A DNA stretch of 64,000 nt, taken from positions 1,364,001 to 1,428,000 of the forward strand of contig NZ_CP022188.1 of assembly GCF_003111665.1 (NCBI RefSeq). The letters run 5' to 3'. The position numbers and the translations under genes were made by a program. Below the pieces are notes generated by a model that was not told the DNA's origin, ran no database searches, and worked only from the letters and a program-made list of their open reading frames with translations. Positions 1 through 64,000 of this stretch are shown piece after piece. The first letter of the stretch is position 1; every line of letters begins with the position of its first letter. This stretch comes from Parazoarcus communis (GTDB lineage Bacteria; Pseudomonadota; Gammaproteobacteria; Burkholderiales; Rhodocyclaceae).

Positions 1-427
1 CTGGGGCGACGAAGCGCAGCGAGGTGACATCGTCGCGGCTCAGGCCGACCGCTTCGCCGAGCCGGATCCAGGCTTCGATGCCACCGGCGTCTTCCAGGCC
101 GCCGATCTGGTAGCCGTCGTGGTCGAGGATGCGCTGTATCCACTCGCGGCGGATCTCGCGGTCGGGGCAGTTGGAGAGGATCGCCGCGTCCTTCACCGGA
201 ATCGCGATCTGGTAGTAGAAGCGGTTGGCGACCCAGCCACGCAGCTGCGCTGGCGTGAGCTCGCCCGCGGCCATCATCAGGTGGAAGGGATGATGGATGT
301 GGTAGCTGGTGCCCTTCTCGCGCAGCAGGGCTTCGAACTCGGCCGGCGACCACGGCGCCTCCTGCGTTGCGGCAAGGCTGATGTCGGCGATATGTTCGAT
401 GGTGTTGTCGGTGTCGAATGCGATCAC
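1..427 (-). CDS. pqqC: PqqC, pyrroloquinoline-quinone synthase (5' part; runs off window)
   Basis: The reverse strand reads in frame from a GTG at 427 to the window edge (142 codons of a protein usually about 250 aa). PqqC catalyses the last, cofactorless oxidative ring closure that makes PQQ in the cytoplasm. The N-terminal half is typical of the family: a segment SYHIHHPFH, then [12 protein letters not shown] and [14 protein letters not shown], with His and Tyr residues that line the PQQ pocket in the known enzyme. The GTG start overlaps the TGA of pqqB (GTGA), so translation is probably coupled. The C-terminus, and any pqqD or pqqE, lie outside the window. Confidence 0.95.
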
Positions 428-1338
428 AGTTCGATCTCCATGCCGTCGAAAGCGACCTCGATGCCGCGCGCGCTCAGGCTTGCGCGCTGAGGGCTGTCTT
501 CGTCGAGGATCGGGTTGGTGTTGTTGATGTGGATCAGCACCTTGCGCGTGGTGGCGGGCAGGCGATCCAGCCATTCGAGCATGCCGCCCGCGCCCGATTG
601 CGGCAGGTGGCCCATGGCACGCGAGGTCTTCTGCGAGGCGCCGAGGCGGATCATCTCGTCGTCGGTCCACAGCGTGCCGTCGACGAGCACGCAGTCGGCC
701 CGTTCCATCGCGGCCCACACATGCGGCTCCATCTCGCCGAGGCCCGGGGCGTAGAACACGCGCTTGCCGTTTTTCGTGTTGATCAGGCTGACGCCGATGT
801 TGTCGCCCGGCTGCGGACGGTCGCGGTGCGGGGAGTAGGGCGGCGCGTTGCTGGTCAGCGGCAGGGCCTCGAAACCGAGGCCGGCGGCGCGCTCGATGCT
901 GAAGGCGCCGGCCAGCGGCACCTCATGCCAGTCGATGCCGGCATAGTGGCCGAGCACGCCAAACAGCGGGTTGCCCACCGACAGGTCTTCGCGCACGCCG
1001 GGCGTGCACCAGACGGGCCACGGCTGGCGATGTTCGCGCAGCATGTAGAGGCCGGTGGTGTGGTCGATCTGTGCATCGATGAGCACGATGGCGGCGATGG
1101 CGGTGTCGCGCAGGGCGCGGCCGGGCTGAAGTTCGGGGAAGCTGCGCAGCTGCTGCAGTACATCCGGGGAGGCGTTGAACAGTACCCAGTGCTCGTTGTC
1201 GCCGCTGACTGCAATCGACGACTGGGTTCTGGCCTGGGCGCGGATGCTGCCTTTGCGCAGGCCGTCGCAGTTGGGGCAGTTGCAGTTCCACTGCGGAAAT
1301 CCACCGCCAGCTGCGGCACCGAGTACTCGTATTCTCAC
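424..1338 (-). CDS. pqqB: PqqB, PQQ biosynthesis MBL-fold protein
   Basis: 304 aa, the normal family length. I start it at GTG 1338 because TCGGGAGG lies 4-5 nt upstream and the protein then begins [19 protein letters not shown], the standard PqqB N-terminus. An ATG at 1398 would add 20 unrelated residues and run across the pqqA-pqqB hairpin. It has a metallo-beta-lactamase-like fold with the CNCPNC cysteine cluster near residue 15 and a histidine-bearing C-terminal half. PqqB is proposed to hydroxylate the Glu-Tyr intermediate made from PqqA. It lies 59 nt after pqqA and overlaps pqqC by 4 nt, so it is the middle gene of a pqq operon. Confidence 0.97.
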
Positions 1339-1360
1339 GCGGCCTCCCGATTCATTCGTG

Positions 1361-1389
1361 GGTGGGGCGGCCGACCTGCCCGCCCCACC
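1361..1389. promoter_or_regulatory. Intercistronic hairpin between pqqA and pqqB
   Basis: A perfect 10-bp inverted repeat (GGTGGGGCGG at 1361-1370, CCGCCCCACC at 1380-1389) with a 9-nt loop lies in the 59-nt gap between pqqA and pqqB. There is no U-tract, so it looks like a partial terminator or mRNA stabiliser that would give pqqA more transcript than the enzyme genes, as reported for other pqq operons. The structure is seen directly; the function is inferred. Confidence 0.7.
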
Positions 1390-1397
1390 GGGGCACA

Positions 1398-1472
1398 TCA
1401 GCGGTTGGCGATGTACATCGTGATTTCAAAACCAAAGCGAAAATCGCAAGCTGCAGGCGTTTCCCATTTCAT
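1398..1472 (-). CDS. pqqA: PqqA, PQQ precursor peptide
   Basis: A 24-residue ORF reading [20 protein letters not shown] then IANR. It has the invariant Glu16 and Tyr20 in the E-x3-Y arrangement from which PQQ is built (PqqE crosslinks these two side chains). Length and the FGFEITMY core match the family. GGAG lies about 7 nt before the ATG at 1472. It is first in the operon, followed by a strong hairpin and then pqqB. Cys9 within the leader is unusual compared with the peptides I know but lies outside the conserved core. Confidence 0.95.
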
Positions 1473-1669
1473 GGCGTGTCTCCAGTGTGGTTTCTGAACC
1501 GTGACTGCCGGCATGGCAGGGCACGACTGCATGGTGCGCCGCCGGGCGCTGGCGCGCATCGCGCATCTCTTGAAAGCCATCTAGCGATTTTCTGGAGATT
1601 GTCCGCAGCGCACCGGAACGCAGCCTTGCAGCCCGAGCAATCCGTAACCGGGCACGATATGATCTGACA

Positions 1670-2692
1670 ATGACCCTTCCCACCATTCCGCCTGCCGCCG
1701 ACGAACCCACCGCCGGCGCCCTGTTCGATGCGATCGAGCCCTTCAACCACGGCCATGTGGACGTGGGCGACGGTTATCAAGTCTATTTTGAGGAGTGCGG
1801 CGCGCCGGATGGCATGCCGGTGCTGTTCCTGCATGGCGGGCCGGGCAGCGGTTGCAGCGAGCGCCATCGTCAGTTGCTCGATCCCGCGCTGTTTCGCGTG
1901 GTGCTGTTCGATCAGCGTGGCTGCGGCCGCAGCACGCCGCGCGGCGAGATTGCAGCCAACACCACGGACCACCTGGTCGCCGACATCGAGCGCCTGCGCA
2001 GCCATCTCGGCATCGAGCGCTGGCTGGTGTTTGGCGGTTCATGGGGGTCGAGCCTGGCGCTGGTCTATTGCGCCCGCCATCCCGATGCCTGCAGCGGTGC
2101 CATCCTGCGCGGCATCTTCCTCACCGGGCAGGACGATCTCGACTGGTTCTTCCGCGGCGCGGCTGCCTTGCTGCCCGTGGCGTGGGAGCGCCTCGCCGAC
2201 TACCTCGACGAAAGCGGGCAGGAGGACATCGCGCAGCACTATCTCGACGCGCTGCGCTCGCCGGACCGTCTGACTGCCGCACGGGCCCTGCAACGCTGGA
2301 TGCAATGGGAGGCCGCGCTGTCGAGCCCCGGCCGTCTGCCGCCGGCGGAGGAGCCGCTATCGGCCGATGCGCTCGACGTGGCGCTCGACAAGTACCGCAT
2401 CCAGGCCCATTACCTGGCCCATGCCTGCTTCATCGGCGAAGCCGAGGCGCTGCGCTGTGCCGGGGCAATGGCAGGGATGCCGGTCGCCATCCTGCACGGC
2501 CGTCTCGACTTCGTTTGCCGCCCTGCCAACGCACGCAAGCTTCAGCATGCGCTGCCGGGTAGCCGCTTGCGCTTCATCGACGACGCAGGCCACAGCCCCT
2601 TCGATGCACCGATGACGGCGGCGCTGGCGGAGGTGGCCAGCCGTTTCCATGCGCGCGGCAGTTTCGACGGCTGGGGGGATAGCTGGAACTGA
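1670..2692 (+). CDS. pip: Proline iminopeptidase (alpha/beta hydrolase)
   Basis: 340 aa. It removes N-terminal proline from peptides in the cytoplasm. The alpha/beta-hydrolase core has the oxyanion motif HGGPGSGCS near residues 55-63, the family marker FDQRGCGRS near 85-93 and the nucleophile elbow GGSWGS near 123-128. The C-terminal catalytic Asp and His are in LHGRLDFVC and DDAGHSPF. Length is slightly above the usual 310-320 because of an N-terminal extension of about 20 residues. It is divergent from pqqA with a 197-bp gap and converges with the VOC gene with only 2 nt between stops. No link to PQQ is implied. Confidence 0.93.
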   Translation: MTLPTIPPAADEPTAGALFDAIEPFNHGHVDVGDGYQVYFEECGAPDGMPVLFLHGGPGSGCSERHRQLLDPALFRVVLFDQRGCGRSTPRGEIAANTTDHLVADIERLRSHLGIERWLVFGGSWGSSLALVYCARHPDACSGAILRGIFLTGQDDLDWFFRGAAALLPVAWERLADYLDESGQEDIAQHYLDALRSPDRLTAARALQRWMQWEAALSSPGRLPPAEEPLSADALDVALDKYRIQAHYLAHACFIGEAEALRCAGAMAGMPVAILHGRLDFVCRPANARKLQHALPGSRLRFIDDAGHSPFDAPMTAALAEVASRFHARGSFDGWGDSWN

Positions 2693-2694
2693 GC

Positions 2695-3195
2695 TTACTG
2701 GTAAGCGCCTGCGGCGTAGGTCAGTTCGTAGCTGTGGCTGTAGATTTCCAGGATGTTGCCGAAGGGGTCTTCCATGTACACCATGCGGTAGGGCTTCTCG
2801 CCCGGGAAGTATTCGCGTACCGGCATGCGCTGCTTGCCGCCTGCGGCGACGACCTTCGCGGCCAGTCCTTCCACATCCGGATCCTGCACGCAGAAATGGA
2901 AAATGCCGGTCTTCCAGTACTCGAAGTTGTTCTCCGGCTTCACTGCATTGCGAAACTCGAAGATCTCCACGCCGATGCGGTCGCCGGTGGACAGGTGGGC
3001 GATGCGGAACGATTTCCAGTCGGCGCCAAACACATCGGTGCACATCACGCCGATGGGGGATTCATCTTCGGTAATGGTGGTGGGCGGCATGATCAGATAC
3101 CAGCCCATGACTTCGGTGTAGAACTTCACGGCGGCGTCGAGATCGGTGACCGAAAGGCCGATATGGGAAAAGCTGCGCGGATAGACCTGAGACAT
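2695..3195 (-). CDS. VOC (glyoxalase/bleomycin-resistance fold) protein
   Basis: 166 aa with two beta-alpha-beta-beta-beta units of the vicinal-oxygen-chelate superfamily. Metal-ligand candidates are the His of SFSHIGLSV (about residue 11), the Glu of RIGVEIFEF, the His of IFHFCVQD (about 100) and the Glu of FGNILEIYSHSYEL near the C-terminus. It is probably a metal-dependent lyase or dioxygenase acting on a small molecule; the substrate cannot be read. It is divergent from the LysR gene at 3290 across 94 bp, the classic arrangement of a LysR regulator and its target, so it is probably controlled by that regulator. Confidence 0.8.
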   Translation of the reverse strand: MSQVYPRSFSHIGLSVTDLDAAVKFYTEVMGWYLIMPPTTITEDESPIGVMCTDVFGADWKSFRIAHLSTGDRIGVEIFEFRNAVKPENNFEYWKTGIFHFCVQDPDVEGLAAKVVAAGGKQRMPVREYFPGEKPYRMVYMEDPFGNILEIYSHSYELTYAAGAYQ

Positions 3196-3289
3196 GCTGA
3201 GCTCCTTGTTGAGTACGTGGCGCGTAGTCTAGGCAGACGCAGGCATAATAAGAACAAGGCAGATGTTATCGGTTTGATAAGAGTTCATT

Positions 3290-4171
3290 ATGCTTAGCCC
3301 TCAATGGCTGCGCAGTTTTGCCACGCTGGCAGAGCTGGGAAACTTCACCCGCACGGCCGAGCGCCTGGACCTGACTCAGGCCGCGGTAAGCCAGCATGTG
3401 AAGCGACTGGAGGACGCGCTCGGGCAGTTGCTGGTCCGCCACCCGCGCCACGTCGAGCTGACCCCCGCCGGTCACGCCTTGCTCGACTACTGTCGCGAGC
3501 TCGCCACCGCGGATCAGCGCCTGCAGCTGCGCCTGTCCGGCACCGACGCCGAGCACGGCGAGATCAGCCTGATCAGTCCGGGCAGCATCGGTCTCGCGCT
3601 GTATCCGCTGCTGCTCGATCTGCAGGCCGCGCATCCGGGTCTGAGCATCCGCCAGCGCTTTGCGCCAACCAGCGAAGTCATCGAGGCGGTGCTGGCCAAC
3701 CGTTACGAGCTCGGCCTGGTTACTCTGAAGCCGGACGATCCGCGCCTGAGCGTTCAGCCCTTCGTGCAGGAGCCGCTTGAGCTGGTCGTGCCCGCCGGCG
3801 CGGCGGTCGAAAGCTGGGAAGATCTGGTGCGCCTTGGCTTCATCGATCACCCCGATGGCGAGGCCATGGCCGGACGCCTGCTGAGCCGCTGTTTTCCGGG
3901 CAGTCCGGGTGTGCGCAGCCTGCCGTGCAGGGGTTTCACCAATCAGATTGGTCTCATTCTGGAGCCGGTTGCACGCGGCCTGGGCTTTACCGTGATTCCG
4001 CGCTTTGCGCGCAAGGCATTTGCGCGTGCCGATACGATCCGCGTGGTGGAGCGCGAGCCTCAGGTGGTCGATACCTTATGGCTGCTGCATCGCGCCGAGT
4101 GGCCGCTGTCCGGGCGTGCGCAGCGCGTGCTCAAATGCATCGAAGTGCTCAAGGCTGACGAAAAGTACTAG
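3290..4171 (+). CDS. LysR-family transcriptional regulator
   Basis: 293 aa. The N-terminal winged HTH (about residues 3-60) reads WLRSFATLAELGNFTRTAER followed by LDLTQAAVSQHVKRLEDALG, typical of LysR. The rest is the two-lobed effector-binding domain. It sits divergently from the VOC gene, so it most likely regulates that gene and itself from the shared 94-bp region. The effector is unknown. A 145-bp gap without recognisable elements separates it from the next gene. Confidence 0.9.
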   Translation: MLSPQWLRSFATLAELGNFTRTAERLDLTQAAVSQHVKRLEDALGQLLVRHPRHVELTPAGHALLDYCRELATADQRLQLRLSGTDAEHGEISLISPGSIGLALYPLLLDLQAAHPGLSIRQRFAPTSEVIEAVLANRYELGLVTLKPDDPRLSVQPFVQEPLELVVPAGAAVESWEDLVRLGFIDHPDGEAMAGRLLSRCFPGSPGVRSLPCRGFTNQIGLILEPVARGLGFTVIPRFARKAFARADTIRVVEREPQVVDTLWLLHRAEWPLSGRAQRVLKCIEVLKADEKY

Positions 4172-4316
4172 CGGTGCGGGGGCGCCGGCATGGCGGTGAC
4201 CGCGGCCCGATTGCTGCGCCAGGGGGGGCGCGATATCAACAGATCATTATGTAATTGATATTTGGCCCGGTTGCCGGGATAGTTCAGTCATTAGACTCGA
4301 TGTGTAAGCAATTATC

Positions 4317-5435
4317 TTGCTGCAAAAGCCACCCACCCTCCTGATCGTCGACGACGCGATCGAAAACCTGACTGTGCTCAATGCGCTGCTGTCGCCGCTC
4401 TATCGGGTCCGCGTTGCCACATCGGGCGAAAAGGCCCTGAGCATTGCGTGCAGCGAGCCGCTTCCGGACCTGATCCTGCTCGATGTGATGATGCCGGTAA
4501 TGGACGGCTACGAAGTGTTTGCACGCCTGCGCGCAGACCGGGCAACACGGGATATTCCGGTAATCTTCGTCACCGCGATGGACAGTGTGGAAGCCGAGCT
4601 GCGCGGCCTCGATCTGGGCGCACAGGACTACCTCACCAAGCCGCTGGTGCAGCCCATCGTGCTGGCGCGGGTGCGGAACCAGCTGGAACTCAAGCAGGCG
4701 CGTGATCTGCTGTCGAATCAGAATGCCTGGCTGGAGTCAGAGGTGGCGAGCCGGCTGGAAGAGAATGACATCATGCAGGAGGTCAGCATCCGTGCCCTCG
4801 CCCATCTGGCCGAGACACGCGACTCCGAGACCGGCAATCACATTCTGCGCACGCAGAATTACGTCAAGGAGCTGGCCCTGTGCCTGCGTGAGCATCCGCG
4901 GTTCTCGGCCACGCTCGACGAGCGCTACATCACCTTGCTGCATCGCTCCGCCGCCCTTCACGACATCGGCAAGGTCGGTATTCCGGATCAGATCCTGCGC
5001 AAACCGGGTCCGCTCTCGGCCGACGAATGGACGATCATGAAGACCCACGCCGCCATGGGGGCGAATGCGATAGAAATGGCCGAGCGCGACGCGGCCCGTC
5101 CCGTGGCCTTTCTCGGCCTGGCCAAGGAGATCGCGCACTGGCATCACGAAAAATGGGACGGCAGCGGTTATCCGGACGGCCTGGCGGGTGAGCAGATTCC
5201 GGTCTCGGCCCGGCTGATGGCGGTGGCCGATGTGTTCGATGCGCTGGTGACGCCACGTGTGTACAAGCCGGCAATGTCGCTTGTCGAAACCCGGGAGATC
5301 ATTGCCGCAGGACGCGGCAGTCATTTCGATCCGGATGTCGCCGATGCATTCATGGACATCTTTGACGTGCTTGTCGAAATCGCACAGCGGGATGCGGACC
5401 CGGAACGTGGACACGGCGTCACGGTTGCAGTGTGA
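4317..5435 (+). CDS. Response regulator with HD-GYP c-di-GMP phosphodiesterase output
   Basis: 372 aa. REC domain at about 5-122 with acidic pocket VDD at 11-13, phospho-acceptor Asp56 in DLILLDVMMP and Lys108. A linker helix leads to an HD-GYP domain at about 150-350 with HDIGK (His215-Asp216), HH at 276-277 and GYP at 284-286. Such proteins hydrolyse cyclic di-GMP under phosphorylation control in the cytoplasm. The start is TTG 4317: an in-frame stop lies 12 nt upstream and no ATG is available before the REC core; no clear Shine-Dalgarno is seen. It is first of three co-oriented signalling genes, so the hybrid kinase at 7140 is the likely phosphodonor. It closely resembles the protein at 61577. 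Confidence 0.93.
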   Translation: MLQKPPTLLIVDDAIENLTVLNALLSPLYRVRVATSGEKALSIACSEPLPDLILLDVMMPVMDGYEVFARLRADRATRDIPVIFVTAMDSVEAELRGLDLGAQDYLTKPLVQPIVLARVRNQLELKQARDLLSNQNAWLESEVASRLEENDIMQEVSIRALAHLAETRDSETGNHILRTQNYVKELALCLREHPRFSATLDERYITLLHRSAALHDIGKVGIPDQILRKPGPLSADEWTIMKTHAAMGANAIEMAERDAARPVAFLGLAKEIAHWHHEKWDGSGYPDGLAGEQIPVSARLMAVADVFDALVTPRVYKPAMSLVETREIIAAGRGSHFDPDVADAFMDIFDVLVEIAQRDADPERGHGVTVAV

Positions 5436-5523
5436 ACGAACCCGGCTTGTGGCAGCCTGAGCCGGAACCCGACGGCGCGCTGCGCGCTGGTTTCACGCAT
5501 AGGTAATGCACGGAGTGTGAGCC

Positions 5524-7143
5524 ATGGATGCACTAGACGGACGTCTGCCTGACGGCCCGGAGAAGGAGACGGTGGCAAGGGCACGCATCCCGGTGCTGCC
5601 GGTCGTCGTCATGATGCTGGTGACCGCCGTCCTGACCGTGATCGCCATCGCCATTTCCGTCGAGCAGCAGAAGGAAATCGAGGTTGCGCGTCTGCAGGCC
5701 ATTGCCAACCTCAAGGCCACCCAGATTACCAACTGGCTTGACGAGCGCCTTGACGATGCCCGCATCCTCAGCCGCAACGAGAACTTTCTTGAAGACTACT
5801 ACCAGTGGCACGATTCCGGCAGTGCGGCGAGTCGTGAGCGTATTCAGAACCGTCTGAGCGCGTTCAGCACACTGGAAAGATACAGCGGCGTGCTGCTGCT
5901 CGATGATCGGGGCGATGTGGTCCTGAATACCCCTGGCCTTGAGCCATGGAAGGATGCCGGACACCAGGCCGCGTTGCGCGAGGTGGTTCAAAGCGGGAAG
6001 CCTGCCCATCTTGGCCCCTATCTTGATGATAAGGGCATTGTCCATTTCGATCTCGTCGTGCCAGTCGACGCGATGCGGGGCCATCCGGGGTTTGCAGTCG
6101 TAGTGAGCTCCAACTCCGCGAGCTTCCCCCCGACCGACTTGCTGGCCTGGCCGATACCGACCTCAAGTGGCGAGATCGTGCTTTTTCGTCGTGACGGCGA
6201 GGATGTGCTCTACCTCAACGAGTTGAAGTACCGGACGGATTCTGCGGTGCGCCTGCGAATGCCGCTTTCGAACAGTGAGCTCATGGCAAGCCGTTTCCTG
6301 CAGTTGCCGGAGGCCGGAAACGGTCTCGTCGAAGGCCAGGATTATCGTGCAGAGGCGGTGTTCGCGGTGGGCAAGCGGATCGACGGAACCGACTGGTACC
6401 TGCTGGCGAAAATGGACTGGAGCGAGCTCTACGCGCTGACCAGGCGCGATGCACTATGGATTACGCTGGTGGGCGTACTGCTGTTTTTCATGATGCTGAC
6501 CGGGCTGTTTCTCTATCACCAGCGCGGCGCGATTATGCGGGCCAAGGCGATGCAGCGCGAACAGGATGGACGCTTGCAGTCGCTGAAGCTCTTCTCGACG
6601 GTCGCCGACAGTTCGAGCGATGCCATTTTTGCCAAGGATCTGGAGGGACGCTATCTGCTGTTCAACCACGCTGCAGAGCGGGTGACGGGCAAGGCGGTTC
6701 AGGAGGTGCTGGGGCGCACCGACACGACGATTTTTCCGGCCGAGCATGCACGGCAGATCATGGCCAACGACCAGAAGGTCATGCGGGAGGGGCGCGTGTT
6801 CACCTACGAGGAAGCGTTCGATACGCCGCTCGGATCCTTCGTGTTTCTTGCCGTGAAGGGCCCCCTGTACGGCGACAAAGGCAAGATCATCGGCATGTAC
6901 GGCATCTCGCGGGACATCACTGAACGCAAGACCTTCGAGGACGCCCTGAGCCGGAGCAATGATGAGCTCACCCGCTTCAACCTCGCGATGGTCGGACGGG
7001 AACTGGACATGATCCGTCTCAAGCGCGAAGTGAACACCCTCTCTGCGGCGCTTGGACGTCCTGAGCCCTACAGCCTTGCCGTGTTCAAGGCGGGCACCGA
7101 TGCGCAGGCGATGCCGGACGCGTCGGCGGAGGCGCAGCCGTGA
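5524..7143 (+). CDS. Membrane sensor with periplasmic domain and PAS, no kinase domain
   Basis: 539 aa. TM1 at about 23-45 ([20 protein letters not shown]), a periplasmic sensor of roughly 260 residues that looks Cache-like, TM2 at about 312-332 ([20 protein letters not shown]), and a cytoplasmic PAS domain at about 350-470 ending in [10 protein letters not shown]. The C-terminus is a short coiled helix ([20 protein letters not shown]) and no HisKA, GGDEF, EAL or HAMP follows. Its TGA overlaps the GTG start of the hybrid kinase by 4 nt. It probably feeds a periplasmic signal to that kinase as a separate sensor subunit. The ligand is unknown. Confidence 0.85.
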
Positions 7144-10100
7144 GCGCGGTTGTTCCGACCTGGGGGGGTGTCAGCCTTGCACTGTTCATCAATGCCGCGC
7201 TGCTGCTCAGCCTGGTGCAGCTGGTCGACCTCGCGTTGCGTGACCGTTCGGGCTGGCCGTCGAGTACGTCGGTCGGTTCCGGCGTCGTCATCGGGGTCGG
7301 GGTCGGGGTCATCGGGATCGTCCTGATTGGTGTCAGCAACACGCTGATTCCGGGCGTGTTCTTCGATACCCGTTCGGTTCTGCTGGCCATCTGCGGATTG
7401 TTCTTTGGCCCCTTGCCCACCTTGCTCGCGGTGGCGATGACAGCAGCGTTCCGTCTGTCGCTCGGCGGGACGGGCGCCGCGGCCGGGATTGTGATGATCG
7501 TGCTCTCCGGCGCGCTCGGACTCGGCTTTCGGCGCCTGTGGCGGACGTCGCTTGCCGACCTGAGCTGGCAGCAGCTGACCATCTTCGGCATTGTGGTGCA
7601 CCTGACCCTGTTCGTTTCGCTGACACTGCTGCCATGGGAGATGGCGCGCACGCTGCTTGGCCTTGCCGGACTGCCAGTCATGCTGTTCTACCCGTTCATC
7701 ACGCTCGCGCTGGGCCTGCTGCTGATCGATCGCCTGCAGCGCCAGCGTGAGCTGGGGGTGATGATGCAGCGCGAGACGCATTTCAGCAGCCTGTTCAACA
7801 ACAACCACCTGGTGATGCTCGTCATTAACCCTGACGATGGCGCCATCGTCGAGGCGAACCCGGCGGCCGAACACTTTTACGGCTGGTCGTGTGCGCGGCT
7901 CAAGACCATGCACGTCAGCGATCTGAACTCCCTCTCGCCGGAAGCCATTCGAGCGGAGATGCAGCGGGCCAGACTCGCTCAGCGCAGTCATTTCGAGTTC
8001 CGGCACCGCCGCGCAAACGGTACGGAATGCGATGTCGATGTCTATACCGGGCCTGTCCATCTGGGAAAACAGGCGCTGCTGTATTCCATCGTGATCGATG
8101 CCACCGCGCGCAAGGCGACGGAAGCCAGTCTGCTTGAGACTGAGCGTCACCGTCTACAGGAGAACGAGCAGGCCTTGCTGCGTCAGAAGGAAGCCAGGCT
8201 TGCCGCGCTGAATCTTCTGGAAGATGCCAGTGCTGCGCGCGCGCAGGCAGAGGATTCGCTCAAGGCGCTCAATGTGGTCAATGAGCGTCTGGAACTGGCC
8301 TTGCGTGCCGCCAAGCAGGGCATCTACGACCTGAACGTGGATACCGGCGAATCAGTGGTGAGTCCGGAGTATGCACAGATGCTCGGCCATGACCCGGCCA
8401 CATTCCATGAGACCCTGGATGCGTTTAAGGCGCGTCTGCATCCGGACGACCTCGACAAGGTTGTCCACACGCTCGACGACTACCTCGCCGGAGAATCCGC
8501 CGAGTATCGGGTGGAGTTTCGCCAGCGCACCGCAAGCGGTGCCTGGATCTGGATCCTGTCGCTGGGCCAGGTGGTGGAACGCAACAACAGTGGTGACGCC
8601 CTGCGTCTGATGGGGACGCATACCGACATCACTGCCTTGAAGGCCGCCGAAGGGGCGCTTGAGCGGGAGGCGCGTCGTGCCGAGGCGCTTCTGGAACTGC
8701 CAAGGATCGCGGAAACCCTGGATGAGGTGGCCTTCCTGCAACGGGGGCAGGAGCTTGCCGAAGCGCTGACCGGCAGCCGGATTGCCTTCATCCACTTCGT
8801 CAACGACGACCAGGAGACGATCGAACTGGTTACCTGGTCGCGTGCCACGCTTGAGCACTATTGCCATGCGGTGTTCAACAAGCACTATCCGGTGAGCCAG
8901 GCGGGAATCTGGGCCGATGCCTTGCGCACGCGCGCACCGGTCATGTTCAACGATTACGCCACTGCGCCTGAGCGCCGCGGCTTGCCTGAAGGCCATGCGC
9001 ATCTTGAGCGTCTGATCAGTGTGCCGGTCGTTGAGGATGGACTGGTGCGCATGCTGACCGGTGTCGGCAACAAGGAAACGCCCTATTCCGACATGGACGT
9101 CGAAACGGTTCAGCTGATTTCCAACACGATCTGGCGCATCGTCAGTCAGCGCCGTGCCGAGCAGAAGCTGCGGCGCAGCGAAGAGAAGCTGCGCAGTCTG
9201 TTCCGCGCGGCGCCAACCGGGATCGGGGTCGTGCTGGACCGGGTCCTGATCGAGGCCAACCAGACGCTCTCCGACATGACGGGTTATACCCGCGACGAAC
9301 TGATCGGTCAGCCCTCACGCATGCTGTATCCGAACGACGAGGAGTACGAATTCGTCGGGACGGTAAAGTATCGCCAGATCGAAGAGCGGGGAACCGGCAC
9401 AGTCGAGACGCGCTTCCAGCACAAGGACGGCCATGTTTTCGACGTGGTTCTGAGCAGTACCCCGATCAACCCGGATGATGAGGTGCAGGGCGTCACCTTT
9501 ACGGTGCTCGACATCACCGAACGCAAGGCGGCAGAAGCCCAGTTGCGCAAACTGGCGCAGGCCGTGGAGCAAAGCCCCGAGAGCATCGTCATTACCAATC
9601 TCGATGCCGAGATCGAGTACGTCAACGAGACTTTTCTGCGCAATACCGGTTACACGCGTGAGCAGGTCATCGGCCAGAACCCGCGCGTGCTGCAGTCGGG
9701 CAAGACGTCGAAAGACAGCTACGACAGCCTGTGGTCGGGTCTTGTTGACGGGCGTCCGTGGAAGGGCGAGTTCATCAACAAGCGTGCGGATGGCTCCGAA
9801 TATGTCGAGTTCGCCATCATCACGCCCTTGCGCCAGCCCGACGGGCGTGTGACCCACTATGTTGCGGTGAAGGAGGACGTCACCGAGAAGAAGCGCATCG
9901 GGGTTGAGCTGGACCAGTACCGCTCGCACCTGGAAGACCTGGTGAATGTGCGGACGACCGAGCTGATGTCGGCGAAGACGCAGGCGGAGGCCGCCAACCG
10001 CGCCAAGAGCGAGTTTCTGGCCAACATGAGTCACGAAATCAGAACGCCGATGAACGCCATCCTCGGCCTGACGCACATCCTGCAGCGCGATGCCGTGAGG

Positions 10101-11786
10101 GCGACCGAGGTGGAGCGACTGGGCAAGATCAGCTCGGCTGCGCACCACCTGCTGTCGATCATCAATGACATTCTCGATCTGTCCAAGATCGAAGCTGGCA
10201 AGTTACGGCTCGAACAGCAGGATTTCGCACTGAGTGCCGTCCTCGACAACGTGCGTTCCCTCATTGGCGATGCGGCGCAGGCAAAGGGCCTGAGCGTGTC
10301 GGTGGATGGTGATGGCGTGCCCTTGTGGTTGCGTGGCGATGCGACGCGCCTGCGTCAGGCCCTGCTCAATCTTGCAGGCAATGCGGTCAAGTTTACCGCT
10401 ACCGGGGGGGTCGAATTGCGCGCGCAATTGCTGGAGGAGCACGGCGACATGCTGCGGGTGCGCTTCGAGGTGGAAGACACCGGTATCGGCGTGAGTGCGG
10501 ACAATATTCCCCGCCTGTTCCAGCCTTTCGAGCAGGCAGATTCGAGCACCACACGTAAGCATGGCGGTACCGGCCTCGGGCTGGCGATCACCCGTCACCT
10601 GGCAGAACTCATGGGGGGCGAGGTCGGCATGCACAGCGAGCCGGGCAAGGGCAGCACCTTCTGGTTCGATGTCATGCTGGGTCGCGGCTACGGCGTCATG
10701 CCGGAATTCAACCAGCCGCCGCCGGTGCCGAGCGAAGCGGAGCTGCATCACCGCCATGCCGGTGCCCGGCTGCTGCTGGTTGAGGACAACGAGATCAACC
10801 GCGAGGTGGCGCTTGAGCTGCTGCACGGTGTCGGCCTCGTCGTCGACACCGCCGAGAACGGCCTGGATGCGCTCTGCAAGGCGCGCGCGACGCGCTTCGA
10901 TCTGGTGCTGATGGATATCCAGATGCCGTTGATGGACGGTCTTGATGCGACGCAGGCAATCCGCACGCTGCCGGGCTGGGCGAAAATTCCCATTCTGGCG
11001 ATGACGGCGAACGCCTTCGAGGAAGACCGTCGTGCCTGTCTCGACGCCGGAATGGACGACTTCGTTGCCAAGCCGGTGGAGCCCGATGCCCTGTATGGCG
11101 TACTGCTGAAATGGTTGCCGGCGCGTCCGCCGCTGCCGCCTCAGGCGGATCATGCCATTCCACTGGGCGCGCAGGCGCCCGCGATCGATAGCGGGACGCT
11201 CGCATTCCTGACCACCCTGCCCGGAATCGACGTTACCCGCGGTCTGGCCGCACTGCGCGGCAACTCGGCCAAGTACCTGAGTCTGCTGAGTCGCTTTGCG
11301 GACGCACATGCCGCCGATATCGTGCAGATGAAAGAGCGGCTCGCTGCCGGCGAGCGTGCGCTTGCTCTGCGCCTCGCGCATACCTTGAAAGGCGTTGCGG
11401 CGAACCTCGGCGTGGTGGGTGTGGCGGGGCGCGCGGCGCAGATCGAGGCCGCACTCCATGCGGGCGATGAGCCGGACGCTGCACTGGTCGACGGCATCGC
11501 CAGCGACCTGATCGAGCTGCGGCGTGCGCTGGGTGTCCAGCCTCAAGCTGCCGAGTCGATTGTCCCGCCGGTCGCAGTGGACCCGCAACAGCTCGCGGAT
11601 GTCATCACCGAGTTGCGTTCGCTGCTCGCAGCCAGCGACAGCAGGGCGCTGGAACTGGCTGGCGAGAACGCGGCCTTGCTGGGCTCGGCGCTTGGCTCCG
11701 GATTCGGGGCGTTCATGACCGCGCTCGAGCAGTTTGATTTCGAGGCGGCGCAGACGCATCTGGGTGCGTCGGAGCCATGTGCGTGA
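7140..11786 (+). CDS. Hybrid sensor histidine kinase (5TM, multi-PAS, GAF, HisKA, HATPase, REC, Hpt)
   Basis: 1548 aa. The N-terminal 205 residues are a multi-pass membrane domain resembling 5TM-5TMR_LYT, unlike the usual two-TM sensor. Then PAS at about 215-330, PAS at 380-495, GAF at 510-670, PAS at 680-800, PAS at 805-925, HisKA with His965 in [11 protein letters not shown], HATPase at about 1065-1190 ([15 protein letters not shown]), REC with Asp1259 in LVLMDIQMP, and Hpt with His1414 in [13 protein letters not shown]. It is thus a complete internal phosphorelay. The GTG start at 7140 overlaps the previous stop. The Hpt domain probably passes phosphate to the REC-HD-GYP protein at 4317, linking the signal to c-di-GMP. 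Confidence 0.93.
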
Positions 11787-11813
11787 TGATTGCCGGGGCG
11801 GCGGCGGTCGGCC

Positions 11814-12728
11814 TCAGACCGCCTGACGCTGCTGCTCCGGCGCCAGTCCCCAGATCGTCGAAAGCTCCGAAACGACGGCGCGGATGATCGGGTCGTTCGC
11901 CCTCTTCCGGAGGTAGGCAAAGCGCAGGCTGATCGTGGGCAGCTTCATCGGCAAGGCGTGCATCCTGCCTTCCCGCTCGGCGGCCTCGACATCGGAGCGG
12001 CGCATGATGCCGAGCCCGACGCCCGCTGCCACCATGGCGCGCATGGCATCTTCCTGGTCGGCCATCATGGTCTTGACCGGCATGCAGCAGTGCGATTCGA
12101 ACAGCGGTTGCATCAGCTGGTAATAGGCGCAGTCCGGCGAGGTGTAGACCCACGGCAGGCGCGCGAGTGCCGGGATGTCGGGAGAGGCGATCTGATCGCG
12201 CAGTGCATTTGGCACCGCCACCGCCATTTCCTCCTCGCGCAGCACATGGGAGTCAAGCAGGGGCTCGTCGCAGTCGCCGCTGACGAAGGCGGCATCGAGT
12301 TTGCCGACCCTCAGGGCAGGGATGTTGTTCCCCGTTCGGCCGGACATGAATTCGAGATCGAGCTGTGGATAGTGCGCGCGCAAACCGGCCTGGAGTTCGA
12401 CCAGACGCAGGAATTCCGCATCGGTATTCAGGCCGATGCGGATGCTGCCCAGCAGCTCGTTCTGCATGCCTTTGGCATGATGCAGAAAGTCGCCTGCAGC
12501 AGCCAGCGTGCGCTGCGCGCGATCCAGCAGCTGCTCGCCGGCGGCGGTGAGCTGCATGCCCTTTGGCGTGCGGTCGAAGAGCGTGAGGTTGAGCTCTTCC
12601 TCCAGTGCCTTGATATGGGCACTGATCGCCGGCTGGCTTGTAAACAGGCGCTCTGAGGCACGTGTCAGGTGCTTCTCTTCGGCCACCGTGACGAAGGTCT
12701 TCAGGTGGTATAGCTCCACGTCGGTCAC
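11814..12728 (-). CDS. LysR-family transcriptional regulator
   Basis: 304 aa. The HTH is at residues 3-62 (LYHLKTFVTVAEEKHLTRAS, then SQPAISAHIKALEEEL), followed by the LysR substrate-binding domain with GLGIMRR near residue 240. Convergent with the hybrid kinase (27 nt between stops) and divergent from a DUF1127 gene 153 bp away. No metabolic gene adjoins it, so its regulon cannot be guessed. It belongs to the CbbR/CysB-like length class. Confidence 0.9.
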   Translation of the reverse strand: MTDVELYHLKTFVTVAEEKHLTRASERLFTSQPAISAHIKALEEELNLTLFDRTPKGMQLTAAGEQLLDRAQRTLAAAGDFLHHAKGMQNELLGSIRIGLNTDAEFLRLVELQAGLRAHYPQLDLEFMSGRTGNNIPALRVGKLDAAFVSGDCDEPLLDSHVLREEEMAVAVPNALRDQIASPDIPALARLPWVYTSPDCAYYQLMQPLFESHCCMPVKTMMADQEDAMRAMVAAGVGLGIMRRSDVEAAEREGRMHALPMKLPTISLRFAYLRKRANDPIIRAVVSELSTIWGLAPEQQRQAV

Positions 12729-12881
12729 TCCGGATGCGGGTTTCTCAGGTGTTAGTAAAGCGCACTCCGGCCGACGACGCCATCACATTTCCTGAACACG
12801 CGAATCCCGAAAAACGATTGGATTGTGTTTCGTGCGAACGCCAGGATGCAGTCATCACCGATGCCCTGAAGGAGACGCACC

Positions 12882-13109
12882 ATGAGCCCCATCACCCACG
12901 CCCGCATGATTCCCGTCAGCCGCCTGCCCGCCTTGCGCAGCACGCTGGCCGCCCTGCTCGGTACGCTAGACGACACCTTGCGCACATGGCAGACCCGGGC
13001 CCGTCAGCGCCGCGAGCTGCGCAGTCTCGATGACGCAGTGCTGAGAGATGTCGGCATCAGTCGCACGCAGGCACGCTTTTCCGCCGACAAGCCATTCTGG
13101 CGCGAATGA
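12882..13109 (+). CDS. DUF1127 small protein
   Basis: 75 aa. The C-terminal 45 residues (RQRRELRSLDDAVLRDVGIS, then RTQARFSADKPFWRE) match the DUF1127 (YjiS-like) signature of arginine-rich helices with L-x-D-I/V-G. Members in other proteobacteria have been tied to phosphate and C1 metabolism and RNA binding, but no role can be assigned here. GGAG lies 8 nt before the ATG. It is divergent from the LysR gene at 12728. Confidence 0.85.
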   Translation: MSPITHARMIPVSRLPALRSTLAALLGTLDDTLRTWQTRARQRRELRSLDDAVLRDVGISRTQARFSADKPFWRE

Positions 13110-13204
13110 GCGCCGACGGGCCAGCGCGGCCTTGAAAGCCGGTTCGGTGGGGCTATGCTGAAAGGATCAGCCCCCCATCCGGCACCCTGCGGTGTCGCGT
13201 CTCA

Positions 13205-13714
13205 ATGACCCGAACCGAAAAACTGCTCAGAATCACCCGGCGGCTCATCATCCTGACCGGGATTGCGCTGTTCTTCGTCGTTGGCCTGTTTGGTCTCACC
13301 CTGCTGCGCGAAGAGCGTTTCATGGTGTCATGGGCATGCTTCGGCTGCGGCCTGCTGGGCGGATTCGTCAGTATCCAGCAGCGCCTCAGGAAGTTCGGCG
13401 ATGAAGAACTGGAGTTGCTGTCGCAATCCTGGTGTCAGGTCCTGCTGATCCCGGTGTATGGCGGCATCTTCGCGCTGGTGCTGTACATCGGTTTTCTCAG
13501 CGGGGTGATTGAAGGTTCGATGTTTCCGTCCTTCTCCAGCCACCCCTTCTCGGAGCCGGTCCCGACCACCGCGGACCTCAAGCGCTTCTTCTCCGAAACC
13601 TACCCGTCAAGCGGTGCGGATGTGGCCAAGCTCCTGTTCTGGTCCTTCCTCGCCGGCTTCTCCGAGCGACTGGTGCCACAGATTCTGGACCGCACGCCGG
13701 GCAAGGAGGGTTGA
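13205..13714 (+). CDS. Small inner-membrane protein of unknown function
   Basis: 169 aa, not recognised. Hydrophobic segments at about 13-33 (LIILTGIALFFVVGLFGLTL), 41-58 (VSWACFGCGLLGGFVS) and 80-100 (VLLIPVYGGIFALVLYIGFL), then a 60-residue mostly polar part containing VAKLLFWSFLAGFSERLVPQ near the end. The FLAGFSERLVP motif recurs in bacterial membrane proteins with this architecture. Its stop lies 15 nt from the convergent MocR gene. No signal peptide is evident. Confidence 0.6.
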   Translation: MTRTEKLLRITRRLIILTGIALFFVVGLFGLTLLREERFMVSWACFGCGLLGGFVSIQQRLRKFGDEELELLSQSWCQVLLIPVYGGIFALVLYIGFLSGVIEGSMFPSFSSHPFSEPVPTTADLKRFFSETYPSSGADVAKLLFWSFLAGFSERLVPQILDRTPGKEG

Positions 13715-13728
13715 GTGCGTGCAGCGCT

Positions 13729-15096
13729 TCAGGTCCGTGCCGTCTTCATGAACTGCAGAAACTGCGGGTTGCACGCGTAGGCGACGTTGATACGGATTGC
13801 AGCGGGCGCTTCGGACTTTTCCGGCCGGAAGATGGAGCCCGGGGCGAGAAAGATGCTCTCCTTGGCGGCACGGCGTGCCAGCGCAAGTTCATCCTGTCCC
13901 TCGCCGAGTTCGCCCCAAAGGTAGTAGCCCCCATTGGCGGAATAGGGCAGATGAATGCCCGCGCCCCGTACCGCCTTGATGGCCTTCTCGGTAGCCTGTT
14001 CGACGTGCAGCTTGAGGCGGCGCAGATGACGCAGGTACTGACCGCTGGAGATCATGTTGAAGACGATGCGTTCAAGCAGATCGGACGTGTTCACAACGGT
14101 CAGCATTTTCAGGTCACAGAGCGTTTCCATCAGCCGGGCTTCACCTGCGACGTAGCCGACCCTCAGGTTGGCAGAGAGCGTCTTGGAGAAAGTCCCGATG
14201 TACACCACGCGCTTGAGTTGATCGAGCGTGGCCAGGCGCGGGCTGGCGGCCGGAAGAATGTCCGCAAACGGATCGTCTTCGACGATGTAGAAGCCGTACT
14301 GCTCTGCAATCTGAAGGAGCCGGTGCGCGACCGGGAGCGAGATCGCGCTTCCGGTCGGGTTGTGCGCGAGCGACTGGGTAAAGAAGACCTTGGGACGGAA
14401 CATCTCGCACTTGCGCACCAGATCATCGAGGTCGGGGCCGTCGTCCAGGCGCTGGACACCGATGGTTCGGGTCTTGCCGAGGTGCAGTTTGCCGAACAGG
14501 GGGTAGTAGCCAGGACTGTCGACAAGCGCGACGTCGCCCGGCTCCAGGAGCTGGCGACTGACCAGATCGAGTGCGTGGTTGGCACCGTAGGTGAGCAGAA
14601 CCTGGTCGGGGGAGGCGTGAATCGAGCGCTCGATCAGCATGAGTGCGAGGCGTTCGCGCAGCGGCTGGTAGCCCCATGGGCTGCTGTAGCCGTGGTCGGC
14701 CTCGGTGTCGAGACCGGACTTGAGCTGAGCAAGCTGCCGCCCGAAGTCGAGACGACCCATCCATGCCGCAGGGGGGCGGCCGTCACCGACGCGTACGGCG
14801 TAGTGCCGGACGAGTTGCTCGCGCAGCAGCGAGGCAGAGTCGATTGCCTCTGCAATATGCGCAGATGGCGTACCCGAGGCCAGGCTGCGTCCGCTCGTCA
14901 CGAAGTAGCCAGAGCCCTGCTTCGAGCTCAACAGCCCCTGGGCAACGAGCCGGTCATAGGCTTCGGCGACGGTGTTCTTGGATACGCCAGCTTCGACCGC
15001 CGCAGCGCGAACCGATAGCAGCCGGTGTCCGGGCCTGAGCAAGCCACTTTCGATCTGAGCCCTGAGCTTTTCCATGATCGCATCGGTACGTCCCAT
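13729..15096 (-). CDS. MocR-type GntR regulator fused to a PLP aminotransferase-like domain
   Basis: 455 aa. Winged HTH at about 1-70 (LRPGHRLLSVRAAAVEAGVS then KNTVAEAYDRLVAQGLL), then a fold-type I aminotransferase domain with the PLP lysine in IGTFSKTLSANLRVGY at about residue 290. GGAGGAAGCTC precedes the ATG at 15096. MocR proteins are transcription factors that sense a small amine, amino acid or PLP-linked ligand. It is divergent from the TRAP/HMG-CoA reductase operon and the 288-bp gap carries three AACTGTC repeats, so it is the likely regulator of that operon. Confidence 0.9.
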   Translation of the reverse strand: MGRTDAIMEKLRAQIESGLLRPGHRLLSVRAAAVEAGVSKNTVAEAYDRLVAQGLLSSKQGSGYFVTSGRSLASGTPSAHIAEAIDSASLLREQLVRHYAVRVGDGRPPAAWMGRLDFGRQLAQLKSGLDTEADHGYSSPWGYQPLRERLALMLIERSIHASPDQVLLTYGANHALDLVSRQLLEPGDVALVDSPGYYPLFGKLHLGKTRTIGVQRLDDGPDLDDLVRKCEMFRPKVFFTQSLAHNPTGSAISLPVAHRLLQIAEQYGFYIVEDDPFADILPAASPRLATLDQLKRVVYIGTFSKTLSANLRVGYVAGEARLMETLCDLKMLTVVNTSDLLERIVFNMISSGQYLRHLRRLKLHVEQATEKAIKAVRGAGIHLPYSANGGYYLWGELGEGQDELALARRAAKESIFLAPGSIFRPEKSEAPAAIRINVAYACNPQFLQFMKTART

Positions 15097-15143
15097 GAGC
15101 TTCCTCCGTGCCAGCGCATCGGGAATTCACGCTGTTTCGCCTG

Positions 15144-15210
15144 AACTGTCACTCTTATTCAACTGGGACAGTTGTTTGACAATTCAATAAAGTGTCCCTT
15201 GAACTGTCCC
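15144..15210. promoter_or_regulatory. Repeated AACTGTC half-sites, putative MocR operator
   Basis: In the 288-bp gap between the MocR gene and the TRAP operon, AACTGTC occurs at 15144-15150, inverted (GACAGTT) at 15167-15173 and direct again as AACTGTCCC at 15202-15210. The middle copy is part of a small palindrome AACTGGGACAGTT (15161-15173). TTGACA at 15176-15181 could be a -35 box, but I see no good -10 at 16-18 nt. The pattern of direct plus inverted half-sites fits known MocR operators; binding itself is inferred. Confidence 0.55.
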
Positions 15211-15384
15211 TGTTCATTGTAGATGATCTGCAAAACGAAAAATCAGAGACATTGAACGCCGGACCCGCTATCAAAAAGCGACCTCGAGTTTCGCCCGGCC
15301 GGTGTTCTACGCAAGTCATGGGTGGTTTCACGCCACCCGGAAGTCTGCCCGCAAGGGGCGGAAGCCAAAGGAGGAGTAAACAGC

Positions 15385-16431
15385 ATGAAAGTCATTACTC
15401 GCAGGAATGCACTCAAGGCGCTGAGTATTGGCGCGGTCGGCGCGGCAGCCAATATGGCTGTCAGTAGCCCTGCGCTGGCTCAGGAGACGGTGACCTGGCG
15501 CATGCAGGCGCTTTGGGACGGTGGCACCACGCCGCAGAAATTCGAGGAGCGTTTCGTAAAACGTGTCGCCGAGCTGACTGGTGGCAAGTTCCAGATCGAG
15601 CTCTTCTCCGCGGGTCAGCTGGTCCCGGCGAATCAGGCATTCGATGCGGTCCGCGGCGGCGCATTCCAGCTGATGAAGACTTTCGATGGTTACGAGGCCG
15701 GCAAGATTCCGGGGCTGGCATTTACCAGCACGGTACCCTTCGGTTTTCCCGAGCCGGACCAGTTCGAAGCCTGGTTCTACGAACTTGGTGGCCTCGAGCT
15801 CGCGCGCCAGGCCTATGCGCCCGCGGGCCTGTTCTACATTGCGCCGACGGTGTATGGGCCGGAGCCGATCCACTCGAAGTTCCCGATCCGCACGCTGGCC
15901 GACATGAGCGGCAAGAAGGGCCGCTTCGTCGGTCTTGCGTCGAGCGTGATGGGGGCGCTCGGTGTTGCGGTGACCCCGATGGCCACCGCCGAGGTCTATT
16001 CGGCGCTCGACAAGGGTGTGATCGACTTCGCCGACCGTGGCGATCTGTCGGCCAACCTCGAGGCCGGCCTGAGCGAAGTGGCAAAGTACATCGTGATGCC
16101 CGGCCCGCATCAGCCGACCACCGCGACCAGCTACGTGGCCAACCGCGGCGCGTACGACCGTCTGCCGGCAGAGTTCAAGGCCGCGCTGGCGGTTGCGGCG
16201 CGCGAAACCTCTTCTGCACTGCGTCAGCACATCATGGTGTCGGACGGCAAGGCAATCGAGGCCTTCAGGGCCAAGGGCGTAGAGGTGACCTCGCTCGACC
16301 CGAAGGAAGTCGCTGCCGGGCGCGTCAAGGCGCGCGAGGCGTGGAAGGCAGCCACCAAGAACGATCCGATTGCGGTGAAGATTCTGGAAAGCCAGATGGC
16401 CTTCATGAAGCAGCTCGGCCTGCTTTCCTGA
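15385..16431 (+). CDS. TRAP transporter DctP-type substrate-binding protein
   Basis: 348 aa. The start is ATG 15385 because GGAGGAG lies 8 nt upstream; a longer frame from 15322 would bury the signal. The N-terminus MKVITRRNALKALSIGAVGA has a twin-arginine-type motif (RRNALKAL) and an Ala-rich core ending ALAQ, so export to the periplasm is expected. The body is the DctP family, with the conserved IR-TLADMSGKKGRFVG region and the ligand-arginine area around residue 175. It leads an operon with the Q and M subunits and degradative HMG-CoA reductase, so mevalonate or a relative is the inferred ligand. Confidence 0.92.
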   Translation: MKVITRRNALKALSIGAVGAAANMAVSSPALAQETVTWRMQALWDGGTTPQKFEERFVKRVAELTGGKFQIELFSAGQLVPANQAFDAVRGGAFQLMKTFDGYEAGKIPGLAFTSTVPFGFPEPDQFEAWFYELGGLELARQAYAPAGLFYIAPTVYGPEPIHSKFPIRTLADMSGKKGRFVGLASSVMGALGVAVTPMATAEVYSALDKGVIDFADRGDLSANLEAGLSEVAKYIVMPGPHQPTTATSYVANRGAYDRLPAEFKAALAVAARETSSALRQHIMVSDGKAIEAFRAKGVEVTSLDPKEVAAGRVKAREAWKAATKNDPIAVKILESQMAFMKQLGLLS

Positions 16432-16463
16432 GCGCAAGCCGTAGCGCCTGACCTGTCGAATCT

Positions 16464-16488
16464 GCGGGGGCTCCGTCAGGGCCCCCGC
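16464..16488. promoter_or_regulatory. Intercistronic hairpin after the TRAP binding-protein gene
   Basis: GCGGGGGC at 16464-16471 pairs perfectly with GCCCCCGC at 16481-16488 around a 9-nt loop, between the binding-protein gene and the small permease. No U-tract follows. Hairpins here commonly protect the upstream mRNA and allow more binding protein than permease; that role is inferred. Confidence 0.6.
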
Positions 16489-16510
16489 CCAACCTGTTCC
16501 GGGAATTATC

Positions 16511-17041
16511 GTGCCCAAAGTGATACGCCTTTACGTGAAGGCCATCACCGGAGTGAATCGTCTGCTGTTCATGGGGGTCGCCTTGCTGGCCTTCGTGATC
16601 GTTCCGGTGATGCTGTATGAAGTGGTGGCCCGCTATGTCTTCAATGCACCCACGGTATGGGGCATGGAGCTCGCCACACTGATCTTCGGCCCGTATTTTC
16701 TGCTGGGTGGCCCATACCTGCTGCACTTGGGCGGACATGTCAGTCTCGACCTCGTTCACCGCGCCCTCTCGCCCGCGTGGAAGCGCAGGTCGGACCTGTT
16801 CAACCACCTTGTCATCATCTGCTTCTGCGCCATTCTGCTGTACTACTCCCTGCCGCTTGCGATGCAGTCCTGGGCGTTCCGCGAGACCTCCTTCTCGGCC
16901 TGGAACCCGCAGATCTGGCCGGTGAAGTTTTCGATTCCGTTGGCTGTGAGCCTGCTCGCTGCGCAAAGCCTGGCGGAGTTCCTGTGCCTGCTGTTCCGGG
17001 AGCCGTCATCGCGCCCGGATGAGGACGAGGTGCAGGCATGA
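16511..17041 (+). CDS. TRAP transporter small permease (DctQ)
   Basis: 176 aa with four hydrophobic helices (about 18-40, 52-72, 95-115, 138-158), the length and topology of DctQ small subunits. The helix 1-2 region VMLYEVVARYVFNAPTVWGM followed by E is the family signature. The start is GTG 16511 with only a weak GGGA upstream; no ATG fits before the first helix. Its stop overlaps the DctM start (ATGA). It works with DctP and DctM as a cation-gradient-driven importer in the inner membrane. Confidence 0.92.
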   Translation: MPKVIRLYVKAITGVNRLLFMGVALLAFVIVPVMLYEVVARYVFNAPTVWGMELATLIFGPYFLLGGPYLLHLGGHVSLDLVHRALSPAWKRRSDLFNHLVIICFCAILLYYSLPLAMQSWAFRETSFSAWNPQIWPVKFSIPLAVSLLAAQSLAEFLCLLFREPSSRPDEDEVQA

Positions 17042-18348
17042 CGCCCAACCTGATCCTGCTGATCATGTTCGGTGGCCTCACGCTGCTGATGCTGTCCGGC
17101 CTGCCGATCGCATTCGTTCTGGGCGGCTTGTCGCTGCTGCTGACGGTGACGCTGTGGAACCCGGACGCCGTTGTGCTGATGGTGCTGCAGGTGTTCGACA
17201 CCATGCACTCCGAAGCCATGCTCGGAATCCCTCTTTACATCCTGATGGCAAGCATCCTCCAGCGCTCGGGCATCATCGAGGCGCTCTACGAGGCAATGGA
17301 ATTGTGGTTCGGTCGCGTGCGCGGCGGGCTGGCAATCGGCACCGTTGTCATCTGCGTGGTGATGGCCGCGATGACCGGCGTGGTCGGCGCGGCGGTGACG
17401 GCGATGGCTGTGCTTGCCATGCCGCAGATGCTGAAACGTGGCTACGACCCCAAGCTGGTGACCGGCACGATCTGCGCCTCGGGGACGCTCGGCATCCTGA
17501 TTCCCCCTTCGGTGCTGACCATCGTCTATGCGGTCACCGCTCAGGTCTCGATCGGGAAGATGTTGATCGCGGGCCTCATGCCAGGTTTGCTGCTGGCGAC
17601 ACTCTACATTGCCTACATCATAGCGGTTGCCTACCTGAAACCGGGGGCAGTGCCGCCAGGGGCAACCGAGCGCGTGCCGCTGGCAAGGAAGCTTGCCAGC
17701 CTGAAAGCGCTGATCCTGCCAGCACTGTTGATCGTGATGATTCTCGGCTCGATCTTCTTCGGCGTCGCGACCCCCACCGAAGCTGCCGCAGTTGGCGTGT
17801 TCGGCGCGATGGTGTCGGCCGCACTGTGCCGGCGCCTGACGCTGGGAGGCTTGCGCGGCGCCGCGGTCGAGACCCTGAAAGCGACCTCAATGATCCTGTG
17901 GATCACGATCGGCGCCAAGGCATATGTCGCCATCTTCACCGGTCTGGGTGGGGCCGACACGCTGCTCAATTTCATCCGTACGCTCGACGTGCACCCGTAC
18001 GTGGTGCTCGGCGTGATGATGCTGATCCTGATTTTCCTCGGCACCGTGCTCGACGAGATTGGCATCATCCTGCTTACCGTGCCGGTGTTTCTTCCCATCG
18101 TGCGCTTGCTCGGCTTCGACGAGATCTGGTTCGGCGTGCTGTATGCGCTGACCATCCAGACCGGATACATCAGCCCGCCCTTCGGCTACACCCTGTTTTA
18201 CATCAAGGGGCCACTGCCTCCGCATCTCGGCATGGGCACCGTCTATCGCGGCATCCTGCCCTTCCTCTACCTGCAGATCCTCGCCCTGCTTATCTGCGCG
18301 GCTTTCCCCGGGCTGGTTACCTGGCTCCCCGCATTGGCGTCCGGCTGA
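17038..18348 (+). CDS. TRAP transporter large permease (DctM)
   Basis: 436 aa, about 12 hydrophobic helices, normal for DctM. Family motifs are visible: GIPLYILMASILQRSG near 60, ATGVVGAAVTAMAVLAMP-like region near 110-130, SGTLGILIPPSV near 150 and GYISPPFGYTLFYIKG near 380. It forms the translocation channel with DctQ. ATGA overlap upstream and 35 nt to the HMG-CoA reductase ATG show a single operon. Confidence 0.93.
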   Translation: MTPNLILLIMFGGLTLLMLSGLPIAFVLGGLSLLLTVTLWNPDAVVLMVLQVFDTMHSEAMLGIPLYILMASILQRSGIIEALYEAMELWFGRVRGGLAIGTVVICVVMAAMTGVVGAAVTAMAVLAMPQMLKRGYDPKLVTGTICASGTLGILIPPSVLTIVYAVTAQVSIGKMLIAGLMPGLLLATLYIAYIIAVAYLKPGAVPPGATERVPLARKLASLKALILPALLIVMILGSIFFGVATPTEAAAVGVFGAMVSAALCRRLTLGGLRGAAVETLKATSMILWITIGAKAYVAIFTGLGGADTLLNFIRTLDVHPYVVLGVMMLILIFLGTVLDEIGIILLTVPVFLPIVRLLGFDEIWFGVLYALTIQTGYISPPFGYTLFYIKGPLPPHLGMGTVYRGILPFLYLQILALLICAAFPGLVTWLPALASG

Positions 18349-18383
18349 CGCACGACCCCATCAATCGACTGGAGACATCCACA

Positions 18384-19658
18384 ATGAGCACACCCGAGAA
18401 AACCTCACGCGTGTCGGGCTTCCACAAGAAGAGCCCGCGCGAACGCCTCGACTTCGTTGCCGGCTTCAGCGGACTGGACGCGGTCGAGGTCGGACATCTC
18501 GCCAATATGGGAAACCTTGACCCACATCTGGCCGACCACCTGATCGAGAACGTCATTGGCACCATGAACGTACCGGTGGGCGTGGCGACCAATATGCGTG
18601 TCGATGGCGAGGACATCCTCGTGCCGATGGCAACCGAGGAGTCGTCAGTGGTGGCTGCGGTGTGTAATGCGGCGCGCCAGTGCTATGACAGCGGTGGTTT
18701 CGTGACCTCGATGTCGGGCACGCTGATGATTGCCCAGGTGCAGCTTGTAGGGGTGAGCGACCCGGTGCATGCCCGTATCCGCATTCTGGAGCGGCGCGAA
18801 GAGATCAAGGCGGTATGCGACGCCTGTGATCCGGTGCTGGTGAAGCTGGGCGGAGGTTTTCGTGATGTGGAGGTGCGCATTATCGAATCGGCCGGCGGGC
18901 CGATGGTGGTGACTCATCTCATCGTCGACACCCGCGACGCAATGGGTGCGAATGCAGTCAATAGCATGGCGGAAAAGCTGGCGCCCCAGATCGAGGTCTG
19001 GTGTGGCGGCCGGGTGTATCTGCGCATCCTCTCCAATCTGGCCGATCGCCGCCTTGCACGCGCACGGGCTGTGTGGACCTGCGACGCGATCGGGGGGGCT
19101 GCGGTGCGCGACGGCATCATCAGTGCTTTCCAGTTTGCGGCCGCAGATCCATACCGGGCCGCTACCCACAACAAGGGGGTGATGAACGGGATTTCGGCGG
19201 TGGTGCTGGCTACCGGCAATGACACGCGTGCGGTTGAAGCCGGTGCCCATGCGTATGCGGCGCGACGTGGCGCATACGGAAGCCTGACCGATTGGGAGGT
19301 CACCGCGGAAGGAGATCTGGCCGGCACCATCGAGTTGCCGATGGCCGTTGGCCTGATTGGCGGAGCGACCAAGCTCCATCCCACCGCCCGCGCGTGCCTC
19401 AAGATTCTTGGCGTCGCCTCGGCCGACAGGCTGTCCCGCATCATTGCCGCGGTGGGCCTGGCGCAGAATTTCTCTGCGCTGAAGGCATTGGCAACCACCG
19501 GCATCCAGAAGGGCCATATGTCGCTGCACGCACAAAACATCGCAATGATGGCCGGTGCCGTGGGCGATGAGGTCGCGGCGCTTGCCAGCGTGCTCGTCGG
19601 TCTGGGCACGGTGCGGGTCGACGTGGCCGAGGTCGAGTTGAGGAAGCTGCGCGGCTGA
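18384..19658 (+). CDS. mvaA: Degradative (class II) HMG-CoA reductase
   Basis: 424 aa, the length of class II enzymes such as Pseudomonas mevalonii MvaA. It converts mevalonate plus CoA and 2 NAD+ to HMG-CoA in the cytoplasm. Catalytic residues can be placed: Glu in ATEESSVVAA (85/86), Lys264 in ATHNKGVMNGI, Asp280 in ATGNDTRAVEAGAHA, His378 in GIQKGHMSLHAQNIA. The cofactor loop VDTRDAMGANAVN is present. The start is ATG 18384; the frame is open back to 17019 but that part is dctM in another frame. Being last in a TRAP operon points to mevalonate catabolism. No HMG-CoA lyase is nearby. Confidence 0.95.
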   Translation: MSTPEKTSRVSGFHKKSPRERLDFVAGFSGLDAVEVGHLANMGNLDPHLADHLIENVIGTMNVPVGVATNMRVDGEDILVPMATEESSVVAAVCNAARQCYDSGGFVTSMSGTLMIAQVQLVGVSDPVHARIRILERREEIKAVCDACDPVLVKLGGGFRDVEVRIIESAGGPMVVTHLIVDTRDAMGANAVNSMAEKLAPQIEVWCGGRVYLRILSNLADRRLARARAVWTCDAIGGAAVRDGIISAFQFAAADPYRAATHNKGVMNGISAVVLATGNDTRAVEAGAHAYAARRGAYGSLTDWEVTAEGDLAGTIELPMAVGLIGGATKLHPTARACLKILGVASADRLSRIIAAVGLAQNFSALKALATTGIQKGHMSLHAQNIAMMAGAVGDEVAALASVLVGLGTVRVDVAEVELRKLRG

Positions 19659-19669
19659 CGACGCTCCCC

Positions 19670-19692
19670 GGTGGCGACGAGATGTCGCCGCC
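19670..19692. terminator. Hairpin between convergent mvaA and unknown gene
   Basis: GGTGGCGAC (19670-19678) pairs with GTCGCCGCC (19684-19692) around a 5-nt loop, with one G-U wobble in the RNA. It fills the 36-bp gap between two convergent stop codons and could end transcription from both sides, although no clear U-tract follows. Confidence 0.5.
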
Positions 19693-19694
19693 TG

Positions 19695-20192
19695 CTACAG
19701 ACTGAACGAATGTCCCCCGCCGTGGAACGGATGGGGTTTTTCGGGGGCGGGGTGGAGGATGGCCCGGATCGACGGCGGGCACTGTGGCAGTTCGTTCTGC
19801 ATCTGCTGCTGCACCTGCGGGAACAGCTGCCCCCATTGCTCGGCAGAGACCTCGATTGCGGCGGGAAGCGCCAGCGCGCTGGCGATCAGTTCGACCGCGC
19901 CTGTGTGGTCGATCTCGGTGCGGACGCGCTCCTTGAGCCGGACGTAGATCCGGAAGTCGGTAATGCGACTGCCCGGCTGGGTGCCAAGGTGCACGATGTC
20001 GAGCTCGTAGAGCAGGGCGAGGGCGGGCTGGCCACGCACAAAGCCGAGTGCGGTGAGATATCGAAATCCGTCATAGGCGATGATCGCAAGCTCATCGTCT
20101 TCGGTCGGCACCGTCAGTGTGCCGTCGATGGTTTGCAGCACGGTGGGAAGGGTGGCGAAGACGGATTCCGTTTTCTGGGGCGGCGAGGTCAT
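19695..20192 (-). CDS. Hypothetical cytoplasmic protein
   Basis: 165 aa, not recognised. No signal peptide or membrane segment. Ordered-looking stretches include LAIIAYDGFRYLTALGFVRG, ALALLYELDIVHLGTQPG and FRIYVRLKERVRTEIDHTGA, followed by a helical part and a Pro/His-rich tail (PAPEKPHPFHGGGHSFSL). It converges with mvaA and precedes the antiporter end by 146 bp. Codon usage looks native (GC-rich third positions). Confidence 0.55.
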   Translation of the reverse strand: MTSPPQKTESVFATLPTVLQTIDGTLTVPTEDDELAIIAYDGFRYLTALGFVRGQPALALLYELDIVHLGTQPGSRITDFRIYVRLKERVRTEIDHTGAVELIASALALPAAIEVSAEQWGQLFPQVQQQMQNELPQCPPSIRAILHPAPEKPHPFHGGGHSFSL

Positions 20193-20288
20193 GGCAGCTC
20201 CGAGTCGATAGCGGTGGCCGAAAGGCGTCCTTCACGAGACAACTTCCTCAGTGTAGATGCTGCCTGCCGCCGCTGCCATGAAGAGAAG

Positions 20289-20334
20289 GGGCGCGATCCG
20301 TGTCCACTGGCCGGCCGCGCCCCTGTATCCGCAA
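20289..20334 (-). terminator. Rho-independent-like terminator of the antiporter gene
   Basis: GGGGCGCG at 20289-20296 pairs with CGCGCCCC at 20327-20334. Read on the minus strand just after the antiporter stop, the stem is followed by TTCTCTTC. The 30-nt loop contains the smaller palindrome GGCCGGCC. Position and pyrimidine tail fit a terminator. Confidence 0.6.
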
Positions 20335-20338
20335 ACGC

Positions 20339-22189
20339 TCAGCTCACTGCAGGTTCGCTGGCCTTCTCCGCATCGGTGGTTGCGGTGCCGCCAGTCTTGT
20401 CGGATGCGGGGTCTATCAGTGCCATGACGGCCCATCCCGGGCCGGGTTCCAGCGCATTTTCTGCCGAGAAGACTTCGAGTCGGCCCTTGGGGTCGATCGC
20501 GAACAGCAGCGTGGCATGGTCGCCATGCATGTTGCGGAAGTGCTCCATGGTGAAGGCTTCCGACAAGGTCGTGCGGCGGATCTCGGCACCGCGGTAAAGG
20601 CGGCGCGAAAGGTCGATGTAACCGACCTTGTCGCTGAAGGCGGTGCGTCCCTCGCGTGCCGTGTCACTGCGGCCGTTGGTGCCCGTCGCGCCGCCAACCC
20701 GCAGCGCGAAGACGTCTTTCGCGCCGAATACACCCTTGTAGCGGTTGCAGGCGAGTGCGTTGAGGTGAGCATCGGCCGTGACGGCCAGCATGCGCCCGAG
20801 GCCGGTGGTGTCGAGATAGACCTCGGCGTGTTCGGACAGCGGGTTGCCGTAGTAGGCCTTGAGGCCGGCCATGCGGGCGCGGCTGACGTTGTCCCACAGG
20901 GTGTCGCACAGCAGGACCCGGATCTTCTGCTGCTCGAGCGCCTGCGCCAGCTTGCGTGCAAGCGGATTCGCGCCGAGGATCAGAAAGCCGGCCGGTTCAG
21001 GTTCGGCCACCTTGAGCACGTTGGCGAGCTTGCCCGCCGTCAGGCTCTGCAGCACCACGGTGCCGATGATGACAACGAAGGTCAGCGGCACCAGCAGGGC
21101 CGCCTGATCCACGCCCCGTTGTTCGAGCTTGAGTGCGAACAGCGCACTCACCGCCGCGGCAACGATGCCGCGCGGTGCGATCCAGGCCAGCAGGGCACGC
21201 TCCTGCCACGGGATGGCGGAGCCCCAGGTGCAATACATGACCTTGAGCGGACGGGCGATGAACTGGATGGCCAGAAACACCCCGACCACCACCCAGCCCA
21301 GCGCTTCGAGCTGGGCAAAGTCGAGGCGTGCTGCAAGCAGGATGAAGAGCACCGTGATCAGCAGCAGCGAAAGACTTTCCTTGAACGCCAGAATCTCTTC
21401 GATCGGCACGCCCTTGCGGTTGCCGAGGTAGATGCCCATCACCGTCACCGCGAGCAGGCCGGATTCCTCCGCCACTGCGTTGGAGAAGGCGAAGCAGCAG
21501 AACACGGCGCCCAGCGTGGCCACGTTGAACAGGTAGTTGGGCAGCCAGTCGCGACGCAGGGCCTCGCCCATGAGGTAACCGATAGCCAGGCCGGAAATGG
21601 TGCCGATGGCGATGGTGCCGAGGAAGAGCAGGATGGTTGCGCTCAGCGCGCCACCGGCCTCGGTGGACACGACGAATTCGAACACCAGCACCGCAAGCAG
21701 CGCACCGATCGGATCGACGACGATGCCTTCCCAGCGCAGGATGTTGGCGATGCGGGCCGTCGGCCGCACAGTGCGCAGCATCGGCACGATGACGGTGGGG
21801 CCGGTCACGACCATGATGGCGCCGAACAGGATAGCCAGGCCCCAGTCGAAACCGGCGATCAGGCGTGCTGCCAGTGCTGCTACCGTCCACGTCACCAGTA
21901 CGCCGCTGGTGGCAAAACGCCGCACGACATGCTGCATCCCCCGGATCTCGGAGAACTTGAGTGTCAGCGCGCCTTCGAAAAGGATGATGGCGACCGACAG
22001 TGAAACGAAGGGGAAGAGCAGTTCCCCCATCAGCTCGTCGGGCTTGAGCCATCCAATGCCAGGGCCGACCACGATGCCCGTGATCAGCAGAAAGAGAATG
22101 GCGGGCAGGCGCAAGCGCCATGCGAGCCACTGGCAAGCACCACCGAGCAAGGTGATTGCTGCGATGGTGAGCATTGCATGTTCACCCAA
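20339..22189 (-). CDS. Sodium/proton antiporter with C-terminal TrkA-N regulatory domain
   Basis: 616 aa. About 12 transmembrane helices over residues 1-385 of the cation/proton antiporter (CPA) type, with the GPTVIVPMLRTVRP and WEGIVVDPIGALLAVLVFEF segments that carry the ion-binding Asp and WIAPRGIVAAAVSALFALKL. A Rossmann-like TrkA-N domain follows at about 395-510 (GFLILGANPLARKLAQALEQ), which usually binds a nucleotide and gates transport, then a 100-residue tail. Upstream MGEHAM may be an extended N-terminus; MLTIAA is an alternative start six codons in. Probably Na+(K+)/H+ exchange in the inner membrane. Confidence 0.9.
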   Translation of the reverse strand: MGEHAMLTIAAITLLGGACQWLAWRLRLPAILFLLITGIVVGPGIGWLKPDELMGELLFPFVSLSVAIILFEGALTLKFSEIRGMQHVVRRFATSGVLVTWTVAALAARLIAGFDWGLAILFGAIMVVTGPTVIVPMLRTVRPTARIANILRWEGIVVDPIGALLAVLVFEFVVSTEAGGALSATILLFLGTIAIGTISGLAIGYLMGEALRRDWLPNYLFNVATLGAVFCCFAFSNAVAEESGLLAVTVMGIYLGNRKGVPIEEILAFKESLSLLLITVLFILLAARLDFAQLEALGWVVVGVFLAIQFIARPLKVMYCTWGSAIPWQERALLAWIAPRGIVAAAVSALFALKLEQRGVDQAALLVPLTFVVIIGTVVLQSLTAGKLANVLKVAEPEPAGFLILGANPLARKLAQALEQQKIRVLLCDTLWDNVSRARMAGLKAYYGNPLSEHAEVYLDTTGLGRMLAVTADAHLNALACNRYKGVFGAKDVFALRVGGATGTNGRSDTAREGRTAFSDKVGYIDLSRRLYRGAEIRRTTLSEAFTMEHFRNMHGDHATLLFAIDPKGRLEVFSAENALEPGPGWAVMALIDPASDKTGGTATTDAEKASEPAVS

Positions 22190-22362
22190 AATATGTCTCC
22201 TGAATGGACGTAAGCGTCAGTACTACCGCTGCGGGCGGTGACGCGGAGGATGATTGTATATGAATGGGGGCGTCGTTCTTTGCCCTTGCGCGATGGCGGT
22301 GCAGCTTGCAGCCCGGATTGGGGCGGGTGGGGTTTGTCACGCGCAGGCGCCAGCGTGCAGTA

Positions 22363-22962
22363 CTAGAAGCGGGAGCCGGGTTGTTCGAGGAAGGCCTTCT
22401 CGACGGCTGTCGACTCACGTCCCAGCGCCACATTGCGGTGCGGAAAGCGACCGAAGCGGTCCACGATTTCGCGGTGGCGGCGGGCAAAGTCCAGAAAACC
22501 GTCGAAAGACGACTTCACTGTTGGGCCGGCTTCGGCCGCCAGGGCTTCGAAGCGTCGCACCGATTCGGCCTGGTCGTCGCGGTCTTCGGAATGCTCGAGT
22601 GGAAGATAGAGAAACACGCGCTCGATGGGGCGACACTGGCGGTCGATACCGAGGGCGAGCGCGCCTTTGCTCCAGCCCAGGGCCCGCGCGTCGAAGGCAA
22701 AGGCGCGTGCGCTGTTGCGGTAGATGTTGCGCGGGAACTGGTCGGTGAGCAGGATCAGGGCGAGGCGGCCGCGTGGCGTTTGCAGCCAGGCGTCGAGTTC
22801 ACCGTTTCCGGCCTGGATGACCCGGTGCTCGAAGCGCTCGCGGATCGCGGTGTCGACCTCGTCGCGCTTGCGCCACCACAGTGCGGACTGACTGGCGATG
22901 ATGCCGGCCTCGTCGGAACCGGTCCCAAACCAGAAGGTGCAGATTGTTTCGGCCGTATCCAC
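22363..22962 (-). CDS. DUF924 family protein
   Basis: 199 aa. The sequence has the DUF924 hallmarks: TFWFG near the start, WW.KRDEVD, LILLTDQFPRNIYRNSARAF near 70-90, FLYLPLEHSED near 115-125 and VDRFGRFPHRNVALGRESTA near 165-184. The start is GTG at 22962. Function is not established for the family; it is an all-helical cytoplasmic protein. It stands alone beside a decayed LysR fragment. Confidence 0.9.
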   Translation of the reverse strand: MDTAETICTFWFGTGSDEAGIIASQSALWWRKRDEVDTAIRERFEHRVIQAGNGELDAWLQTPRGRLALILLTDQFPRNIYRNSARAFAFDARALGWSKGALALGIDRQCRPIERVFLYLPLEHSEDRDDQAESVRRFEALAAEAGPTVKSSFDGFLDFARRHREIVDRFGRFPHRNVALGRESTAVEKAFLEQPGSRF

Positions 22963-22995
22963 GCGGTGCTCCGTTCAGATGCCATGCGGCAGGTG

Positions 22996-23325
22996 TCAGG
23001 CCGCCCGCCGTGCCGAGTTGGCGGCCTGGAAGTAGTCGATGAACGCCCGTAGCCGTGCCGGCCTGTTGGGCGTACCGGGAAAGTATAGATGGGCCGCGCC
23101 CAGCGTCGGCGCGTATTCGTCCAATGCGGTGACCAGGCGCCCGGCCTGAATGTCGTCCGCTGCGGTCGACTCGACCACGTGTGCAAGTGCGGGCCCGCCA
23201 CGCACGCCGTTGCAAGGCTGATGCGGATGCCTTCCCGGAGCGATTCTTGCTGCAGGAAGGCTCGACCTGAACCGCCGCCAGCTTCTGCCGAAGCGGGCGC
23301 GCCAGGTTCTGTACCGATTTGAGAT
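22996..23325 (-). pseudogene. Decayed C-terminal fragment of a LysR-type regulator
   Basis: The last 70 codons (22996-23208) read AADDIQAGRLVTALDEYAP, then LYFPGTPNRPARLRAFIDYF, which is the usual end of a LysR effector domain (DL-AGRLV-vL-dy, arginine-rich ARLRAFIDf). Further upstream the similarity continues only by switching frame (for example NLARPLRQKLAAVQVEPS and LREGIRISLATA in other frames), so at least two frameshifts are present. The HTH half is absent and the xdhC-like gene begins where it should be. This is a remnant of a regulator, not a functional gene. Confidence 0.7.
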
Positions 23326-23336
23326 GGGGTAAGGGC

Positions 23337-24359
23337 ATGGATAGTCTGGATCTGGAAGTTCTGCAGCGTGCGAGAACATGGCTCGCAGACGGAAAACGGG
23401 TGTTGCTGGCCACGGTCGTGCGCACCTGGGGCTCGTCGCCACGCCCGCCAGGCGCGCTGCTGGCCTTGCGCGAAGACGGACGTGCGGTGGGGTCGGTGTC
23501 GGGTGGGTGCATCGAGGACGACCTCATGCAGCGCCTGCGCGCCGAAGGCATGCCCGAAACGGCATGCAGGGTGAGCTATGGCGTCGGTGCCGAGGAGGCC
23601 CGCCGCTTCGGGTTGCCGTGCGGCGGCACCATGGAACTGGTGCTGGAGCCGCTGGCCGACCCGGCACCGCTCGACGCCTTGCTGGCCAGGCTGGCGGCGG
23701 GCGAACTGGTGGAGCGCAGCCTGCATCTGCCCAGTGGCAGGAGCGCGCTGGCGCCGGCGCATCCCGAGCAGGCGACGGGCTTCGACGGGGAAACCCTGGT
23801 GAGCGTGTTCGGGCCGCGCTATCGCCTGCTGCTGATCGGCGCCGGCCAGCTCGCGGCCAGCCTCGCAAGGATGGCGCTCGCGCTGGACTTCGCCGTCACC
23901 GTCTGCGATCCGCGCGAAGAGTGGTCCGAGGAATGGAACGTAGCGGGCACCGTGCTCACCCGCGAGATGCCCGACGATGTGGTCATCGGCATGCGCCCCG
24001 ACGCGCGCACCGCGGTAATCGCACTCACCCACGATCCCAAGCTCGACGATCTCGCGCTGATGGAGGCGCTGCGCTCGCCTGCCTTCTACGTGGCGGCGCT
24101 GGGCTCGCGACACAACAATGCCGTGCGGCGCGAGCGTCTGCGCGAGTTCGATCTCGACGCGTCGCAGGTGGCAGCCCTGCGCGGCCCGGCCGGGCTGTAC
24201 ATCGGCAGTCGCACGCCGGGCGAGATTGCGGTCTCGATCGCGGCTGAACTGGTCGCGGTAAAGAACGGTGTGGTGCCCGAGCGGGTCCTGCCGGTGGCAG
24301 AGGCCAAGGCCGCACTCGAACTGGCCGAAAACGCCTTGTCCGCCTGCGCCCGCAAGTGA
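23337..24359 (+). CDS. XdhC/CoxI family Mo-hydroxylase maturation protein
   Basis: 340 aa from ATG 23337; a TTG six codons upstream is possible but ATG follows GGGGTAAGGGC. The N-terminal XdhC_CoxI domain shows VVRTWGSSPRPPGA and VGSVSGGCIEDDL with the conserved Cys (about 65) and a second GLPCGGTMEL. The C-terminal Rossmann domain has LLLIGAGQLAASLARMA and YVAALGSRHNN. XdhC binds Mo-cofactor and delivers the sulfurated form to xanthine-dehydrogenase-type enzymes. It overlaps the MocA-like gene by 4 nt. The three-subunit hydroxylase at 31.8-35.4 kb is the obvious nearby client. Confidence 0.9.
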   Translation: MDSLDLEVLQRARTWLADGKRVLLATVVRTWGSSPRPPGALLALREDGRAVGSVSGGCIEDDLMQRLRAEGMPETACRVSYGVGAEEARRFGLPCGGTMELVLEPLADPAPLDALLARLAAGELVERSLHLPSGRSALAPAHPEQATGFDGETLVSVFGPRYRLLLIGAGQLAASLARMALALDFAVTVCDPREEWSEEWNVAGTVLTREMPDDVVIGMRPDARTAVIALTHDPKLDDLALMEALRSPAFYVAALGSRHNNAVRRERLREFDLDASQVAALRGPAGLYIGSRTPGEIAVSIAAELVAVKNGVVPERVLPVAEAKAALELAENALSACARK

Positions 24360-24946
24360 CGGTGCGCGGCATCCTGCTTGCGGCAGGTTACGGCCGCCGC
24401 TTCGATCCCGAAGGGCGGCGCGACAAGCTGCTTGCGCGCCTGGCGGATGGTCGTCCGCTGATCTGGCACAGCGCCCTTGCCTTGTGCGCGGCCCTGCCCG
24501 GCAGCCTCGCGGTGGTGCGTCCGGGGCAGGCGGAGCGGGTGCACTGGTTGCGCCTGGCAGGCTGCGAGATCCTGGAAACCGCGCACGCCGAGCAGGGCAT
24601 GGGCAGTGCGCTGGCGGCGGCAGTGGCGGCCAGTGCGGATGCTGCCGGCTGGGTGATCGCGCTCGCTGACATGCCCTGGTTGCCCGCGGCCGCGGTTGGC
24701 AGGGTGGCCGCCGCCATCGACCGGCCCGACACGGTGGTGGCTCCCATGCACGGCGGCCGGCGCGGCCATCCGGTCGGCTTCGGTGCGGCATGGGGGCGCC
24801 GTCTTGCCGCGCTGGAGGGTGACCGTGGCGCGCGCGACCTGCTGCAGGAGGCCGACGTGCGCCTGCTCGACTGGCACGATGACCGCATCCTGCGCGACGT
24901 CGATCAGGCCGCCGATCTCGATCCGGCGCTGCCTTCCTGCGGCTGA
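24356..24946 (+). CDS. MocA-like molybdenum cofactor nucleotidyltransferase
   Basis: 196 aa with the MobA/MocA NTP-transferase fold: GILLAAGYGRRF at residues 5-16 (nucleotide loop), DKLLARL, the metal-binding Asp in VIALADMPWLP near 105 and MHGGRRGHPVGFGAAW near 130. MocA makes the cytidine dinucleotide form of Mo-cofactor (MCD) used by many bacterial xanthine-dehydrogenase-family enzymes. GTG start overlapping the XdhC stop (GTGA) indicates coupling. The pair is a maturation unit. Confidence 0.88.
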   Translation: MTVRGILLAAGYGRRFDPEGRRDKLLARLADGRPLIWHSALALCAALPGSLAVVRPGQAERVHWLRLAGCEILETAHAEQGMGSALAAAVAASADAAGWVIALADMPWLPAAAVGRVAAAIDRPDTVVAPMHGGRRGHPVGFGAAWGRRLAALEGDRGARDLLQEADVRLLDWHDDRILRDVDQAADLDPALPSCG

Positions 24947-24947
24947 A

Positions 24948-25604
24948 TCAGACCACTGGCGCGGCCGGGTTCAGCACATTGGCGGGAGCATCGCGCACGA
25001 CACTGTCGGGCTCGGTAACGGGCGTGCCGCGCACTGTCTGCAGGGGAATGACACCCGCCCATACCGGCCAGCCGAGATCCTCCTCATCATCCTTGACCCC
25101 GCCTGCGCGAATCTTGGCCGACGCCTCGGTCAGGGGGATGCGCAACACCGTGGTGGCGTTGAGTTCCTTGCCGGTGATCGGGCGCAGTTGTTCCCAGCGC
25201 CCCGGCGCAATGCCTTCGATCAGGGCGCGCAGGCTGTTGAGCTTGGCGTCCGGCTCATCAAGCTGTTCGAAACACCCATAGACCACCACCGCGCGGTAGT
25301 TCATCGAGTGATGCATGGCCGAGCGCGCCATCACCAGCCCGTCGGCGAGCGCAATGGTGACGCAGGCCTGGCCGGTGGTGAGCGCCTTGAGCATGCGCGA
25401 ACCCTTGGCACCGTGGATGTAGAGGTGCTCGCCCTCGCGCCAGTGGATGGTGGGCAGGGCATGGACGGAGCCTTCCCACTGGAAGGCGACGGAGCACACC
25501 GTGGCGGCGTCGACAATGCCGTTGATGGTCTCGCTGTCGTAGTGGGCGCGCGCCGGGAGGCGTCTGACGCGGGTGCGCTCGGAAGGGGCTGGGGGCGTGT
25601 TCAT
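24948..25604 (-). CDS. Pyridoxamine 5'-phosphate oxidase-like FMN-binding protein
   Basis: 218 aa from ATG 25604 (MNTPPAPSERTRVRRLPARA); the frame is open to 25703 but that would overlap the divergent regulator and its palindrome. The split-barrel fold is suggested by VCSVAFQWEGSVHALPTIHW, LYIHGAKGSRMLKALTTGQA and MHHSMNYRAVVVYG, the flavin-binding pattern of this family. Genes of this type are common partners of PdxR/MocR regulators. It is divergent from one here. The reaction is unknown. Confidence 0.85.
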   Translation of the reverse strand: MNTPPAPSERTRVRRLPARAHYDSETINGIVDAATVCSVAFQWEGSVHALPTIHWREGEHLYIHGAKGSRMLKALTTGQACVTIALADGLVMARSAMHHSMNYRAVVVYGCFEQLDEPDAKLNSLRALIEGIAPGRWEQLRPITGKELNATTVLRIPLTEASAKIRAGGVKDDEEDLGWPVWAGVIPLQTVRGTPVTEPDSVVRDAPANVLNPAAPVV

Positions 25605-25651
25605 GTCGGGGTGCCTGACGCTTGTTTGAGGTGAGCGTCCAGCATATGCTG

Positions 25652-25679
25652 CTGGTGGCACCATCAGTAGTGCCACCAG
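25652..25679. promoter_or_regulatory. Perfect operator-like palindrome between flavoprotein and MocR regulator
   Basis: CTGGTGGCAC (25652-25661) and GTGCCACCAG (25670-25679) form a perfect 10-bp inverted repeat with an 8-nt spacer, 22 bp before the MocR start and 48 bp before the flavoprotein start. A further GCCACC half-site sits next to the regulator ATG. Placement in the divergent promoter strongly suggests the binding site of the adjacent regulator. Confidence 0.7.
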
Positions 25680-25701
25680 ATTCATTTGGATTGGAGCCAC
25701 C

Positions 25702-27150
25702 ATGCAACTCGACTGGCTGCTGGCCCCACCGTTTCCGCCGGGTGTGCCGCGCCAGCGCCTGCTGTATCAGCGGCTGCGCGAGGCCATTCTGAGCGGCCAG
25801 CTGAAGGCCGGCGCGCGCCTGCCTTCCAGCCGCAGCCTTGCTGCCGGTCTGGGCATTGCGCGTAACTCGGTGCTGTTCGCGTATGAGCAGTTGAGCGCGG
25901 AGGGCTGCCTGCAGGCCGACCGTCATGGCACCCGCGTGGCGCAACTGACGCTGCCCGATGCGTCCGCACGCAGATCGCACGGCGAGTCCGTGGCCCTGCC
26001 CGGTCTGTCGGTGCGTGCCGCAGCCTCACGTCAGCCCGAGCACGGGCCGGACTCCGACATCCTGCCCTTCGCGCCCGGTGCGCTCGATCTCGGTGCCTTC
26101 CCCTTTCGCAGCTGGCGGGCCAGCCTGGACCGGGCGTGGCGCGAGGCGGGTGCGCGCCAGCTGGGTCATACGCCGTATGGCGGCGAGCCGGTCCTGCGGG
26201 CCGCGCTGGCCGAACAGCTCTCCACCGTGCGCGGCTTTGCCGTCACTCCCGGGCAGGTGATCATTACCAGCGGTACCCAGTCGGGGCTGGACCTGTGTGC
26301 GCGGCTGCTCGCCGACAGTGGCGACACCGCCTGGGTGGAGAACCCCGGTTATCTGGCGGCGCGCGGCGCACTCGGCCTGGCCGGCCTGCGCCTGCACGCG
26401 GTGGCGGTCGATGAGGACGGACTGGCGCCGGCCGCGGCAGACTGGCACGCACATCCGCCGCGTCTGATCATGGTCACGCCCTCGCATCAGTATCCCAGCG
26501 GGCACGTCATGTCGCTCGCGCGCCGTCTGGCCCTGCTCGAAGGCGCACGTGCGGCCGGTGCGTGGATCATCGAGGACGACTACGACAGCGAGTTTCAACG
26601 CGGCGGCCCGGCGCTGCCTGCGCTCCATGGACTGCAGCCGGGGGCGGCGGTGGTGTATGCGGGCACGTTCAGCAAGACCCTCTACCCCGGCCTGCGCATT
26701 GGCTATCTGGTGCTGCCGCCGGCGCTGTCCGATGCATTTGCGCACGCCGCAGGGCAAGCCGTGCGCGCCGGCCAGGGCATCGAACAGGTGGCGCTGGCCG
26801 ATTTCATCCGGCGTGGCCAGTACACCTCCCATCTGCGCCGCATGCGCAAGCACTACGAGTTGCGCCAGCGTGCGCTGCGTGCGGCGCTGCTGCGTCAGCC
26901 CGGTCCGGAACTCGGTATCGACGGCGGCGCGGCGGGCCTGCATCTGGTGCTGCGTTTGCCACCCGCGCTGCGCGATACCGAGGTGACGCGGCGTGCGGCC
27001 CGGCTCGGGCTCGGGGTGCGGGCCCTGTCGCACTATGCGCACGCGCCCTTGTGCTGCAACGGGCTGGTACTGGGTTACGGCAACGTCGACGAAACGCAGA
27101 TGGACGAACTGGTGCGCCGGCTGCGGCTCGCAATGGCTGAACCCACCTGA
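25702..27150 (+). CDS. PdxR/MocR-type regulator (GntR HTH plus aminotransferase domain)
   Basis: 482 aa. GntR winged helix at about 15-80 (LYQRLREAILSGQLKAGARL then PSSRSLAAGLGIARNSV), a linker, and a fold-type I aminotransferase domain from about 115 with the PLP lysine in YAGTFSKTLYPGLRIGYL (about residue 328) and IIEDDYDSEF upstream. Such proteins sense PLP or an amine and control pyridoxine or amino-acid genes. Divergent from the PNPOx-like flavoprotein across a palindrome, it probably regulates that gene. Confidence 0.9.
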   Translation: MQLDWLLAPPFPPGVPRQRLLYQRLREAILSGQLKAGARLPSSRSLAAGLGIARNSVLFAYEQLSAEGCLQADRHGTRVAQLTLPDASARRSHGESVALPGLSVRAAASRQPEHGPDSDILPFAPGALDLGAFPFRSWRASLDRAWREAGARQLGHTPYGGEPVLRAALAEQLSTVRGFAVTPGQVIITSGTQSGLDLCARLLADSGDTAWVENPGYLAARGALGLAGLRLHAVAVDEDGLAPAAADWHAHPPRLIMVTPSHQYPSGHVMSLARRLALLEGARAAGAWIIEDDYDSEFQRGGPALPALHGLQPGAAVVYAGTFSKTLYPGLRIGYLVLPPALSDAFAHAAGQAVRAGQGIEQVALADFIRRGQYTSHLRRMRKHYELRQRALRAALLRQPGPELGIDGGAAGLHLVLRLPPALRDTEVTRRAARLGLGVRALSHYAHAPLCCNGLVLGYGNVDETQMDELVRRLRLAMAEPT

Positions 27151-27350
27151 TGCGATAAAAAAACGATCATCCTGAGAATGGTGAATGAATATCCGGCTGA
27201 AAACGTTGACTCAGGCAGCCGTCTGTTGCCGATTTCAGTGCACCAAAATCCCGCGTGTTCCTCTATTCTCGGCGCCCTGTTCGAATTTTATCGCCTGCAG
27301 GCAGTGTCGTGCATGCCCAGGCGGGCGTTGCCATCTATCGGAAAACGATC

Positions 27351-27743
27351 ATGAAAGTTGTCATCAGAGCATTCTTCAAGACCCTGCGTCTCGTCATCGG
27401 ACCCATGATTCTGTTGTGGGAAATGATCACCCGGCCCAAGGGCGTGTCACGCCCGGCGGAAGAGCAGGGCAAGGTCGATAAGGAATGCGGCATGCTGGCC
27501 TTGTATGAATTCAAGACCTGCCCGTTCTGCATCAAGGTGCGCCAGGAGATGCGTCGTCTCTCGCTGCCGATCGAACGTCGCGATGCGCAGCACCCGGGCA
27601 GCGTCCGCGAGGAACTGGTGCGCGGCGGCGGCCAGGCCAAGGTGCCTTGCCTGCGGGTTTCCGACAAGGCGGGCAACAGCAAGTGGCTGTACGAGTCGGA
27701 CGAAATCATCGCCTACCTGCGCGGACGCTTTGCGCCCCAGTAA
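27351..27743 (+). CDS. Membrane-anchored glutaredoxin-like protein
   Basis: 130 aa from ATG 27351; upstream in-frame codons to 27255 look non-coding. N-terminal hydrophobic helix at about 8-26 (FKTLRLVIGPMILLWEMI) anchors it, then a glutaredoxin domain at about 45-128 with the redox motif CPFC (EFKTCPFCIKV), the cis-Pro segment KVPCLRV and a C-terminal WLYESDEIIAYLRGRF helix. It probably reduces disulfides with glutathione at the cytoplasmic face of the membrane. It converges with the MOSC gene. Confidence 0.88.
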   Translation: MKVVIRAFFKTLRLVIGPMILLWEMITRPKGVSRPAEEQGKVDKECGMLALYEFKTCPFCIKVRQEMRRLSLPIERRDAQHPGSVREELVRGGGQAKVPCLRVSDKAGNSKWLYESDEIIAYLRGRFAPQ

Positions 27744-27761
27744 CTGAAGCAAGGGGGCGGC

Positions 27762-28559
27762 TTACTCGAGCACTTCGACCGCCATCCCCACTTCCAGCCG
27801 CCCCGGGCCGTCGTGAATCAGGTTCTGCCCGAACATCACCATGTTGTTGTGCCGCCGGTAGCCTGCCAGCGTGCGCAGGGGTTCGGGGCTGCGCAGCGCA
27901 GTCTCGGGGTCGATTGTCGTGATCGCGCAGCGTGCGCAGGGCTTCACCACGCGAAAGACGACCCCGCCGATGCGAATCACCCGCCAGGTGTCTTCGGCAA
28001 AGGGTTCGCAGCCGTTCACCACCAGGTTGGGGCGGAAGCGCTGCATCGGCAGCGGCTGCTCAAGCCGTGCGTTGAGATCGTCTAGCGAGGCCTGCGAAAT
28101 CAGCAGAAAGGGGAAGCCGTCGGCAAAGCCGGTCTGATCGGATGGCGCGGCGTAGTCGGGGTCGAGCGCGCGCTGAACATCCTCGGCGAACTGCACCAGG
28201 CGGCAAGCTTGCGCCAGAAAGCGGCTCAGCCAGGCGTCTGCAGCCGGATCGGCCAGGGCCGCCTCTACCGTGTCTTCCCACACCGTGACTGGAATGCGCT
28301 GCTGTGTCGTTCCCTGCAGCGTGATGTCGGGCATGTCCGGCGCGCTCAGCGTCAGCACGCCAGCGGCATCGATCCGGGTATCGATCAGTGCCATTTTCGG
28401 CAACTGGCGCTGGGTAAGAAAGTGTCCCTGCGCGTCGACGACCATCCAGTGGCGGTCGAAGCTGAAGCCCTTCGCACCGATGTCGAGCGCCGGGTGCTGC
28501 GCGCCGCGCAAGGATTTGACCGGGTAGCGATACAACTGGGTGAGTGTCAGCGTGCTCAT
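27762..28559 (-). CDS. MOSC domain protein (YcbX-like, Mo-cofactor dependent reductase)
   Basis: 265 aa. N-terminal MOSC beta-barrel domain (LTQLYRYPVKSLRGAQ near residue 6, FSFDRHWMVVDAQGHFLTQR near 32-51) and C-terminal MOSC domain with the Mo-ligand cysteine region KPCARCAITTIDP (about 208-220) and NMVMFGQNLI. Relatives (YcbX, mARC) reduce N-hydroxylated bases using Mo-cofactor. The YcbX ferredoxin tail is absent, so an external electron donor is needed. Its start overlaps the diguanylate-cyclase stop by 4 nt. Confidence 0.85.
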   Translation of the reverse strand: MSTLTLTQLYRYPVKSLRGAQHPALDIGAKGFSFDRHWMVVDAQGHFLTQRQLPKMALIDTRIDAAGVLTLSAPDMPDITLQGTTQQRIPVTVWEDTVEAALADPAADAWLSRFLAQACRLVQFAEDVQRALDPDYAAPSDQTGFADGFPFLLISQASLDDLNARLEQPLPMQRFRPNLVVNGCEPFAEDTWRVIRIGGVVFRVVKPCARCAITTIDPETALRSPEPLRTLAGYRRHNNMVMFGQNLIHDGPGRLEVGMAVEVLE

Positions 28560-29668
28560 GATTGTCCGGTGGGGAGGTCGGCGCTTGCCACGCAGTTTCG
28601 TCCACGTGCCTTCGCCATGTAAACACCTTCGTCTGCACGCCGCATCAGTTCGTCAGGGGCGAGCATGGCGGTCGTGCGTGAGGCAACGCCGATGCTCACG
28701 CTGCCCGGCCACTCGCCACCACCGGCGGCGACCCGCAGCGCATTAACCCTCGCCCGCAGGCTTTCGCCGAGCTGCATCGCGCCTTGCAGTGGCGTGTGGG
28801 GGCAGATCACGAGAAACTCGTCGCCACCCAGGCGGCACACCATATCGTCGGTGCGCACCGATTCTGCGAGCGTTCTTGCCAGCGTGGTCAATACCGTATC
28901 GCCGGCTTCGTGTCCCCAGGTGTCATTGACGGTCTTGAATCCGTCCGCATCGATCATCATCAGCGAAAGCGGGCTACCCGAGGCCTGCCACTCAAGCCCG
29001 AGGACATGCATCGCATGGCGCCGATTCGGCAGGCCGGTCAGGACATCGGTGAGCGACAGCGTTTCGAGGTTCTTGTTGGCGGCGGCCAGTTCGCGCGTGC
29101 GCTCTGCGACTTTCGCCTCGAGCGTCTGGTTCAGCTCGTGCAGCTCGCGGTTTTGCTGCGACACCTGGGCAAAGAGGCCGCTCAGTGCCGCAAGCAGTGG
29201 CTCGGTGGCACGGGTGCCGAGCCGGGCATCTTCGGACAAGGCTTCTTCCGGGCTGAGGCCCTGGCCGATCAGGCGCAGTTGCCTGGCCATCGACTGGTCG
29301 GAGCCGAGGATGTGGTACGCCAGCCAGTGGATGAGAAAACTGAGCAGACGACTCGAGAGTTCGGGGGTCATCTCCGTCTGCGAAATACGGACAATCTCAT
29401 CGACGAAGCTCTCGTGCTCGCGGGACTGCGATTCGAGATGTCGTGGGTCGATACCCTGCGCGGCCATCATCGACTCTTCTGCCGCAAAATGGAAACGTGT
29501 GTAGGCAGCGAGTTCGTCGATCAGGTCTGAAAGGGATTCCGGGCCCGCTGCGGACGCATTGGACAAGGCATCGCCAATGCGGTTGATGATGCGTACCAGC
29601 TCCATGTGCTGGGTATCGACTTCGTCTATGCCGGTGACGAAATTCTCGTCCCACTGAAATGAATCCAT
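28556..29668 (-). CDS. Hemerythrin-GGDEF diguanylate cyclase (Bhr-DGC type)
   Basis: 370 aa. Residues 1-135 form a bacteriohemerythrin domain with ligand candidates His21, His60, Glu64, His85, His119 and Asp124; the usual His four residues before His85 is Gln81. A coiled coil at about 170-205 (LNQTLEAKVAERTRELAAAN) leads to a GGDEF domain with RLGGDEF intact and an RxxD inhibitory site (RTDD) just before it. It should make c-di-GMP in response to oxygen or redox state at a di-iron centre, in the cytoplasm. It is co-directional with and overlaps the MOSC gene. Confidence 0.92.
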   Translation of the reverse strand: MDSFQWDENFVTGIDEVDTQHMELVRIINRIGDALSNASAAGPESLSDLIDELAAYTRFHFAAEESMMAAQGIDPRHLESQSREHESFVDEIVRISQTEMTPELSSRLLSFLIHWLAYHILGSDQSMARQLRLIGQGLSPEEALSEDARLGTRATEPLLAALSGLFAQVSQQNRELHELNQTLEAKVAERTRELAAANKNLETLSLTDVLTGLPNRRHAMHVLGLEWQASGSPLSLMMIDADGFKTVNDTWGHEAGDTVLTTLARTLAESVRTDDMVCRLGGDEFLVICPHTPLQGAMQLGESLRARVNALRVAAGGGEWPGSVSIGVASRTTAMLAPDELMRRADEGVYMAKARGRNCVASADLPTGQS

Positions 29669-29889
29669 CGTCCGTTCCCCTGCTGGGTTGCCCCGGTCAA
29701 AGCAGCGTCATTTGTAATCCACTGCCCAGATTGGGGTTAATCGTGGGAGTGTATTACGAACGATGCATGGCTTCCGGCCATTTTCGAAACAGGGCTGGTA
29801 CATTGGCTGCATCAGCCGCCGGATCGGCCACACGCGTGAGTACCGCGTGCAGGTCGTCCGTTCCCTGGCAGCGTGCACGCGCTGAAGAA

Positions 29890-30888
29890 TCAGTATTTCG
29901 CGAAGTTGGCGTTGATGCGCTGCTGCAGGTAGTCGCCCGCAGTGATTGGCGGATACTTTCTGCCCGGCCCTTCGATGACGGCGCTGCGGTTGGCCTGGCA
30001 GAAGAAGGCAATGCTGTAGCGGTCGCCCTGGTACTCATGCGGCTGCGGATCGCGCACACGATGGAAATTCGACGGCAGCTGGTCGTCGCTCCAGCGCATC
30101 AGCATGTCGCCGATGTTGCAGGTGATCACGCCGGTTGCGGGTTCGACGGGCGTCCATTCCTGTGCGTCGGCTTCCTTGCCGGGGCAGACCTGCAGGCCAC
30201 CCTGGCCGTCCTGCTGGAACAGCAGCGTCAGGCAGTCGAAATCGGTATGGGCGCCGGCGCGCCACAGCCCGAGCCTGTCGCTGAACTCGGCAGCAACGGG
30301 GTAGTAGTGGAGCAGGCGCAGGGTGCTCTGGTAGTCGGCCGCTGCGGGGTCGTGCGCGCGGGTGAAGAAATCGCTGTCAAAGCCGAGCTTGTCGGCGAAG
30401 CAGGACAGCACCTTCATGCCGAGCTCACGACACTGAGCCTCGAAATTCAGCATGGTGGTGCGAAAGCCGGGCAGTGCGTCCTCGTCCGGCCACAGTTCGG
30501 CCATGTGCGGCAGCGTGATCTGGTACGACTCCTTCTGGTCCGGCGTGCCGGTCGAGGGACGCACCTGGGCCAGGCTCTCCCAGCCGGCATTGCACCCCTT
30601 CACCAGTGGTGATCTGCCCTTGATGCTGGCGGGCAAGGCAAAGAAGCGCTCGGCGGTGGCGAAGGCCTGCTTCACTTCGACGAGGTCGATGCCATGGTTT
30701 ACCAGCTGGAAGAAACCCACCTCCACGGCGGCATCCCACAGCTGATCGGCAATCTCGGACTTGCGACGATCGAAATCGCCAAGGTCGATACGGCGGATCT
30801 CGCGAGTGCGGCTTTCGGTGCCGACGGCACCCATGCGTGATTCGAGTTTGAGTTCGTCGAGGGTGTAAGGCGTGGTCTGGGCGTTCAT
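29890..30888 (-). CDS. 2OG-Fe(II) dioxygenase, isopenicillin N synthase-like (second copy)
   Basis: 332 aa from ATG 30888. Three consecutive ATG codons (30894, 30891, 30888) follow AGGAGC; the third gives normal spacing. The double-stranded beta-helix core has Fe ligands His214 and Asp216 in GAHTDFDCLTLL, His276 in PSNFHRV and the 2-oxoglutarate Arg290 in DRYSIAFF. The N-terminal IDLGDF..GFFQLVNHGI is typical of the IPNS/flavanone-oxidase superfamily. Probably an oxidative step on a small heterocycle. It lies 373 bp after the deaminase gene and may have its own promoter, but belongs to the same island. Confidence 0.9.
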   Translation of the reverse strand: MNAQTTPYTLDELKLESRMGAVGTESRTREIRRIDLGDFDRRKSEIADQLWDAAVEVGFFQLVNHGIDLVEVKQAFATAERFFALPASIKGRSPLVKGCNAGWESLAQVRPSTGTPDQKESYQITLPHMAELWPDEDALPGFRTTMLNFEAQCRELGMKVLSCFADKLGFDSDFFTRAHDPAAADYQSTLRLLHYYPVAAEFSDRLGLWRAGAHTDFDCLTLLFQQDGQGGLQVCPGKEADAQEWTPVEPATGVITCNIGDMLMRWSDDQLPSNFHRVRDPQPHEYQGDRYSIAFFCQANRSAVIEGPGRKYPPITAGDYLQQRINANFAKY

Positions 30889-31261
30889 CATCATGCTCCT
30901 GTGCCCCGCGGGGCGGCTGAAGCCCTGGACGCACGACGGCATGGAAGGCAGGCGTTCGCTGCGGTCGGCATCGCAAGGCATCTTGAAGAAAATCCCGGTG
31001 CAGCCTGCATTCGTCCGAATGCGGCATCGCACCGACTCCAAGAGCAATTTCCGACCGACCCTCGGGCTGCCTGTCAGGTGCAGCTGAGGGGGCTGAACGC
31101 TTCTACTCTTATGTCTTGCTTAGCAGAATCCGTTCCACATGGCTGCGGGGCCGGATCGCAGCAGAACCGGGCAGGTGCCGCTCACGCGCCCGTGCTGACA
31201 GCACTGATCAGGGGCGATGCGAGCGGCGCCGCACCAGATCGATGCGCCGGTGCCCTCACTG
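30889..31261. other. 373-bp non-coding gap in the catabolic island
   Basis: No supported gene on either strand. Next to the dioxygenase start there is a perfect 12-bp palindrome GCCCCGCGGGGC (30903-30914). I found no convincing promoter hexamers. The gap separates the deaminase end from the second dioxygenase start, so the latter may be transcribed separately. Confidence 0.5.
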
Positions 31262-31780
31262 TCAGCGGCTTGCCCAGAAGGCGCGCTGCATGGCGACGGT
31301 CTCGTCAACGATCTCGGCGACCGGGCCGATCAGCTCGACCGCTTTCTGGCAGTGGTCGAATACATAGCGCGAGGCCACGCTCATGGTCGGGTTTTCGCTG
31401 TGGCTGCCGGTTTCCTGCAGCAACTGGTGTTCGGTCATGCCGAAAACCACTCTGCCGATGTTGGCCCAGTAGGCGGTGCCGGCGCACATGCAGCAGGGTT
31501 CAACCGCCGTGTACAGGGTGCAGCCCCACAGGAATTCCGCACTGAAGTTGGTGGCGGCCACACGGGCCAGGGTGGATTCGGCGTGATTGACGGTGTCGAT
31601 GTTGCATTGCTCGAGCAGCACCGTTTCCTGGTCGGGGCCGACCAGCACCGCACCGAAGGGATGGTGGCCGAGGGTGAGTGCGCGGCGCGCGACCTCATTG
31701 GATCGCCGCAGGTGCCGGATCATCTGTTCCCGTGTCGGCGTGAGGCCTTGCGGCGGGTAAACGACGGTTTGGTCGCTCAT
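31262..31780 (-). CDS. CDA-fold nucleobase/nucleoside deaminase
   Basis: 172 aa. Zinc and catalytic motifs of the cytidine/guanine-deaminase superfamily: HAE in DTVNHAESTLARVAA (His about 66, Glu 68) and PCCMCAG at about 94-100. It resembles guanine and cytosine deaminases more than tRNA deaminases because of the C-terminal aromatic tail (MQRAFWASR). It hydrolytically removes an amino group from a heterocyclic base. It overlaps the 2Fe-2S subunit of the Mo-hydroxylase by 4 nt, so both should act on the same compound or its product. Confidence 0.88.
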   Translation of the reverse strand: MSDQTVVYPPQGLTPTREQMIRHLRRSNEVARRALTLGHHPFGAVLVGPDQETVLLEQCNIDTVNHAESTLARVAATNFSAEFLWGCTLYTAVEPCCMCAGTAYWANIGRVVFGMTEHQLLQETGSHSENPTMSVASRYVFDHCQKAVELIGPVAEIVDETVAMQRAFWASR

Positions 31781-32274
31781 TGACTGTCTCCGGAGTTGTC
31801 AGCGGAAAGCGGTGGTGTGGCGGGAAAGAGCTGCTCGATGCTGCGCTGGATGCCGCCATAGCCGGTGCAGCGACACAGGTTGCCGCTGAGCAGGCTGGCT
31901 GCCTGCTCGCGGTCGGGCCGCGGTGTCTGCTGGTGCAGGTGGGTCAGGGTCATGGCCAGGCCGGGGGTGCAGTAGCCGCACTGCAGTGCGCCGCAGCGGG
32001 CAATGGCGTCGCGCACCGGTGCGCTCGCGGCGTCTGCCGCGACATCTTCATAGGTGCGCACGCTGCGACCTTCGAGACGAAAGGCCATTACCAGGCAGGC
32101 ATTGGCAGGCAGGTCGTCGATCCACACCATGCATGCACCGCAGCGTCCGACGCCGCAACCGGGCTTGGCCGCAATGAGGCCGAAGTCTTCACGCAGGATG
32201 TCGAGCAGCCTGCGGTCGGGTGCGCAACTGACGCTGACTGCCTGCGTGTTGAGCTTGAAACGTACGGTGCTCAT
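31777..32274 (-). CDS. Xanthine-dehydrogenase-family 2Fe-2S subunit
   Basis: 165 aa. Plant-type 2Fe-2S domain with Cys40, Cys45, Cys48 and Cys60 (KPGCGVGRCGACMVW), then the helical 2Fe-2S domain with Cys99, Cys102, Cys134 and Cys136 (LQCGYCTPG and GNLCRCTGYG). It carries electrons from the Mo-centre to FAD. ATGA overlaps on both sides, with the large subunit upstream and the deaminase downstream. Confidence 0.95.
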   Translation of the reverse strand: MSTVRFKLNTQAVSVSCAPDRRLLDILREDFGLIAAKPGCGVGRCGACMVWIDDLPANACLVMAFRLEGRSVRTYEDVAADAASAPVRDAIARCGALQCGYCTPGLAMTLTHLHQQTPRPDREQAASLLSGNLCRCTGYGGIQRSIEQLFPATPPLSADNSGDSQ

Positions 32275-34535
32275 GGGGTGTTTTCCAGGTAGTCGAGTAT
32301 GTCGTCCGGCTTCACCGGCAGGCTGCGCACCGCAAAACCGGTGGCCGCGGCAATCGCATTGGCTATCGCCGGGGCGGTGACGTTGACGCTGATCTCGCCT
32401 GCGCCGCGTGGTCCTACCGGGTCATCGTCAGGGAGGTTTTCGACGGCGATGATTTCCATTGCAGGGGCGTCGGCCAGCGTGGGGATGAAATAGGCGTCCA
32501 GGTTGCGTGCCTGATAGCGGCCCGAATGCGTGGGCAGGTCTTCGATCGTGGCCATGCCCTGGCCCATCAGCGCGCCGCCCTCCATCTGTCCGAGAAAGCC
32601 CTGGGCCGAGACCACCGGCCCGAGCGCCGCAAGCAGCGCGATGTGTTCGACGCGCGTCTGCCCCGTCCATGCGTCAACCCGCACCCGGGCGATGGCGGCA
32701 CTGGCGCCAAAGACGTAGTGCGCGGCGGGAACATCGCTGGGTGTCTCTTCGGCAGCGATGACGAGGGTCAGCAGCGGTCTCGCTGCGGGCGCCAGTGCGG
32801 CGGCGAGCGCAGGGTAGCTGATGCACAGCGTGCCGTGATGGTCGCGCAGCCCCCCCGCTGCGGGAACAAGGCTGTCCGCGGCGACGCCGAGCAGGCGCGC
32901 GCCGGCCACGGTGATCCGCTGCTTCCAGTCGGTGCTCGCCTGCTGCATGGCACGATGGAGCACGGCGGTGGCACGCGAGGCCGCGGTCGGGCCGCTGTCC
33001 GGCGTGTGCGCCGTGTCGCCGATGACGGGACGGACATCGTCCTCGGCACAGCCGAGCGCGCTGGCCGCCAGCGCATGGATGGCGCCGACCAGGTTCTGTC
33101 CCATTTCGGTGAAGCCGGTGCGCAGTTCGATCTTGCCGTCGGCGGCGAGGCCAAGCACGATCCGGGCAGTGTTCGGTCCGCCCTTGCCAAAGCCGTCGCT
33201 GCGATGAACGAGGGCGAGGCCGGTGCCGTAGTGATAGCGTCCGTCAGTGTGGCTGCGCGGCGCTGTCCACAGGGGGTGGGTGCGCAGCACATCGAGCGCG
33301 CGTGCGGGACCGTCGAAGGGCAGCACCTGCTGGCCGAGGGGGCCTGGCGCGTCCGGCGCTGCGAGGTTGAGCGCGCGGAACGCGAGCGGATCGAGCCCGG
33401 CACGTGCGGCAAGCACGTCCATCTGGCGTTCGAGTGCGAACTGCACCTGCACCGCACCGAAGCCGCGAAAGGCGCCGGCGATGCCATTGTTGGTATAGGC
33501 GAGGCGGCCGCGCAGGGACACGGCGTCGTACTGGTAGGGGCCAGACACATGCTCCACCGCCGCATCGAGCACTTCGGGCCCGTGCGTCGCGTAGGCGCCG
33601 GTGTCGGCGAGGATGTCGGCGACCATGAAGCGCAGCCGGCCAGCAGCGTCGCAGCCGGTGCGCAGACGGATCTGCATCGGATGGCGTTTGACTCCGAGGT
33701 CAACCGATTCGCTTCTGCTCAGATGCAGGCGCACCGGGCGCCCGGTATGGAGGGCCAGCAGCGCGGCCAGCGGCTGGATGGTGAGTTCGTCCTTGCCGCC
33801 GTAGGAGCCACCGATCGGGGTGCCGACGACGCGCACTGTGTCGGGGTGGAGCCCGAGGATGGCGGCTAGAACCTGGCGGTCGCGCTCGGGGTTCTGACAG
33901 CCGAAACAGACGATCAGGCCGCCGTTGCCATCGTGTTCGACAATGCCGCCTTCGGTCTCGAGATACGCGTGCATCTGGCGCGGGCTGCGGTATTCGGCCT
34001 CGACCACATGTGCGCAGGCGGCTTCGGCAGCGGCAAGGTCGCCGCGGTCGTGAGTCATGGCGTGCAGCAGGTTGCCGCCGGCATGCACTGGCGCTGCGTC
34101 CTCAGCCAGCGCGCACACGGGATCGTCCACGGTCGCCAGCACTTCGTAGTCGACGCGGATGGCCGCCAGTGCGGCCTGTGCCTGTGCCGGCGTGTCGGCA
34201 GCGACAATCGCCACCGGATCGCCGACGCAACGCACCTTGTCCGCGCACAGCACCGGCCGGTCGATGTGGCGCAGGCCGTAACTGCCTTGGCCTGGAACGT
34301 CGGCGGCGGTCAGGACGGCATGAACGCCAGGCAGCGCGCGTGCGGCGCCGGTGTCGATGGCAAGGATGCGTGCATGCGGATGTGGGCTGCCGAGAATGGC
34401 GCCATGCAAGGCCTGCGGATGCTGGCGGTCGCTGGGAAAGGGCGTGGCGGCCAGTTTCGCGGCCGCGTCCGGGCGCGGCGTGGCGCGGGCGAGCAGTTCG
34501 CGGTGTTCAATCACAAGGTGTGGACGCTGATTCAT
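32271..34535 (-). CDS. Xanthine-dehydrogenase-family molybdopterin-binding large subunit
   Basis: 754 aa, normal for the Mo subunit. It has an N-terminal a/b hammerhead (ILGSPHPHARILAIDTGAAR), a substrate/Mo loop GTPIGGSYGGKDELTIQP near 240, the AFRGFGAVQVQFALE segment bearing the pocket arginine near 370 and the catalytic Glu in VGPRGAGEISVNVTAP near 708. It hydroxylates an N-heterocycle with water as oxygen source. Substrate cannot be fixed from these motifs; the context (deaminase, dioxygenases) favours a purine, pteridine or related ring. It overlaps its neighbours by 4 nt. Confidence 0.93.
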   Translation of the reverse strand: MNQRPHLVIEHRELLARATPRPDAAAKLAATPFPSDRQHPQALHGAILGSPHPHARILAIDTGAARALPGVHAVLTAADVPGQGSYGLRHIDRPVLCADKVRCVGDPVAIVAADTPAQAQAALAAIRVDYEVLATVDDPVCALAEDAAPVHAGGNLLHAMTHDRGDLAAAEAACAHVVEAEYRSPRQMHAYLETEGGIVEHDGNGGLIVCFGCQNPERDRQVLAAILGLHPDTVRVVGTPIGGSYGGKDELTIQPLAALLALHTGRPVRLHLSRSESVDLGVKRHPMQIRLRTGCDAAGRLRFMVADILADTGAYATHGPEVLDAAVEHVSGPYQYDAVSLRGRLAYTNNGIAGAFRGFGAVQVQFALERQMDVLAARAGLDPLAFRALNLAAPDAPGPLGQQVLPFDGPARALDVLRTHPLWTAPRSHTDGRYHYGTGLALVHRSDGFGKGGPNTARIVLGLAADGKIELRTGFTEMGQNLVGAIHALAASALGCAEDDVRPVIGDTAHTPDSGPTAASRATAVLHRAMQQASTDWKQRITVAGARLLGVAADSLVPAAGGLRDHHGTLCISYPALAAALAPAARPLLTLVIAAEETPSDVPAAHYVFGASAAIARVRVDAWTGQTRVEHIALLAALGPVVSAQGFLGQMEGGALMGQGMATIEDLPTHSGRYQARNLDAYFIPTLADAPAMEIIAVENLPDDDPVGPRGAGEISVNVTAPAIANAIAAATGFAVRSLPVKPDDILDYLENTP

Positions 34536-35362
34536 GGGGATGTCGCCGGTTCAGATGCAGCGTCGCCTGCCTGCAGACGCCCGAACCGGCCGCCGAGGAT
34601 GCGGGCTGCAAGGCGGGCGGACGCAGGGTCTGCAGGGAGGTCGGCGGCCACTGCAGCGCGCAGCCCGCGGTCCGCGGCGCCAAGACGGGCAGCCTGGCAG
34701 GCGTTGAGCCAGGCCTCGGCGTGAAGCAGGCGGCGCCCGCTGAGGCCGGCACCGGCAAGGCCGATGCGGGTGTCCTGCAGGCGGCCGTCCATGCCGATGC
34801 AGACCGCGACGGCCAGCGCAATGCGGGCCGGCGTGAAAGCGGCGCGGTGCCCGACCTTCTCGTAGAAATGGTGCTCTTCCGGGTGCGGCGGCGGCAGGTG
34901 CAGCGCGAGGATCAGCGGCAATCGGTCGTGGGCAAGCAGGTCGGACAGTGCCTGGCGCCGGCCGTCCGCCAGTTCGGCTTCGGCCCGGTGCGCGAGCAGT
35001 GCGGCAACGGTGTCGCCGAAGCGCCAGCCGAGATTGCCGCCGAGGGTGGCGAGGTGGCGCACCGCGAGTGCGGCCAGGCTGTCACAGGCCATGGCGAGCA
35101 GCGGCGCCCGCGCAGCCACCGTCGCGTGGGTGCGCAGCGTTTCCAGGCTGACGGCCGCACCGATGCGCAGACTGCCGTCCGCCTGCAGCGCGATGCCGTG
35201 CACAGGCTCGAGCGCGAGCACATCGATCAGGGTCAGCGCAGGGGCGGGGCTGCGCCAGCTCAGCTGCAGCGCCGTGCCGCCTGCGATGAAGGCCGTCGCA
35301 GGGTCACGATGTGCGGCCGCCGCCTCTGCCGGCGTGGAGGGGTGGAGGACGCTCAGACTCAT
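34532..35362 (-). CDS. Xanthine-dehydrogenase-family FAD-binding subunit
   Basis: 276 aa from ATG 35362, which overlaps the permease stop (ATGA). The PCMH-type FAD domain shows PATAFIAGGTALQLSWR near 25 and the second flavin motif ATLGGNLGWRFGDTVAALLA near 105-124, with a C-terminal CO-dehydrogenase-flavoprotein domain. It passes electrons from the FeS centres to NAD+ or another acceptor. The order FAD, Mo, FeS follows the ABC genes directly, so import and hydroxylation are co-expressed. Confidence 0.92.
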   Translation of the reverse strand: MSLSVLHPSTPAEAAAAHRDPATAFIAGGTALQLSWRSPAPALTLIDVLALEPVHGIALQADGSLRIGAAVSLETLRTHATVAARAPLLAMACDSLAALAVRHLATLGGNLGWRFGDTVAALLAHRAEAELADGRRQALSDLLAHDRLPLILALHLPPPHPEEHHFYEKVGHRAAFTPARIALAVAVCIGMDGRLQDTRIGLAGAGLSGRRLLHAEAWLNACQAARLGAADRGLRAAVAADLPADPASARLAARILGGRFGRLQAGDAASEPATSP

Positions 35363-36135
35363 TTTGCGCCGCTGTCGCTCAGGCTCCACGGGCACAGCGT
35401 GCGCTGCAGCAACACGATGATGCCGTACAGCGACAGGCTGCAGCCCACCAGCAGAGCAAGCGAGGCAAAGGCCATCGGGACCTTGAACGAGGAGGTGGCG
35501 TAGAGAATGAGGTAGCCGAGTCCGACATCGGCGGCGACGAATTCGGCGACCACCGCACCGATCACCGCCAGCGTGATTGCCACCTTGAGCGCGCTGAAAA
35601 TATGCGGCATCGCGTACGGCATGCGGATCTGCCAGTACTCGCGCGACCGGCTGGCGCGCAGCGAGCGCGACAGCTCAAGCAGCTCATCCGGCACCGAGGC
35701 GAGGCCGGTGGCGGTGGCGATGACCAGCGGGAAGAAGGCGATCAGGGTGGTGATGACCACGCGCGGCACCATGCCTGCACCCAGCGTGACCACGATGATG
35801 GGCGCGATGGCGACGATCGGCGTGGACTGGATGATGATCAGCCACGGCAGCAGGGTGCGGGACATGAGGCGTGAGCCGGTAATCGCGATGGCCAGTGGAA
35901 TCGCGCACAGGATGGCGACGAGGTAGCCGGCGATGGCGACCTGAATGGTGGCAAACAGATGTTCCCCCCAGCGCGCGGCATCGATCTCGCCGGTGGACGC
36001 GAGAATGGCGGTCGGCGGTGGCAGGACGTAGATCGGGATCGCGAGCAGACGGCACGCACCTTCCCAGGCGAGCAGCACGCCGAGAAAGGCAAGGGCCGGC
36101 GCAAAGCGGTCGGCAAAACGCGTCAGCGATTGCAT
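35359..36135 (-). CDS. ABC transporter permease (SsuC/TauC/ThiX type)
   Basis: 258 aa with six hydrophobic helices and the EAA loop region ELSRSLRASRSREYWQIRMPYAMPHIF near 150-177 that contacts the ATPase. Length and sequence fit BPD_transp_1 permeases of nitrate/taurine/thiamine-precursor importers. It lies 4 nt after the ATPase gene and overlaps the FAD subunit. It forms the homodimeric channel in the inner membrane. Confidence 0.92.
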   Translation of the reverse strand: MQSLTRFADRFAPALAFLGVLLAWEGACRLLAIPIYVLPPPTAILASTGEIDAARWGEHLFATIQVAIAGYLVAILCAIPLAIAITGSRLMSRTLLPWLIIIQSTPIVAIAPIIVVTLGAGMVPRVVITTLIAFFPLVIATATGLASVPDELLELSRSLRASRSREYWQIRMPYAMPHIFSALKVAITLAVIGAVVAEFVAADVGLGYLILYATSSFKVPMAFASLALLVGCSLSLYGIIVLLQRTLCPWSLSDSGAK

Positions 36136-36139
36136 GGCC

Positions 36140-36913
36140 TTACTCCGGTTTGCGCGTGAACACCTTCACGCGAATTTCATTGGCCAGCGCGGTGAACACC
36201 GGGTCGGACAGGGTGGCGAGGCTGCGCGGGCGGGGCAGCGGCACATCGATGATCTCGGCAACCCGCCCGGGACGTGCGCTCATGACCACGATGCGGTCCG
36301 ACAGCAGGATGGCTTCCTGAATCGAGTGGGTGACGAACACCACGGTCTTCGGGCGCTCGCTCCAGATGCGCAGCAGCTCGAAACTCATCTCGTCGCGGGT
36401 CAGCGCATCGAGCGCGGAAAAGGGCTCGTCCATCAGCAGGATGTCGGGGTCGTGCAGCAGCGAGCGTGCGATGGCCACGCGCTGCTGCATGCCGCCCGAG
36501 AGCTCGCCCGGCCTTTTGCCCGCGAAGTCGCGCAGGCCGATCATGTCGAGCAGGGCATGCGCGCGCGCGGTGTCGCGGTCGTCGACGCGGCCGTATTTGT
36601 GCCGCATCGGAAAGGTGATGTTGTCGAGTACGTTGAGCCACGGCAGCAGTGTGGGTTTCTGGAACACCATGCCGATCTCGTCGCGGGGTTCGGTCACCGG
36701 ACGGTCGAAGATCGAGACCGTGCCGCTGGTTGGCTGCAGCAACCCCGCCACCAGGCGCAGGATGGTGGACTTGCCGCAGCCCGAGGGGCCGATGATGGAC
36801 ACGAATTCGTGCTTGCGCAGGCCCAGTTCGACGTCCTGCAGCGCGACGATGCGGCTGCCATCCTTCGACACGAAGGTCTGACACACATCGGTCAGATCGA
36901 TCACGTTTCCCAT
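36140..36913 (-). CDS. ABC transporter ATP-binding protein (SsuB/TauB/ThiZ type)
   Basis: 257 aa from ATG 36913 (MGNVIDLTDVCQTF); an in-frame ATG 18 codons earlier has a non-conserved leader. Walker A GPSGCGKST, Q-loop VFQKPTLLPW, signature LSGGMQQRVAIARS, Walker B ILLMDEPFSALD and switch His in VFVTHSIQEA are all present. It powers the importer made with the adjacent permease and binding protein. Confidence 0.94.
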   Translation of the reverse strand: MGNVIDLTDVCQTFVSKDGSRIVALQDVELGLRKHEFVSIIGPSGCGKSTILRLVAGLLQPTSGTVSIFDRPVTEPRDEIGMVFQKPTLLPWLNVLDNITFPMRHKYGRVDDRDTARAHALLDMIGLRDFAGKRPGELSGGMQQRVAIARSLLHDPDILLMDEPFSALDALTRDEMSFELLRIWSERPKTVVFVTHSIQEAILLSDRIVVMSARPGRVAEIIDVPLPRPRSLATLSDPVFTALANEIRVKVFTRKPE

Positions 36914-36986
36914 ATCAGGGACTTCTCCGGCTTCATCCAGGGGGGCGCGTGCCGCGGACTGCGGCACGCCGTTGCGGAAGGGCTGC

Positions 36987-37982
36987 TTACTTGGGCAGGA
37001 AGCTGCGATCGACCAGGATTTCCGGGTCGATCTTGTTCTCGGGGTAGTTCATCGACTTGGCAACCCACACCCAGGTGGTCTTGAGCAGGCCGGGCTCGAA
37101 GGCCCCCATGCCGTCCTTGGCCGAGACTTCGTTCCTGATCAGCGGTGCGGAGGCGCGGAGTTCGGCGGCGGCGCGCTTGACGTCGACTTCCGGCACCATG
37201 GCCTTGAGGTCGGCAGCGGAGGCGTCGGGGTTGGCCAGCGCGTAGTCGAAGGCCTTGCGCATCGCGCGGACCACACGCTTGAGCACTTCGGGGCGCTCCT
37301 TGATCATCTTGTCCGAGGCCATCATGCTCCAGCCATAGCCGTCGAGACCGTAGTCCGACCACGGCAGGATGGCGAGCTCCTTGCCGGTCTGTGCGAGCAC
37401 GCCTTCGAAGCCGGGGGCGACGGTAATCCAGTTGATGGTCGCATCCACCTTGCCCTGCGCCAGCATCGGGGCGAGGGTGGTCGGGTCCACCTTGAGCAGC
37501 TTGACCTGCGCGGGATCAATGCCCTGTTGCTGCAGCATGACCGGCCACAGTGCGTTGGAGGACGAGAAGGTGGCGGTGGCGATGGTCTTGCCGGCGACAT
37601 CCTTGAGGCTCTTGATGCTGCTGCCCTTGACCGTGAGCAGTGCGTCCGGCTCCTTGGAATAGATCGACATCACCGCCTTTACCGGCGCATTGCCTTCGGC
37701 CACAGCCGTCATTAGTGCGGCGATACCCGCGACGCCGACATCCGAGGTGCCGGCGGCAAGCTTGCTGATGGCGTCGGACGAGCCGCGCCCCGACTGCAGT
37801 GTGACTTCAAGGCCTTCTTCCTTGAAGAAGCCGTGGTTGATCGCGGAATAGATGGCGGACTTGTCGCCGCCGGGCACCCAGTCGAGCTGGAAAACCACCT
37901 TGTCGGCCGCGTTCGCGGAAAATGCACTGCAGGCGACGAGAGTGACCAGGGTGGAGGCGACGGTTTTCAGAAGCGGCTTCAT
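36987..37982 (-). CDS. NMT1/THI5-type ABC substrate-binding protein
   Basis: 331 aa. Sec signal peptide at 1-25 (MKPLLKTVASTLVTLVACSA then FSANAA). The mature part starts KVVFQLDWVPGGDKSAIYSA, followed by INHGFFKEEGLEVTLQSGRG, the NMT1/THI5 family fold that binds sulfonates, nitrate, pyrimidines or riboflavin-like rings. LDWVPGG, as in pyrimidine-binding ThiY/THI5 relatives, hints at a heterocyclic ligand. It is first of the three ABC genes and lies 40 nt after the hydrolase. Confidence 0.9.
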   Translation of the reverse strand: MKPLLKTVASTLVTLVACSAFSANAADKVVFQLDWVPGGDKSAIYSAINHGFFKEEGLEVTLQSGRGSSDAISKLAAGTSDVGVAGIAALMTAVAEGNAPVKAVMSIYSKEPDALLTVKGSSIKSLKDVAGKTIATATFSSSNALWPVMLQQQGIDPAQVKLLKVDPTTLAPMLAQGKVDATINWITVAPGFEGVLAQTGKELAILPWSDYGLDGYGWSMMASDKMIKERPEVLKRVVRAMRKAFDYALANPDASAADLKAMVPEVDVKRAAAELRASAPLIRNEVSAKDGMGAFEPGLLKTTWVWVAKSMNYPENKIDPEILVDRSFLPK

Positions 37983-38022
37983 GAGTGTTCCTCTGTGGTT
38001 GGGGCGGTTATGGTGATGTTGT

Positions 38023-38778
38023 TCAGGGCAGCAGCTGTTCGAGTTCGGTGCACAGCAGTTCGGTCAGGCGCTCCGGCGCGGCCAGCTGGGGAACGTGGCC
38101 GCAGTCGAGGCTGACGCGGATGGCGCCGGGGCTGAGGGCCTGCATCTTGCGCTGGCTGGCGTGCAGCAAGGAGCGGTCCTGTGTGGCTTCGACGTAGATC
38201 CGGGGAACCTTGCCGTAGCGGTTCGGCGACAGGCTTGGCGCCATGATCCGGCCGCGTTCTGCCTGGGGGCGTAACAGGCTGGCGGCATAGCGGGCATCGG
38301 ATGGGGCGCAGTCGTGCAGAAAGATCCGCTGAGCGACCTCGGGCGGCACCGCGCTGTAGCGCCCGTCGGCCGAGTATTCGAGATGGGGGCCGACGCCGGC
38401 GAAGTCGAGCTCGGGGTGCTCGGCCTTGCAGACCTCGACGAGGCTTGCGTAGGACATGCCTGATGGCAACATCATGCCGGCCAGATAGACCGTGCAGGCC
38501 ACCCGCTCCGGTATCGCTTCGGCCACCTGCGAGGCGACGATGCCGCCGCCGCTGTGGCCGAGGACCACGACCGGTTCGCCGATCTCTTCGATGCAGGCCG
38601 CGACGTGTTCGACGTAGGCGTCCAGCGAGGCGGCGTCAGGTGTCTCCTCACCCCAGCCATTGCCCGGCAGATCGACCGCATGTGCAGTCCAGCCGCGACG
38701 GGCGAGCAGCGGGCGCCAGCTGGCGAAGGACCAGCTCCCCTGCCAGGCCCCGTGAATCAGGATCATCGTGCGGGTCAT
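38023..38778 (-). CDS. Alpha/beta hydrolase (methylesterase/hydroxynitrile-lyase-like)
   Basis: 251 aa. Oxyanion region MILIHGAWQGSWSFASWRPL at the N-terminus, nucleophile Ser in VVVLGHSGGGIVASQ (about residue 76), and catalytic Asp and His in EATQDRSLLH and LDCGHVPQLAAPE. This pattern resembles the plant salicylate-methylesterase/hydroxynitrile-lyase clade and its bacterial relatives. It is likely to hydrolyse an ester or amide of the pathway. It sits between dioxygenase 1 (9 nt away) and the ABC genes. Confidence 0.87.
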   Translation of the reverse strand: MTRTMILIHGAWQGSWSFASWRPLLARRGWTAHAVDLPGNGWGEETPDAASLDAYVEHVAACIEEIGEPVVVLGHSGGGIVASQVAEAIPERVACTVYLAGMMLPSGMSYASLVEVCKAEHPELDFAGVGPHLEYSADGRYSAVPPEVAQRIFLHDCAPSDARYAASLLRPQAERGRIMAPSLSPNRYGKVPRIYVEATQDRSLLHASQRKMQALSPGAIRVSLDCGHVPQLAAPERLTELLCTELEQLLP

Positions 38779-38787
38779 GCGTGCTCC

Positions 38788-39750
38788 TCAGGCATAGGTG
38801 CGGCGATAGCACTCGGCAATGTGCTGTTCGACGGTGACTGGCGGGAATCGCGGTGCATCGCCCGGTGCAAGGCAGTTGGGCAGGCACTCGACCAGGTAGT
38901 CGGGATTGCCGGTGAAGAAGAACGGAACCGAGTAGCGCTCGCGCCCCGAGGCGTTGATGACGCGGTGCTCGGTCGAGCGGTAGCGGGTATTTGTCCAGCG
39001 TGCGATCAGGTCGCCGATGTTGACGACGTAGGCGCCGGGCACGGGTGGGGCGTCGATCCAGTCGCCGGTTTCGGTGTCGCGCACCTGCAGGCCGCCGGCC
39101 TCGTCCTGCAACAGCAGGGTGATGGCGCCGAAGTCGGTATGCGCACCGCAGCCTTTCTCACCCGGCTCCGGGTTTGGCGGCTGGGGCGGGTAGTGCAACA
39201 GGCGCAGCGTGGCCGAAGCGTCTGCGGTGAAATCGTCGAAATGATCTTCGGGCAGGTCGAGCGACAGCGCCAGACCGCGCATTACCAGGGCGCCGAGCGC
39301 ATGGCACGCGGAGAAGTAGGCTTCCATCGTGGGGCGGAATCCCGGCAGCTCTGCCGGCCACTGGTTGGGGCCGTGGTTGAACTTGCCCCTGCGCACACGC
39401 GGGTCGTCCTCGTTGAGCTCGATGCCGATGTAAAACCCTTCCTTCAGGTCGGGTGGCGAGCCGGCTTCGAGCGTCTGCCCACGCAGCGGCTCGTAGCCGC
39501 GGTTGCAACTCGAATGGGCCTTGTCGAGTGAGAGGCGGGCATCGACGGGCTGGGCGAAGAAGCGCTCGCTGTAGTCGAACACCTGTGCCGCCAGGGTGGC
39601 GGGTATGTCGTGATTGCACAGGTAGAAGAACCCTCTGCTTTCGCAGGCTGCACGCAATTCGCGGCCGACCGCGGCGCGGCGCACCGGGTCGGGCGAGTGC
39701 AGGCCCGAAATATCGATCAGCGGAAGTGCGTTGGAGTCGGTTGCCTGCAT
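38788..39750 (-). CDS. 2OG-Fe(II) dioxygenase, isopenicillin N synthase-like (first copy)
   Basis: 320 aa. Fe ligands His204 and Asp206 in CGAHTDFGAITLL and His262 in STEHRV; 2-oxoglutarate Arg272 in RERYSVPFFF. The N-terminal LIDISGL..GFFYLCNHDI is the DIOX_N domain. It is first gene of the presumed operon running down to 31262. It is clearly related to but distinct from the copy at 29890, suggesting two successive hydroxylations or dealkylations. Confidence 0.92.
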   Translation of the reverse strand: MQATDSNALPLIDISGLHSPDPVRRAAVGRELRAACESRGFFYLCNHDIPATLAAQVFDYSERFFAQPVDARLSLDKAHSSCNRGYEPLRGQTLEAGSPPDLKEGFYIGIELNEDDPRVRRGKFNHGPNQWPAELPGFRPTMEAYFSACHALGALVMRGLALSLDLPEDHFDDFTADASATLRLLHYPPQPPNPEPGEKGCGAHTDFGAITLLLQDEAGGLQVRDTETGDWIDAPPVPGAYVVNIGDLIARWTNTRYRSTEHRVINASGRERYSVPFFFTGNPDYLVECLPNCLAPGDAPRFPPVTVEQHIAECYRRTYA

Positions 39751-39830
39751 GTCGCGCGCTCAATCGTGAGTGGTGTTGCATTCATCCTATGCGGCGCTCC
39801 GATGCTGCCGATAGCGTCAAATTTGATCAG

Positions 39831-39855
39831 GGGTGATGCCGAAACGGCATCACCC
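39831..39855 (-). terminator. Hairpin terminator after the LysR gene
   Basis: GGGTGATGCCG (39831-39841), loop AAA, CGGCATCACCC (39845-39855): a perfect 11-bp stem 24 nt beyond the LysR stop. A weak A/T stretch with the palindrome TCAAATTTGA (39817-39826) follows on the minus strand. It would uncouple the regulator from the catabolic operon; the small palindrome may be an operator of that operon. Confidence 0.65.
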
Positions 39856-39879
39856 GGAATGATGGTGCGCACGCATGGA

Positions 39880-40818
39880 TTAGGCCGGCCCTTGCGGGTT
39901 GAGCGTGGGCTCGTCCGCCTCGCAGCGGGCGACTTCCTCGCTCAGGACGCGGATCAGTGCATCCAGCGCAGGGGGCAGTGAGCGGCCGCTACGAACGTAG
40001 ATGCCGAGGTCGGAGATGACCGGTCCTGCAGCGATCAGCGGCACATGCACAAGGCGGCCTTCGCGCAACTCGTCCTCGATACCGATCCGGGTCTGGAAGG
40101 CCAGCCCGACGCCACGCAGGCACATGCTCTTGGCCAGTTCCACCGAGGCGCTTTCCATCAGAACGGTGATGGGTTTGCGGTGGTGCGAGAGCAGCGGACG
40201 CAGCTGGGTATGAATGGAAAGCGGCTTGCCGGCAAGAATCAGCGGGTAGCGCGCGCAGTCGGCAAAACTGACGCTCGTCCTGGAGGCCAGTGGGTGATCG
40301 GCAGGCATGATCGCCCCCAGACGAAAGCGGCCGAGTGCGCACTGGCGCAGGGCTTCGTTGCGCTCGATCGAGTAGCCGATGGCAACGTCGGCATCGCCCG
40401 CAGCGACTGCGGCAGCGGCAACCTCCGAACCCGCCGGGCGCACGGAGATGTGCAGCATCGGGTATCGCTTCATCATGCGCTCGAGCACATTGGGCAGCAG
40501 GTCGGCATTGACGCCTTCGATGGCCGCGATCGACAGCTCGCCGCGACGGATTCCCTTGAGTGCATCGAGCTCGCTCGCCATGCGGTGCTCGTCCTGAAGC
40601 ACGGTGATGACGTGGCGCGAAAAGATCTCGCCGGCGGCGGTCAGACGCAAGCCACCCGGCATGCGGTCGAACAGTGGCGAGCCGATGGCTTCTTCCAGTT
40701 GCAGCAACTGGCGGTTGATTGCCGATGAGGCGACATGCAGTCGCCGTGCCGCTTCGCGGATCGAGCCGCAGCGGCGAATCATGTCGAAGTACTTCAGGGC
40801 GCGGGCGTGGATGTGCAT
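39880..40818 (-). CDS. LysR-family transcriptional regulator of the catabolic island
   Basis: 312 aa from ATG 40818 (MHIHARALKYFDMIRRCGSI); the frame is open 23 codons further but that part is basic and non-conserved. HTH at about 5-60 (REAARRLHVASSAINRQLLQ), effector domain after 90. It lies directly upstream of, and co-directional with, the dioxygenase-to-deaminase operon but is separated by a terminator hairpin, so it is expressed separately and is the best candidate regulator. The ligand is probably the imported compound or an intermediate. Confidence 0.9.
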   Translation of the reverse strand: MHIHARALKYFDMIRRCGSIREAARRLHVASSAINRQLLQLEEAIGSPLFDRMPGGLRLTAAGEIFSRHVITVLQDEHRMASELDALKGIRRGELSIAAIEGVNADLLPNVLERMMKRYPMLHISVRPAGSEVAAAAVAAGDADVAIGYSIERNEALRQCALGRFRLGAIMPADHPLASRTSVSFADCARYPLILAGKPLSIHTQLRPLLSHHRKPITVLMESASVELAKSMCLRGVGLAFQTRIGIEDELREGRLVHVPLIAAGPVISDLGIYVRSGRSLPPALDALIRVLSEEVARCEADEPTLNPQGPA

Positions 40819-41204
40819 GGCAGCGGCGTATGTGATGGTCGGGGTCACAAATGCGCCACGCACGCCGTTCCGGGTGCGCAGGCGCACGCCGTTAAAGCAG
40901 GAAGCAGGCCGGTCGTTCCAGGTGGGAAGGCCGTGGCCCGGAGATCGTTACCGGGGTGCCGGCGGCCGCGGACGCGGCGGGGCCGTCACGCTCAGCCCTC
41001 AGCCGGTACTGTGATGCGCAGGCAGAGACGGCCGCTGCGCGCAGAAATGTTGGTACAAATGGTGCTTGGGAAAAGGGTGCTCGCCCTGCCGGCGCGGTTC
41101 AGCAGGCCATTTTTCCGCCGGCCTGCACCGATCTGGGGCGGGTTCCCGAGCGCATCGCCTTGCGTGGTGCGCGGTGTCCTTGTCTGTGAGACAGGAGGTG
41201 TGAA
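40819..41204. other. 386-bp gap upstream of a small ORF
   Basis: No supported protein gene. GCAGGCC (41102-41108) and GGCCTGC (41120-41126) form a 7-bp hairpin with a T-rich loop, about 80 nt before the 56-aa ORF, possibly in its 5' leader. No confident promoter was found by eye. Confidence 0.5.
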
Positions 41205-41375
41205 ATGCGTCTGGAAATTCTGGAGCAGGTACAGCGCTGGTCGCAAGGCTGGTTTTCGGCAGCCGAAACGGAGGCGGCAAAAAAGCGTCTGCCATTGGAG
41301 GACGGCTCAGTGGAGCGCGGGGATCCGCGTGACGACGCCCTGGCCTGCTGGATGCCCTTGTTTCCACCCTGCTGA
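41205..41375 (+). CDS. Small ORF of 56 aa, unknown
   Basis: ATG 41205 is preceded by AGGAGGTG with ideal spacing, the strongest Shine-Dalgarno seen in the window. The peptide starts MRLEILEQVQRWSQGWFSAA and ends DDALACWMPLFPPC. It is amphipathic and acidic in the second half, with Trp-rich segments and two Cys, and no signal peptide. I do not recognise it. It is followed by two strong hairpins. It could be a real small protein or a fortuitous frame; the ribosome site argues for translation. Confidence 0.55.
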   Translation: MRLEILEQVQRWSQGWFSAAETEAAKKRLPLEDGSVERGDPRDDALACWMPLFPPC

Positions 41376-41376
41376 T

Positions 41377-41410
41377 GCATGTGCCCGTGGTGTGGAGCCC
41401 GGGCACATGC
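41377..41410. terminator. Hairpin after the small ORF
   Basis: GCATGTGCCCG (41377-41387) and CGGGCACATGC (41400-41410) form a perfect 11-bp stem with a 12-nt loop, starting 2 nt after the stop codon of the 56-aa ORF. No U-tract follows. Confidence 0.6.
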
Positions 41411-41414
41411 GGTT

Positions 41415-41449
41415 CCCGAACACCCGCGGAGGGCCCGCCGGTGTTCGGG
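41415..41449. terminator. Bidirectional hairpin between the small ORF and leuA
   Basis: CCCGAACACC (41415-41424) pairs with GGTGTTCGGG (41440-41449); inside, GCGG (41426-41429) can pair with CCGC (41435-41438). It lies 14 nt from the leuA stop on the opposite strand, so it probably ends leuA transcription and backs up the previous hairpin. Confidence 0.65.
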
Positions 41450-41462
41450 CTGACGTTGCCGT

Positions 41463-43163
41463 TCAGGCTGCCTGCGCGACCGGGTTGCCGGCGGCAGCCG
41501 GGTCCAGCCGGTTTACACCGCTGACGATGGCGCGAATGGACGCAGTGACGATGTTGGTGTCGATGCCGACGCCATAGCAGTCGATACCGCCACTGGCCCC
41601 CGAGAGTTCGACGAAGGCGCAGGCTTGCGCATTGCCGCCGTCCTCGCTCGGGGCCACCGAGCGCTCCTCGAAACTGCGTACCTGAACGTCGATGCCGACG
41701 GTGCGCAAGGCATGCACTGCGGCATCGATCGGGCCGTTGCCTTCACCGGCCAGCATGTGCCGCGTGCCGCTGATCTCGACCACGAGGCGGATGCCCTGTG
41801 CAGCGCCATGCTCGAACAGGTGATGCTCGCAATAGCGCACCGGTGTGTCGGTCTCGAGATAGGTGTGCGAGAACAGCCCCCAGATGTCGGCTGCCGCCAT
41901 TTCACCGCCGCTCGCATCGGTCACTTTCTGCACTTCGCGTGAAAACTCTACCTGCAGGCGACGCGGCATGGCGATGCCGTATTCGGTTTCGAGCAGGTAG
42001 GCGATGCCGCCCTTGCCCGACTGGCTATTGACCCGGATCACCGAGTCATAGCTGCGGCCGACATCGGCCGGGTCGATCGGGAGATAGGGTACGTTCCACG
42101 GGGCGCCGGCCTTTTGAGCAGCGAATCCCTTCTTGATGGCGTCCTGGTGGGAGCCGGAGAAGGCCGTGAATACGAGATCCCCCACATAGGGGTGGCGTGG
42201 ATGGATCGGGAGCTGGTTGCAGTACTCGACGGTGCGTGCAACCGCGTTGATATCGGAGAAATCGAGCCCCGGGTTGATGCCCTGGGTGTAGAGGTTGAGC
42301 GCGAGGGTGACGATGTCCACGTTGCCCGTGCGCTCGCCGTTGCCAAAGAGACAGCCTTCCACGCGGTCGGCGCCCGCCATGAGACCGAGCTCGGCGGCGG
42401 CGACGCCCGTGCCGCGGTCGTTGTGCGGGTGCAGGCTGAGGATGACGCTGTCGCGACGGGCGAGATTGCGGTGCATCCACTCGATCTGGTCCGCATAGAT
42501 ATTGGGCGTGGCGACCTCGACCGTGGCCGGGAGGTTGAGGATCACCTTGTTGTCGGGCGTCGCGCCCCACTCAGCCGTGACCGCATCGCACACCTCGACA
42601 GCGAAGTCGATCTCGGTGGCGGAGAAGGTTTCCGGGCTGTATTCGAGCATGAACTCGGTTTCAGGCTGCTCGGCGGCGAGCTGCTTGATCATGCGCACGG
42701 CCGATACGGCGAGCGCGATCACTTCGGGCTTGCTCATGCCGAACACGACGTCGCGGAAGGTCGGCGACGTTGCGTTATAGACGTGAATGATGGCGCGCGG
42801 CGCACCGCGCACCGATTCCATGGTGCGGCGGATGAGGTCTTCACGCGCCTGGGTGAGCACTTCGATGGTGACGTCGGCGGGAATGTGACCGCCCTCGACG
42901 AGCTGACGCACGAAGTCGAAGTCGGTTTGCGAGGCCGAGGGGAAGCCGACCTCGATCTCCTTGAAGCCAATCTCGCACACGGTGCGGAACATACGCATCT
43001 TGCGCTCGACGTTCATCGGCTCGAACAGCGCCTGGTTGCCGTCGCGCAGGTCGGTGCTCATCCAGATCGGTGCCTTGTCGATGACGCGGCTCGGCCACTG
43101 ACGGTCGGCGAGCCGGATCGGTGCAAAGGGACGGTACTTGGTGGCTGGATCCTGCAACATCAT
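41463..43163 (-). CDS. leuA: 2-isopropylmalate synthase
   Basis: 566 aa, the long LeuA form. Catalyses acetyl-CoA plus 2-oxoisovalerate to 2-isopropylmalate, first step of leucine synthesis. TIM-barrel motifs are clear: [13 protein letters not shown] near 35-47 (metal Asp), [16 protein letters not shown] near 68, [17 protein letters not shown] with metal His residues and [14 protein letters not shown]. The C-terminal regulatory LeuA domain ([20 protein letters not shown]) gives leucine feedback control. The start is ATG 43163, with GAGGAAC upstream; a longer frame to 43223 is not conserved. Convergent with the small ORF. Confidence 0.97.
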
Positions 43164-43473
43164 GGCGTGTTCCTCGATCTGTCTGAGCCCTGAGGCGATA
43201 GGGAGAATCTTACGCAGGAGCACGCGGCAGACGATTGCAAGTTCGGGACAAAATCAGATTGAATGGAGAAGAAAATTTCGTATTTTGTGCAGGAAACAGA
43301 ATATTGTGCACTCAAGACGGGATTCACTGATTTTCCGTGTGTAAGATCGTCATTGCGCGTGTGATTTCGTTCGTGATGACAGGTCGATTTCCGCCCTTGC
43401 TGCGACGGTGTCCGCTCCTTCCTGTCCTGCCGGGGCATTGGCTTGTGGCGTGCAGCCGTGTTAGAAGTTACTA
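43164..43473. promoter_or_regulatory. 310-bp AT-richer divergent promoter region of leuA and the sigma-54 activator
   Basis: Noticeably lower GC than its surroundings. It contains two direct TTGTGCA copies 19 nt apart (43285-43291 and 43304-43310). No sigma-54 -24/-12 box is visible here, so the activator gene itself is probably sigma-70 dependent. No leader peptide rich in Leu codons was recognised before leuA. Confidence 0.5.
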
Positions 43474-45087
43474 ATGGAGCAAGCACAGCCTACCGAGTCC
43501 GATCTGGACAGTTCCCCCTCGTTCTGGCGCGAACAGGAAATGCTGCTGATGCAGCAGATCATGGGCCTCGTCGGCAAGAGCCTTTCGCCCGATGTCGTCT
43601 TGCGCGAGACCCTGCATTTGCTGTCGGAACTGCTCGGCCTCAACCGCGGGCGAATCGTCCTGCTCGACGATGACGGCAAATCGAGCCGGATTCGCTACGC
43701 CTACGGCCTGACCCGGCATGAGGTCGAGCGCGGGTGTTATCTGCCCGGAGAAGGCGTCACCGGGGCGGTGCTGGCGCACGGTCAGCTCATCATCGTGCAG
43801 GACATCGATCGTGACGAGAACTTCCTTGGGCGTGCGGTCGAGCGTGAAAGTCTGCCTTCAGGGCCGGTCTCCTTCATTGCCTTGCCTATCCGCATCGAGC
43901 AGAAAACCATCGGCGTGCTGGCCTGTCACCGCATTCGCACGCGCAGCCGCGCGCTTGCCGACGACCTCTCGATCCTGCGCATCCTGGCCACGCTCGCAGG
44001 GCAGTTGTTGCAGCTGCAGGCGATGCTCGAGGCCAAGACCCGCGAACTTGAGCAACAGAACCAGATCCTGATTCATGCCCTCGAGCACGAGACCGCCCGC
44101 TACGGGATCATCGGCACGTCGCCCCCGCTGCTGCGGGCAATTTCCGAGCTGGAGAAGGTGTCGGACTCGACTGCGAGCGTGCTGCTGCTGGGTGAATCGG
44201 GCACGGGCAAGGAGCTTTTTGCGCGCGCCCTGCACCTTGCAAGTCCGCGCCGCGACGCGCCTTTCATCAAGGTGAATTGCGCGGCGATCCCCGATACCTT
44301 GTTCGAGTCCGAACTGTTTGGCTACGAGCGTGGCGCATTTACCGGCGCCAGCACGAACCGCGAGGGACTGTTCGAGCAGGCTAACCGGGGCACGATCTTT
44401 CTCGACGAGATCGGCGAACTCCCGCTATCGATGCAGGGCAAATTGCTGCGCACTTTGCAGGAAGGCACGATCACTCATCTTGGCGGCAAGCGCGAGATCC
44501 GCATTGACGTCCGCCTCGTGGTGGCGACGAACCGCGATCTCGAAATGGAGGTGGCCCGGGGGCTGTTCCGGCAGGATCTTTACTATCGCCTGAACGTGAT
44601 TCCCATCCGGCTGCCTTCACTGGCGGAGCGCAAGGGCGATATTCGTGCCTTGGCCCTCAATTTCATGAGCCGGGCCAACCAGACAAACCAGCGCAGCGTG
44701 AACCTGACCCAGGAGGCGATTGCCAGGCTGGAAGCGTACTCATGGCCGGGCAATATCCGCGAACTGTCGAACCTGATCGAGCGCATCGTCCTGCTGGCCG
44801 AGAAGCCGATCGTTGGCCTCGCCGACATCGAGAAATTCATGCCCAGCGGCGAAGCAGTGTCGGCAGCGAAGGCGCTGGTCGAGTCCGCTCCGGGTGCAGG
44901 AGCGGCTGCGCACTCGGGCACCTTTCCGAACGTTCGCCCCTACGCGCCCGCAGGATCACATTCGGAAGCCGAGTTGCGCCAGGCGCTGGCCCAGTGTGGG
45001 GGAAACAAGTCGCGCGCAGCACAGGCGCTGGGCATGACTGCGCGTCAGTTTGCCTATCGCTGGCAGAAGCTGGCGCTGGATGCGTGA
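43474..45087 (+). CDS. Sigma-54-dependent activator (GAF-AAA+-Fis HTH), CynF-like
   Basis: 537 aa. N-terminal GAF sensor at about 25-185, coiled linker, AAA+ domain at about 210-440 with Walker A GESGTGKE (240-247), the sigma-54 contact GAFTGA (287-292) and Walker B FLDEIGE, a linker, and a Fis-type HTH at about 497-534 ([20 protein letters not shown]). The layout is NifA/FhlA-like with no REC, so a small molecule or metal centre in GAF is sensed. It directly precedes a perfect sigma-54 promoter and the cyanate genes; in Pseudomonas pseudoalcaligenes cynF, of this class, controls cynABDS. Confidence 0.93.
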
Positions 45088-45142
45088 TGGATCCGACTGG
45101 AAGGACAGCGATCGCCCGCGCCTGAAGTGTTCACAAAATGTC

Positions 45143-45192
45143 GACATTGTTAACAATGTCAGTGACTGTCATCAGATGCTCAAACGATGACA
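45143..45192. promoter_or_regulatory. Upstream activator palindromes for the sigma-54 promoter
   Basis: GACATTGTTAACAATGTC (45143-45160) is a perfect 18-bp palindrome. A second inverted pair, TGTCATC (45167-45173) and GATGACA (45186-45192), follows. They lie about 65-110 bp before the -24 box, the normal distance for enhancer sites bound by the Fis-type HTH of sigma-54 activators. Binding by the adjacent activator is inferred. Confidence 0.7.
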
Positions 45193-45223
45193 ATCACATC
45201 AATAATCGTCATGTTTTGATAAA

Positions 45224-45236
45224 AATCAACGAATTA
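45224..45236. promoter_or_regulatory. IHF consensus site
   Basis: AATCAACGAATTA matches the IHF consensus WATCAA-N4-TTR exactly and lies between the upstream palindromes and the -24 box, where IHF bends DNA to bring activator and polymerase together. Confidence 0.7.
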
Positions 45237-45254
45237 AAAAGTTTTTTGTTCTTC

Positions 45255-45269
45255 TGGCACGGTCGTTGC
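45255..45269 (+). promoter_or_regulatory. Sigma-54 (-24/-12) promoter
   Basis: TGGCACGGTCGTTGC matches the consensus TGGCACG-N4-TTGC at every defined position with correct GG/GC spacing. Expected transcription start is near 45281, about 70 nt before the OsmC gene. It should drive OsmC and the genes behind it when the activator at 43474 is triggered. Confidence 0.9.
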
Positions 45270-45350
45270 GATAGGGATGTCGAGTCCATCGAATTTGCGA
45301 TGTACCGAGTGCGGTAGCAAATCCGCCGTCCAATTCCCCAGGAGAACGCC

Positions 45351-45905
45351 TTGACGACCACGACCCTTAATCCCCAAACCGTCAAAACCCAGCTTCGTCC
45401 GATCGATCGCGACGGGCTGTTGAAATTCGCCGCTTCGGGTCGCGAGAACCCCGAGCGCCGCGGTACCAACAAGGTTCATACCGTAATGCAGGGGCAGTTC
45501 CGCTCGTGGAGTTTTGTCGGGATCCATAACCCGGTGGTGGTCGATGAGCCCCTGCACCTGTTTGGCGAGAACACCGCACCGGCACCGGGCGAAATCGTCC
45601 TCTCCGCGCTCGGCGGCTGTCTCAGTGTCGGCATCACGGCTGTGGCCACCCATCGTGAGGTCAAGCTGTCGCGCCTCGAGGTCTTTCTCGAAGCCGACAT
45701 CGGCAATTCGGCCGCCTGGGGTGCCGGTGGCGCGGAGCGCAAGCCCGAAGAGATGGGTTTCCAGGACATCCGGGTCAAGGTCGTGATCGAGGGCGATGCC
45801 AGCCGCGAAGAGCTCGACGACATCGTCAAGCATGCGAACTACTACTCGCCGGTCGCGAACACGATGCGCAACCCGATTCCTTTCACCATCGGCCTGGCCG
45901 ACTGA
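45351..45905 (+). CDS. OsmC-family protein, resolving Cys replaced by Ser
   Basis: 184 aa. Start TTG 45351 is supported by AGGAGAACGCC directly upstream; no ATG fits. OsmC/Ohr fold with Cys90 in SALGGCLSVGITAVATHREV. The second active-site Cys of OsmC/Ohr peroxidases, normally in CPV-NTL, is Ser166 here (YYSPVANTM). It is therefore not a standard two-Cys peroxidase; it may act as a thiol carrier, sulfur-handling or one-Cys protein. It is the first gene after the sigma-54 promoter. Confidence 0.87.
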   Translation: MTTTTLNPQTVKTQLRPIDRDGLLKFAASGRENPERRGTNKVHTVMQGQFRSWSFVGIHNPVVVDEPLHLFGENTAPAPGEIVLSALGGCLSVGITAVATHREVKLSRLEVFLEADIGNSAAWGAGGAERKPEEMGFQDIRVKVVIEGDASREELDDIVKHANYYSPVANTMRNPIPFTIGLAD

Positions 45906-45949
45906 GGGCCCCACGCCTCGTCCAGCCAGCCTTAACCGGAGAAAAAGCC

Positions 45950-47092
45950 ATGAATCCTGCCGATGAAAGCCAATCTGTGTTCGAACCGTCGTGGACCGAT
46001 GCACAGGTCATGGAACGCGTGACTGCGGTTGCAAACGGTCCGTTGTCCGATGCGGCGTACCGTATCGATCACGAAGGCCACTATCCGCTCGAGATCATGG
46101 CCTCACTCGGCCGGGCGGGGGCGTTTGGCGCCCACCTTGAAGACAGCGGCTGCCGCTATGGCCTCGCCATCGACGCGATGCGCGCAATCAGCCGCAGCTG
46201 CGGATCGACCGGGTTCCTGACCTGGGCTCACGATGTATGCGGCCTGTACATGGAGCAGTCGGGCAACCCGGCGCTGACTGGCGAGATGCTGCGCGCTCAC
46301 ACGCTCGGCGAGACCTTCGGCGGGACGGCGCTCTCCAACCCGATGAAGGCGCTTGCCGGCATCGAGAAGATGCTGCTGCGTGCCACCAAGGTGGCCGGTG
46401 GCTACCGGGTGAGCGGCGCGCTGCCCTGGGTCAGCCACATTGCCCCGGGGCAGTACTGTGGCGCGATTGCAGCGGTCTATCGTGACGACGGCAGCCGTTC
46501 GCACGAGATCATGTTCATGCTGCGTTGCACCGAAGACGTCGTGCTGCGCGCGTGTCCGGAGTTTTCGGGCATGGAGGGCACGAGCACCTGGGGCGTCCGT
46601 CTCGACAACCTCTTTGTTGGCGAAGACGACATGATCGCCGACCCCGCCAAGCCCTTCATCGCCCGCATCCGGGCAGCCTTCGTGCTGCTTCAGGCCGGTA
46701 TCGCGGTGGGGGTGGCGCAGGGCAGCATCGATTCGATGAGGGAGGTGGAGCCGCTGCTTGGGCATGTGAACAGCTTCCTGCACGACCGCCCCGATGAACT
46801 GCAGGCCGAGTTCGACGAGCTTGGCGCGCGGGTGGCGAAGCTTGCGCTGACGCCCTACGACGGAAGCAAGGACTATCTTCTCGATGTGCTCGATGCCCGC
46901 ACCCAGGGTGCCGAGTTCGCGCTGCGCGCGTCGCAGTCGGCCCTCATGCATCAGGGCGCGCGCGGCTACCTGATGAGTTCAGGGCCTCAGCGCCGTATCC
47001 GCGAGGCGCACTTCGTTGCCATCGTGACCCCCGCAATCAAGCATCTGCGCTGGGAGATGGATCGTCTGTCGCGCGAGGAGATGCCGGCATGA
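45950..47092 (+). CDS. Acyl-CoA dehydrogenase-fold flavoprotein
   Basis: 380 aa. Acyl-CoA-dehydrogenase superfamily: helical N-terminal domain, middle beta domain ([20 protein letters not shown] near 150, [20 protein letters not shown] near 205-224) and C-terminal helical domain. The C-terminus ([20 protein letters not shown]) lacks the YEGT region and obvious catalytic Glu of true dehydrogenases, as in flavin monooxygenase or SfnB/DszC-type relatives. With the rubredoxin-reductase fusion next to it (4-nt overlap), a reduced-flavin oxidative reaction on a non-CoA substrate is plausible. The substrate is unknown. Confidence 0.82.
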
Positions 47093-48435
47093 ACGCATCG
47101 ACATCCGCGTGGAAGCAATTCATCTGCCGCGCCTGCGGCCTGATCTACGACGAAGAAAAAGGCGATCCCGATAGCGGACTGGCGCCCGGAACCCGCTTCG
47201 AGGACATCCCCGACGATTGGGAGTGTCCGCTGTGCGGCGTCATGAAGAACGATTTCGAGCCGTACGCCGGACTCGAAATGGAGAGCCCCGCATGTGCATC
47301 CGTCGCGGTCTCCCGCACTGCGGGTGTCGTCATCGTCGGTGCCGGCATTGCCGGCTGGTCGGTTGCGGAGGCGGTTCGCGCGCTTGATCCCGAAATCGGA
47401 ATCACGCTGGTGAGTGCCTGTAACGGAGATCGCTATCACAAGCCGGAGTTGTCGATTGCGCTGAGCCGGGGGCATGCGCCTGAAGACCTGGTGCGCGAAA
47501 GTGCAGCTGCAGCGGCCGCGCGTCTGGGTGTGCGCTTGCTGGCCGACACCTGTGTGGTCGGCCTGTCGCCCGCGCTGCACCAGTTGCGTACGTCCCGTGG
47601 AACGCTTCAATTCACGAAACTGGTGCTTGCGCAGGGTGCGCGTCCGGCGCTGCCTGCCGCCTTGCCTGCCGACGTGTGCTGGCGGGTCAACAACCTTGCC
47701 GGTTGGTCGGGGCTGCGCGCCAGGCTGGTATCGGGAAAGCGTCGCGTTACAATCATCGGCGCCGGCATGGTGGGCTGCGAACTTGCAGAAGACTTTGCCC
47801 GTGCCGGCCACGCCGTGACCTTGCTCGACCTGCAGGCCACGCCGCTGGCGGCCTTGCTGCCGCCGCTCGCCGGCGAGCGCCTGCGCCTGAGTCTTGAAGC
47901 GCTTGGTGTCGAATTCATTGGTTCGGCGCAGGTTGCTTCAGTCACCCCTGCGGCGGATGGCAGCAAGCACATCGTCACTGCCGGCGGCCTCCGCATCGAT
48001 GCCGACGAGGTTGTCGCGGCAACCGGCCTGGTCACCGAAGACCGCATTGCGCGCGCTGCAGGGCTCGAGTTCGAGCGCGGCATCGTGGTTGATCCGGTCA
48101 GCATGCAAACCAGTGCCAGCGACGTGTATGCGCTGGGCGACTGCGTCAGCCTGGTCGGCATGCCCTGCCGCTTCATCGAGCCGATCGCCAAACAGGCCGC
48201 CGCCATTGCGCATGACCTGCTTGGCCGTCAGCACCCGGGCTATGCGCATGTTCAACCCGTGATACGGCTCAAAACGAAATCGCTTCCGGTCGTGGTGCAT
48301 GGCTTGCCCTGCGCGGACGGGGAGTGGGTGGTGGTCGAGGAAACCGCCGACATGTTGCGCATGAACCAGCGACGCAACGGTGAGGTGGTGGCAAGGCTGG
48401 AGGCAGGTAGCCTGCGCCAGCGCCTTGCCGCCTGA
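47089..48435 (+). CDS. Rubredoxin fused to NAD(P)H rubredoxin reductase
   Basis: 448 aa. Residues 8-58 are a rubredoxin with two Cys pairs ([13 protein letters not shown] and [13 protein letters not shown]). From about 75 an FAD/NAD reductase follows with dinucleotide motifs [16 protein letters not shown] and [20 protein letters not shown] and the FAD-closing [10 protein letters not shown]. It is a self-contained NAD(P)H-to-rubredoxin electron chain, cytoplasmic. ATGA overlap with the flavoprotein upstream suggests that it is the electron donor. Confidence 0.92.
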
Positions 48436-48493
48436 CGCCGCCAGCATTCGAACGACAACAGATTTTTCCCTTCCAGAGAAAAGGTGCCCAGCC

Positions 48494-49876
48494 ATGAAAG
48501 ACGAAAACCTCTATCGCCCCTATGCGGCCGATGTCGCACTCGGTCGCTGCTCCTGTGGTCAGCATGGCAGCCAGCACGAACATGATGCCGAAGCGGCACG
48601 CGCGCGCAGCCTGCGCGGCGAGAAGGCCGAAAGCCTCTCCACCGATTTCGTTGAAGCCGCGCTGGTGCGTGCGATATTCCCGCAGGACGCGACCCGTCGC
48701 CGGTTTCTGAAGGCGGTTGGCGCCAATGCGGCGATGGCCGCGATTGCCAGCATGATGCCGATTTCCGACCTCCAGGCCATGACGCTGGAGAAGGCCGGGC
48801 CGCTGGAGAAGAAGGATCTGACGGTGGGCTTCCTGCCCATCACCTGCGCGACGCCGATCATCTTTGCCGGCGCCGCCGACTTCTATGGTCGTGAAGGGCT
48901 GAACGTCACGCTGCAGAAGACGGCAGGCTGGGCGATTGTGCGCGACAAGGTGCTGGCGAAGGAATTCGACGCATCGCACATGCTGTCGCCAATGCCGCTG
49001 GCGATCTCGCTCGGCGCAGGCTCGACCGCGGCGCCGATGGTGATGCCGGTGATGGAGAACATCAACGGCAACGCCATCACCCTCCATGTAAAGCACAAGA
49101 ACAATCGCGACCCCCGCAACTGGAAGGGCATGAAGTTCGCGATCCCGTTCGATTACTCGATGCACAACTTCCTGCTGCGTCACTACCTTGCCGCCCATGG
49201 TCTGGACCCGGACAAGGATGTGCAACTGCGCGTGATGGCACCGCCCGACATGGTTGCGAACATGCGCTCCGGAAACCTCGACGGCTTCATCGTCGCCGAG
49301 CCGTTCAACCAGCGCGCGGTCTATGAGAAGGTCGGCTTCATTCACCTGCTGACGAGCCAGATCTGGGACAACCACCCGTGCTGCGCCTTCGCTGCGACCG
49401 AGGATTTCGTCAACCAGAACCCCAACACCTTCGCAGCGCTCGTGCGCTCGATCATCGGTGCCACCGCATACGTCAACAAGGCCGAGAACCGCAAGGGCGT
49501 GGCCGAGATGATCGCGCCGGCGAACTACCTCAACCAGCCGCAGACCGTCGTGGAGCAGGTGCTGGTGGGGCGCTATGCCGATGGTCTTGGTCATGTGCTC
49601 AGCGAGCCCAACCGGATTGCGTTCGATCCCTTCCCCTGGCATTCGATGGGGGTGTGGATGCTGACGCAGATGAAGCGCTGGGGCTACATCAAGGGCGAAG
49701 TGAATTACCAGGACATCGCCGAGCGCGTGTATCTCGCCACCGATGCGAAGAAGCGCATGGCCGAGCTTGGGCTGGAGGCGCCGGCGCAGACTTACAAGAA
49801 GCACATGATTCTGGGCAAGGAGTTCGATCCTGCACAGCCCGAGGCCTACCTGAAAGGCCTTTCAGCCGGGGCGTGA
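48494..49876 (+). CDS. cynA: Tat-exported ABC binding protein of the nitrate/cyanate family (CynA/NrtA-like)
   Basis: 460 aa from ATG 48494. A long N-terminal stretch with a CSCGQHGSQHEHD Cys/His patch (about 19-31) precedes a twin-arginine signal ATRRRFLKAVGANAAMAAIA near 66-85, so a folded protein is exported. The mature part has the NrtA/CmpA fold (VGFLPITCATPIIFAGAADF; WDNHPCCAFAATEDFV). The long leader before the RR motif is typical of NrtA relatives. It is followed by permease, ATPase and cyanase, so cyanate is the inferred ligand. Confidence 0.88.
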   Translation: MKDENLYRPYAADVALGRCSCGQHGSQHEHDAEAARARSLRGEKAESLSTDFVEAALVRAIFPQDATRRRFLKAVGANAAMAAIASMMPISDLQAMTLEKAGPLEKKDLTVGFLPITCATPIIFAGAADFYGREGLNVTLQKTAGWAIVRDKVLAKEFDASHMLSPMPLAISLGAGSTAAPMVMPVMENINGNAITLHVKHKNNRDPRNWKGMKFAIPFDYSMHNFLLRHYLAAHGLDPDKDVQLRVMAPPDMVANMRSGNLDGFIVAEPFNQRAVYEKVGFIHLLTSQIWDNHPCCAFAATEDFVNQNPNTFAALVRSIIGATAYVNKAENRKGVAEMIAPANYLNQPQTVVEQVLVGRYADGLGHVLSEPNRIAFDPFPWHSMGVWMLTQMKRWGYIKGEVNYQDIAERVYLATDAKKRMAELGLEAPAQTYKKHMILGKEFDPAQPEAYLKGLSAGA

Positions 49877-49908
49877 CGCCGGACCCACTCCATAACAGAG
49901 AGACCATC

Positions 49909-50019
49909 ATGTCAGCCAGTTCGCAACGACTCAACATCCGCCCGGATGCGCCGGAACTGTCCCGTCAGCACGGATGGGCAGACGTCCTTTCACCCTGCGG
50001 CAAGGGGGTGCGGCCATGA
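49909..50019 (+). CDS. 36-aa ORF overlapping the cynB-like start
   Basis: ATG 49909, with GAGAG upstream, encodes MSASSQRLNIRPDAPELSRQ and 16 more residues, and its TGA overlaps the permease ATG (ATGA). It could be a translational-coupling leader, or the displaced N-terminal tail of the permease separated by a frameshift, since NrtB-type permeases often carry such a polar tail. I cannot decide between these. Confidence 0.4.
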   Translation: MSASSQRLNIRPDAPELSRQHGWADVLSPCGKGVRP

Positions 50020-50858
50020 ACAAGCACCTGCCTATTCGTGCCGCACTGCTGTCGCTCGTGCTCTTTGCCTGCTTCATTGGCATCTGGCATTACGCGACGC
50101 TGCCGTCGGACAATGTAGTGGTGTCCGCCGCCGACGCGGAATACGCCGCCCTGATGGGGCAAGGCGCGGGCAAGGCCGAGGGCTTTCCGACGCCGTCGGC
50201 GGTCGGGCGCACCTTCGTGCATTTCCTGTCCGACCCCTTCTACGACAATGGCCCCAACGACAAGGGGATCGGCATCCAGATCGCCTACTCGCTGATGCGT
50301 GTCGGCGCGGGATTCTTCCTCGCCACCCTGGTGGCCCTGCCGCTTGGATTCATCATCGGCATGTCGCCGCTGATGACGCGGGCGCTCAACCCCTTCATCC
50401 AGGTACTCAAGCCGATCTCGCCGCTGGCGTGGATGCCGCTGGCGCTGTACGTGCTGAAGGACTCGGACGTGTCGGGCATCTTCGTCATCTTCATCTGCTC
50501 GATGTGGCCGATGCTGCTCAACACCGCGTTTGGTGTCGCGTCGGTGCGGCGCGACTGGATCAACGTGGCGCGCACGCTCGAAGTGGGCCCGATGCGCAAG
50601 GCCTTCCAGGTCATCCTGCCGGCGGCAGCGCCGACCATTCTGACTGGCATGCGCATCTCCATGGGCATTGCCTGGATCGTCATCGTCGCAGCCGAGATGC
50701 TGGTCGGCGGAACGGGGGTCGGCTATTTCGTGTGGAACGAGTGGAACAACCTCGCCCTGCCTAACGTGATCTTTGCAATCACCATGATCGGCCTCGTCGG
50801 CATGCTGCTCGACTTCGCCTTCGGTGTGTTGCAGAAGATGGTCACCTACCGGGACTGA
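50016..50858 (+). CDS. cynB: ABC permease of the cyanate/nitrate transporter (CynB/NrtB-like)
   Basis: 280 aa from ATG 50016, with GGGGGTG upstream. Six hydrophobic helices; the first is AALLSLVLFACFIGIWHYAT. The EAA loop WINVARTLEVGPMRKAFQVI near 180 and the downstream IAWIVIVAAEMLVGGTGVGY are characteristic of NrtB. It pairs with the ATPase 4 nt downstream. An in-frame ATG at 49974 exists but would add a short arginine-rich leader. Confidence 0.9.
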   Translation: MNKHLPIRAALLSLVLFACFIGIWHYATLPSDNVVVSAADAEYAALMGQGAGKAEGFPTPSAVGRTFVHFLSDPFYDNGPNDKGIGIQIAYSLMRVGAGFFLATLVALPLGFIIGMSPLMTRALNPFIQVLKPISPLAWMPLALYVLKDSDVSGIFVIFICSMWPMLLNTAFGVASVRRDWINVARTLEVGPMRKAFQVILPAAAPTILTGMRISMGIAWIVIVAAEMLVGGTGVGYFVWNEWNNLALPNVIFAITMIGLVGMLLDFAFGVLQKMVTYRD

Positions 50859-50862
50859 TGCC

Positions 50863-51792
50863 ATGACCAATCATTATCTCAGCGTGGAAGGCCTGAAAAA
50901 GGCTTATCCGACCAGTGACGGAAAAGTCGGTACGCCGGTTTTCGAAGACATTCATTTTTCAATCGAAAAGGGCGAGTTCGTCTGCATCATCGGGCATTCG
51001 GGTTGTGGCAAGACGACGATCCTGAATGTGCTTGCCGGCCTCGAAGAGGCTTCGGGCGGCGTGGTCATCATGAATGGCCGCGAGGTCAAGGGACCGAGCC
51101 TGGACCGTGGGGTGGTGTTCCAGAGCCACGCCCTGATGCCGTGGATGTCGGTGCTCGGTAACGTGGCGTTTGCGGTGAAGTCGAAGTGGCCGGACTGGTC
51201 GAAGGCGAAGATCGCAGCACACTGCACCGAATACCTCGAAATGGTCGGACTCGGGCATGCCATCCACAAGCAGCCGGCCGAACTGTCCGGGGGCATGAAG
51301 CAACGCGTAGGCATCGCCCGCGCATTTGCGATCCAGCCCAAGATGCTGCTGCTCGACGAGCCCTTCGGCGCACTCGATGCGCTGACCCGCGGCACCATTC
51401 AGGACGAGTTGCTGAAGGTCGTGCAGGCCACGCACCAGACCGTTTTCATGATCACCCACGATGTGGACGAAGCCATCCTGCTCGCCGACAAGGTGATCCT
51501 GATGAGCAACGGTCCCCTGGCGAAGGTTGCCGAGATCGTCGAGATCACGATGCCGCGCAACCGCACCCGCGCCGAAATGCATCACGACCCGCAGTACTAC
51601 CGGATTCGCAATCACCTGGTCGACTTCCTCGTCAATCGATCGAAGGACTATGCAGGTGGCGGCGAGCTCGCCCAGTACGACCCGAAACACCCGCCGGTGG
51701 TGCGCCCGGGGCTGGCCGAGGAGCAACAGGCCGCACTGGCGCCCGAAACCGCACGTCCGGTCCCGCAGCTCAAGAAAGTTGTTAATCAGTAG
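50863..51792 (+). CDS. cynD: ABC ATPase of the cyanate/nitrate transporter (CynD/NrtD-like)
   Basis: 309 aa from ATG 50863. Walker A GHSGCGKTT, Q-loop VVFQSHALMPWM, signature LSGGMKQRVGIARA, Walker B MLLLDEPFGALD and the switch His in MITHDVDEAI. The extra 60-residue C-terminal tail (YYRIRNHLVDFLVNRSKDYA onward) is as in NrtD. Next is cyanase 20 nt away. Confidence 0.93.
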   Translation: MTNHYLSVEGLKKAYPTSDGKVGTPVFEDIHFSIEKGEFVCIIGHSGCGKTTILNVLAGLEEASGGVVIMNGREVKGPSLDRGVVFQSHALMPWMSVLGNVAFAVKSKWPDWSKAKIAAHCTEYLEMVGLGHAIHKQPAELSGGMKQRVGIARAFAIQPKMLLLDEPFGALDALTRGTIQDELLKVVQATHQTVFMITHDVDEAILLADKVILMSNGPLAKVAEIVEITMPRNRTRAEMHHDPQYYRIRNHLVDFLVNRSKDYAGGGELAQYDPKHPPVVRPGLAEEQQAALAPETARPVPQLKKVVNQ

Positions 51793-51812
51793 TTTCCTCA
51801 AGGAGAGATCAC

Positions 51813-52256
51813 ATGAACCGCAATGACGTTACCGAAATGATCGTGGCCGCCAAGATTGCCAAGGGCATCAAGTGGGCGGATGTGGCCGTAAAGATCGGCC
51901 TGGCAAAGGAGTGGGTGACCTCGGCCTGTCTGGGGCAGATGGCTTTCACCGCGGAACAGGCTGCGATTGTTGCCGACATCTTCGCCTTGCCGCCCGAGGC
52001 CATTCCCGTGCTGCAGGCCGTGCCCTACAAGGGTTCGCTGCCGACTGCCGTGCCGACCGATCCGCTGATCTACCGTTTCTACGAGCTCATCAGCGTGTAT
52101 GGCACGACCTTCAAGGAGCTTATCCACGAAGAATTCGGCGACGGCATCATGTCGGCGATCGATTTCAAGATGGACCTTCAGCGCGAGCCCCACCCCGCCG
52201 GTGACCGCGTCAGCATCAACATGTCCGGCAAGTTCCTGCCGTACAAGACCTACTGA
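51813..52256 (+). CDS. cynS: Cyanase (cyanate hydratase)
   Basis: 147 aa. Decomposes cyanate with bicarbonate to ammonia and CO2. Catalytic Arg88, Glu91 (PLIYRFYELISVYG) and Ser114 (FGDGIMSAIDF) correspond to Arg96, Glu99 and Ser122 of the E. coli enzyme with a constant offset of 8. N-terminal HTH-like domain and C-terminal decamerisation domain are both complete. AGGAGAG precedes the ATG. The placement right after the ABC genes identifies the substrate of the importer. Confidence 0.97.
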   Translation: MNRNDVTEMIVAAKIAKGIKWADVAVKIGLAKEWVTSACLGQMAFTAEQAAIVADIFALPPEAIPVLQAVPYKGSLPTAVPTDPLIYRFYELISVYGTTFKELIHEEFGDGIMSAIDFKMDLQREPHPAGDRVSINMSGKFLPYKTY

Positions 52257-52270
52257 TCGACGCCTGTTCG

Positions 52271-52306
52271 CGGATCGGTGGTGCGGCGTTTCGTACCACT
52301 GATCCG
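52271..52306 (+). terminator. Hairpin after cynS
   Basis: CGGATCGGTGGT (52271-52282) pairs with ACCACTGATCCG (52295-52306), a 12-bp stem with one G-U wobble and a 12-nt loop, 14 nt after the cyanase stop. There is only a weak T content behind it, so it may reduce rather than stop read-through to the MBL gene. Confidence 0.6.
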
Positions 52307-52373
52307 TGCGTTGGCCTTCGGTCCGTTGCTTCAAGGCAATGCACAACATCCATAAATCAGCAGGACATTCTTC

Positions 52374-53237
52374 GTGAAGACGCTCGCAGAGCCATTCTTC
52401 GACGCCGCATCGGGTACGTTCAGTTACGTGGTGTACGCCGGTGCCGGCTGCGAATGCGCAATCATCGACCCGGTGCTTGGTTTCGATCCGGTCTCGGGGC
52501 GTACGTCCACCAGCGGTGCCGACCGGATCATCGACTTCGTGCGCGCCCGCGCGCTGAAGGTCGAGTGGCTGCTCGAAACGCATGCGCATGCCGATCACCT
52601 GTCTGCCGCGGCCTATCTGCGCAGTGTGCTTGGCGGCAAGGTGGGCATCAGCGCCCGTATTCGCGAGGTTCAGCAGGTCTTTCACGACGTCTATGATCTG
52701 GGGCCGGGATTCAGCTGCGAGGGCACGCAGTTCGACCACCTCTTTGCGGCGGACGAGTGCTTCAGCATCGGTCCGCTTCCGGCGCAGGCGCTGCACGTGC
52801 CCGGTCACACGCCAGCAGACATTGCTTACCAGGTCGGTGACGACACGGTGTTCGTCGGCGATACGCTGTTCATGCCCGATGTCGGCACGGCACGGTGCGA
52901 TTTTCCGGGGGGCGATGCCGCCACCCTGTATCGCTCCATCTGCCGTCTGCTGGCGCTGCCTGCCAGTACTCGCCTGTACCTGTGCCATGACTACCCGACG
53001 GCAGGGCGCGAGGCATGCGGCCTCAGCAGCGTGGCGCAGCAGCGGGCACAGAACATTCATGTCGGGGATGGCATCACCGAGCCGGCGTTCATTGCCATGA
53101 GAACGCAGCGCGATGCCACCCTGGATCTGCCGCAGCTGATGCTGCCCGCGATACAGGTAAACATCCGCGCAGGCAATCTGCCGCCCCCGGGGAGCAACGG
53201 GGTGCGCTACCTGAAAATCCCGCTCGATCTGATGTAA
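52374..53237 (+). CDS. MBL-fold protein resembling persulfide dioxygenase
   Basis: 287 aa from GTG 52374. Metallo-beta-lactamase fold with THAHADHLSAAAYL (about 69-82), a later metal His in VPGHTPADIAYQ, the Asp in VFVGDTLFMPDVGTARCDFP and His in YLCHDYP. The DVGTARCDFPGGDAATLYRS stretch is a marker of ETHE1/Blh persulfide dioxygenases, which oxidise glutathione persulfide to sulfite. The C-terminal 70 residues are an extension. It stands 117 bp behind cynS and before a methyltransferase, suggesting sulfane-sulfur handling in this island. Confidence 0.85.
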   Translation: MKTLAEPFFDAASGTFSYVVYAGAGCECAIIDPVLGFDPVSGRTSTSGADRIIDFVRARALKVEWLLETHAHADHLSAAAYLRSVLGGKVGISARIREVQQVFHDVYDLGPGFSCEGTQFDHLFAADECFSIGPLPAQALHVPGHTPADIAYQVGDDTVFVGDTLFMPDVGTARCDFPGGDAATLYRSICRLLALPASTRLYLCHDYPTAGREACGLSSVAQQRAQNIHVGDGITEPAFIAMRTQRDATLDLPQLMLPAIQVNIRAGNLPPPGSNGVRYLKIPLDLM

Positions 53238-53253
53238 CACGGACAGGTGATCA

Positions 53254-53898
53254 ATGGGTCAGTCAATGCAATCCCGGGCGCACTGGGAGAAGGTCTACTC
53301 GGACGTTCCCGCCGAAGGCGTGAGCTGGTTTCAGGATCACGCGCTGCGTTCCCTTCGCCTCATCCGCGAGACCGGCCTGCCGCGATCGGCAGCGGTGCTG
53401 GATGTAGGCGGCGGGGCATCGACGCTGGTCGACGATTTGCTGCGGGAGGGCTATTCGGCACTCACCGTGCTTGACCTCTCGGAAGCGGCGCTCGCGGTCG
53501 CCAGGGCACGGCTCGGCGAGTCTGCGCACACGATCAACTGGGTGGCAGCGGATATCACGAACGCCGGTCTGCCCAGCCAATCCATCGACATCTGGCACGA
53601 CCGCGCTGTTTTTCATTTCCTGACCACGGCGCAGGAACGCCATGCCTATATCGAGACCGTACTGCGGGTGGTGAAGCCCGATGGCCACGTGATCGTCGCG
53701 ACCTTTGCCGAAGATGGACCGACAAAGTGCAGCGGGCTGCCGGTCATGCGCTACAGCGCCAGTGAATTGCATGCAACGTTCGGCGCACCGTTCGAACTGC
53801 TTGCACATGAACGGGAGGCGCACGCGACGCCCTCGGGTGCGGTTCAGCAGTTCGTCTATTGTCATTGCCGTCGAACGGGATCTGCGGCAAGGGTGTGA
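53254..53898 (+). CDS. Class I SAM-dependent methyltransferase
   Basis: 214 aa. Motif I AVLDVGGGASTLVDDLL near 47-63, acidic loop LTVLDLSEAAL near 70-80, motif II VAADITNAGL and the post-motif WHDRAVFHFLT near 112-122. The N-terminal HWEKVYSDVPAEGVSWFQ is typical of a bacterial family of small-molecule methyltransferases. It is 16 nt after the MBL gene, so co-transcribed. Methylation of a thiol, thiocyanate or cyanide-derived product is a guess from the neighbours only. Confidence 0.85.
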   Translation: MGQSMQSRAHWEKVYSDVPAEGVSWFQDHALRSLRLIRETGLPRSAAVLDVGGGASTLVDDLLREGYSALTVLDLSEAALAVARARLGESAHTINWVAADITNAGLPSQSIDIWHDRAVFHFLTTAQERHAYIETVLRVVKPDGHVIVATFAEDGPTKCSGLPVMRYSASELHATFGAPFELLAHEREAHATPSGAVQQFVYCHCRRTGSAARV

Positions 53899-54006
53899 TC
53901 CCGGCTGAGTCGCAGTTGGTCAGGCCGGTGATTTTTTCGCGATCAGTGCATTGAGCTCGGGTTTGATGCAAGAATCTGCCGATTGAAACGCGATCGGAGA
54001 CATTGC

Positions 54007-54483
54007 ATGCAGCTCGACCGCTACGACCGCCAGATCCTCGAGGTGTTGCAGGACGAAGGCCGTATCAGCAATCAGGACCTTGCCGACCGCATCAGCCTGT
54101 CGCCTTCGTCGTGTCTGCGCCGGGTGCGCACGCTGGAAGAGTCCGGCCTGGTCACCGGCTACCGCGCCATGCTCGATGCGCGCAAGCTCGGCCTGTCGCT
54201 GATGGCGCTGATCTACATTTCGATGGACCGTCATACGCCCGAGCGCTTCGTCAATTTCGAGTCGCAGGTTGCGGCCATCCCCGAGGTCCTCGAGTGCCTG
54301 CTGATTACCGGTCAGGAAGCCGACTATCAGCTCAAGGTGGTGGTGGCCGACATGGACGCCTATCAGGAGCTGCTGCTCAACCGCCTGACCCGCATTGCCG
54401 GCGTGACGGGCGTGCACTCGAGCTTCGTCCTGCGCCGGGTGATCGACAAGACTGCGCTGCCACTGGGGCCGGGGGCGGCCTGA
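54007..54483 (+). CDS. Lrp/AsnC-family transcriptional regulator
   Basis: 158 aa from ATG 54007 (GGAG 7 nt upstream). HTH at about 3-60 (DRQILEVLQDEGRISNQDLA then LSPSSCLRRVRTLEESG), C-terminal RAM ligand domain (TGQEADYQLKVVVADMDAYQ). It binds an amino acid and probably controls the adjacent DMT exporter, a frequent Lrp/exporter pairing. A longer in-frame start at 53983 is less supported. Confidence 0.92.
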   Translation: MQLDRYDRQILEVLQDEGRISNQDLADRISLSPSSCLRRVRTLEESGLVTGYRAMLDARKLGLSLMALIYISMDRHTPERFVNFESQVAAIPEVLECLLITGQEADYQLKVVVADMDAYQELLLNRLTRIAGVTGVHSSFVLRRVIDKTALPLGPGAA

Positions 54484-54590
54484 GTCACTGCGGGCATTGG
54501 CATGCTATGTTCGCCGGCCTGAATCCGTCCGTAATGACATGGCGATCTGCGCCCATGCAGCGGCGGTAGGGTCTCGAGCGGAAAATCGAT

Positions 54591-55541
54591 ATGTGGCTTG
54601 GTGTCCTGTACGCCCTCGGCGCAGGTTTGTTGTGGGGGCTGGTGTTTGTCGGCCCCATGCTGCTGGAGGAATATCCTCCGGCCTTGCAGGTGGTCGGGCG
54701 TTATCTCGCCTTTGGTCTGATTGCACTGCCACTGGCGTGGATTGACCGCCGGAGCCTGGCGCGGCTGACGCGTGCCGACTGGAAGGATGCGCTCAAGCTG
54801 GCGGCGATCGGCAACCTTCTTTACTACTTCCTTCTGTCCAGTGCGATTCAGCGCGCCGGCGGCCCCTTGCCGACGATGCTGATCGGCACCTTGCCGGTGG
54901 TGATCGCCATCGTGTCGAACCTGCGTAACGGCGATCGGGACGGGCGCCTGCCGTGGTCGCGGCTGGCCTTGCCCCTGCTGGTGATCGCCGTCGGAATTGC
55001 CTGTGTCAATCAGGTGGAGTTGGACGCATTGCGTGCGGACGCCGATGCCGATTCTGGGCGCTACCTCCTGGGGGGCGTGCTCGGTCTGGGCGCGGTGGTG
55101 TGCTGGACCTGGTATCCGATCCGCAATGCGGACTGGTTGCGCGAGCATCCAGGCCGCAGCCCGCGCGTATGGGCGACGGCTCAGGGGCTGGCCACGCTGC
55201 CGCTGGCGCTGGCGGGCTACGTATTGCTGTGGGGCGGAATGGCGCTTTCCGACAGCAGCTTTCCCATGCCGCTCGGGCCGCGGCCGGCCTTCTTTCTTGG
55301 TCTGATGCTTGCGATTGCGCTGCTCGCCTCCTGGCTCGGCACGCTGTGCTGGAATCAGGCCAGCCAGCGCCTGCCCACGGCGATGGTGGGTCAGCTGATC
55401 GTTTTCGAAACCCTTGCTGCGCTGAGTTACGCCTACATCCTGCGCGGCGTCTGGCCGGAGCCACTGACGCTGGCCGGCATTGCCTTGCTGATCGCCGGGG
55501 TGGTGACGGCGGTTCGTGTGCGCCCTCAATGCCCCGGTTGA
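54591..55541 (+). CDS. DMT-superfamily (EamA) transporter
   Basis: 316 aa with ten hydrophobic helices in two EamA repeats. The repeats start GVLYALGAGLLWGLVFVGPM and LLGGVLGLGAVVCWTWYPIR. A polar loop of about 20 residues joins them near 140. Inner-membrane carrier, often exporting amino acids or related metabolites. It follows the Lrp gene by 107 bp and probably is its target. Confidence 0.88.
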   Translation: MWLGVLYALGAGLLWGLVFVGPMLLEEYPPALQVVGRYLAFGLIALPLAWIDRRSLARLTRADWKDALKLAAIGNLLYYFLLSSAIQRAGGPLPTMLIGTLPVVIAIVSNLRNGDRDGRLPWSRLALPLLVIAVGIACVNQVELDALRADADADSGRYLLGGVLGLGAVVCWTWYPIRNADWLREHPGRSPRVWATAQGLATLPLALAGYVLLWGGMALSDSSFPMPLGPRPAFFLGLMLAIALLASWLGTLCWNQASQRLPTAMVGQLIVFETLAALSYAYILRGVWPEPLTLAGIALLIAGVVTAVRVRPQCPG

Positions 55542-55663
55542 TCGATTGCATTGCGTGAGAATGTTCCCGTGACTGCTATGCGTAAAGTGATAACCTTGGC
55601 CCCGATAAGGACTTTGCCGGGCGAGATACGGTGTGCGTGTGCCGTCCCGGCCGGAGTGGTGTC

Positions 55664-57808
55664 ATGTTCAAGAATCCTGTTGCAGCCGTCATCGGATTGA
55701 TCCTGTTGAGCGCGTTGCTCCTGGCTACATCGCTGGTGTATCGCCACGAGTCCGAACCCGTCTTGAGCAATGGAGGGGCGCCTGCCGCAATCGATGTGCT
55801 GCGTTTCGGCCATAACATTCCTGAAGACAGTGCCTTGCATCAGGCGGCGGCGCGCTTTGCAGCGCTTGTTGCCGAGCGTAGCGGCGGACAGCTGCAGGTG
55901 GAGGTTTTTCCCGCCCAGCAGCTCGGTACCGACGATCAAATGCTGGAGATGGCGCGTCGTGGCGAACTCGACATCCTGCTGATCCCGACAGCCAAGGTGA
56001 GCGTGTCGGTGCCCGCCATGCAGTACGCAGACCTGCCATTCTATTTTCCTGCGCGCGAAGACCTGTACGACATGCTCGACGGCGAGCCCGGTCAGATTCT
56101 GCTCGGAAAGTTGCGCGACATTGATCTGATCGGTGTCACCTTCTGGGAGAACGGATTCAAGCACTTCACCGCAAACAGGCCGCTGCGCAGCCCCGCGGAT
56201 TTTGCGGGCATGAATATCCGCATCATGAAAAGCCGCCTGCTGATGAAACAGTTCCATGCCTTCGGGGCGCATTCGATTCCGATCGACTTTCATGCGACCC
56301 GCCAGGCGCTGGCCGATCAGGCTGTGGATGGCCAGGAGAATCCCCTGGTGGCGATCGTCAGCATGGGCCTGCACGAGGTGCAGTCGCACCTTACATTGAG
56401 CAGCCACGGGTATCTGGGCTACATCTTCATGATCAGTGCGCAGGTGTTTGACCGCCTGTCCGCGAACGAACAGAAGTTGTTGATCGACACCGCGCGTGAA
56501 TTGACGCCATGGGAGCGCGCCGAAACCCGTCGGCGCGAGGAGGCGCTGCTCGAGACCATTCGGCAGTCTGGTGTCTCGATCCATCAATTGACCGCACAGG
56601 AGCGGGCACAGTTTGCGGCTGCGACCGAGCACATTCCAGGCATTTTCGAGGAGGTGATCGGCGCCGATGTGCTGTCCCTGTCCGAGGAGTTGCTTGATCG
56701 CAAGTATGGTCGTGGTGATGAAATTGTCGTCGGGCTGGATGCCGATCTCTCGCAGGAGTGTCGCAGCGCCGGTCTGGGCTTCAGGCGCGGAGCGGCACTG
56801 GCGATCGACGAGATCAACGCGTCCGGCGGCGTGCTGGGCAAGAAGCTGAAACTGATTGCACGCGATCACAAGGGCTTGCCAAGTCTGGGCGTGAGCGACA
56901 TGGAATATTTCGCCTCCCGTCCGGATGTGGTCGGTGTGCTTGGAGGCGTGCAGTCCAGCGTCGCAGTGGCACAAGGCGATGTCGTGCGCCGGGCCGGGCT
57001 GCCTTTCGTCGTGCCCTGGGCGGCTGCCTCGGAGGTGATTGCCCTGGATCGCGCGGCCGATCCGGTATTTCGCGTGTCTGCTTCCGATACGCTTGTTGCG
57101 CCTTTCGTGATTGAGCACGTACTTCGCCATGGCCGGCGGCCGGCCATTCTGTTCGAGAACTCATTGTGGGGACGCGGCAACCTTGAGTCGATGCGCACGC
57201 AGCTCAAGGAACGGGGGCTCGATTTCGTGGCGGCAGAGAGCTTCAATCGGGGTGAGACCAATTTCGAGCTGCTGGTGTCCCGGGTGGAGCAAGGCCGCGC
57301 GGATGTACTGATGATGATCGCTGCGCCCGATGAGGGCGGGCGGATTGTGAAGCGCCTGGCCGAGCGTGGCGTGCTGACGCGCGTCGTATCGCACTGGGGC
57401 ATCAGCTGTGGCGATTTCTGGGGCGACAACAGCGAGGCTTTGGCAAAGGTGGATCTCAGCTTCTTCCAGACCTTCACCTTTGTCGGCAACAGCCGAGCCG
57501 CGAGCCGGGCGCTGGAGCAGCGCTACCGTGCCCGTTACGCGCTGGACGCAAACCAGGATGTTCCGGTGCCGCAGGCCGTTGCGCAGGCGTATGACAGCGT
57601 ACATCTTCTTGCATTGGCGGTTCAGCAGGCAGGGACGACCGAGCATGCCGCGGTGCAACGCGCCCTCGAATCCCTGCCACCCTTCGAGGGCGCGGTGCGA
57701 CGGTATGCGCCGGCCTTCTCGCCCCGGCGCCACGACGCAATGGGGGTTGAGAACTTTCATATGGCACGTTATGCGAGCAATGGTGCAATCGTGCGTGCCG
57801 ACCAATGA
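55664..57808 (+). CDS. Periplasmic DctP-like domain fused to a type-I periplasmic-binding domain
   Basis: 714 aa from ATG 55664 (GGAG 8 nt before). N-terminal signal anchor at about 8-28 ([20 protein letters not shown]). Residues about 45-345 are a TRAP DctP-type binding domain ([40 protein letters not shown]). Residues about 365-700 are a Leu/Ile/Val-receptor-like domain ([40 protein letters not shown]). The two solute-binding folds in one chain are unusual. Its stop overlaps the hybrid kinase start (ATGA), so it is a sensory input, not transport: no permease adjoins. Probably anchored facing the periplasm. Confidence 0.88.
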
Positions 57809-60800
57809 CCCGGACGAACGCTGTGATGGATACTGAACGATCCGCTTCGTCTTCCGGCGCGCACCTCGGGCGCAGTCTCAAGCGCAGGCTGGTGCTCCAG
57901 GTTGCTGGCTTCGTGGCCGCGACCATGGTTCTGGCGACCGCGCTCGTCGCGGTGCTGCTCGACAGCAACATCGAACGTCAGATGCAGCAAACGCTTCAGG
58001 GCGCGGGATGGTCGACGCAGGCACTGCTGGAGCAGCGGATTGCGTATCTGGTCGAGAACACCGAGCGCCTTGCCGACAACCAGCTGGTCGTTAACGGCCT
58101 CGTCGATGCCCAAGGGCGCAGCACCTACCTGCCTAAACTGACGGAAAACTTTGCTGAAGGGCGCGATGTAGCGGTGTTTTCGCTGGTCGATTTTGACGGC
58201 CGGCCGGTGTTCCAGACCGATAGCGGCGTGGTCGATTACAACGCCTCGCGCGAATTGCGCAGCGCATTGGCGCTCGGAAAGCGGGCCTTGTTCATACGGC
58301 CGGAAGCAGACCGTCTGGTGGTGGCAGTACCCATCTACTTCTACAAGACCGTGCAGGGCGCAGTCGTCGTTGAGTTCGATCTTGGTGCAATCGGCAGGCG
58401 CAATCAGGTTGATCTTCCGCAAGCGTATTTTCGTCTGATCGATGGCGAGCGTGAGCTGATCGCATTCAATCACGTCGAAGGCCCGTCTTACATCAGCCAG
58501 CGCTTCCGTCCGGACGCACGTACGCCCCTGCTTCTTGACCTCGGGCTGGAGGTCGAGATCGGTGTGCCCGAATCCGTCCGCAACACGGCGGTCTGGGCCG
58601 TCACGCAGCGTCTGTTGCTCTTGGGCGGCGTGCTGACCCTGATCGCGGTCTTTGTCTCGGCGTGGATCGGAAACTCCATCGCGCGTCCGATTCTTGAACT
58701 CTACCGGCGCGTCACCTCCAACGATGCGGCTGAGGCGCTTGGCGCTCCGCTGGGCACAGGTGACGAGCTCGAGGCGCTGGCGCGCGGCTTTGCTGAACGC
58801 ACTGCCGAGTTGAGCAAGATACAGAGCGAACTCGAGACAAGAGTCGTCGAGCGCACGGCAGAACTGTCGGCTACGACCGAGGCACTTGCCGAGAGCAGGA
58901 CCATCCTGGAGGGCGCGCAGGAGATGACGCATCTGGGGAGCTGGGTGTGGACGCGCAAGGATGATCGGCAACAGTGGTCGGAAGAGCTGTTTCGCATTTT
59001 CGGCTTTGAACCGGATGCGCTTGCGCCGACCTGGGCGCACTTTCTGGATGCAGTGGATCCGGACGACAGGGAGAGGGTCCGTTCAGCGCTCGAGAGCGCG
59101 TGGCTCGATTCGTCACGACGGCTGCAGTTCGAACACCGGATCGTGCAGGCGGGGACGGGCGCGCGCCGGTATGTCGAACAGATCGTACAGGTCGTGCCCG
59201 ACGATGCTGGCAGGCCCGTTCGCATGCTGGGTGCGATGCTTGATATTACGGGCCGCAAGCAGGGAGAAATCGAGCTTGAGAAGGCCCGGCAGGCGGCGGA
59301 TGCAGCGAATGCGGCCAAGTCTGACTTCCTGGCCAATATGAGTCATGAGATCCGTACACCGCTGAATGTCGTCACCGGTATGGTGCATCTGGTGCTCGAG
59401 TCCGAACTCACGCCGCGTCAGCGCAACTATCTGGTCAGGGTGCAGCGTTCTGCAGGATCGCTGCTGGGGCTGATCAATGACATTCTCGACTTTTCCAAGA
59501 TCGAGGCACGCAGACTTGTGCTCGAGGAAGTGCCGTTCAGTCTGCAGGATGTGCTCACCGATTTTGCCAACGTGGTGGGCCTGAAGGCCGAGCAGAAGGG
59601 GCTTGAACTGTTGCTGGACGTTCGGCCCGATGTGCCGCAGCAGCTTGCAGGCGATCCGCTGCGAATCGGCCAGGTGCTCACCAATCTGGGCTACAACGCG
59701 GTGAAATTCACCGAGTCTGGCGAGGTCGTGCTCAAGGTTGAGGTGCTTTCCCGTGAGCCCGGACTGCCTGAAGCCGGCGGCACCGGTGTCGCTGCGCACG
59801 CACAGAGGGCAACATTCAGGTTTTCCGTCCGCGACACGGGGATTGGCATCAGCCCGGAGCAGCAGGCCCAGCTGTTCAAGCACTTCACGCAGGCTGACAG
59901 TTCCACAACACGCCGCTTTGGTGGAACCGGGCTGGGGCTGGCGATCTCGAAGAACCTGGTCGAGATGATGGGCGGGCATATCGGCGTGCACAGCGTGGAA
60001 GGGCAGGGCAGTGAGTTCCACTTCACCATCTCGCTGCCCTGCCGGGCCGATGCCGTGGATGAGCGCTTGCAGCCGGACGACGACCTCAAGGGCATGCGGG
60101 TGCTGATCGTCGATGACAACAGCAGTGCGCGGGATATTCTGAGCGCCATGCTTACGCTGCTGAGCTTCAGGGTTCGCACCGCGGCAAGCGGCGAACAGGC
60201 GCTTGCGGAGATCGACACCGCGTGCCGGGGCGGAACGCCGTATGGTCTCGTGCTCATGGACTGGGTGATGCCCGGCATGGATGGGCTGGAATGCACGCGC
60301 CGTATCCGTGCCGAATGGGCTCATGAGCAGCAGCCAAAAGTGATCATGGTCACCGCACGCGATCCTGACGAAGTGCCTGCGGATGCCGCCGTGGACGAGG
60401 TGATCGCAAAACCGGTGACGCCGTCGTCGCTGCTCGATGCCATCCAGCGCGTCCACGGATACAAGGTGCCGGTGCGAGCCCATCGGGCGATGCGTGACGC
60501 CGAGAACAGAGCGGTGATCGAACGTCTGCGGGGCGCGCATGTGCTGGTGGTGGAGGACAATGAGCTCAACCAGGAGCTCGCAACCGATCTATTGACCAAC
60601 GCGCGGATTTCCACCCGCATCGCCAACGATGGGCGCGAGGCACTGGAGTGGCTGGCGCGTGAGGCGTTCGATGGCGTGCTGATGGATCTGCAGATGCCGG
60701 TGATGGACGGTTTCGAAGCGACCCGGGCCATTCGCGCTGATCCGCGATGGAAGGACTTGCCCGTCATTGCGATGACTGCGGATGTCATGGCAGGTGATCG

Positions 60801-61551
60801 CGAAAAGGCGATTGGCGTGGGGATGAACGACCAGATCGACAAGCCGCTCGATGTGGCCAAGATGTTCATGACGATGGCCAGGTGGATTCATCCTGAGGTT
60901 CGCGTCGGTGCAAGGGTGGATGTCAGGCCTGGCAGCGAGGAGCGTGAAGCGTTTTCGGTGAGCTTGCCGGGCATCGATACGGCGGCGGGACTGGCCGTGT
61001 CGAATGGCGACGAGCGTACCTATCGCAAACTGCTGCTGCTCTTCCTGCGGGGGCAGAAGGACTTCGTTGCGCGATTCCGCACCGCACTCGCCGACGAAGA
61101 CCAGGCGACGGCGACGCGCCTGGCCCATACCTTGAAGAGCGTCTCGGCCTCAATCGGCGCGACCGCGCTTGCCGCAGATGCGACGGAGCTCGAGATGGCC
61201 TGCAGGCATGCGGCCCAAGGAGATCTCATCGAGCGCTGTGTTGCCGCGGTCGAGCGCACGCTATCGGAAGTCATCGATGGCCTGGACAGGATTGTGCGGG
61301 TACCGGATGCCCCCGCAGCGCCGCTGGACCATGAAGCGTTGCAGGTGCATCTTGTCCGGCTGCGTCAGCTGCTGGCGACCAGCAATACCGACGCGGTCGA
61401 GGAGCTGGATGCGTTGCAGGCGCGGCTTGGATCTGAAGTCGAGCCCTTGGCGAGACTGGACGAGTGCGTTCGGGCGTTCGACTTTGAGGGCGCCTTGATC
61501 GTACTCGACGAACTGGCCGATGCCTTGGATCACCGATTCAGGTTACGCTAG
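57805..61551 (+). CDS. Hybrid sensor histidine kinase (periplasmic sensor, PAS, HisKA, HATPase, 2 REC, Hpt)
   Basis: 1248 aa. TM1 at about 30-52, periplasmic sensor of 220 residues, TM2 at about 270-292, HAMP-like linker and coiled coil ([20 protein letters not shown]), PAS at about 370-490, HisKA with His514 in [11 protein letters not shown], HATPase ([20 protein letters not shown]), REC1 with Asp819, REC2 with Asp961 in [12 protein letters not shown] and Hpt with His1108 in [13 protein letters not shown]. It is a complete BarA/EvgS-like phosphorelay. It overlaps the double binding-domain protein and precedes a REC-HD-GYP protein, so ligand binding outside probably adjusts c-di-GMP. Confidence 0.94.
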
Positions 61552-61576
61552 CAGGTCACGTTGAAAAGTACATGAA

Positions 61577-62665
61577 ATGACAATCGAATGCACAGACAAG
61601 CAGAGCGTTCTGGTTGTTGACGATACCCCAGAGAACATCGAACTGCTGCGGCAGTTGCTGCGCGCGGATTACGTCGTGCACGCCGCCGTGTCGGGCAGGA
61701 AAGGGCTGGAGATCGCCCATGCCTCGCCCCAGCCGGACATCATTCTGCTGGATGTCATGATGCCGGACATGGACGGGTACGAGGTCTGCCGCAGGCTTAA
61801 ACGTGATTCGGCGACTGCGCATATTCCCGTGGTTTTCATTACGGCCCTCGATCAGACAGGCGACGAGGCCAATGGCCTCGCGCTGGGCGCGGTGGATTAC
61901 ATCCGCAAACCGTTCGAGCCGGTGGTGGTGAAAGCGCGGGTGCGCAACCACCTGGCGCTCAAGCGCTACGAACGGGGACTGGAGGCGCTCGTCCAGGCTC
62001 GCACCGCAGAACTGGCCCTGACCCAGCAGGTCACGATCGAGGCCCTTGCAACACTGGCTGAGTACCGCGATTCGGAAACCGGCGGCCATATCAAGCGGAC
62101 ACAGCGCTATGTCCGGGTGCTCGCCGAACACATGAGCCAATTGGATGGCTATCGCACGGTCCTCGACGAGGAGACCATCGATCTGCTCTATCGCTGCGCG
62201 CCCCTGCACGATATTGGCAAGGTTGCCGTGCGCGATGTGATCCTTCTTAAGCCGGGCGCGCTGACGCCGGCAGAGTTCGAGGAGATGAAGCAGCATGTCC
62301 TGTACGGCAGCAAGGCGCTTGAGGTGGCCGAAGAACGCCTCGGCACCAGTTCATTTCTCGGCCTTGCGCGCGAACTGATCCTGAGTCATCACGAGCGCTG
62401 GGATGGCACGGGCTACCCTCACGGTTTGCAGGGTGAGCAGATACCCTTGCCGGGGCGCTTGATGGCGGTGGCCGATGTCTACGATGCATTGATCAGCCGA
62501 CGGGTGTACAAGCCTGCTTTTCCCCATGATCGTGCTGCCGAGATCATCAGGGACGGTCGGGGTGGGCATTTCGATCCCGCAATCGTGGATGCTTTTCTTG
62601 CCGTGGAAGACGAGTTCAAGCGCATTGCCAATGAGTTTTCCGACGACACATCAAGTCCGGACTGA
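61577..62665 (+). CDS. Response regulator with HD-GYP c-di-GMP phosphodiesterase output
   Basis: 362 aa. REC at about 8-125 with DD at 15-16, Asp59 in DIILLDVMMPDMDGYE and Lys111, then HD-GYP at about 150-345 with His211-Asp212 (PLHDIGKV), HH at 271-272 and GYP at 279-281 (HHERWDGTGYPHGL). It lies 25 nt after the hybrid kinase and is its likely phosphate acceptor. Architecture and residues match the protein at 4317 closely, so the two signalling modules look paralogous. Confidence 0.94.
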   Translation: MTIECTDKQSVLVVDDTPENIELLRQLLRADYVVHAAVSGRKGLEIAHASPQPDIILLDVMMPDMDGYEVCRRLKRDSATAHIPVVFITALDQTGDEANGLALGAVDYIRKPFEPVVVKARVRNHLALKRYERGLEALVQARTAELALTQQVTIEALATLAEYRDSETGGHIKRTQRYVRVLAEHMSQLDGYRTVLDEETIDLLYRCAPLHDIGKVAVRDVILLKPGALTPAEFEEMKQHVLYGSKALEVAEERLGTSSFLGLARELILSHHERWDGTGYPHGLQGEQIPLPGRLMAVADVYDALISRRVYKPAFPHDRAAEIIRDGRGGHFDPAIVDAFLAVEDEFKRIANEFSDDTSSPD

Positions 62666-62833
62666 GCACGCGACAGCCTGGCACGAAGTTGCGGAACCCA
62701 TCTCGCTGCGAAGTATAAAACCATGTTTAAAAATGGTTATTTCGTGGAACATGGAACGCAGGTGCTAGGTTTTTGCGGTTCGAAAGCGTAGAATCTCGCC
62801 CCTTCCCAAAAGGTTTACTGCGCGGAGCGCGCC
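62666..62833. other. Gap before mnmG with a parS-like half-site
   Basis: 168 bp without a gene. CGTGGAACA at 62743-62751 equals the right half of the chromosomal parS motif TGTTCCACGTGGAACA, but the left half (GTTATT) does not match. TAGAAT at 62789-62794 could be a -10 box for mnmG; the -35 is poor. Confidence 0.4.
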
Positions 62834-64000
62834 ATGCTCTATCCCACCCGTTTCGATGTCATCGTGGTCGGCGGCGGTCACGCCGGGACCGAGGCTGCCC
62901 TGGCGGCAGCGCGCATGGGCGCGCAGACGCTGCTCCTCACCCACAACATCGAGACTCTGGGGGCGATGAGCTGCAACCCGTCGATCGGCGGCATCGGCAA
63001 GGGCCATCTGGTCAAGGAAGTCGATGCGCTCGGCGGTGCGATGGCGCAGGCTACCGACGAGGGCGGTATCCAGTTCCGCATCCTCAATGCCTCCAAGGGG
63101 CCGGCGGTGCGCGCGACCCGCGCCCAGGCCGACCGTGTGCTGTACAAGGCGGCGATCCGCAAGCGGCTGGAAAACCAGCCCAACCTGATGCTGTTCCAGC
63201 AGGCGGTGGATGACCTCACCGTGATCGGCGACCGCGTCACCGGCGTCGTCACCCAGATCGGCCTGCGTTTCGAGGCACCCACCGTGGTGCTGACCGCGGG
63301 CACCTTCCTCAATGGCCTGATCCACGTCGGCATGCAGCACTATTCGGCCGGCCGTGCGGGCGACCCTCCCGCCGTATCGCTGGGCCAGCGCCTCAAGGAG
63401 CTCGCGCTGCCGCAGGGCCGCCTCAAGACCGGCACGCCGCCGCGGCTCGATGCCCGCAGCATCGATTTCTCGGTGATGAGCGAGCAGCCCGGCGACAACC
63501 CTGAGCCGGTGTTCAGTTTCCTCGGCTCGGTCAGCCAGCATCCGGCACAGCTGCCGTGCTGGATGACCAGCACCAACGCCCGCACCCACGACATCATCCG
63601 CGCCAACCTCGACCGCTCGCCGATGTATTCCGGCGTGATCGAGGGCGTGGGGCCGCGCTACTGCCCGTCGATCGAAGACAAGATCCACCGCTTCGCCGAC
63701 AAGGACAGCCACAACATCTTCCTCGAGCCGGAAGGGCTGACGACGCACGAGATCTACCCCAACGGGATTTCGACCTCGCTGCCTTTCGACGTGCAGCTCG
63801 ACATCGTGCGCAGCATCCGCGGGCTGGAGAATGCAAACATCCTGCGTCCGGGCTATGCGATCGAATATGACTACTTCGATCCGCGCAACCTCAAGAGCAG
63901 TCTCGAGACCAAGTCCATCGGCGGGCTGTTCTTCGCCGGTCAGATCAACGGCACCACCGGCTACGAAGAAGCCGCGGCGCAGGGCTTGCTGGCCGGTGCC
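62834..64000 (+). CDS. mnmG: MnmG (GidA), tRNA uridine-34 carboxymethylaminomethyl enzyme (5' part)
   Basis: 389 codons of about 630 before the window ends. The FAD-binding N-terminus [20 protein letters not shown] is followed by the family signatures [29 protein letters not shown] and [19 protein letters not shown], and later [20 protein letters not shown] and [20 protein letters not shown]. With MnmE it modifies the wobble uridine of several tRNAs. In many bacteria it lies near oriC with gidB-parAB, which may apply beyond the edge. Confidence 0.97.

Follow-up and report, generated by a model that had tools for sequence, protein, structure and literature searches.

Heterotrophs that use thiocyanate as a nitrogen source are known. 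As enzymes for its entry into metabolism, the accessible parts of two papers give only thiocyanate hydrolase and a copper dehydrogenase (PMC5328954, PMC5778177). The latter, TcDH, is described in the available sections as an exported, cytochrome c-using copper enzyme of lithotrophic sulfur oxidisers (PMC5328954, PMC5744179, PMC6504805). For cyanate, the cynFABDS cluster of Pseudomonas pseudoalcaligenes CECT5344 is the closest counterpart of the locus studied here, with a divergent cynF, a promoter before cynA, and glutamate synthase and hemE as neighbours; OsmC, flavoprotein and rubredoxin genes do not belong to it in the part of the source at hand, as the initial annotation of our locus had stated (PMC6627978).

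The stretch of DNA analysed here (64,000 nt of Parazoarcus communis, hereafter the window) has in common with that cluster a sigma-54 activator, CynABD, CynS and putative control by a sigma-54 promoter, but the promoter lies before osmC instead of cynA and the activator is co-directional instead of divergent. Matches in Pfam, NCBIfam and solved structures agree with the families that had been assigned to 43474-53898, which comprises ten plus-strand ORFs and two candidate control elements:

43474..45087, + strand: GAF-AAA-Fis sigma-54 activator, NifA/NorR-like enhancer-binding protein (Pfam Sigma54_activat, GAF, HTH_8; NCBIfam NifA/NorR below cut-off)
45143..45160, no strand: perfect 18-bp palindrome GACATTGTTAACAATGTC, candidate activator site (match to ACATTGTNNACAATGT)
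45255..45270, + strand: putative sigma-54 (-24/-12) promoter TGGCACGGTCGTTGCG upstream of osmC (1 mismatch to the searched consensus)
45351..45905, + strand: OsmC-family protein (PF02566; start TTG 45351 with AGGAG in front)
45950..47092, + strand: acyl-CoA-dehydrogenase (ACAD)-fold flavoprotein without the canonical catalytic Glu, FLAV (ATG 45950)
47089..48435, + strand: fusion of rubredoxin and NorW-like rubredoxin reductase, rubR (PF00301, PF07992)
48494..49876, + strand: CynA/NrtA-like substrate-binding protein (PF13379, NMT1_2; start re-set)
50016..50858, + strand: CynB/NrtB-like permease (TIGR01183 above cut-off; start re-set)
50863..51792, + strand: CynD/NrtCD-like ATPase (TIGR01184 above cut-off; start re-set)
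51813..52256, + strand: CynS cyanase (TIGR00673 and NF002773 above cut-off)
52374..53237, + strand: ETHE1/PDO-type metallo-beta-lactamase (MBL), probable persulfide dioxygenase (PF00753; GTG start)
53254..53898, + strand: SAM methyltransferase, accessory or bystander (PF08241)

A nitrate-type CynABD ABC transporter (NMT1_2, TIGR01183, TIGR01184) thus adjoins cynS, whose product scores 166.9 bits against the TIGR00673 cut-off of 113.3 bits and is the only cyanase copy in this genome. Intergenic gaps from osmC to cynS range from -4 to 139 nt, with a 4-nt overlap between the start of the rubredoxin fusion and the stop of FLAV, and 117 nt separate cynS from the MBL gene. Since promoter and palindrome both lie in the 263-nt gap between the activator gene and osmC, the activator is probably a transcription unit of its own. 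Rfam gave no match over 40000-56000.

Candidate control elements before osmC

With up to two mismatches, ACATTGTNNACAATGT matches the whole window only at the palindrome (0.05 matches expected), and palindrome-like sites at the same tolerance occur within 320 nt upstream of osmC in 37/76 FLAV loci and elsewhere four times in 1.34 Mb. A sigma-54 site with at most one mismatch was observed once across the window against 2.6 expected, which is not above chance; the promoter position before osmC is conserved, with at least 11 of the 12 scored positions matching in 50/76 loci and in 0.4% of shuffles. An activator match (at least 40% identity over at least 50%) was found in 57/80 FLAV loci. Whether this activator forms a trio-specific clade is unclear by identity alone, as Marinobacter-type trio loci give 43-46% and cyanase-only loci 37-47%.

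A common activator site for the trio (osmC, FLAV and rubR) and separate cyn operons was also considered and did not emerge. In the 12 cyanase loci apart from the trio that were fetched (of 27), a sigma-54 site always precedes cynA or cynS and the palindrome never occurs, so that the trio seems to possess an enhancer site of its own.

Conservation of the trio and its link to cyanase

The gene directly 3' of FLAV is rubR in 80/80 loci and the gene directly 5' is osmC in 77/80, which means that the trio is not a chance juxtaposition. Neighbourhoods and shared genomes also bear out the connection to cyanase that had been read from the single locus, and the trio is not chiefly found away from cyn genes: 42/80 loci have cyanase in view, and among the remaining 38, 30 genomes were searched whole, 27 of which encode cyanase elsewhere (in L050 as a short fragment only). 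In a class sample of 369 genomes, 50 have cyanase and 10 have FLAV, the latter all with cyanase (10/10; Fisher 9e-10), and in a phylum sample of 398 genomes the respective numbers are 69 and 16, with cyanase in 13/16 FLAV genomes (Fisher 1.7e-8); the two samples share the window's genome (G000) and G403, and the Fisher values treat genomes as unrelated. Both genes lie on one contig, at most about 10 kb apart, in 9/10 FLAV genomes of the class sample. Among more distant FLAVs (33-43% identical to that of the window), 9/18 genomes tested lack cyanase, and others equally distant have it.

The composition of the module varies. In eight loci of the window's own family, FLAV stands beside a standalone rubredoxin and CynA, and two of these (L161 and L163) also have CynBDS, OsmC and a separate reductase. 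On a Moraxella plasmid, a carboxymuconolactone-decarboxylase-family protein takes the usual place of OsmC. Of eight loci with OsmC, FLAV and rhodanese, a rubredoxin or reductase match within about 20 kb is missing from seven, and the one in the eighth does not exceed 29% identity, so the rubredoxin donor is not universal in OsmC-FLAV loci. Binding proteins of the NMT1 type were seen in 53/80 FLAV loci (42 CynA-like, 11 SBP13-like), and one locus (L167) combines a complete cynABDS with a second NMT1 transporter adjoining the trio, which suggests that the trio acts on a compound other than cyanate.

The trio proteins and the neighbouring sulfur genes

FLAV has the ACAD fold, with a profile match to the Pfam ACAD N-terminal domain only, and the simplest assignment would be a true acyl-CoA dehydrogenase that hitch-hikes beside cyanase. 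We regard this as extremely improbable. Thr360 of FLAV aligns to Glu369 of 1ws9, which we take to be the catalytic Glu, leaving no Glu at the SCAD/MCAD position; 61/61 close relatives keep this Thr, and 18/18 distant ones have Thr or Ser there. In residues 233-256, the approximate place of the isovaleryl-CoA-dehydrogenase-type Glu, no column is more than 30% acidic (alignments A2 and A3). Moreover, the linkage of FLAV to cyanase recurs in both genome samples. A weak profile similarity (E 6.8e-5) connects FLAV with the oxygenase of HSA hydroxylase (2rfq), a Group D flavin monooxygenase of ACAD fold.

In the rubredoxin part of the fusion, the iron-ligand Cys 13, 16, 46 and 49 (two CxxC) are invariant in 61 sequences, and the reductase part reaches 235 of the 392 bits set as cut-off for the NCBIfam NorW NADH:flavorubredoxin reductase equivalog. 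The chain AlkT-AlkG-AlkB runs from rubredoxin reductase over rubredoxin to an oxygenase, a di-iron hydroxylase as terminal protein. The path postulated here would likewise lead from NADH over rubredoxin to a terminal oxidising protein, which in the window would, unlike AlkB, be an ACAD-fold flavoprotein. As we know of no precedent for an ACAD-fold flavoprotein fed by rubredoxin, the electron flow could also be reversed.

OsmC, a member of a peroxidase fold, has 2opl as its nearest solved structure. It does not have the two Cys of an OsmC/Ohr peroxidase: C90 is conserved in 65/65 aligned sequences and is the sole Cys of the window's protein, and Ser-Pro stands at the placed position of the second one. 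One could nevertheless imagine that the trio makes no cyanate and handles peroxide, oxygen or reactive sulfur stress during the use of cyano compounds, for which the fold of OsmC, its replacement on the Moraxella plasmid and the NorW-like reductase may speak. We consider such a protective role quite unlikely, given the single conserved Cys and the fact that cyanase loci mostly do without the trio, which is absent from 37/40 of those retrieved where the genome gave no strict FLAV hit; nor would such a role account for the association of FLAV with sulfur genes.

This association concerns persulfide dioxygenase, sulfite exporter and rhodanese genes, which lie near FLAV in 33/80 and 13/37 loci and near cyanase without FLAV in 0/37, where the 37 cyanase-only controls all belong to one class, many FLAV loci come from others and some contigs are short (to 3.9 kb). 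The majority of FLAV loci (47/80 and 24/37) have none of these three in view. For the persulfide-dioxygenase-type MBL alone, the counts are 27/80 near FLAV and 0/37 near cyanase without it. Its best solved matches are 9g8t (372 bits) and 4ysk/4ysl (347 bits; 4ysk is presumably a PDO), with ETHE1 4chl at 61 bits, and from this kinship to ETHE1/PDO enzymes the MBL is a probable persulfide dioxygenase. Against the Blh model it scores 349.8 bits, below the cut-off of 625, and aligns to 145-422 of 423, i.e. to the C-terminal part; unlike Blh, it has no N-terminal part, and a separate rhodanese is found in other loci. In eight genomes outside the window's class, a rhodanese 63-65% identical to the query adjoins FLAV, and one of 63% does so in Pseudosulfitobacter. 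As sulfur genes recur with FLAV and not with cyanase alone, a sulfur-containing cyano compound is favoured as the substrate. The methyltransferase, to which the initial annotation had also given a part in sulfur disposal, occurs in 3/80 loci; it is not conserved and was ruled out as a pathway member.

Cyanide must also be weighed, since a cyanide monooxygenase paired with cyanase is already a listed reaction route in the accessible part of one source (PMC5778177). The trio would then turn HCN into cyanate with O2 and NADH, and rhodanese and persulfide dioxygenase would form a parallel or connected detoxification of cyanide to thiocyanate. The co-occurrence with cyanase is explained equally well, and a rhodanese beside FLAV suits cyanide as well as thiocyanate. 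However, an ABC importer should be superfluous for HCN, and most loci nevertheless have an NMT1-type binding protein, although it may serve cyanate there. Persulfide dioxygenase and TauE fit released sulfur better, and the ten annotated neighbour clusters include no nitrilase or cyanide-insensitive oxidase. On balance, cyanide seems unlikely to us.

A candidate route from thiocyanate to cyanate

From our point of view, there is an even chance that OsmC, FLAV and the rubredoxin fusion form a cyanate-generating front end for cyanase whose substrate would most likely be thiocyanate, with cyanate and sulfane sulfur as products. The GAF-domain activator and sigma-54 would switch on one unit from osmC to at least cynS, and the NMT1-type ABC transporter would import the anion. 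NADH would reduce FLAV through the rubredoxin-reductase fusion, and FLAV would oxidise the anion, most likely SCN- to OCN-, probably with O2 as oxidant. OsmC could take up the released sulfane sulfur on its single Cys, or else clear peroxide or a reactive intermediate. Next, the sulfur might pass to a low-molecular-weight persulfide and, via persulfide dioxygenase, to sulfite; in relatives, rhodanese would participate and a TauE exporter would remove the sulfite. CynS would finally convert cyanate into ammonia and CO2. Against this reading speak the cyanase-free genomes with distant FLAVs, the OsmC-FLAV loci that show no rubredoxin match and the many FLAV loci in which none of the three kinds of sulfur gene is in view.

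Another compound with S and N, such as an organic thiocyanate, an isothiocyanate or a thiourea-like molecule, could take the place of thiocyanate, with cyanate as the inorganic end product. The genomic evidence for it is the same, and the two types of NMT1 binding protein together with the cyanase-free FLAV genomes indicate that the substrate may vary. The NtrB/NtrCD-type transporter parts, on the other hand, suggest a small anion, and few further gene clusters (ten annotated) recur with the trio across clades, so that we deem such a substrate unlikely.

The more specific proposal, judged from sequence, is that the trio represents an undescribed flavin/rubredoxin-dependent thiocyanate-to-cyanate system of heterotrophic alpha-, beta- and gammaproteobacteria, with OsmC as dedicated sulfur acceptor, and hence a third thiocyanate route beside TcDH and thiocyanate hydrolase; we would put this slightly below even odds. 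The net conversion of SCN- to OCN- and sulfur would be that proposed for the TcDH pathway of Thioalkalivibrio and relatives, whose operon also holds a sigma-54 Fis-family regulator in the sections available, but the window's candidate enzyme is a flavoprotein with a rubredoxin/reductase partner (PMC5328954, PMC5744179, PMC6504805). The name 'thiocyanate desulfurase', which also occurs in the literature, denotes the copper enzyme in the accessible text (PMC8061750). In the literature searched, as far as the search listings tell, the gene combination is not described.

If the proposal is true, a pollutant would serve as nitrogen source by a new route, the cyanate source of some cyanases would be explained, and thiocyanate removal from mine and coking waters could be traced with the module as a genetic marker. 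Genes named 'acyl-CoA dehydrogenase', 'OsmC' or 'FAD-dependent oxidoreductase' beside cyanase would gain a function, and ACAD-fold flavoproteins an electron donor that is, to our knowledge, new. Even with cyanide or another cyano substrate, the trio would be a conserved source of cyanate encoded ahead of cyanase, and no such module appears in the accessible parts of the cyn literature searched.

Like the proposed module, the COS pathway of thiocyanate hydrolase (ScnABC) would free ammonia and sulfur from thiocyanate, but it is hydrolytic and proceeds without cyanate. The window's genome gave no match to PF02979 (NHase_alpha) or TIGR03887, NHase_alpha is likewise missing from the genome of the trio carrier Herbaspirillum frisingense GSF30 (L061), and in 105 phylum genomes none of 13 TIGR03887 matches exceeded the cut-off. 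Methylorubrum thiocyanatum reportedly grows on thiocyanate; as it also encodes a thiocyanate hydrolase gamma subunit above cut-off, its growth is no longer supportive. Two thiocyanate hydrolase plasmids carry TauE exporters nearby, with no ABC transporter listed at either locus and hence no pointer to the transporter type. One NHase_alpha match was seen in Cupriavidus pampae.

The gene island and the region before osmC

According to gene calls and family profiles, positions 43474-53898 of the window hold ten genes, all on the + strand, in the order activator, OsmC, FLAV (a flavoprotein of the acyl-CoA-dehydrogenase (ACAD) fold), rubredoxin/reductase fusion, CynA, CynB, CynD, CynS, MBL (an ETHE1/PDO-type metallo-beta-lactamase) and methyltransferase, and the content described for this co-directional island in the initial annotation is sound. 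The window is contained in a single 4.89-Mb contig, and among named organisms Azoarcus sp. L1K30 has the most similar locus (FLAV identity 94%). The gap of 263 nt between activator and osmC contains two elements:

45255-45270, sigma-54 promoter 5' of osmC, found as a consensus match
45143-45160, perfect 18-bp palindrome in the gap 5' of osmC, found by sequence search

Since a lone sigma-54 match in the 64-kb window is not above chance (2.6 expected), the weight of the site comes from its conserved place: sites agreeing at 11 or all 12 of the scored positions stand 5' of osmC in 50 of 76 named loci, a level reached by 0.4% of shuffled sequences (20 base shuffles for each locus). Palindrome-like sites (at most 2 mismatches) occur within 320 nt 5' of osmC in 37 of the 76 loci and elsewhere only four times in 1.34 Mb. 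In the window, we also noticed a 725-aa frame (55631-57808) that combines two binding-protein families in a single chain, namely a DctP solute-binding domain (59-334) and a Peripla_BP_6 domain (365-717).

OsmC, FLAV and rubredoxin/reductase as a unit

The module based on the trio of OsmC, FLAV and rubredoxin/reductase occurs far beyond this single window. A pattern scan with one genome per species (84,980 species) yielded 321 stretches with FLAV relatives, and among the best 80 of these, which were kept, rubredoxin/reductase lies directly 3' of FLAV in all 80 and osmC directly 5' in 77; of the three exceptions, one contig begins just 5' of FLAV (L069) and two loci have osmC nearby on the opposite strand (L077, L084). 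Within the same best 80 of 321, 57 loci have the sigma-54 activator in view, 42 have cyanase, 42 a CynA-like binding protein and 11 SBP13, an NMT1 binding protein other than the CynA-like one.

In the FLAV tree, a clade of 110 sequences is split from the outgroup ACADs (support 0.80), across which OsmC, activator and cyanase are scattered and rubredoxin is fused, standalone or absent. A second arrangement is found in the window's own family (L152-L154, L156, L158, L159, L161, L163; FLAV 30-39% identical), where all eight loci have activator, FLAV, a standalone rubredoxin and CynA, seven have OsmC, six have cyanase in view and three have a separate reductase-like frame (L152, L161, L163). That the same parts recur rearranged and unfused favours a joint function.

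Several variants were seen. On the Moraxella osloensis plasmid pNP7-5 (L214, 8172-8723), a carboxymuconolactone-decarboxylase-family (CMD, AhpD-like) protein takes the usual OsmC position 5' of FLAV, and cyanase is absent from the 19 kb shown; CMD proteins are also near FLAV in L157 and L163. In two loci of the class sample, FLAV and the reductase are separated by a DUF302 protein (L165, 9087-9482; L167, 14666-15241). A chromosome-sized Neisseria record (2.17 Mb) in the plasmid collection (L248) has a 41% FLAV relative and a rubredoxin-like match, with no other query genes in 15 kb, and genome G793 (L234) is similar. Two FLAV matches (G711 C1:35460-36521; G1017 C1:4857755-4858852) are each interrupted by a single TGA and could be broken copies, sequencing errors or extended match ends.

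Co-occurrence with cyanase

Two even whole-genome samples were searched for FLAV (profile A1, E<=1e-100, class sample; profile A3, E<=1e-70, phylum sample; best four or five first-look candidates scored per genome) and cyanase. Among 369 class genomes, 10 have FLAV and 50 cyanase, with both in all 10 FLAV genomes, nine times on one contig within ~10 kb and once on different contigs (G480); among 398 phylum genomes, the numbers are 16, 69 and 13. These counts bear out the association of trio and cyanase proposed initially (Fisher 9e-10 for the class and 1.7e-8 for the phylum, uncorrected for relatedness and with G403 and the window's genome, G000, common to both samples). The strict FLAV limit misses some cases: of 40 cyanase loci whose genomes gave no strict match, three carry the trio (L177, L184, L198). 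Among the best 80 of 321 stretches, 38 loci have no cyanase in view; 30 of their genomes were searched whole, of which 27 have cyanase elsewhere (in L050 a 31-position fragment only) and three, all metagenome assemblies, have none (L053, L082, L105), while the other eight, most on short contigs, fell outside this search.

FLAV genomes nearly always have cyanase, whereas most cyanase loci are without the module. Such an asymmetry is as expected of an upstream cyanate producer. There are exceptions, as 9 of 18 genomes tested, three of the nine from the phylum sample, have FLAV without cyanase. The FLAVs of these nine share 33-43% identity with that of the window, but equally distant FLAVs elsewhere do have cyanase. 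An SBP13-type transporter adjoins FLAV in eight of the nine, and the product in these genomes may differ.

Alcaligenaceae-type/Sheuella loci (L036, L039, L041, L044, L045, L047-L053, L055, L057, L111) keep the trio with neither activator nor cyn genes in view, often with a malate/lactate dehydrogenase-family gene upstream and a cupin downstream; cynS is elsewhere in the genome, except in L053 and, as a fragment only, in L050.

Sulfur genes and the proposed reaction

Relatives of the window MBL, of two TauE families and of a two-domain rhodanese that neighbours the module were counted as sulfur genes. Of the best 80 of 321 stretches, 33 have such genes near FLAV (MBL 27, TauE 17, rhodanese 9), as do 13 of 37 additional FLAV loci (rhodanese 11, MBL 2; loci fetched as stretches plus three reassigned from the controls ahead of counting, with the class-sample FLAV genomes G454 and G565 left out). 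None of the 37 control loci, which have cyanase but not the module, shows any; they came from 39 of the 40 genomes that have cyanase and no strict FLAV match, all of one class (median length 19.9 kb, minimum 3.9 kb). When the limits are relaxed, a 26% identical MBL turns up in one of these controls (L202). When the named FLAVs are grouped at 80% identity, 13 of 23 units include one or more members with a sulfur gene, and in seven units most members have one. The chemistry initially proposed, in which the trio would generate cyanate from a cyano compound, is plausible, and these counts strengthen it as regards sulfur.

In eight phylum-sample loci (L237, L238, L242-L247), FLAV and OsmC adjoin a rhodanese with 63-65% identity to the query; seven gave no rubredoxin/reductase match and the eighth, L244, one of 29%, and rubredoxin is hence no obligatory neighbour everywhere. 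Pseudosulfitobacter has OsmC, FLAV, a sulfurtransferase and a DsbA-fold protein as consecutive genes, and the rhodanese CFKGAR loop is kept in all six sequences listed. In comparisons with solved structures, the MBL is much closer to 4ysk/4ysl (347 bits), a Pseudomonas persulfide dioxygenase, than to ETHE1 4chl (61 bits).

In the reading that unites the unit, the cyanase and the sulfur facts, the trio would convert a sulfur-containing cyano anion into cyanate and sulfane sulfur, for which cyanase and persulfide dioxygenase, respectively, would be the two outlets. Thiocyanate, as the simplest such anion, is a plausible candidate. The main alternative is cyanide as substrate. In locus L167, the trio is accompanied by a second NMT1-type transporter in addition to a complete cynABDS, suggesting that the trio substrate would be imported separately from cyanate.

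According to PMC6504805 and PMC5744179, the known pathway from thiocyanate to cyanate has, like the island here, a sigma-54 regulator in its operon; its enzyme, however, is a copper thiocyanate dehydrogenase. PMC6504805 and PMC5328954 caution that cyanase alone is no marker of that pathway. No description of the present gene combination was found in the open-licence literature, by which novelty is not proven. By the NHase_alpha and ScnC families, the window's genome has no thiocyanate hydrolase; on plasmids of Roseomonas marmotae and Azospirillum ramasamyi (L260, L261), thiocyanate hydrolase genes lie near a TauE/SafE exporter.
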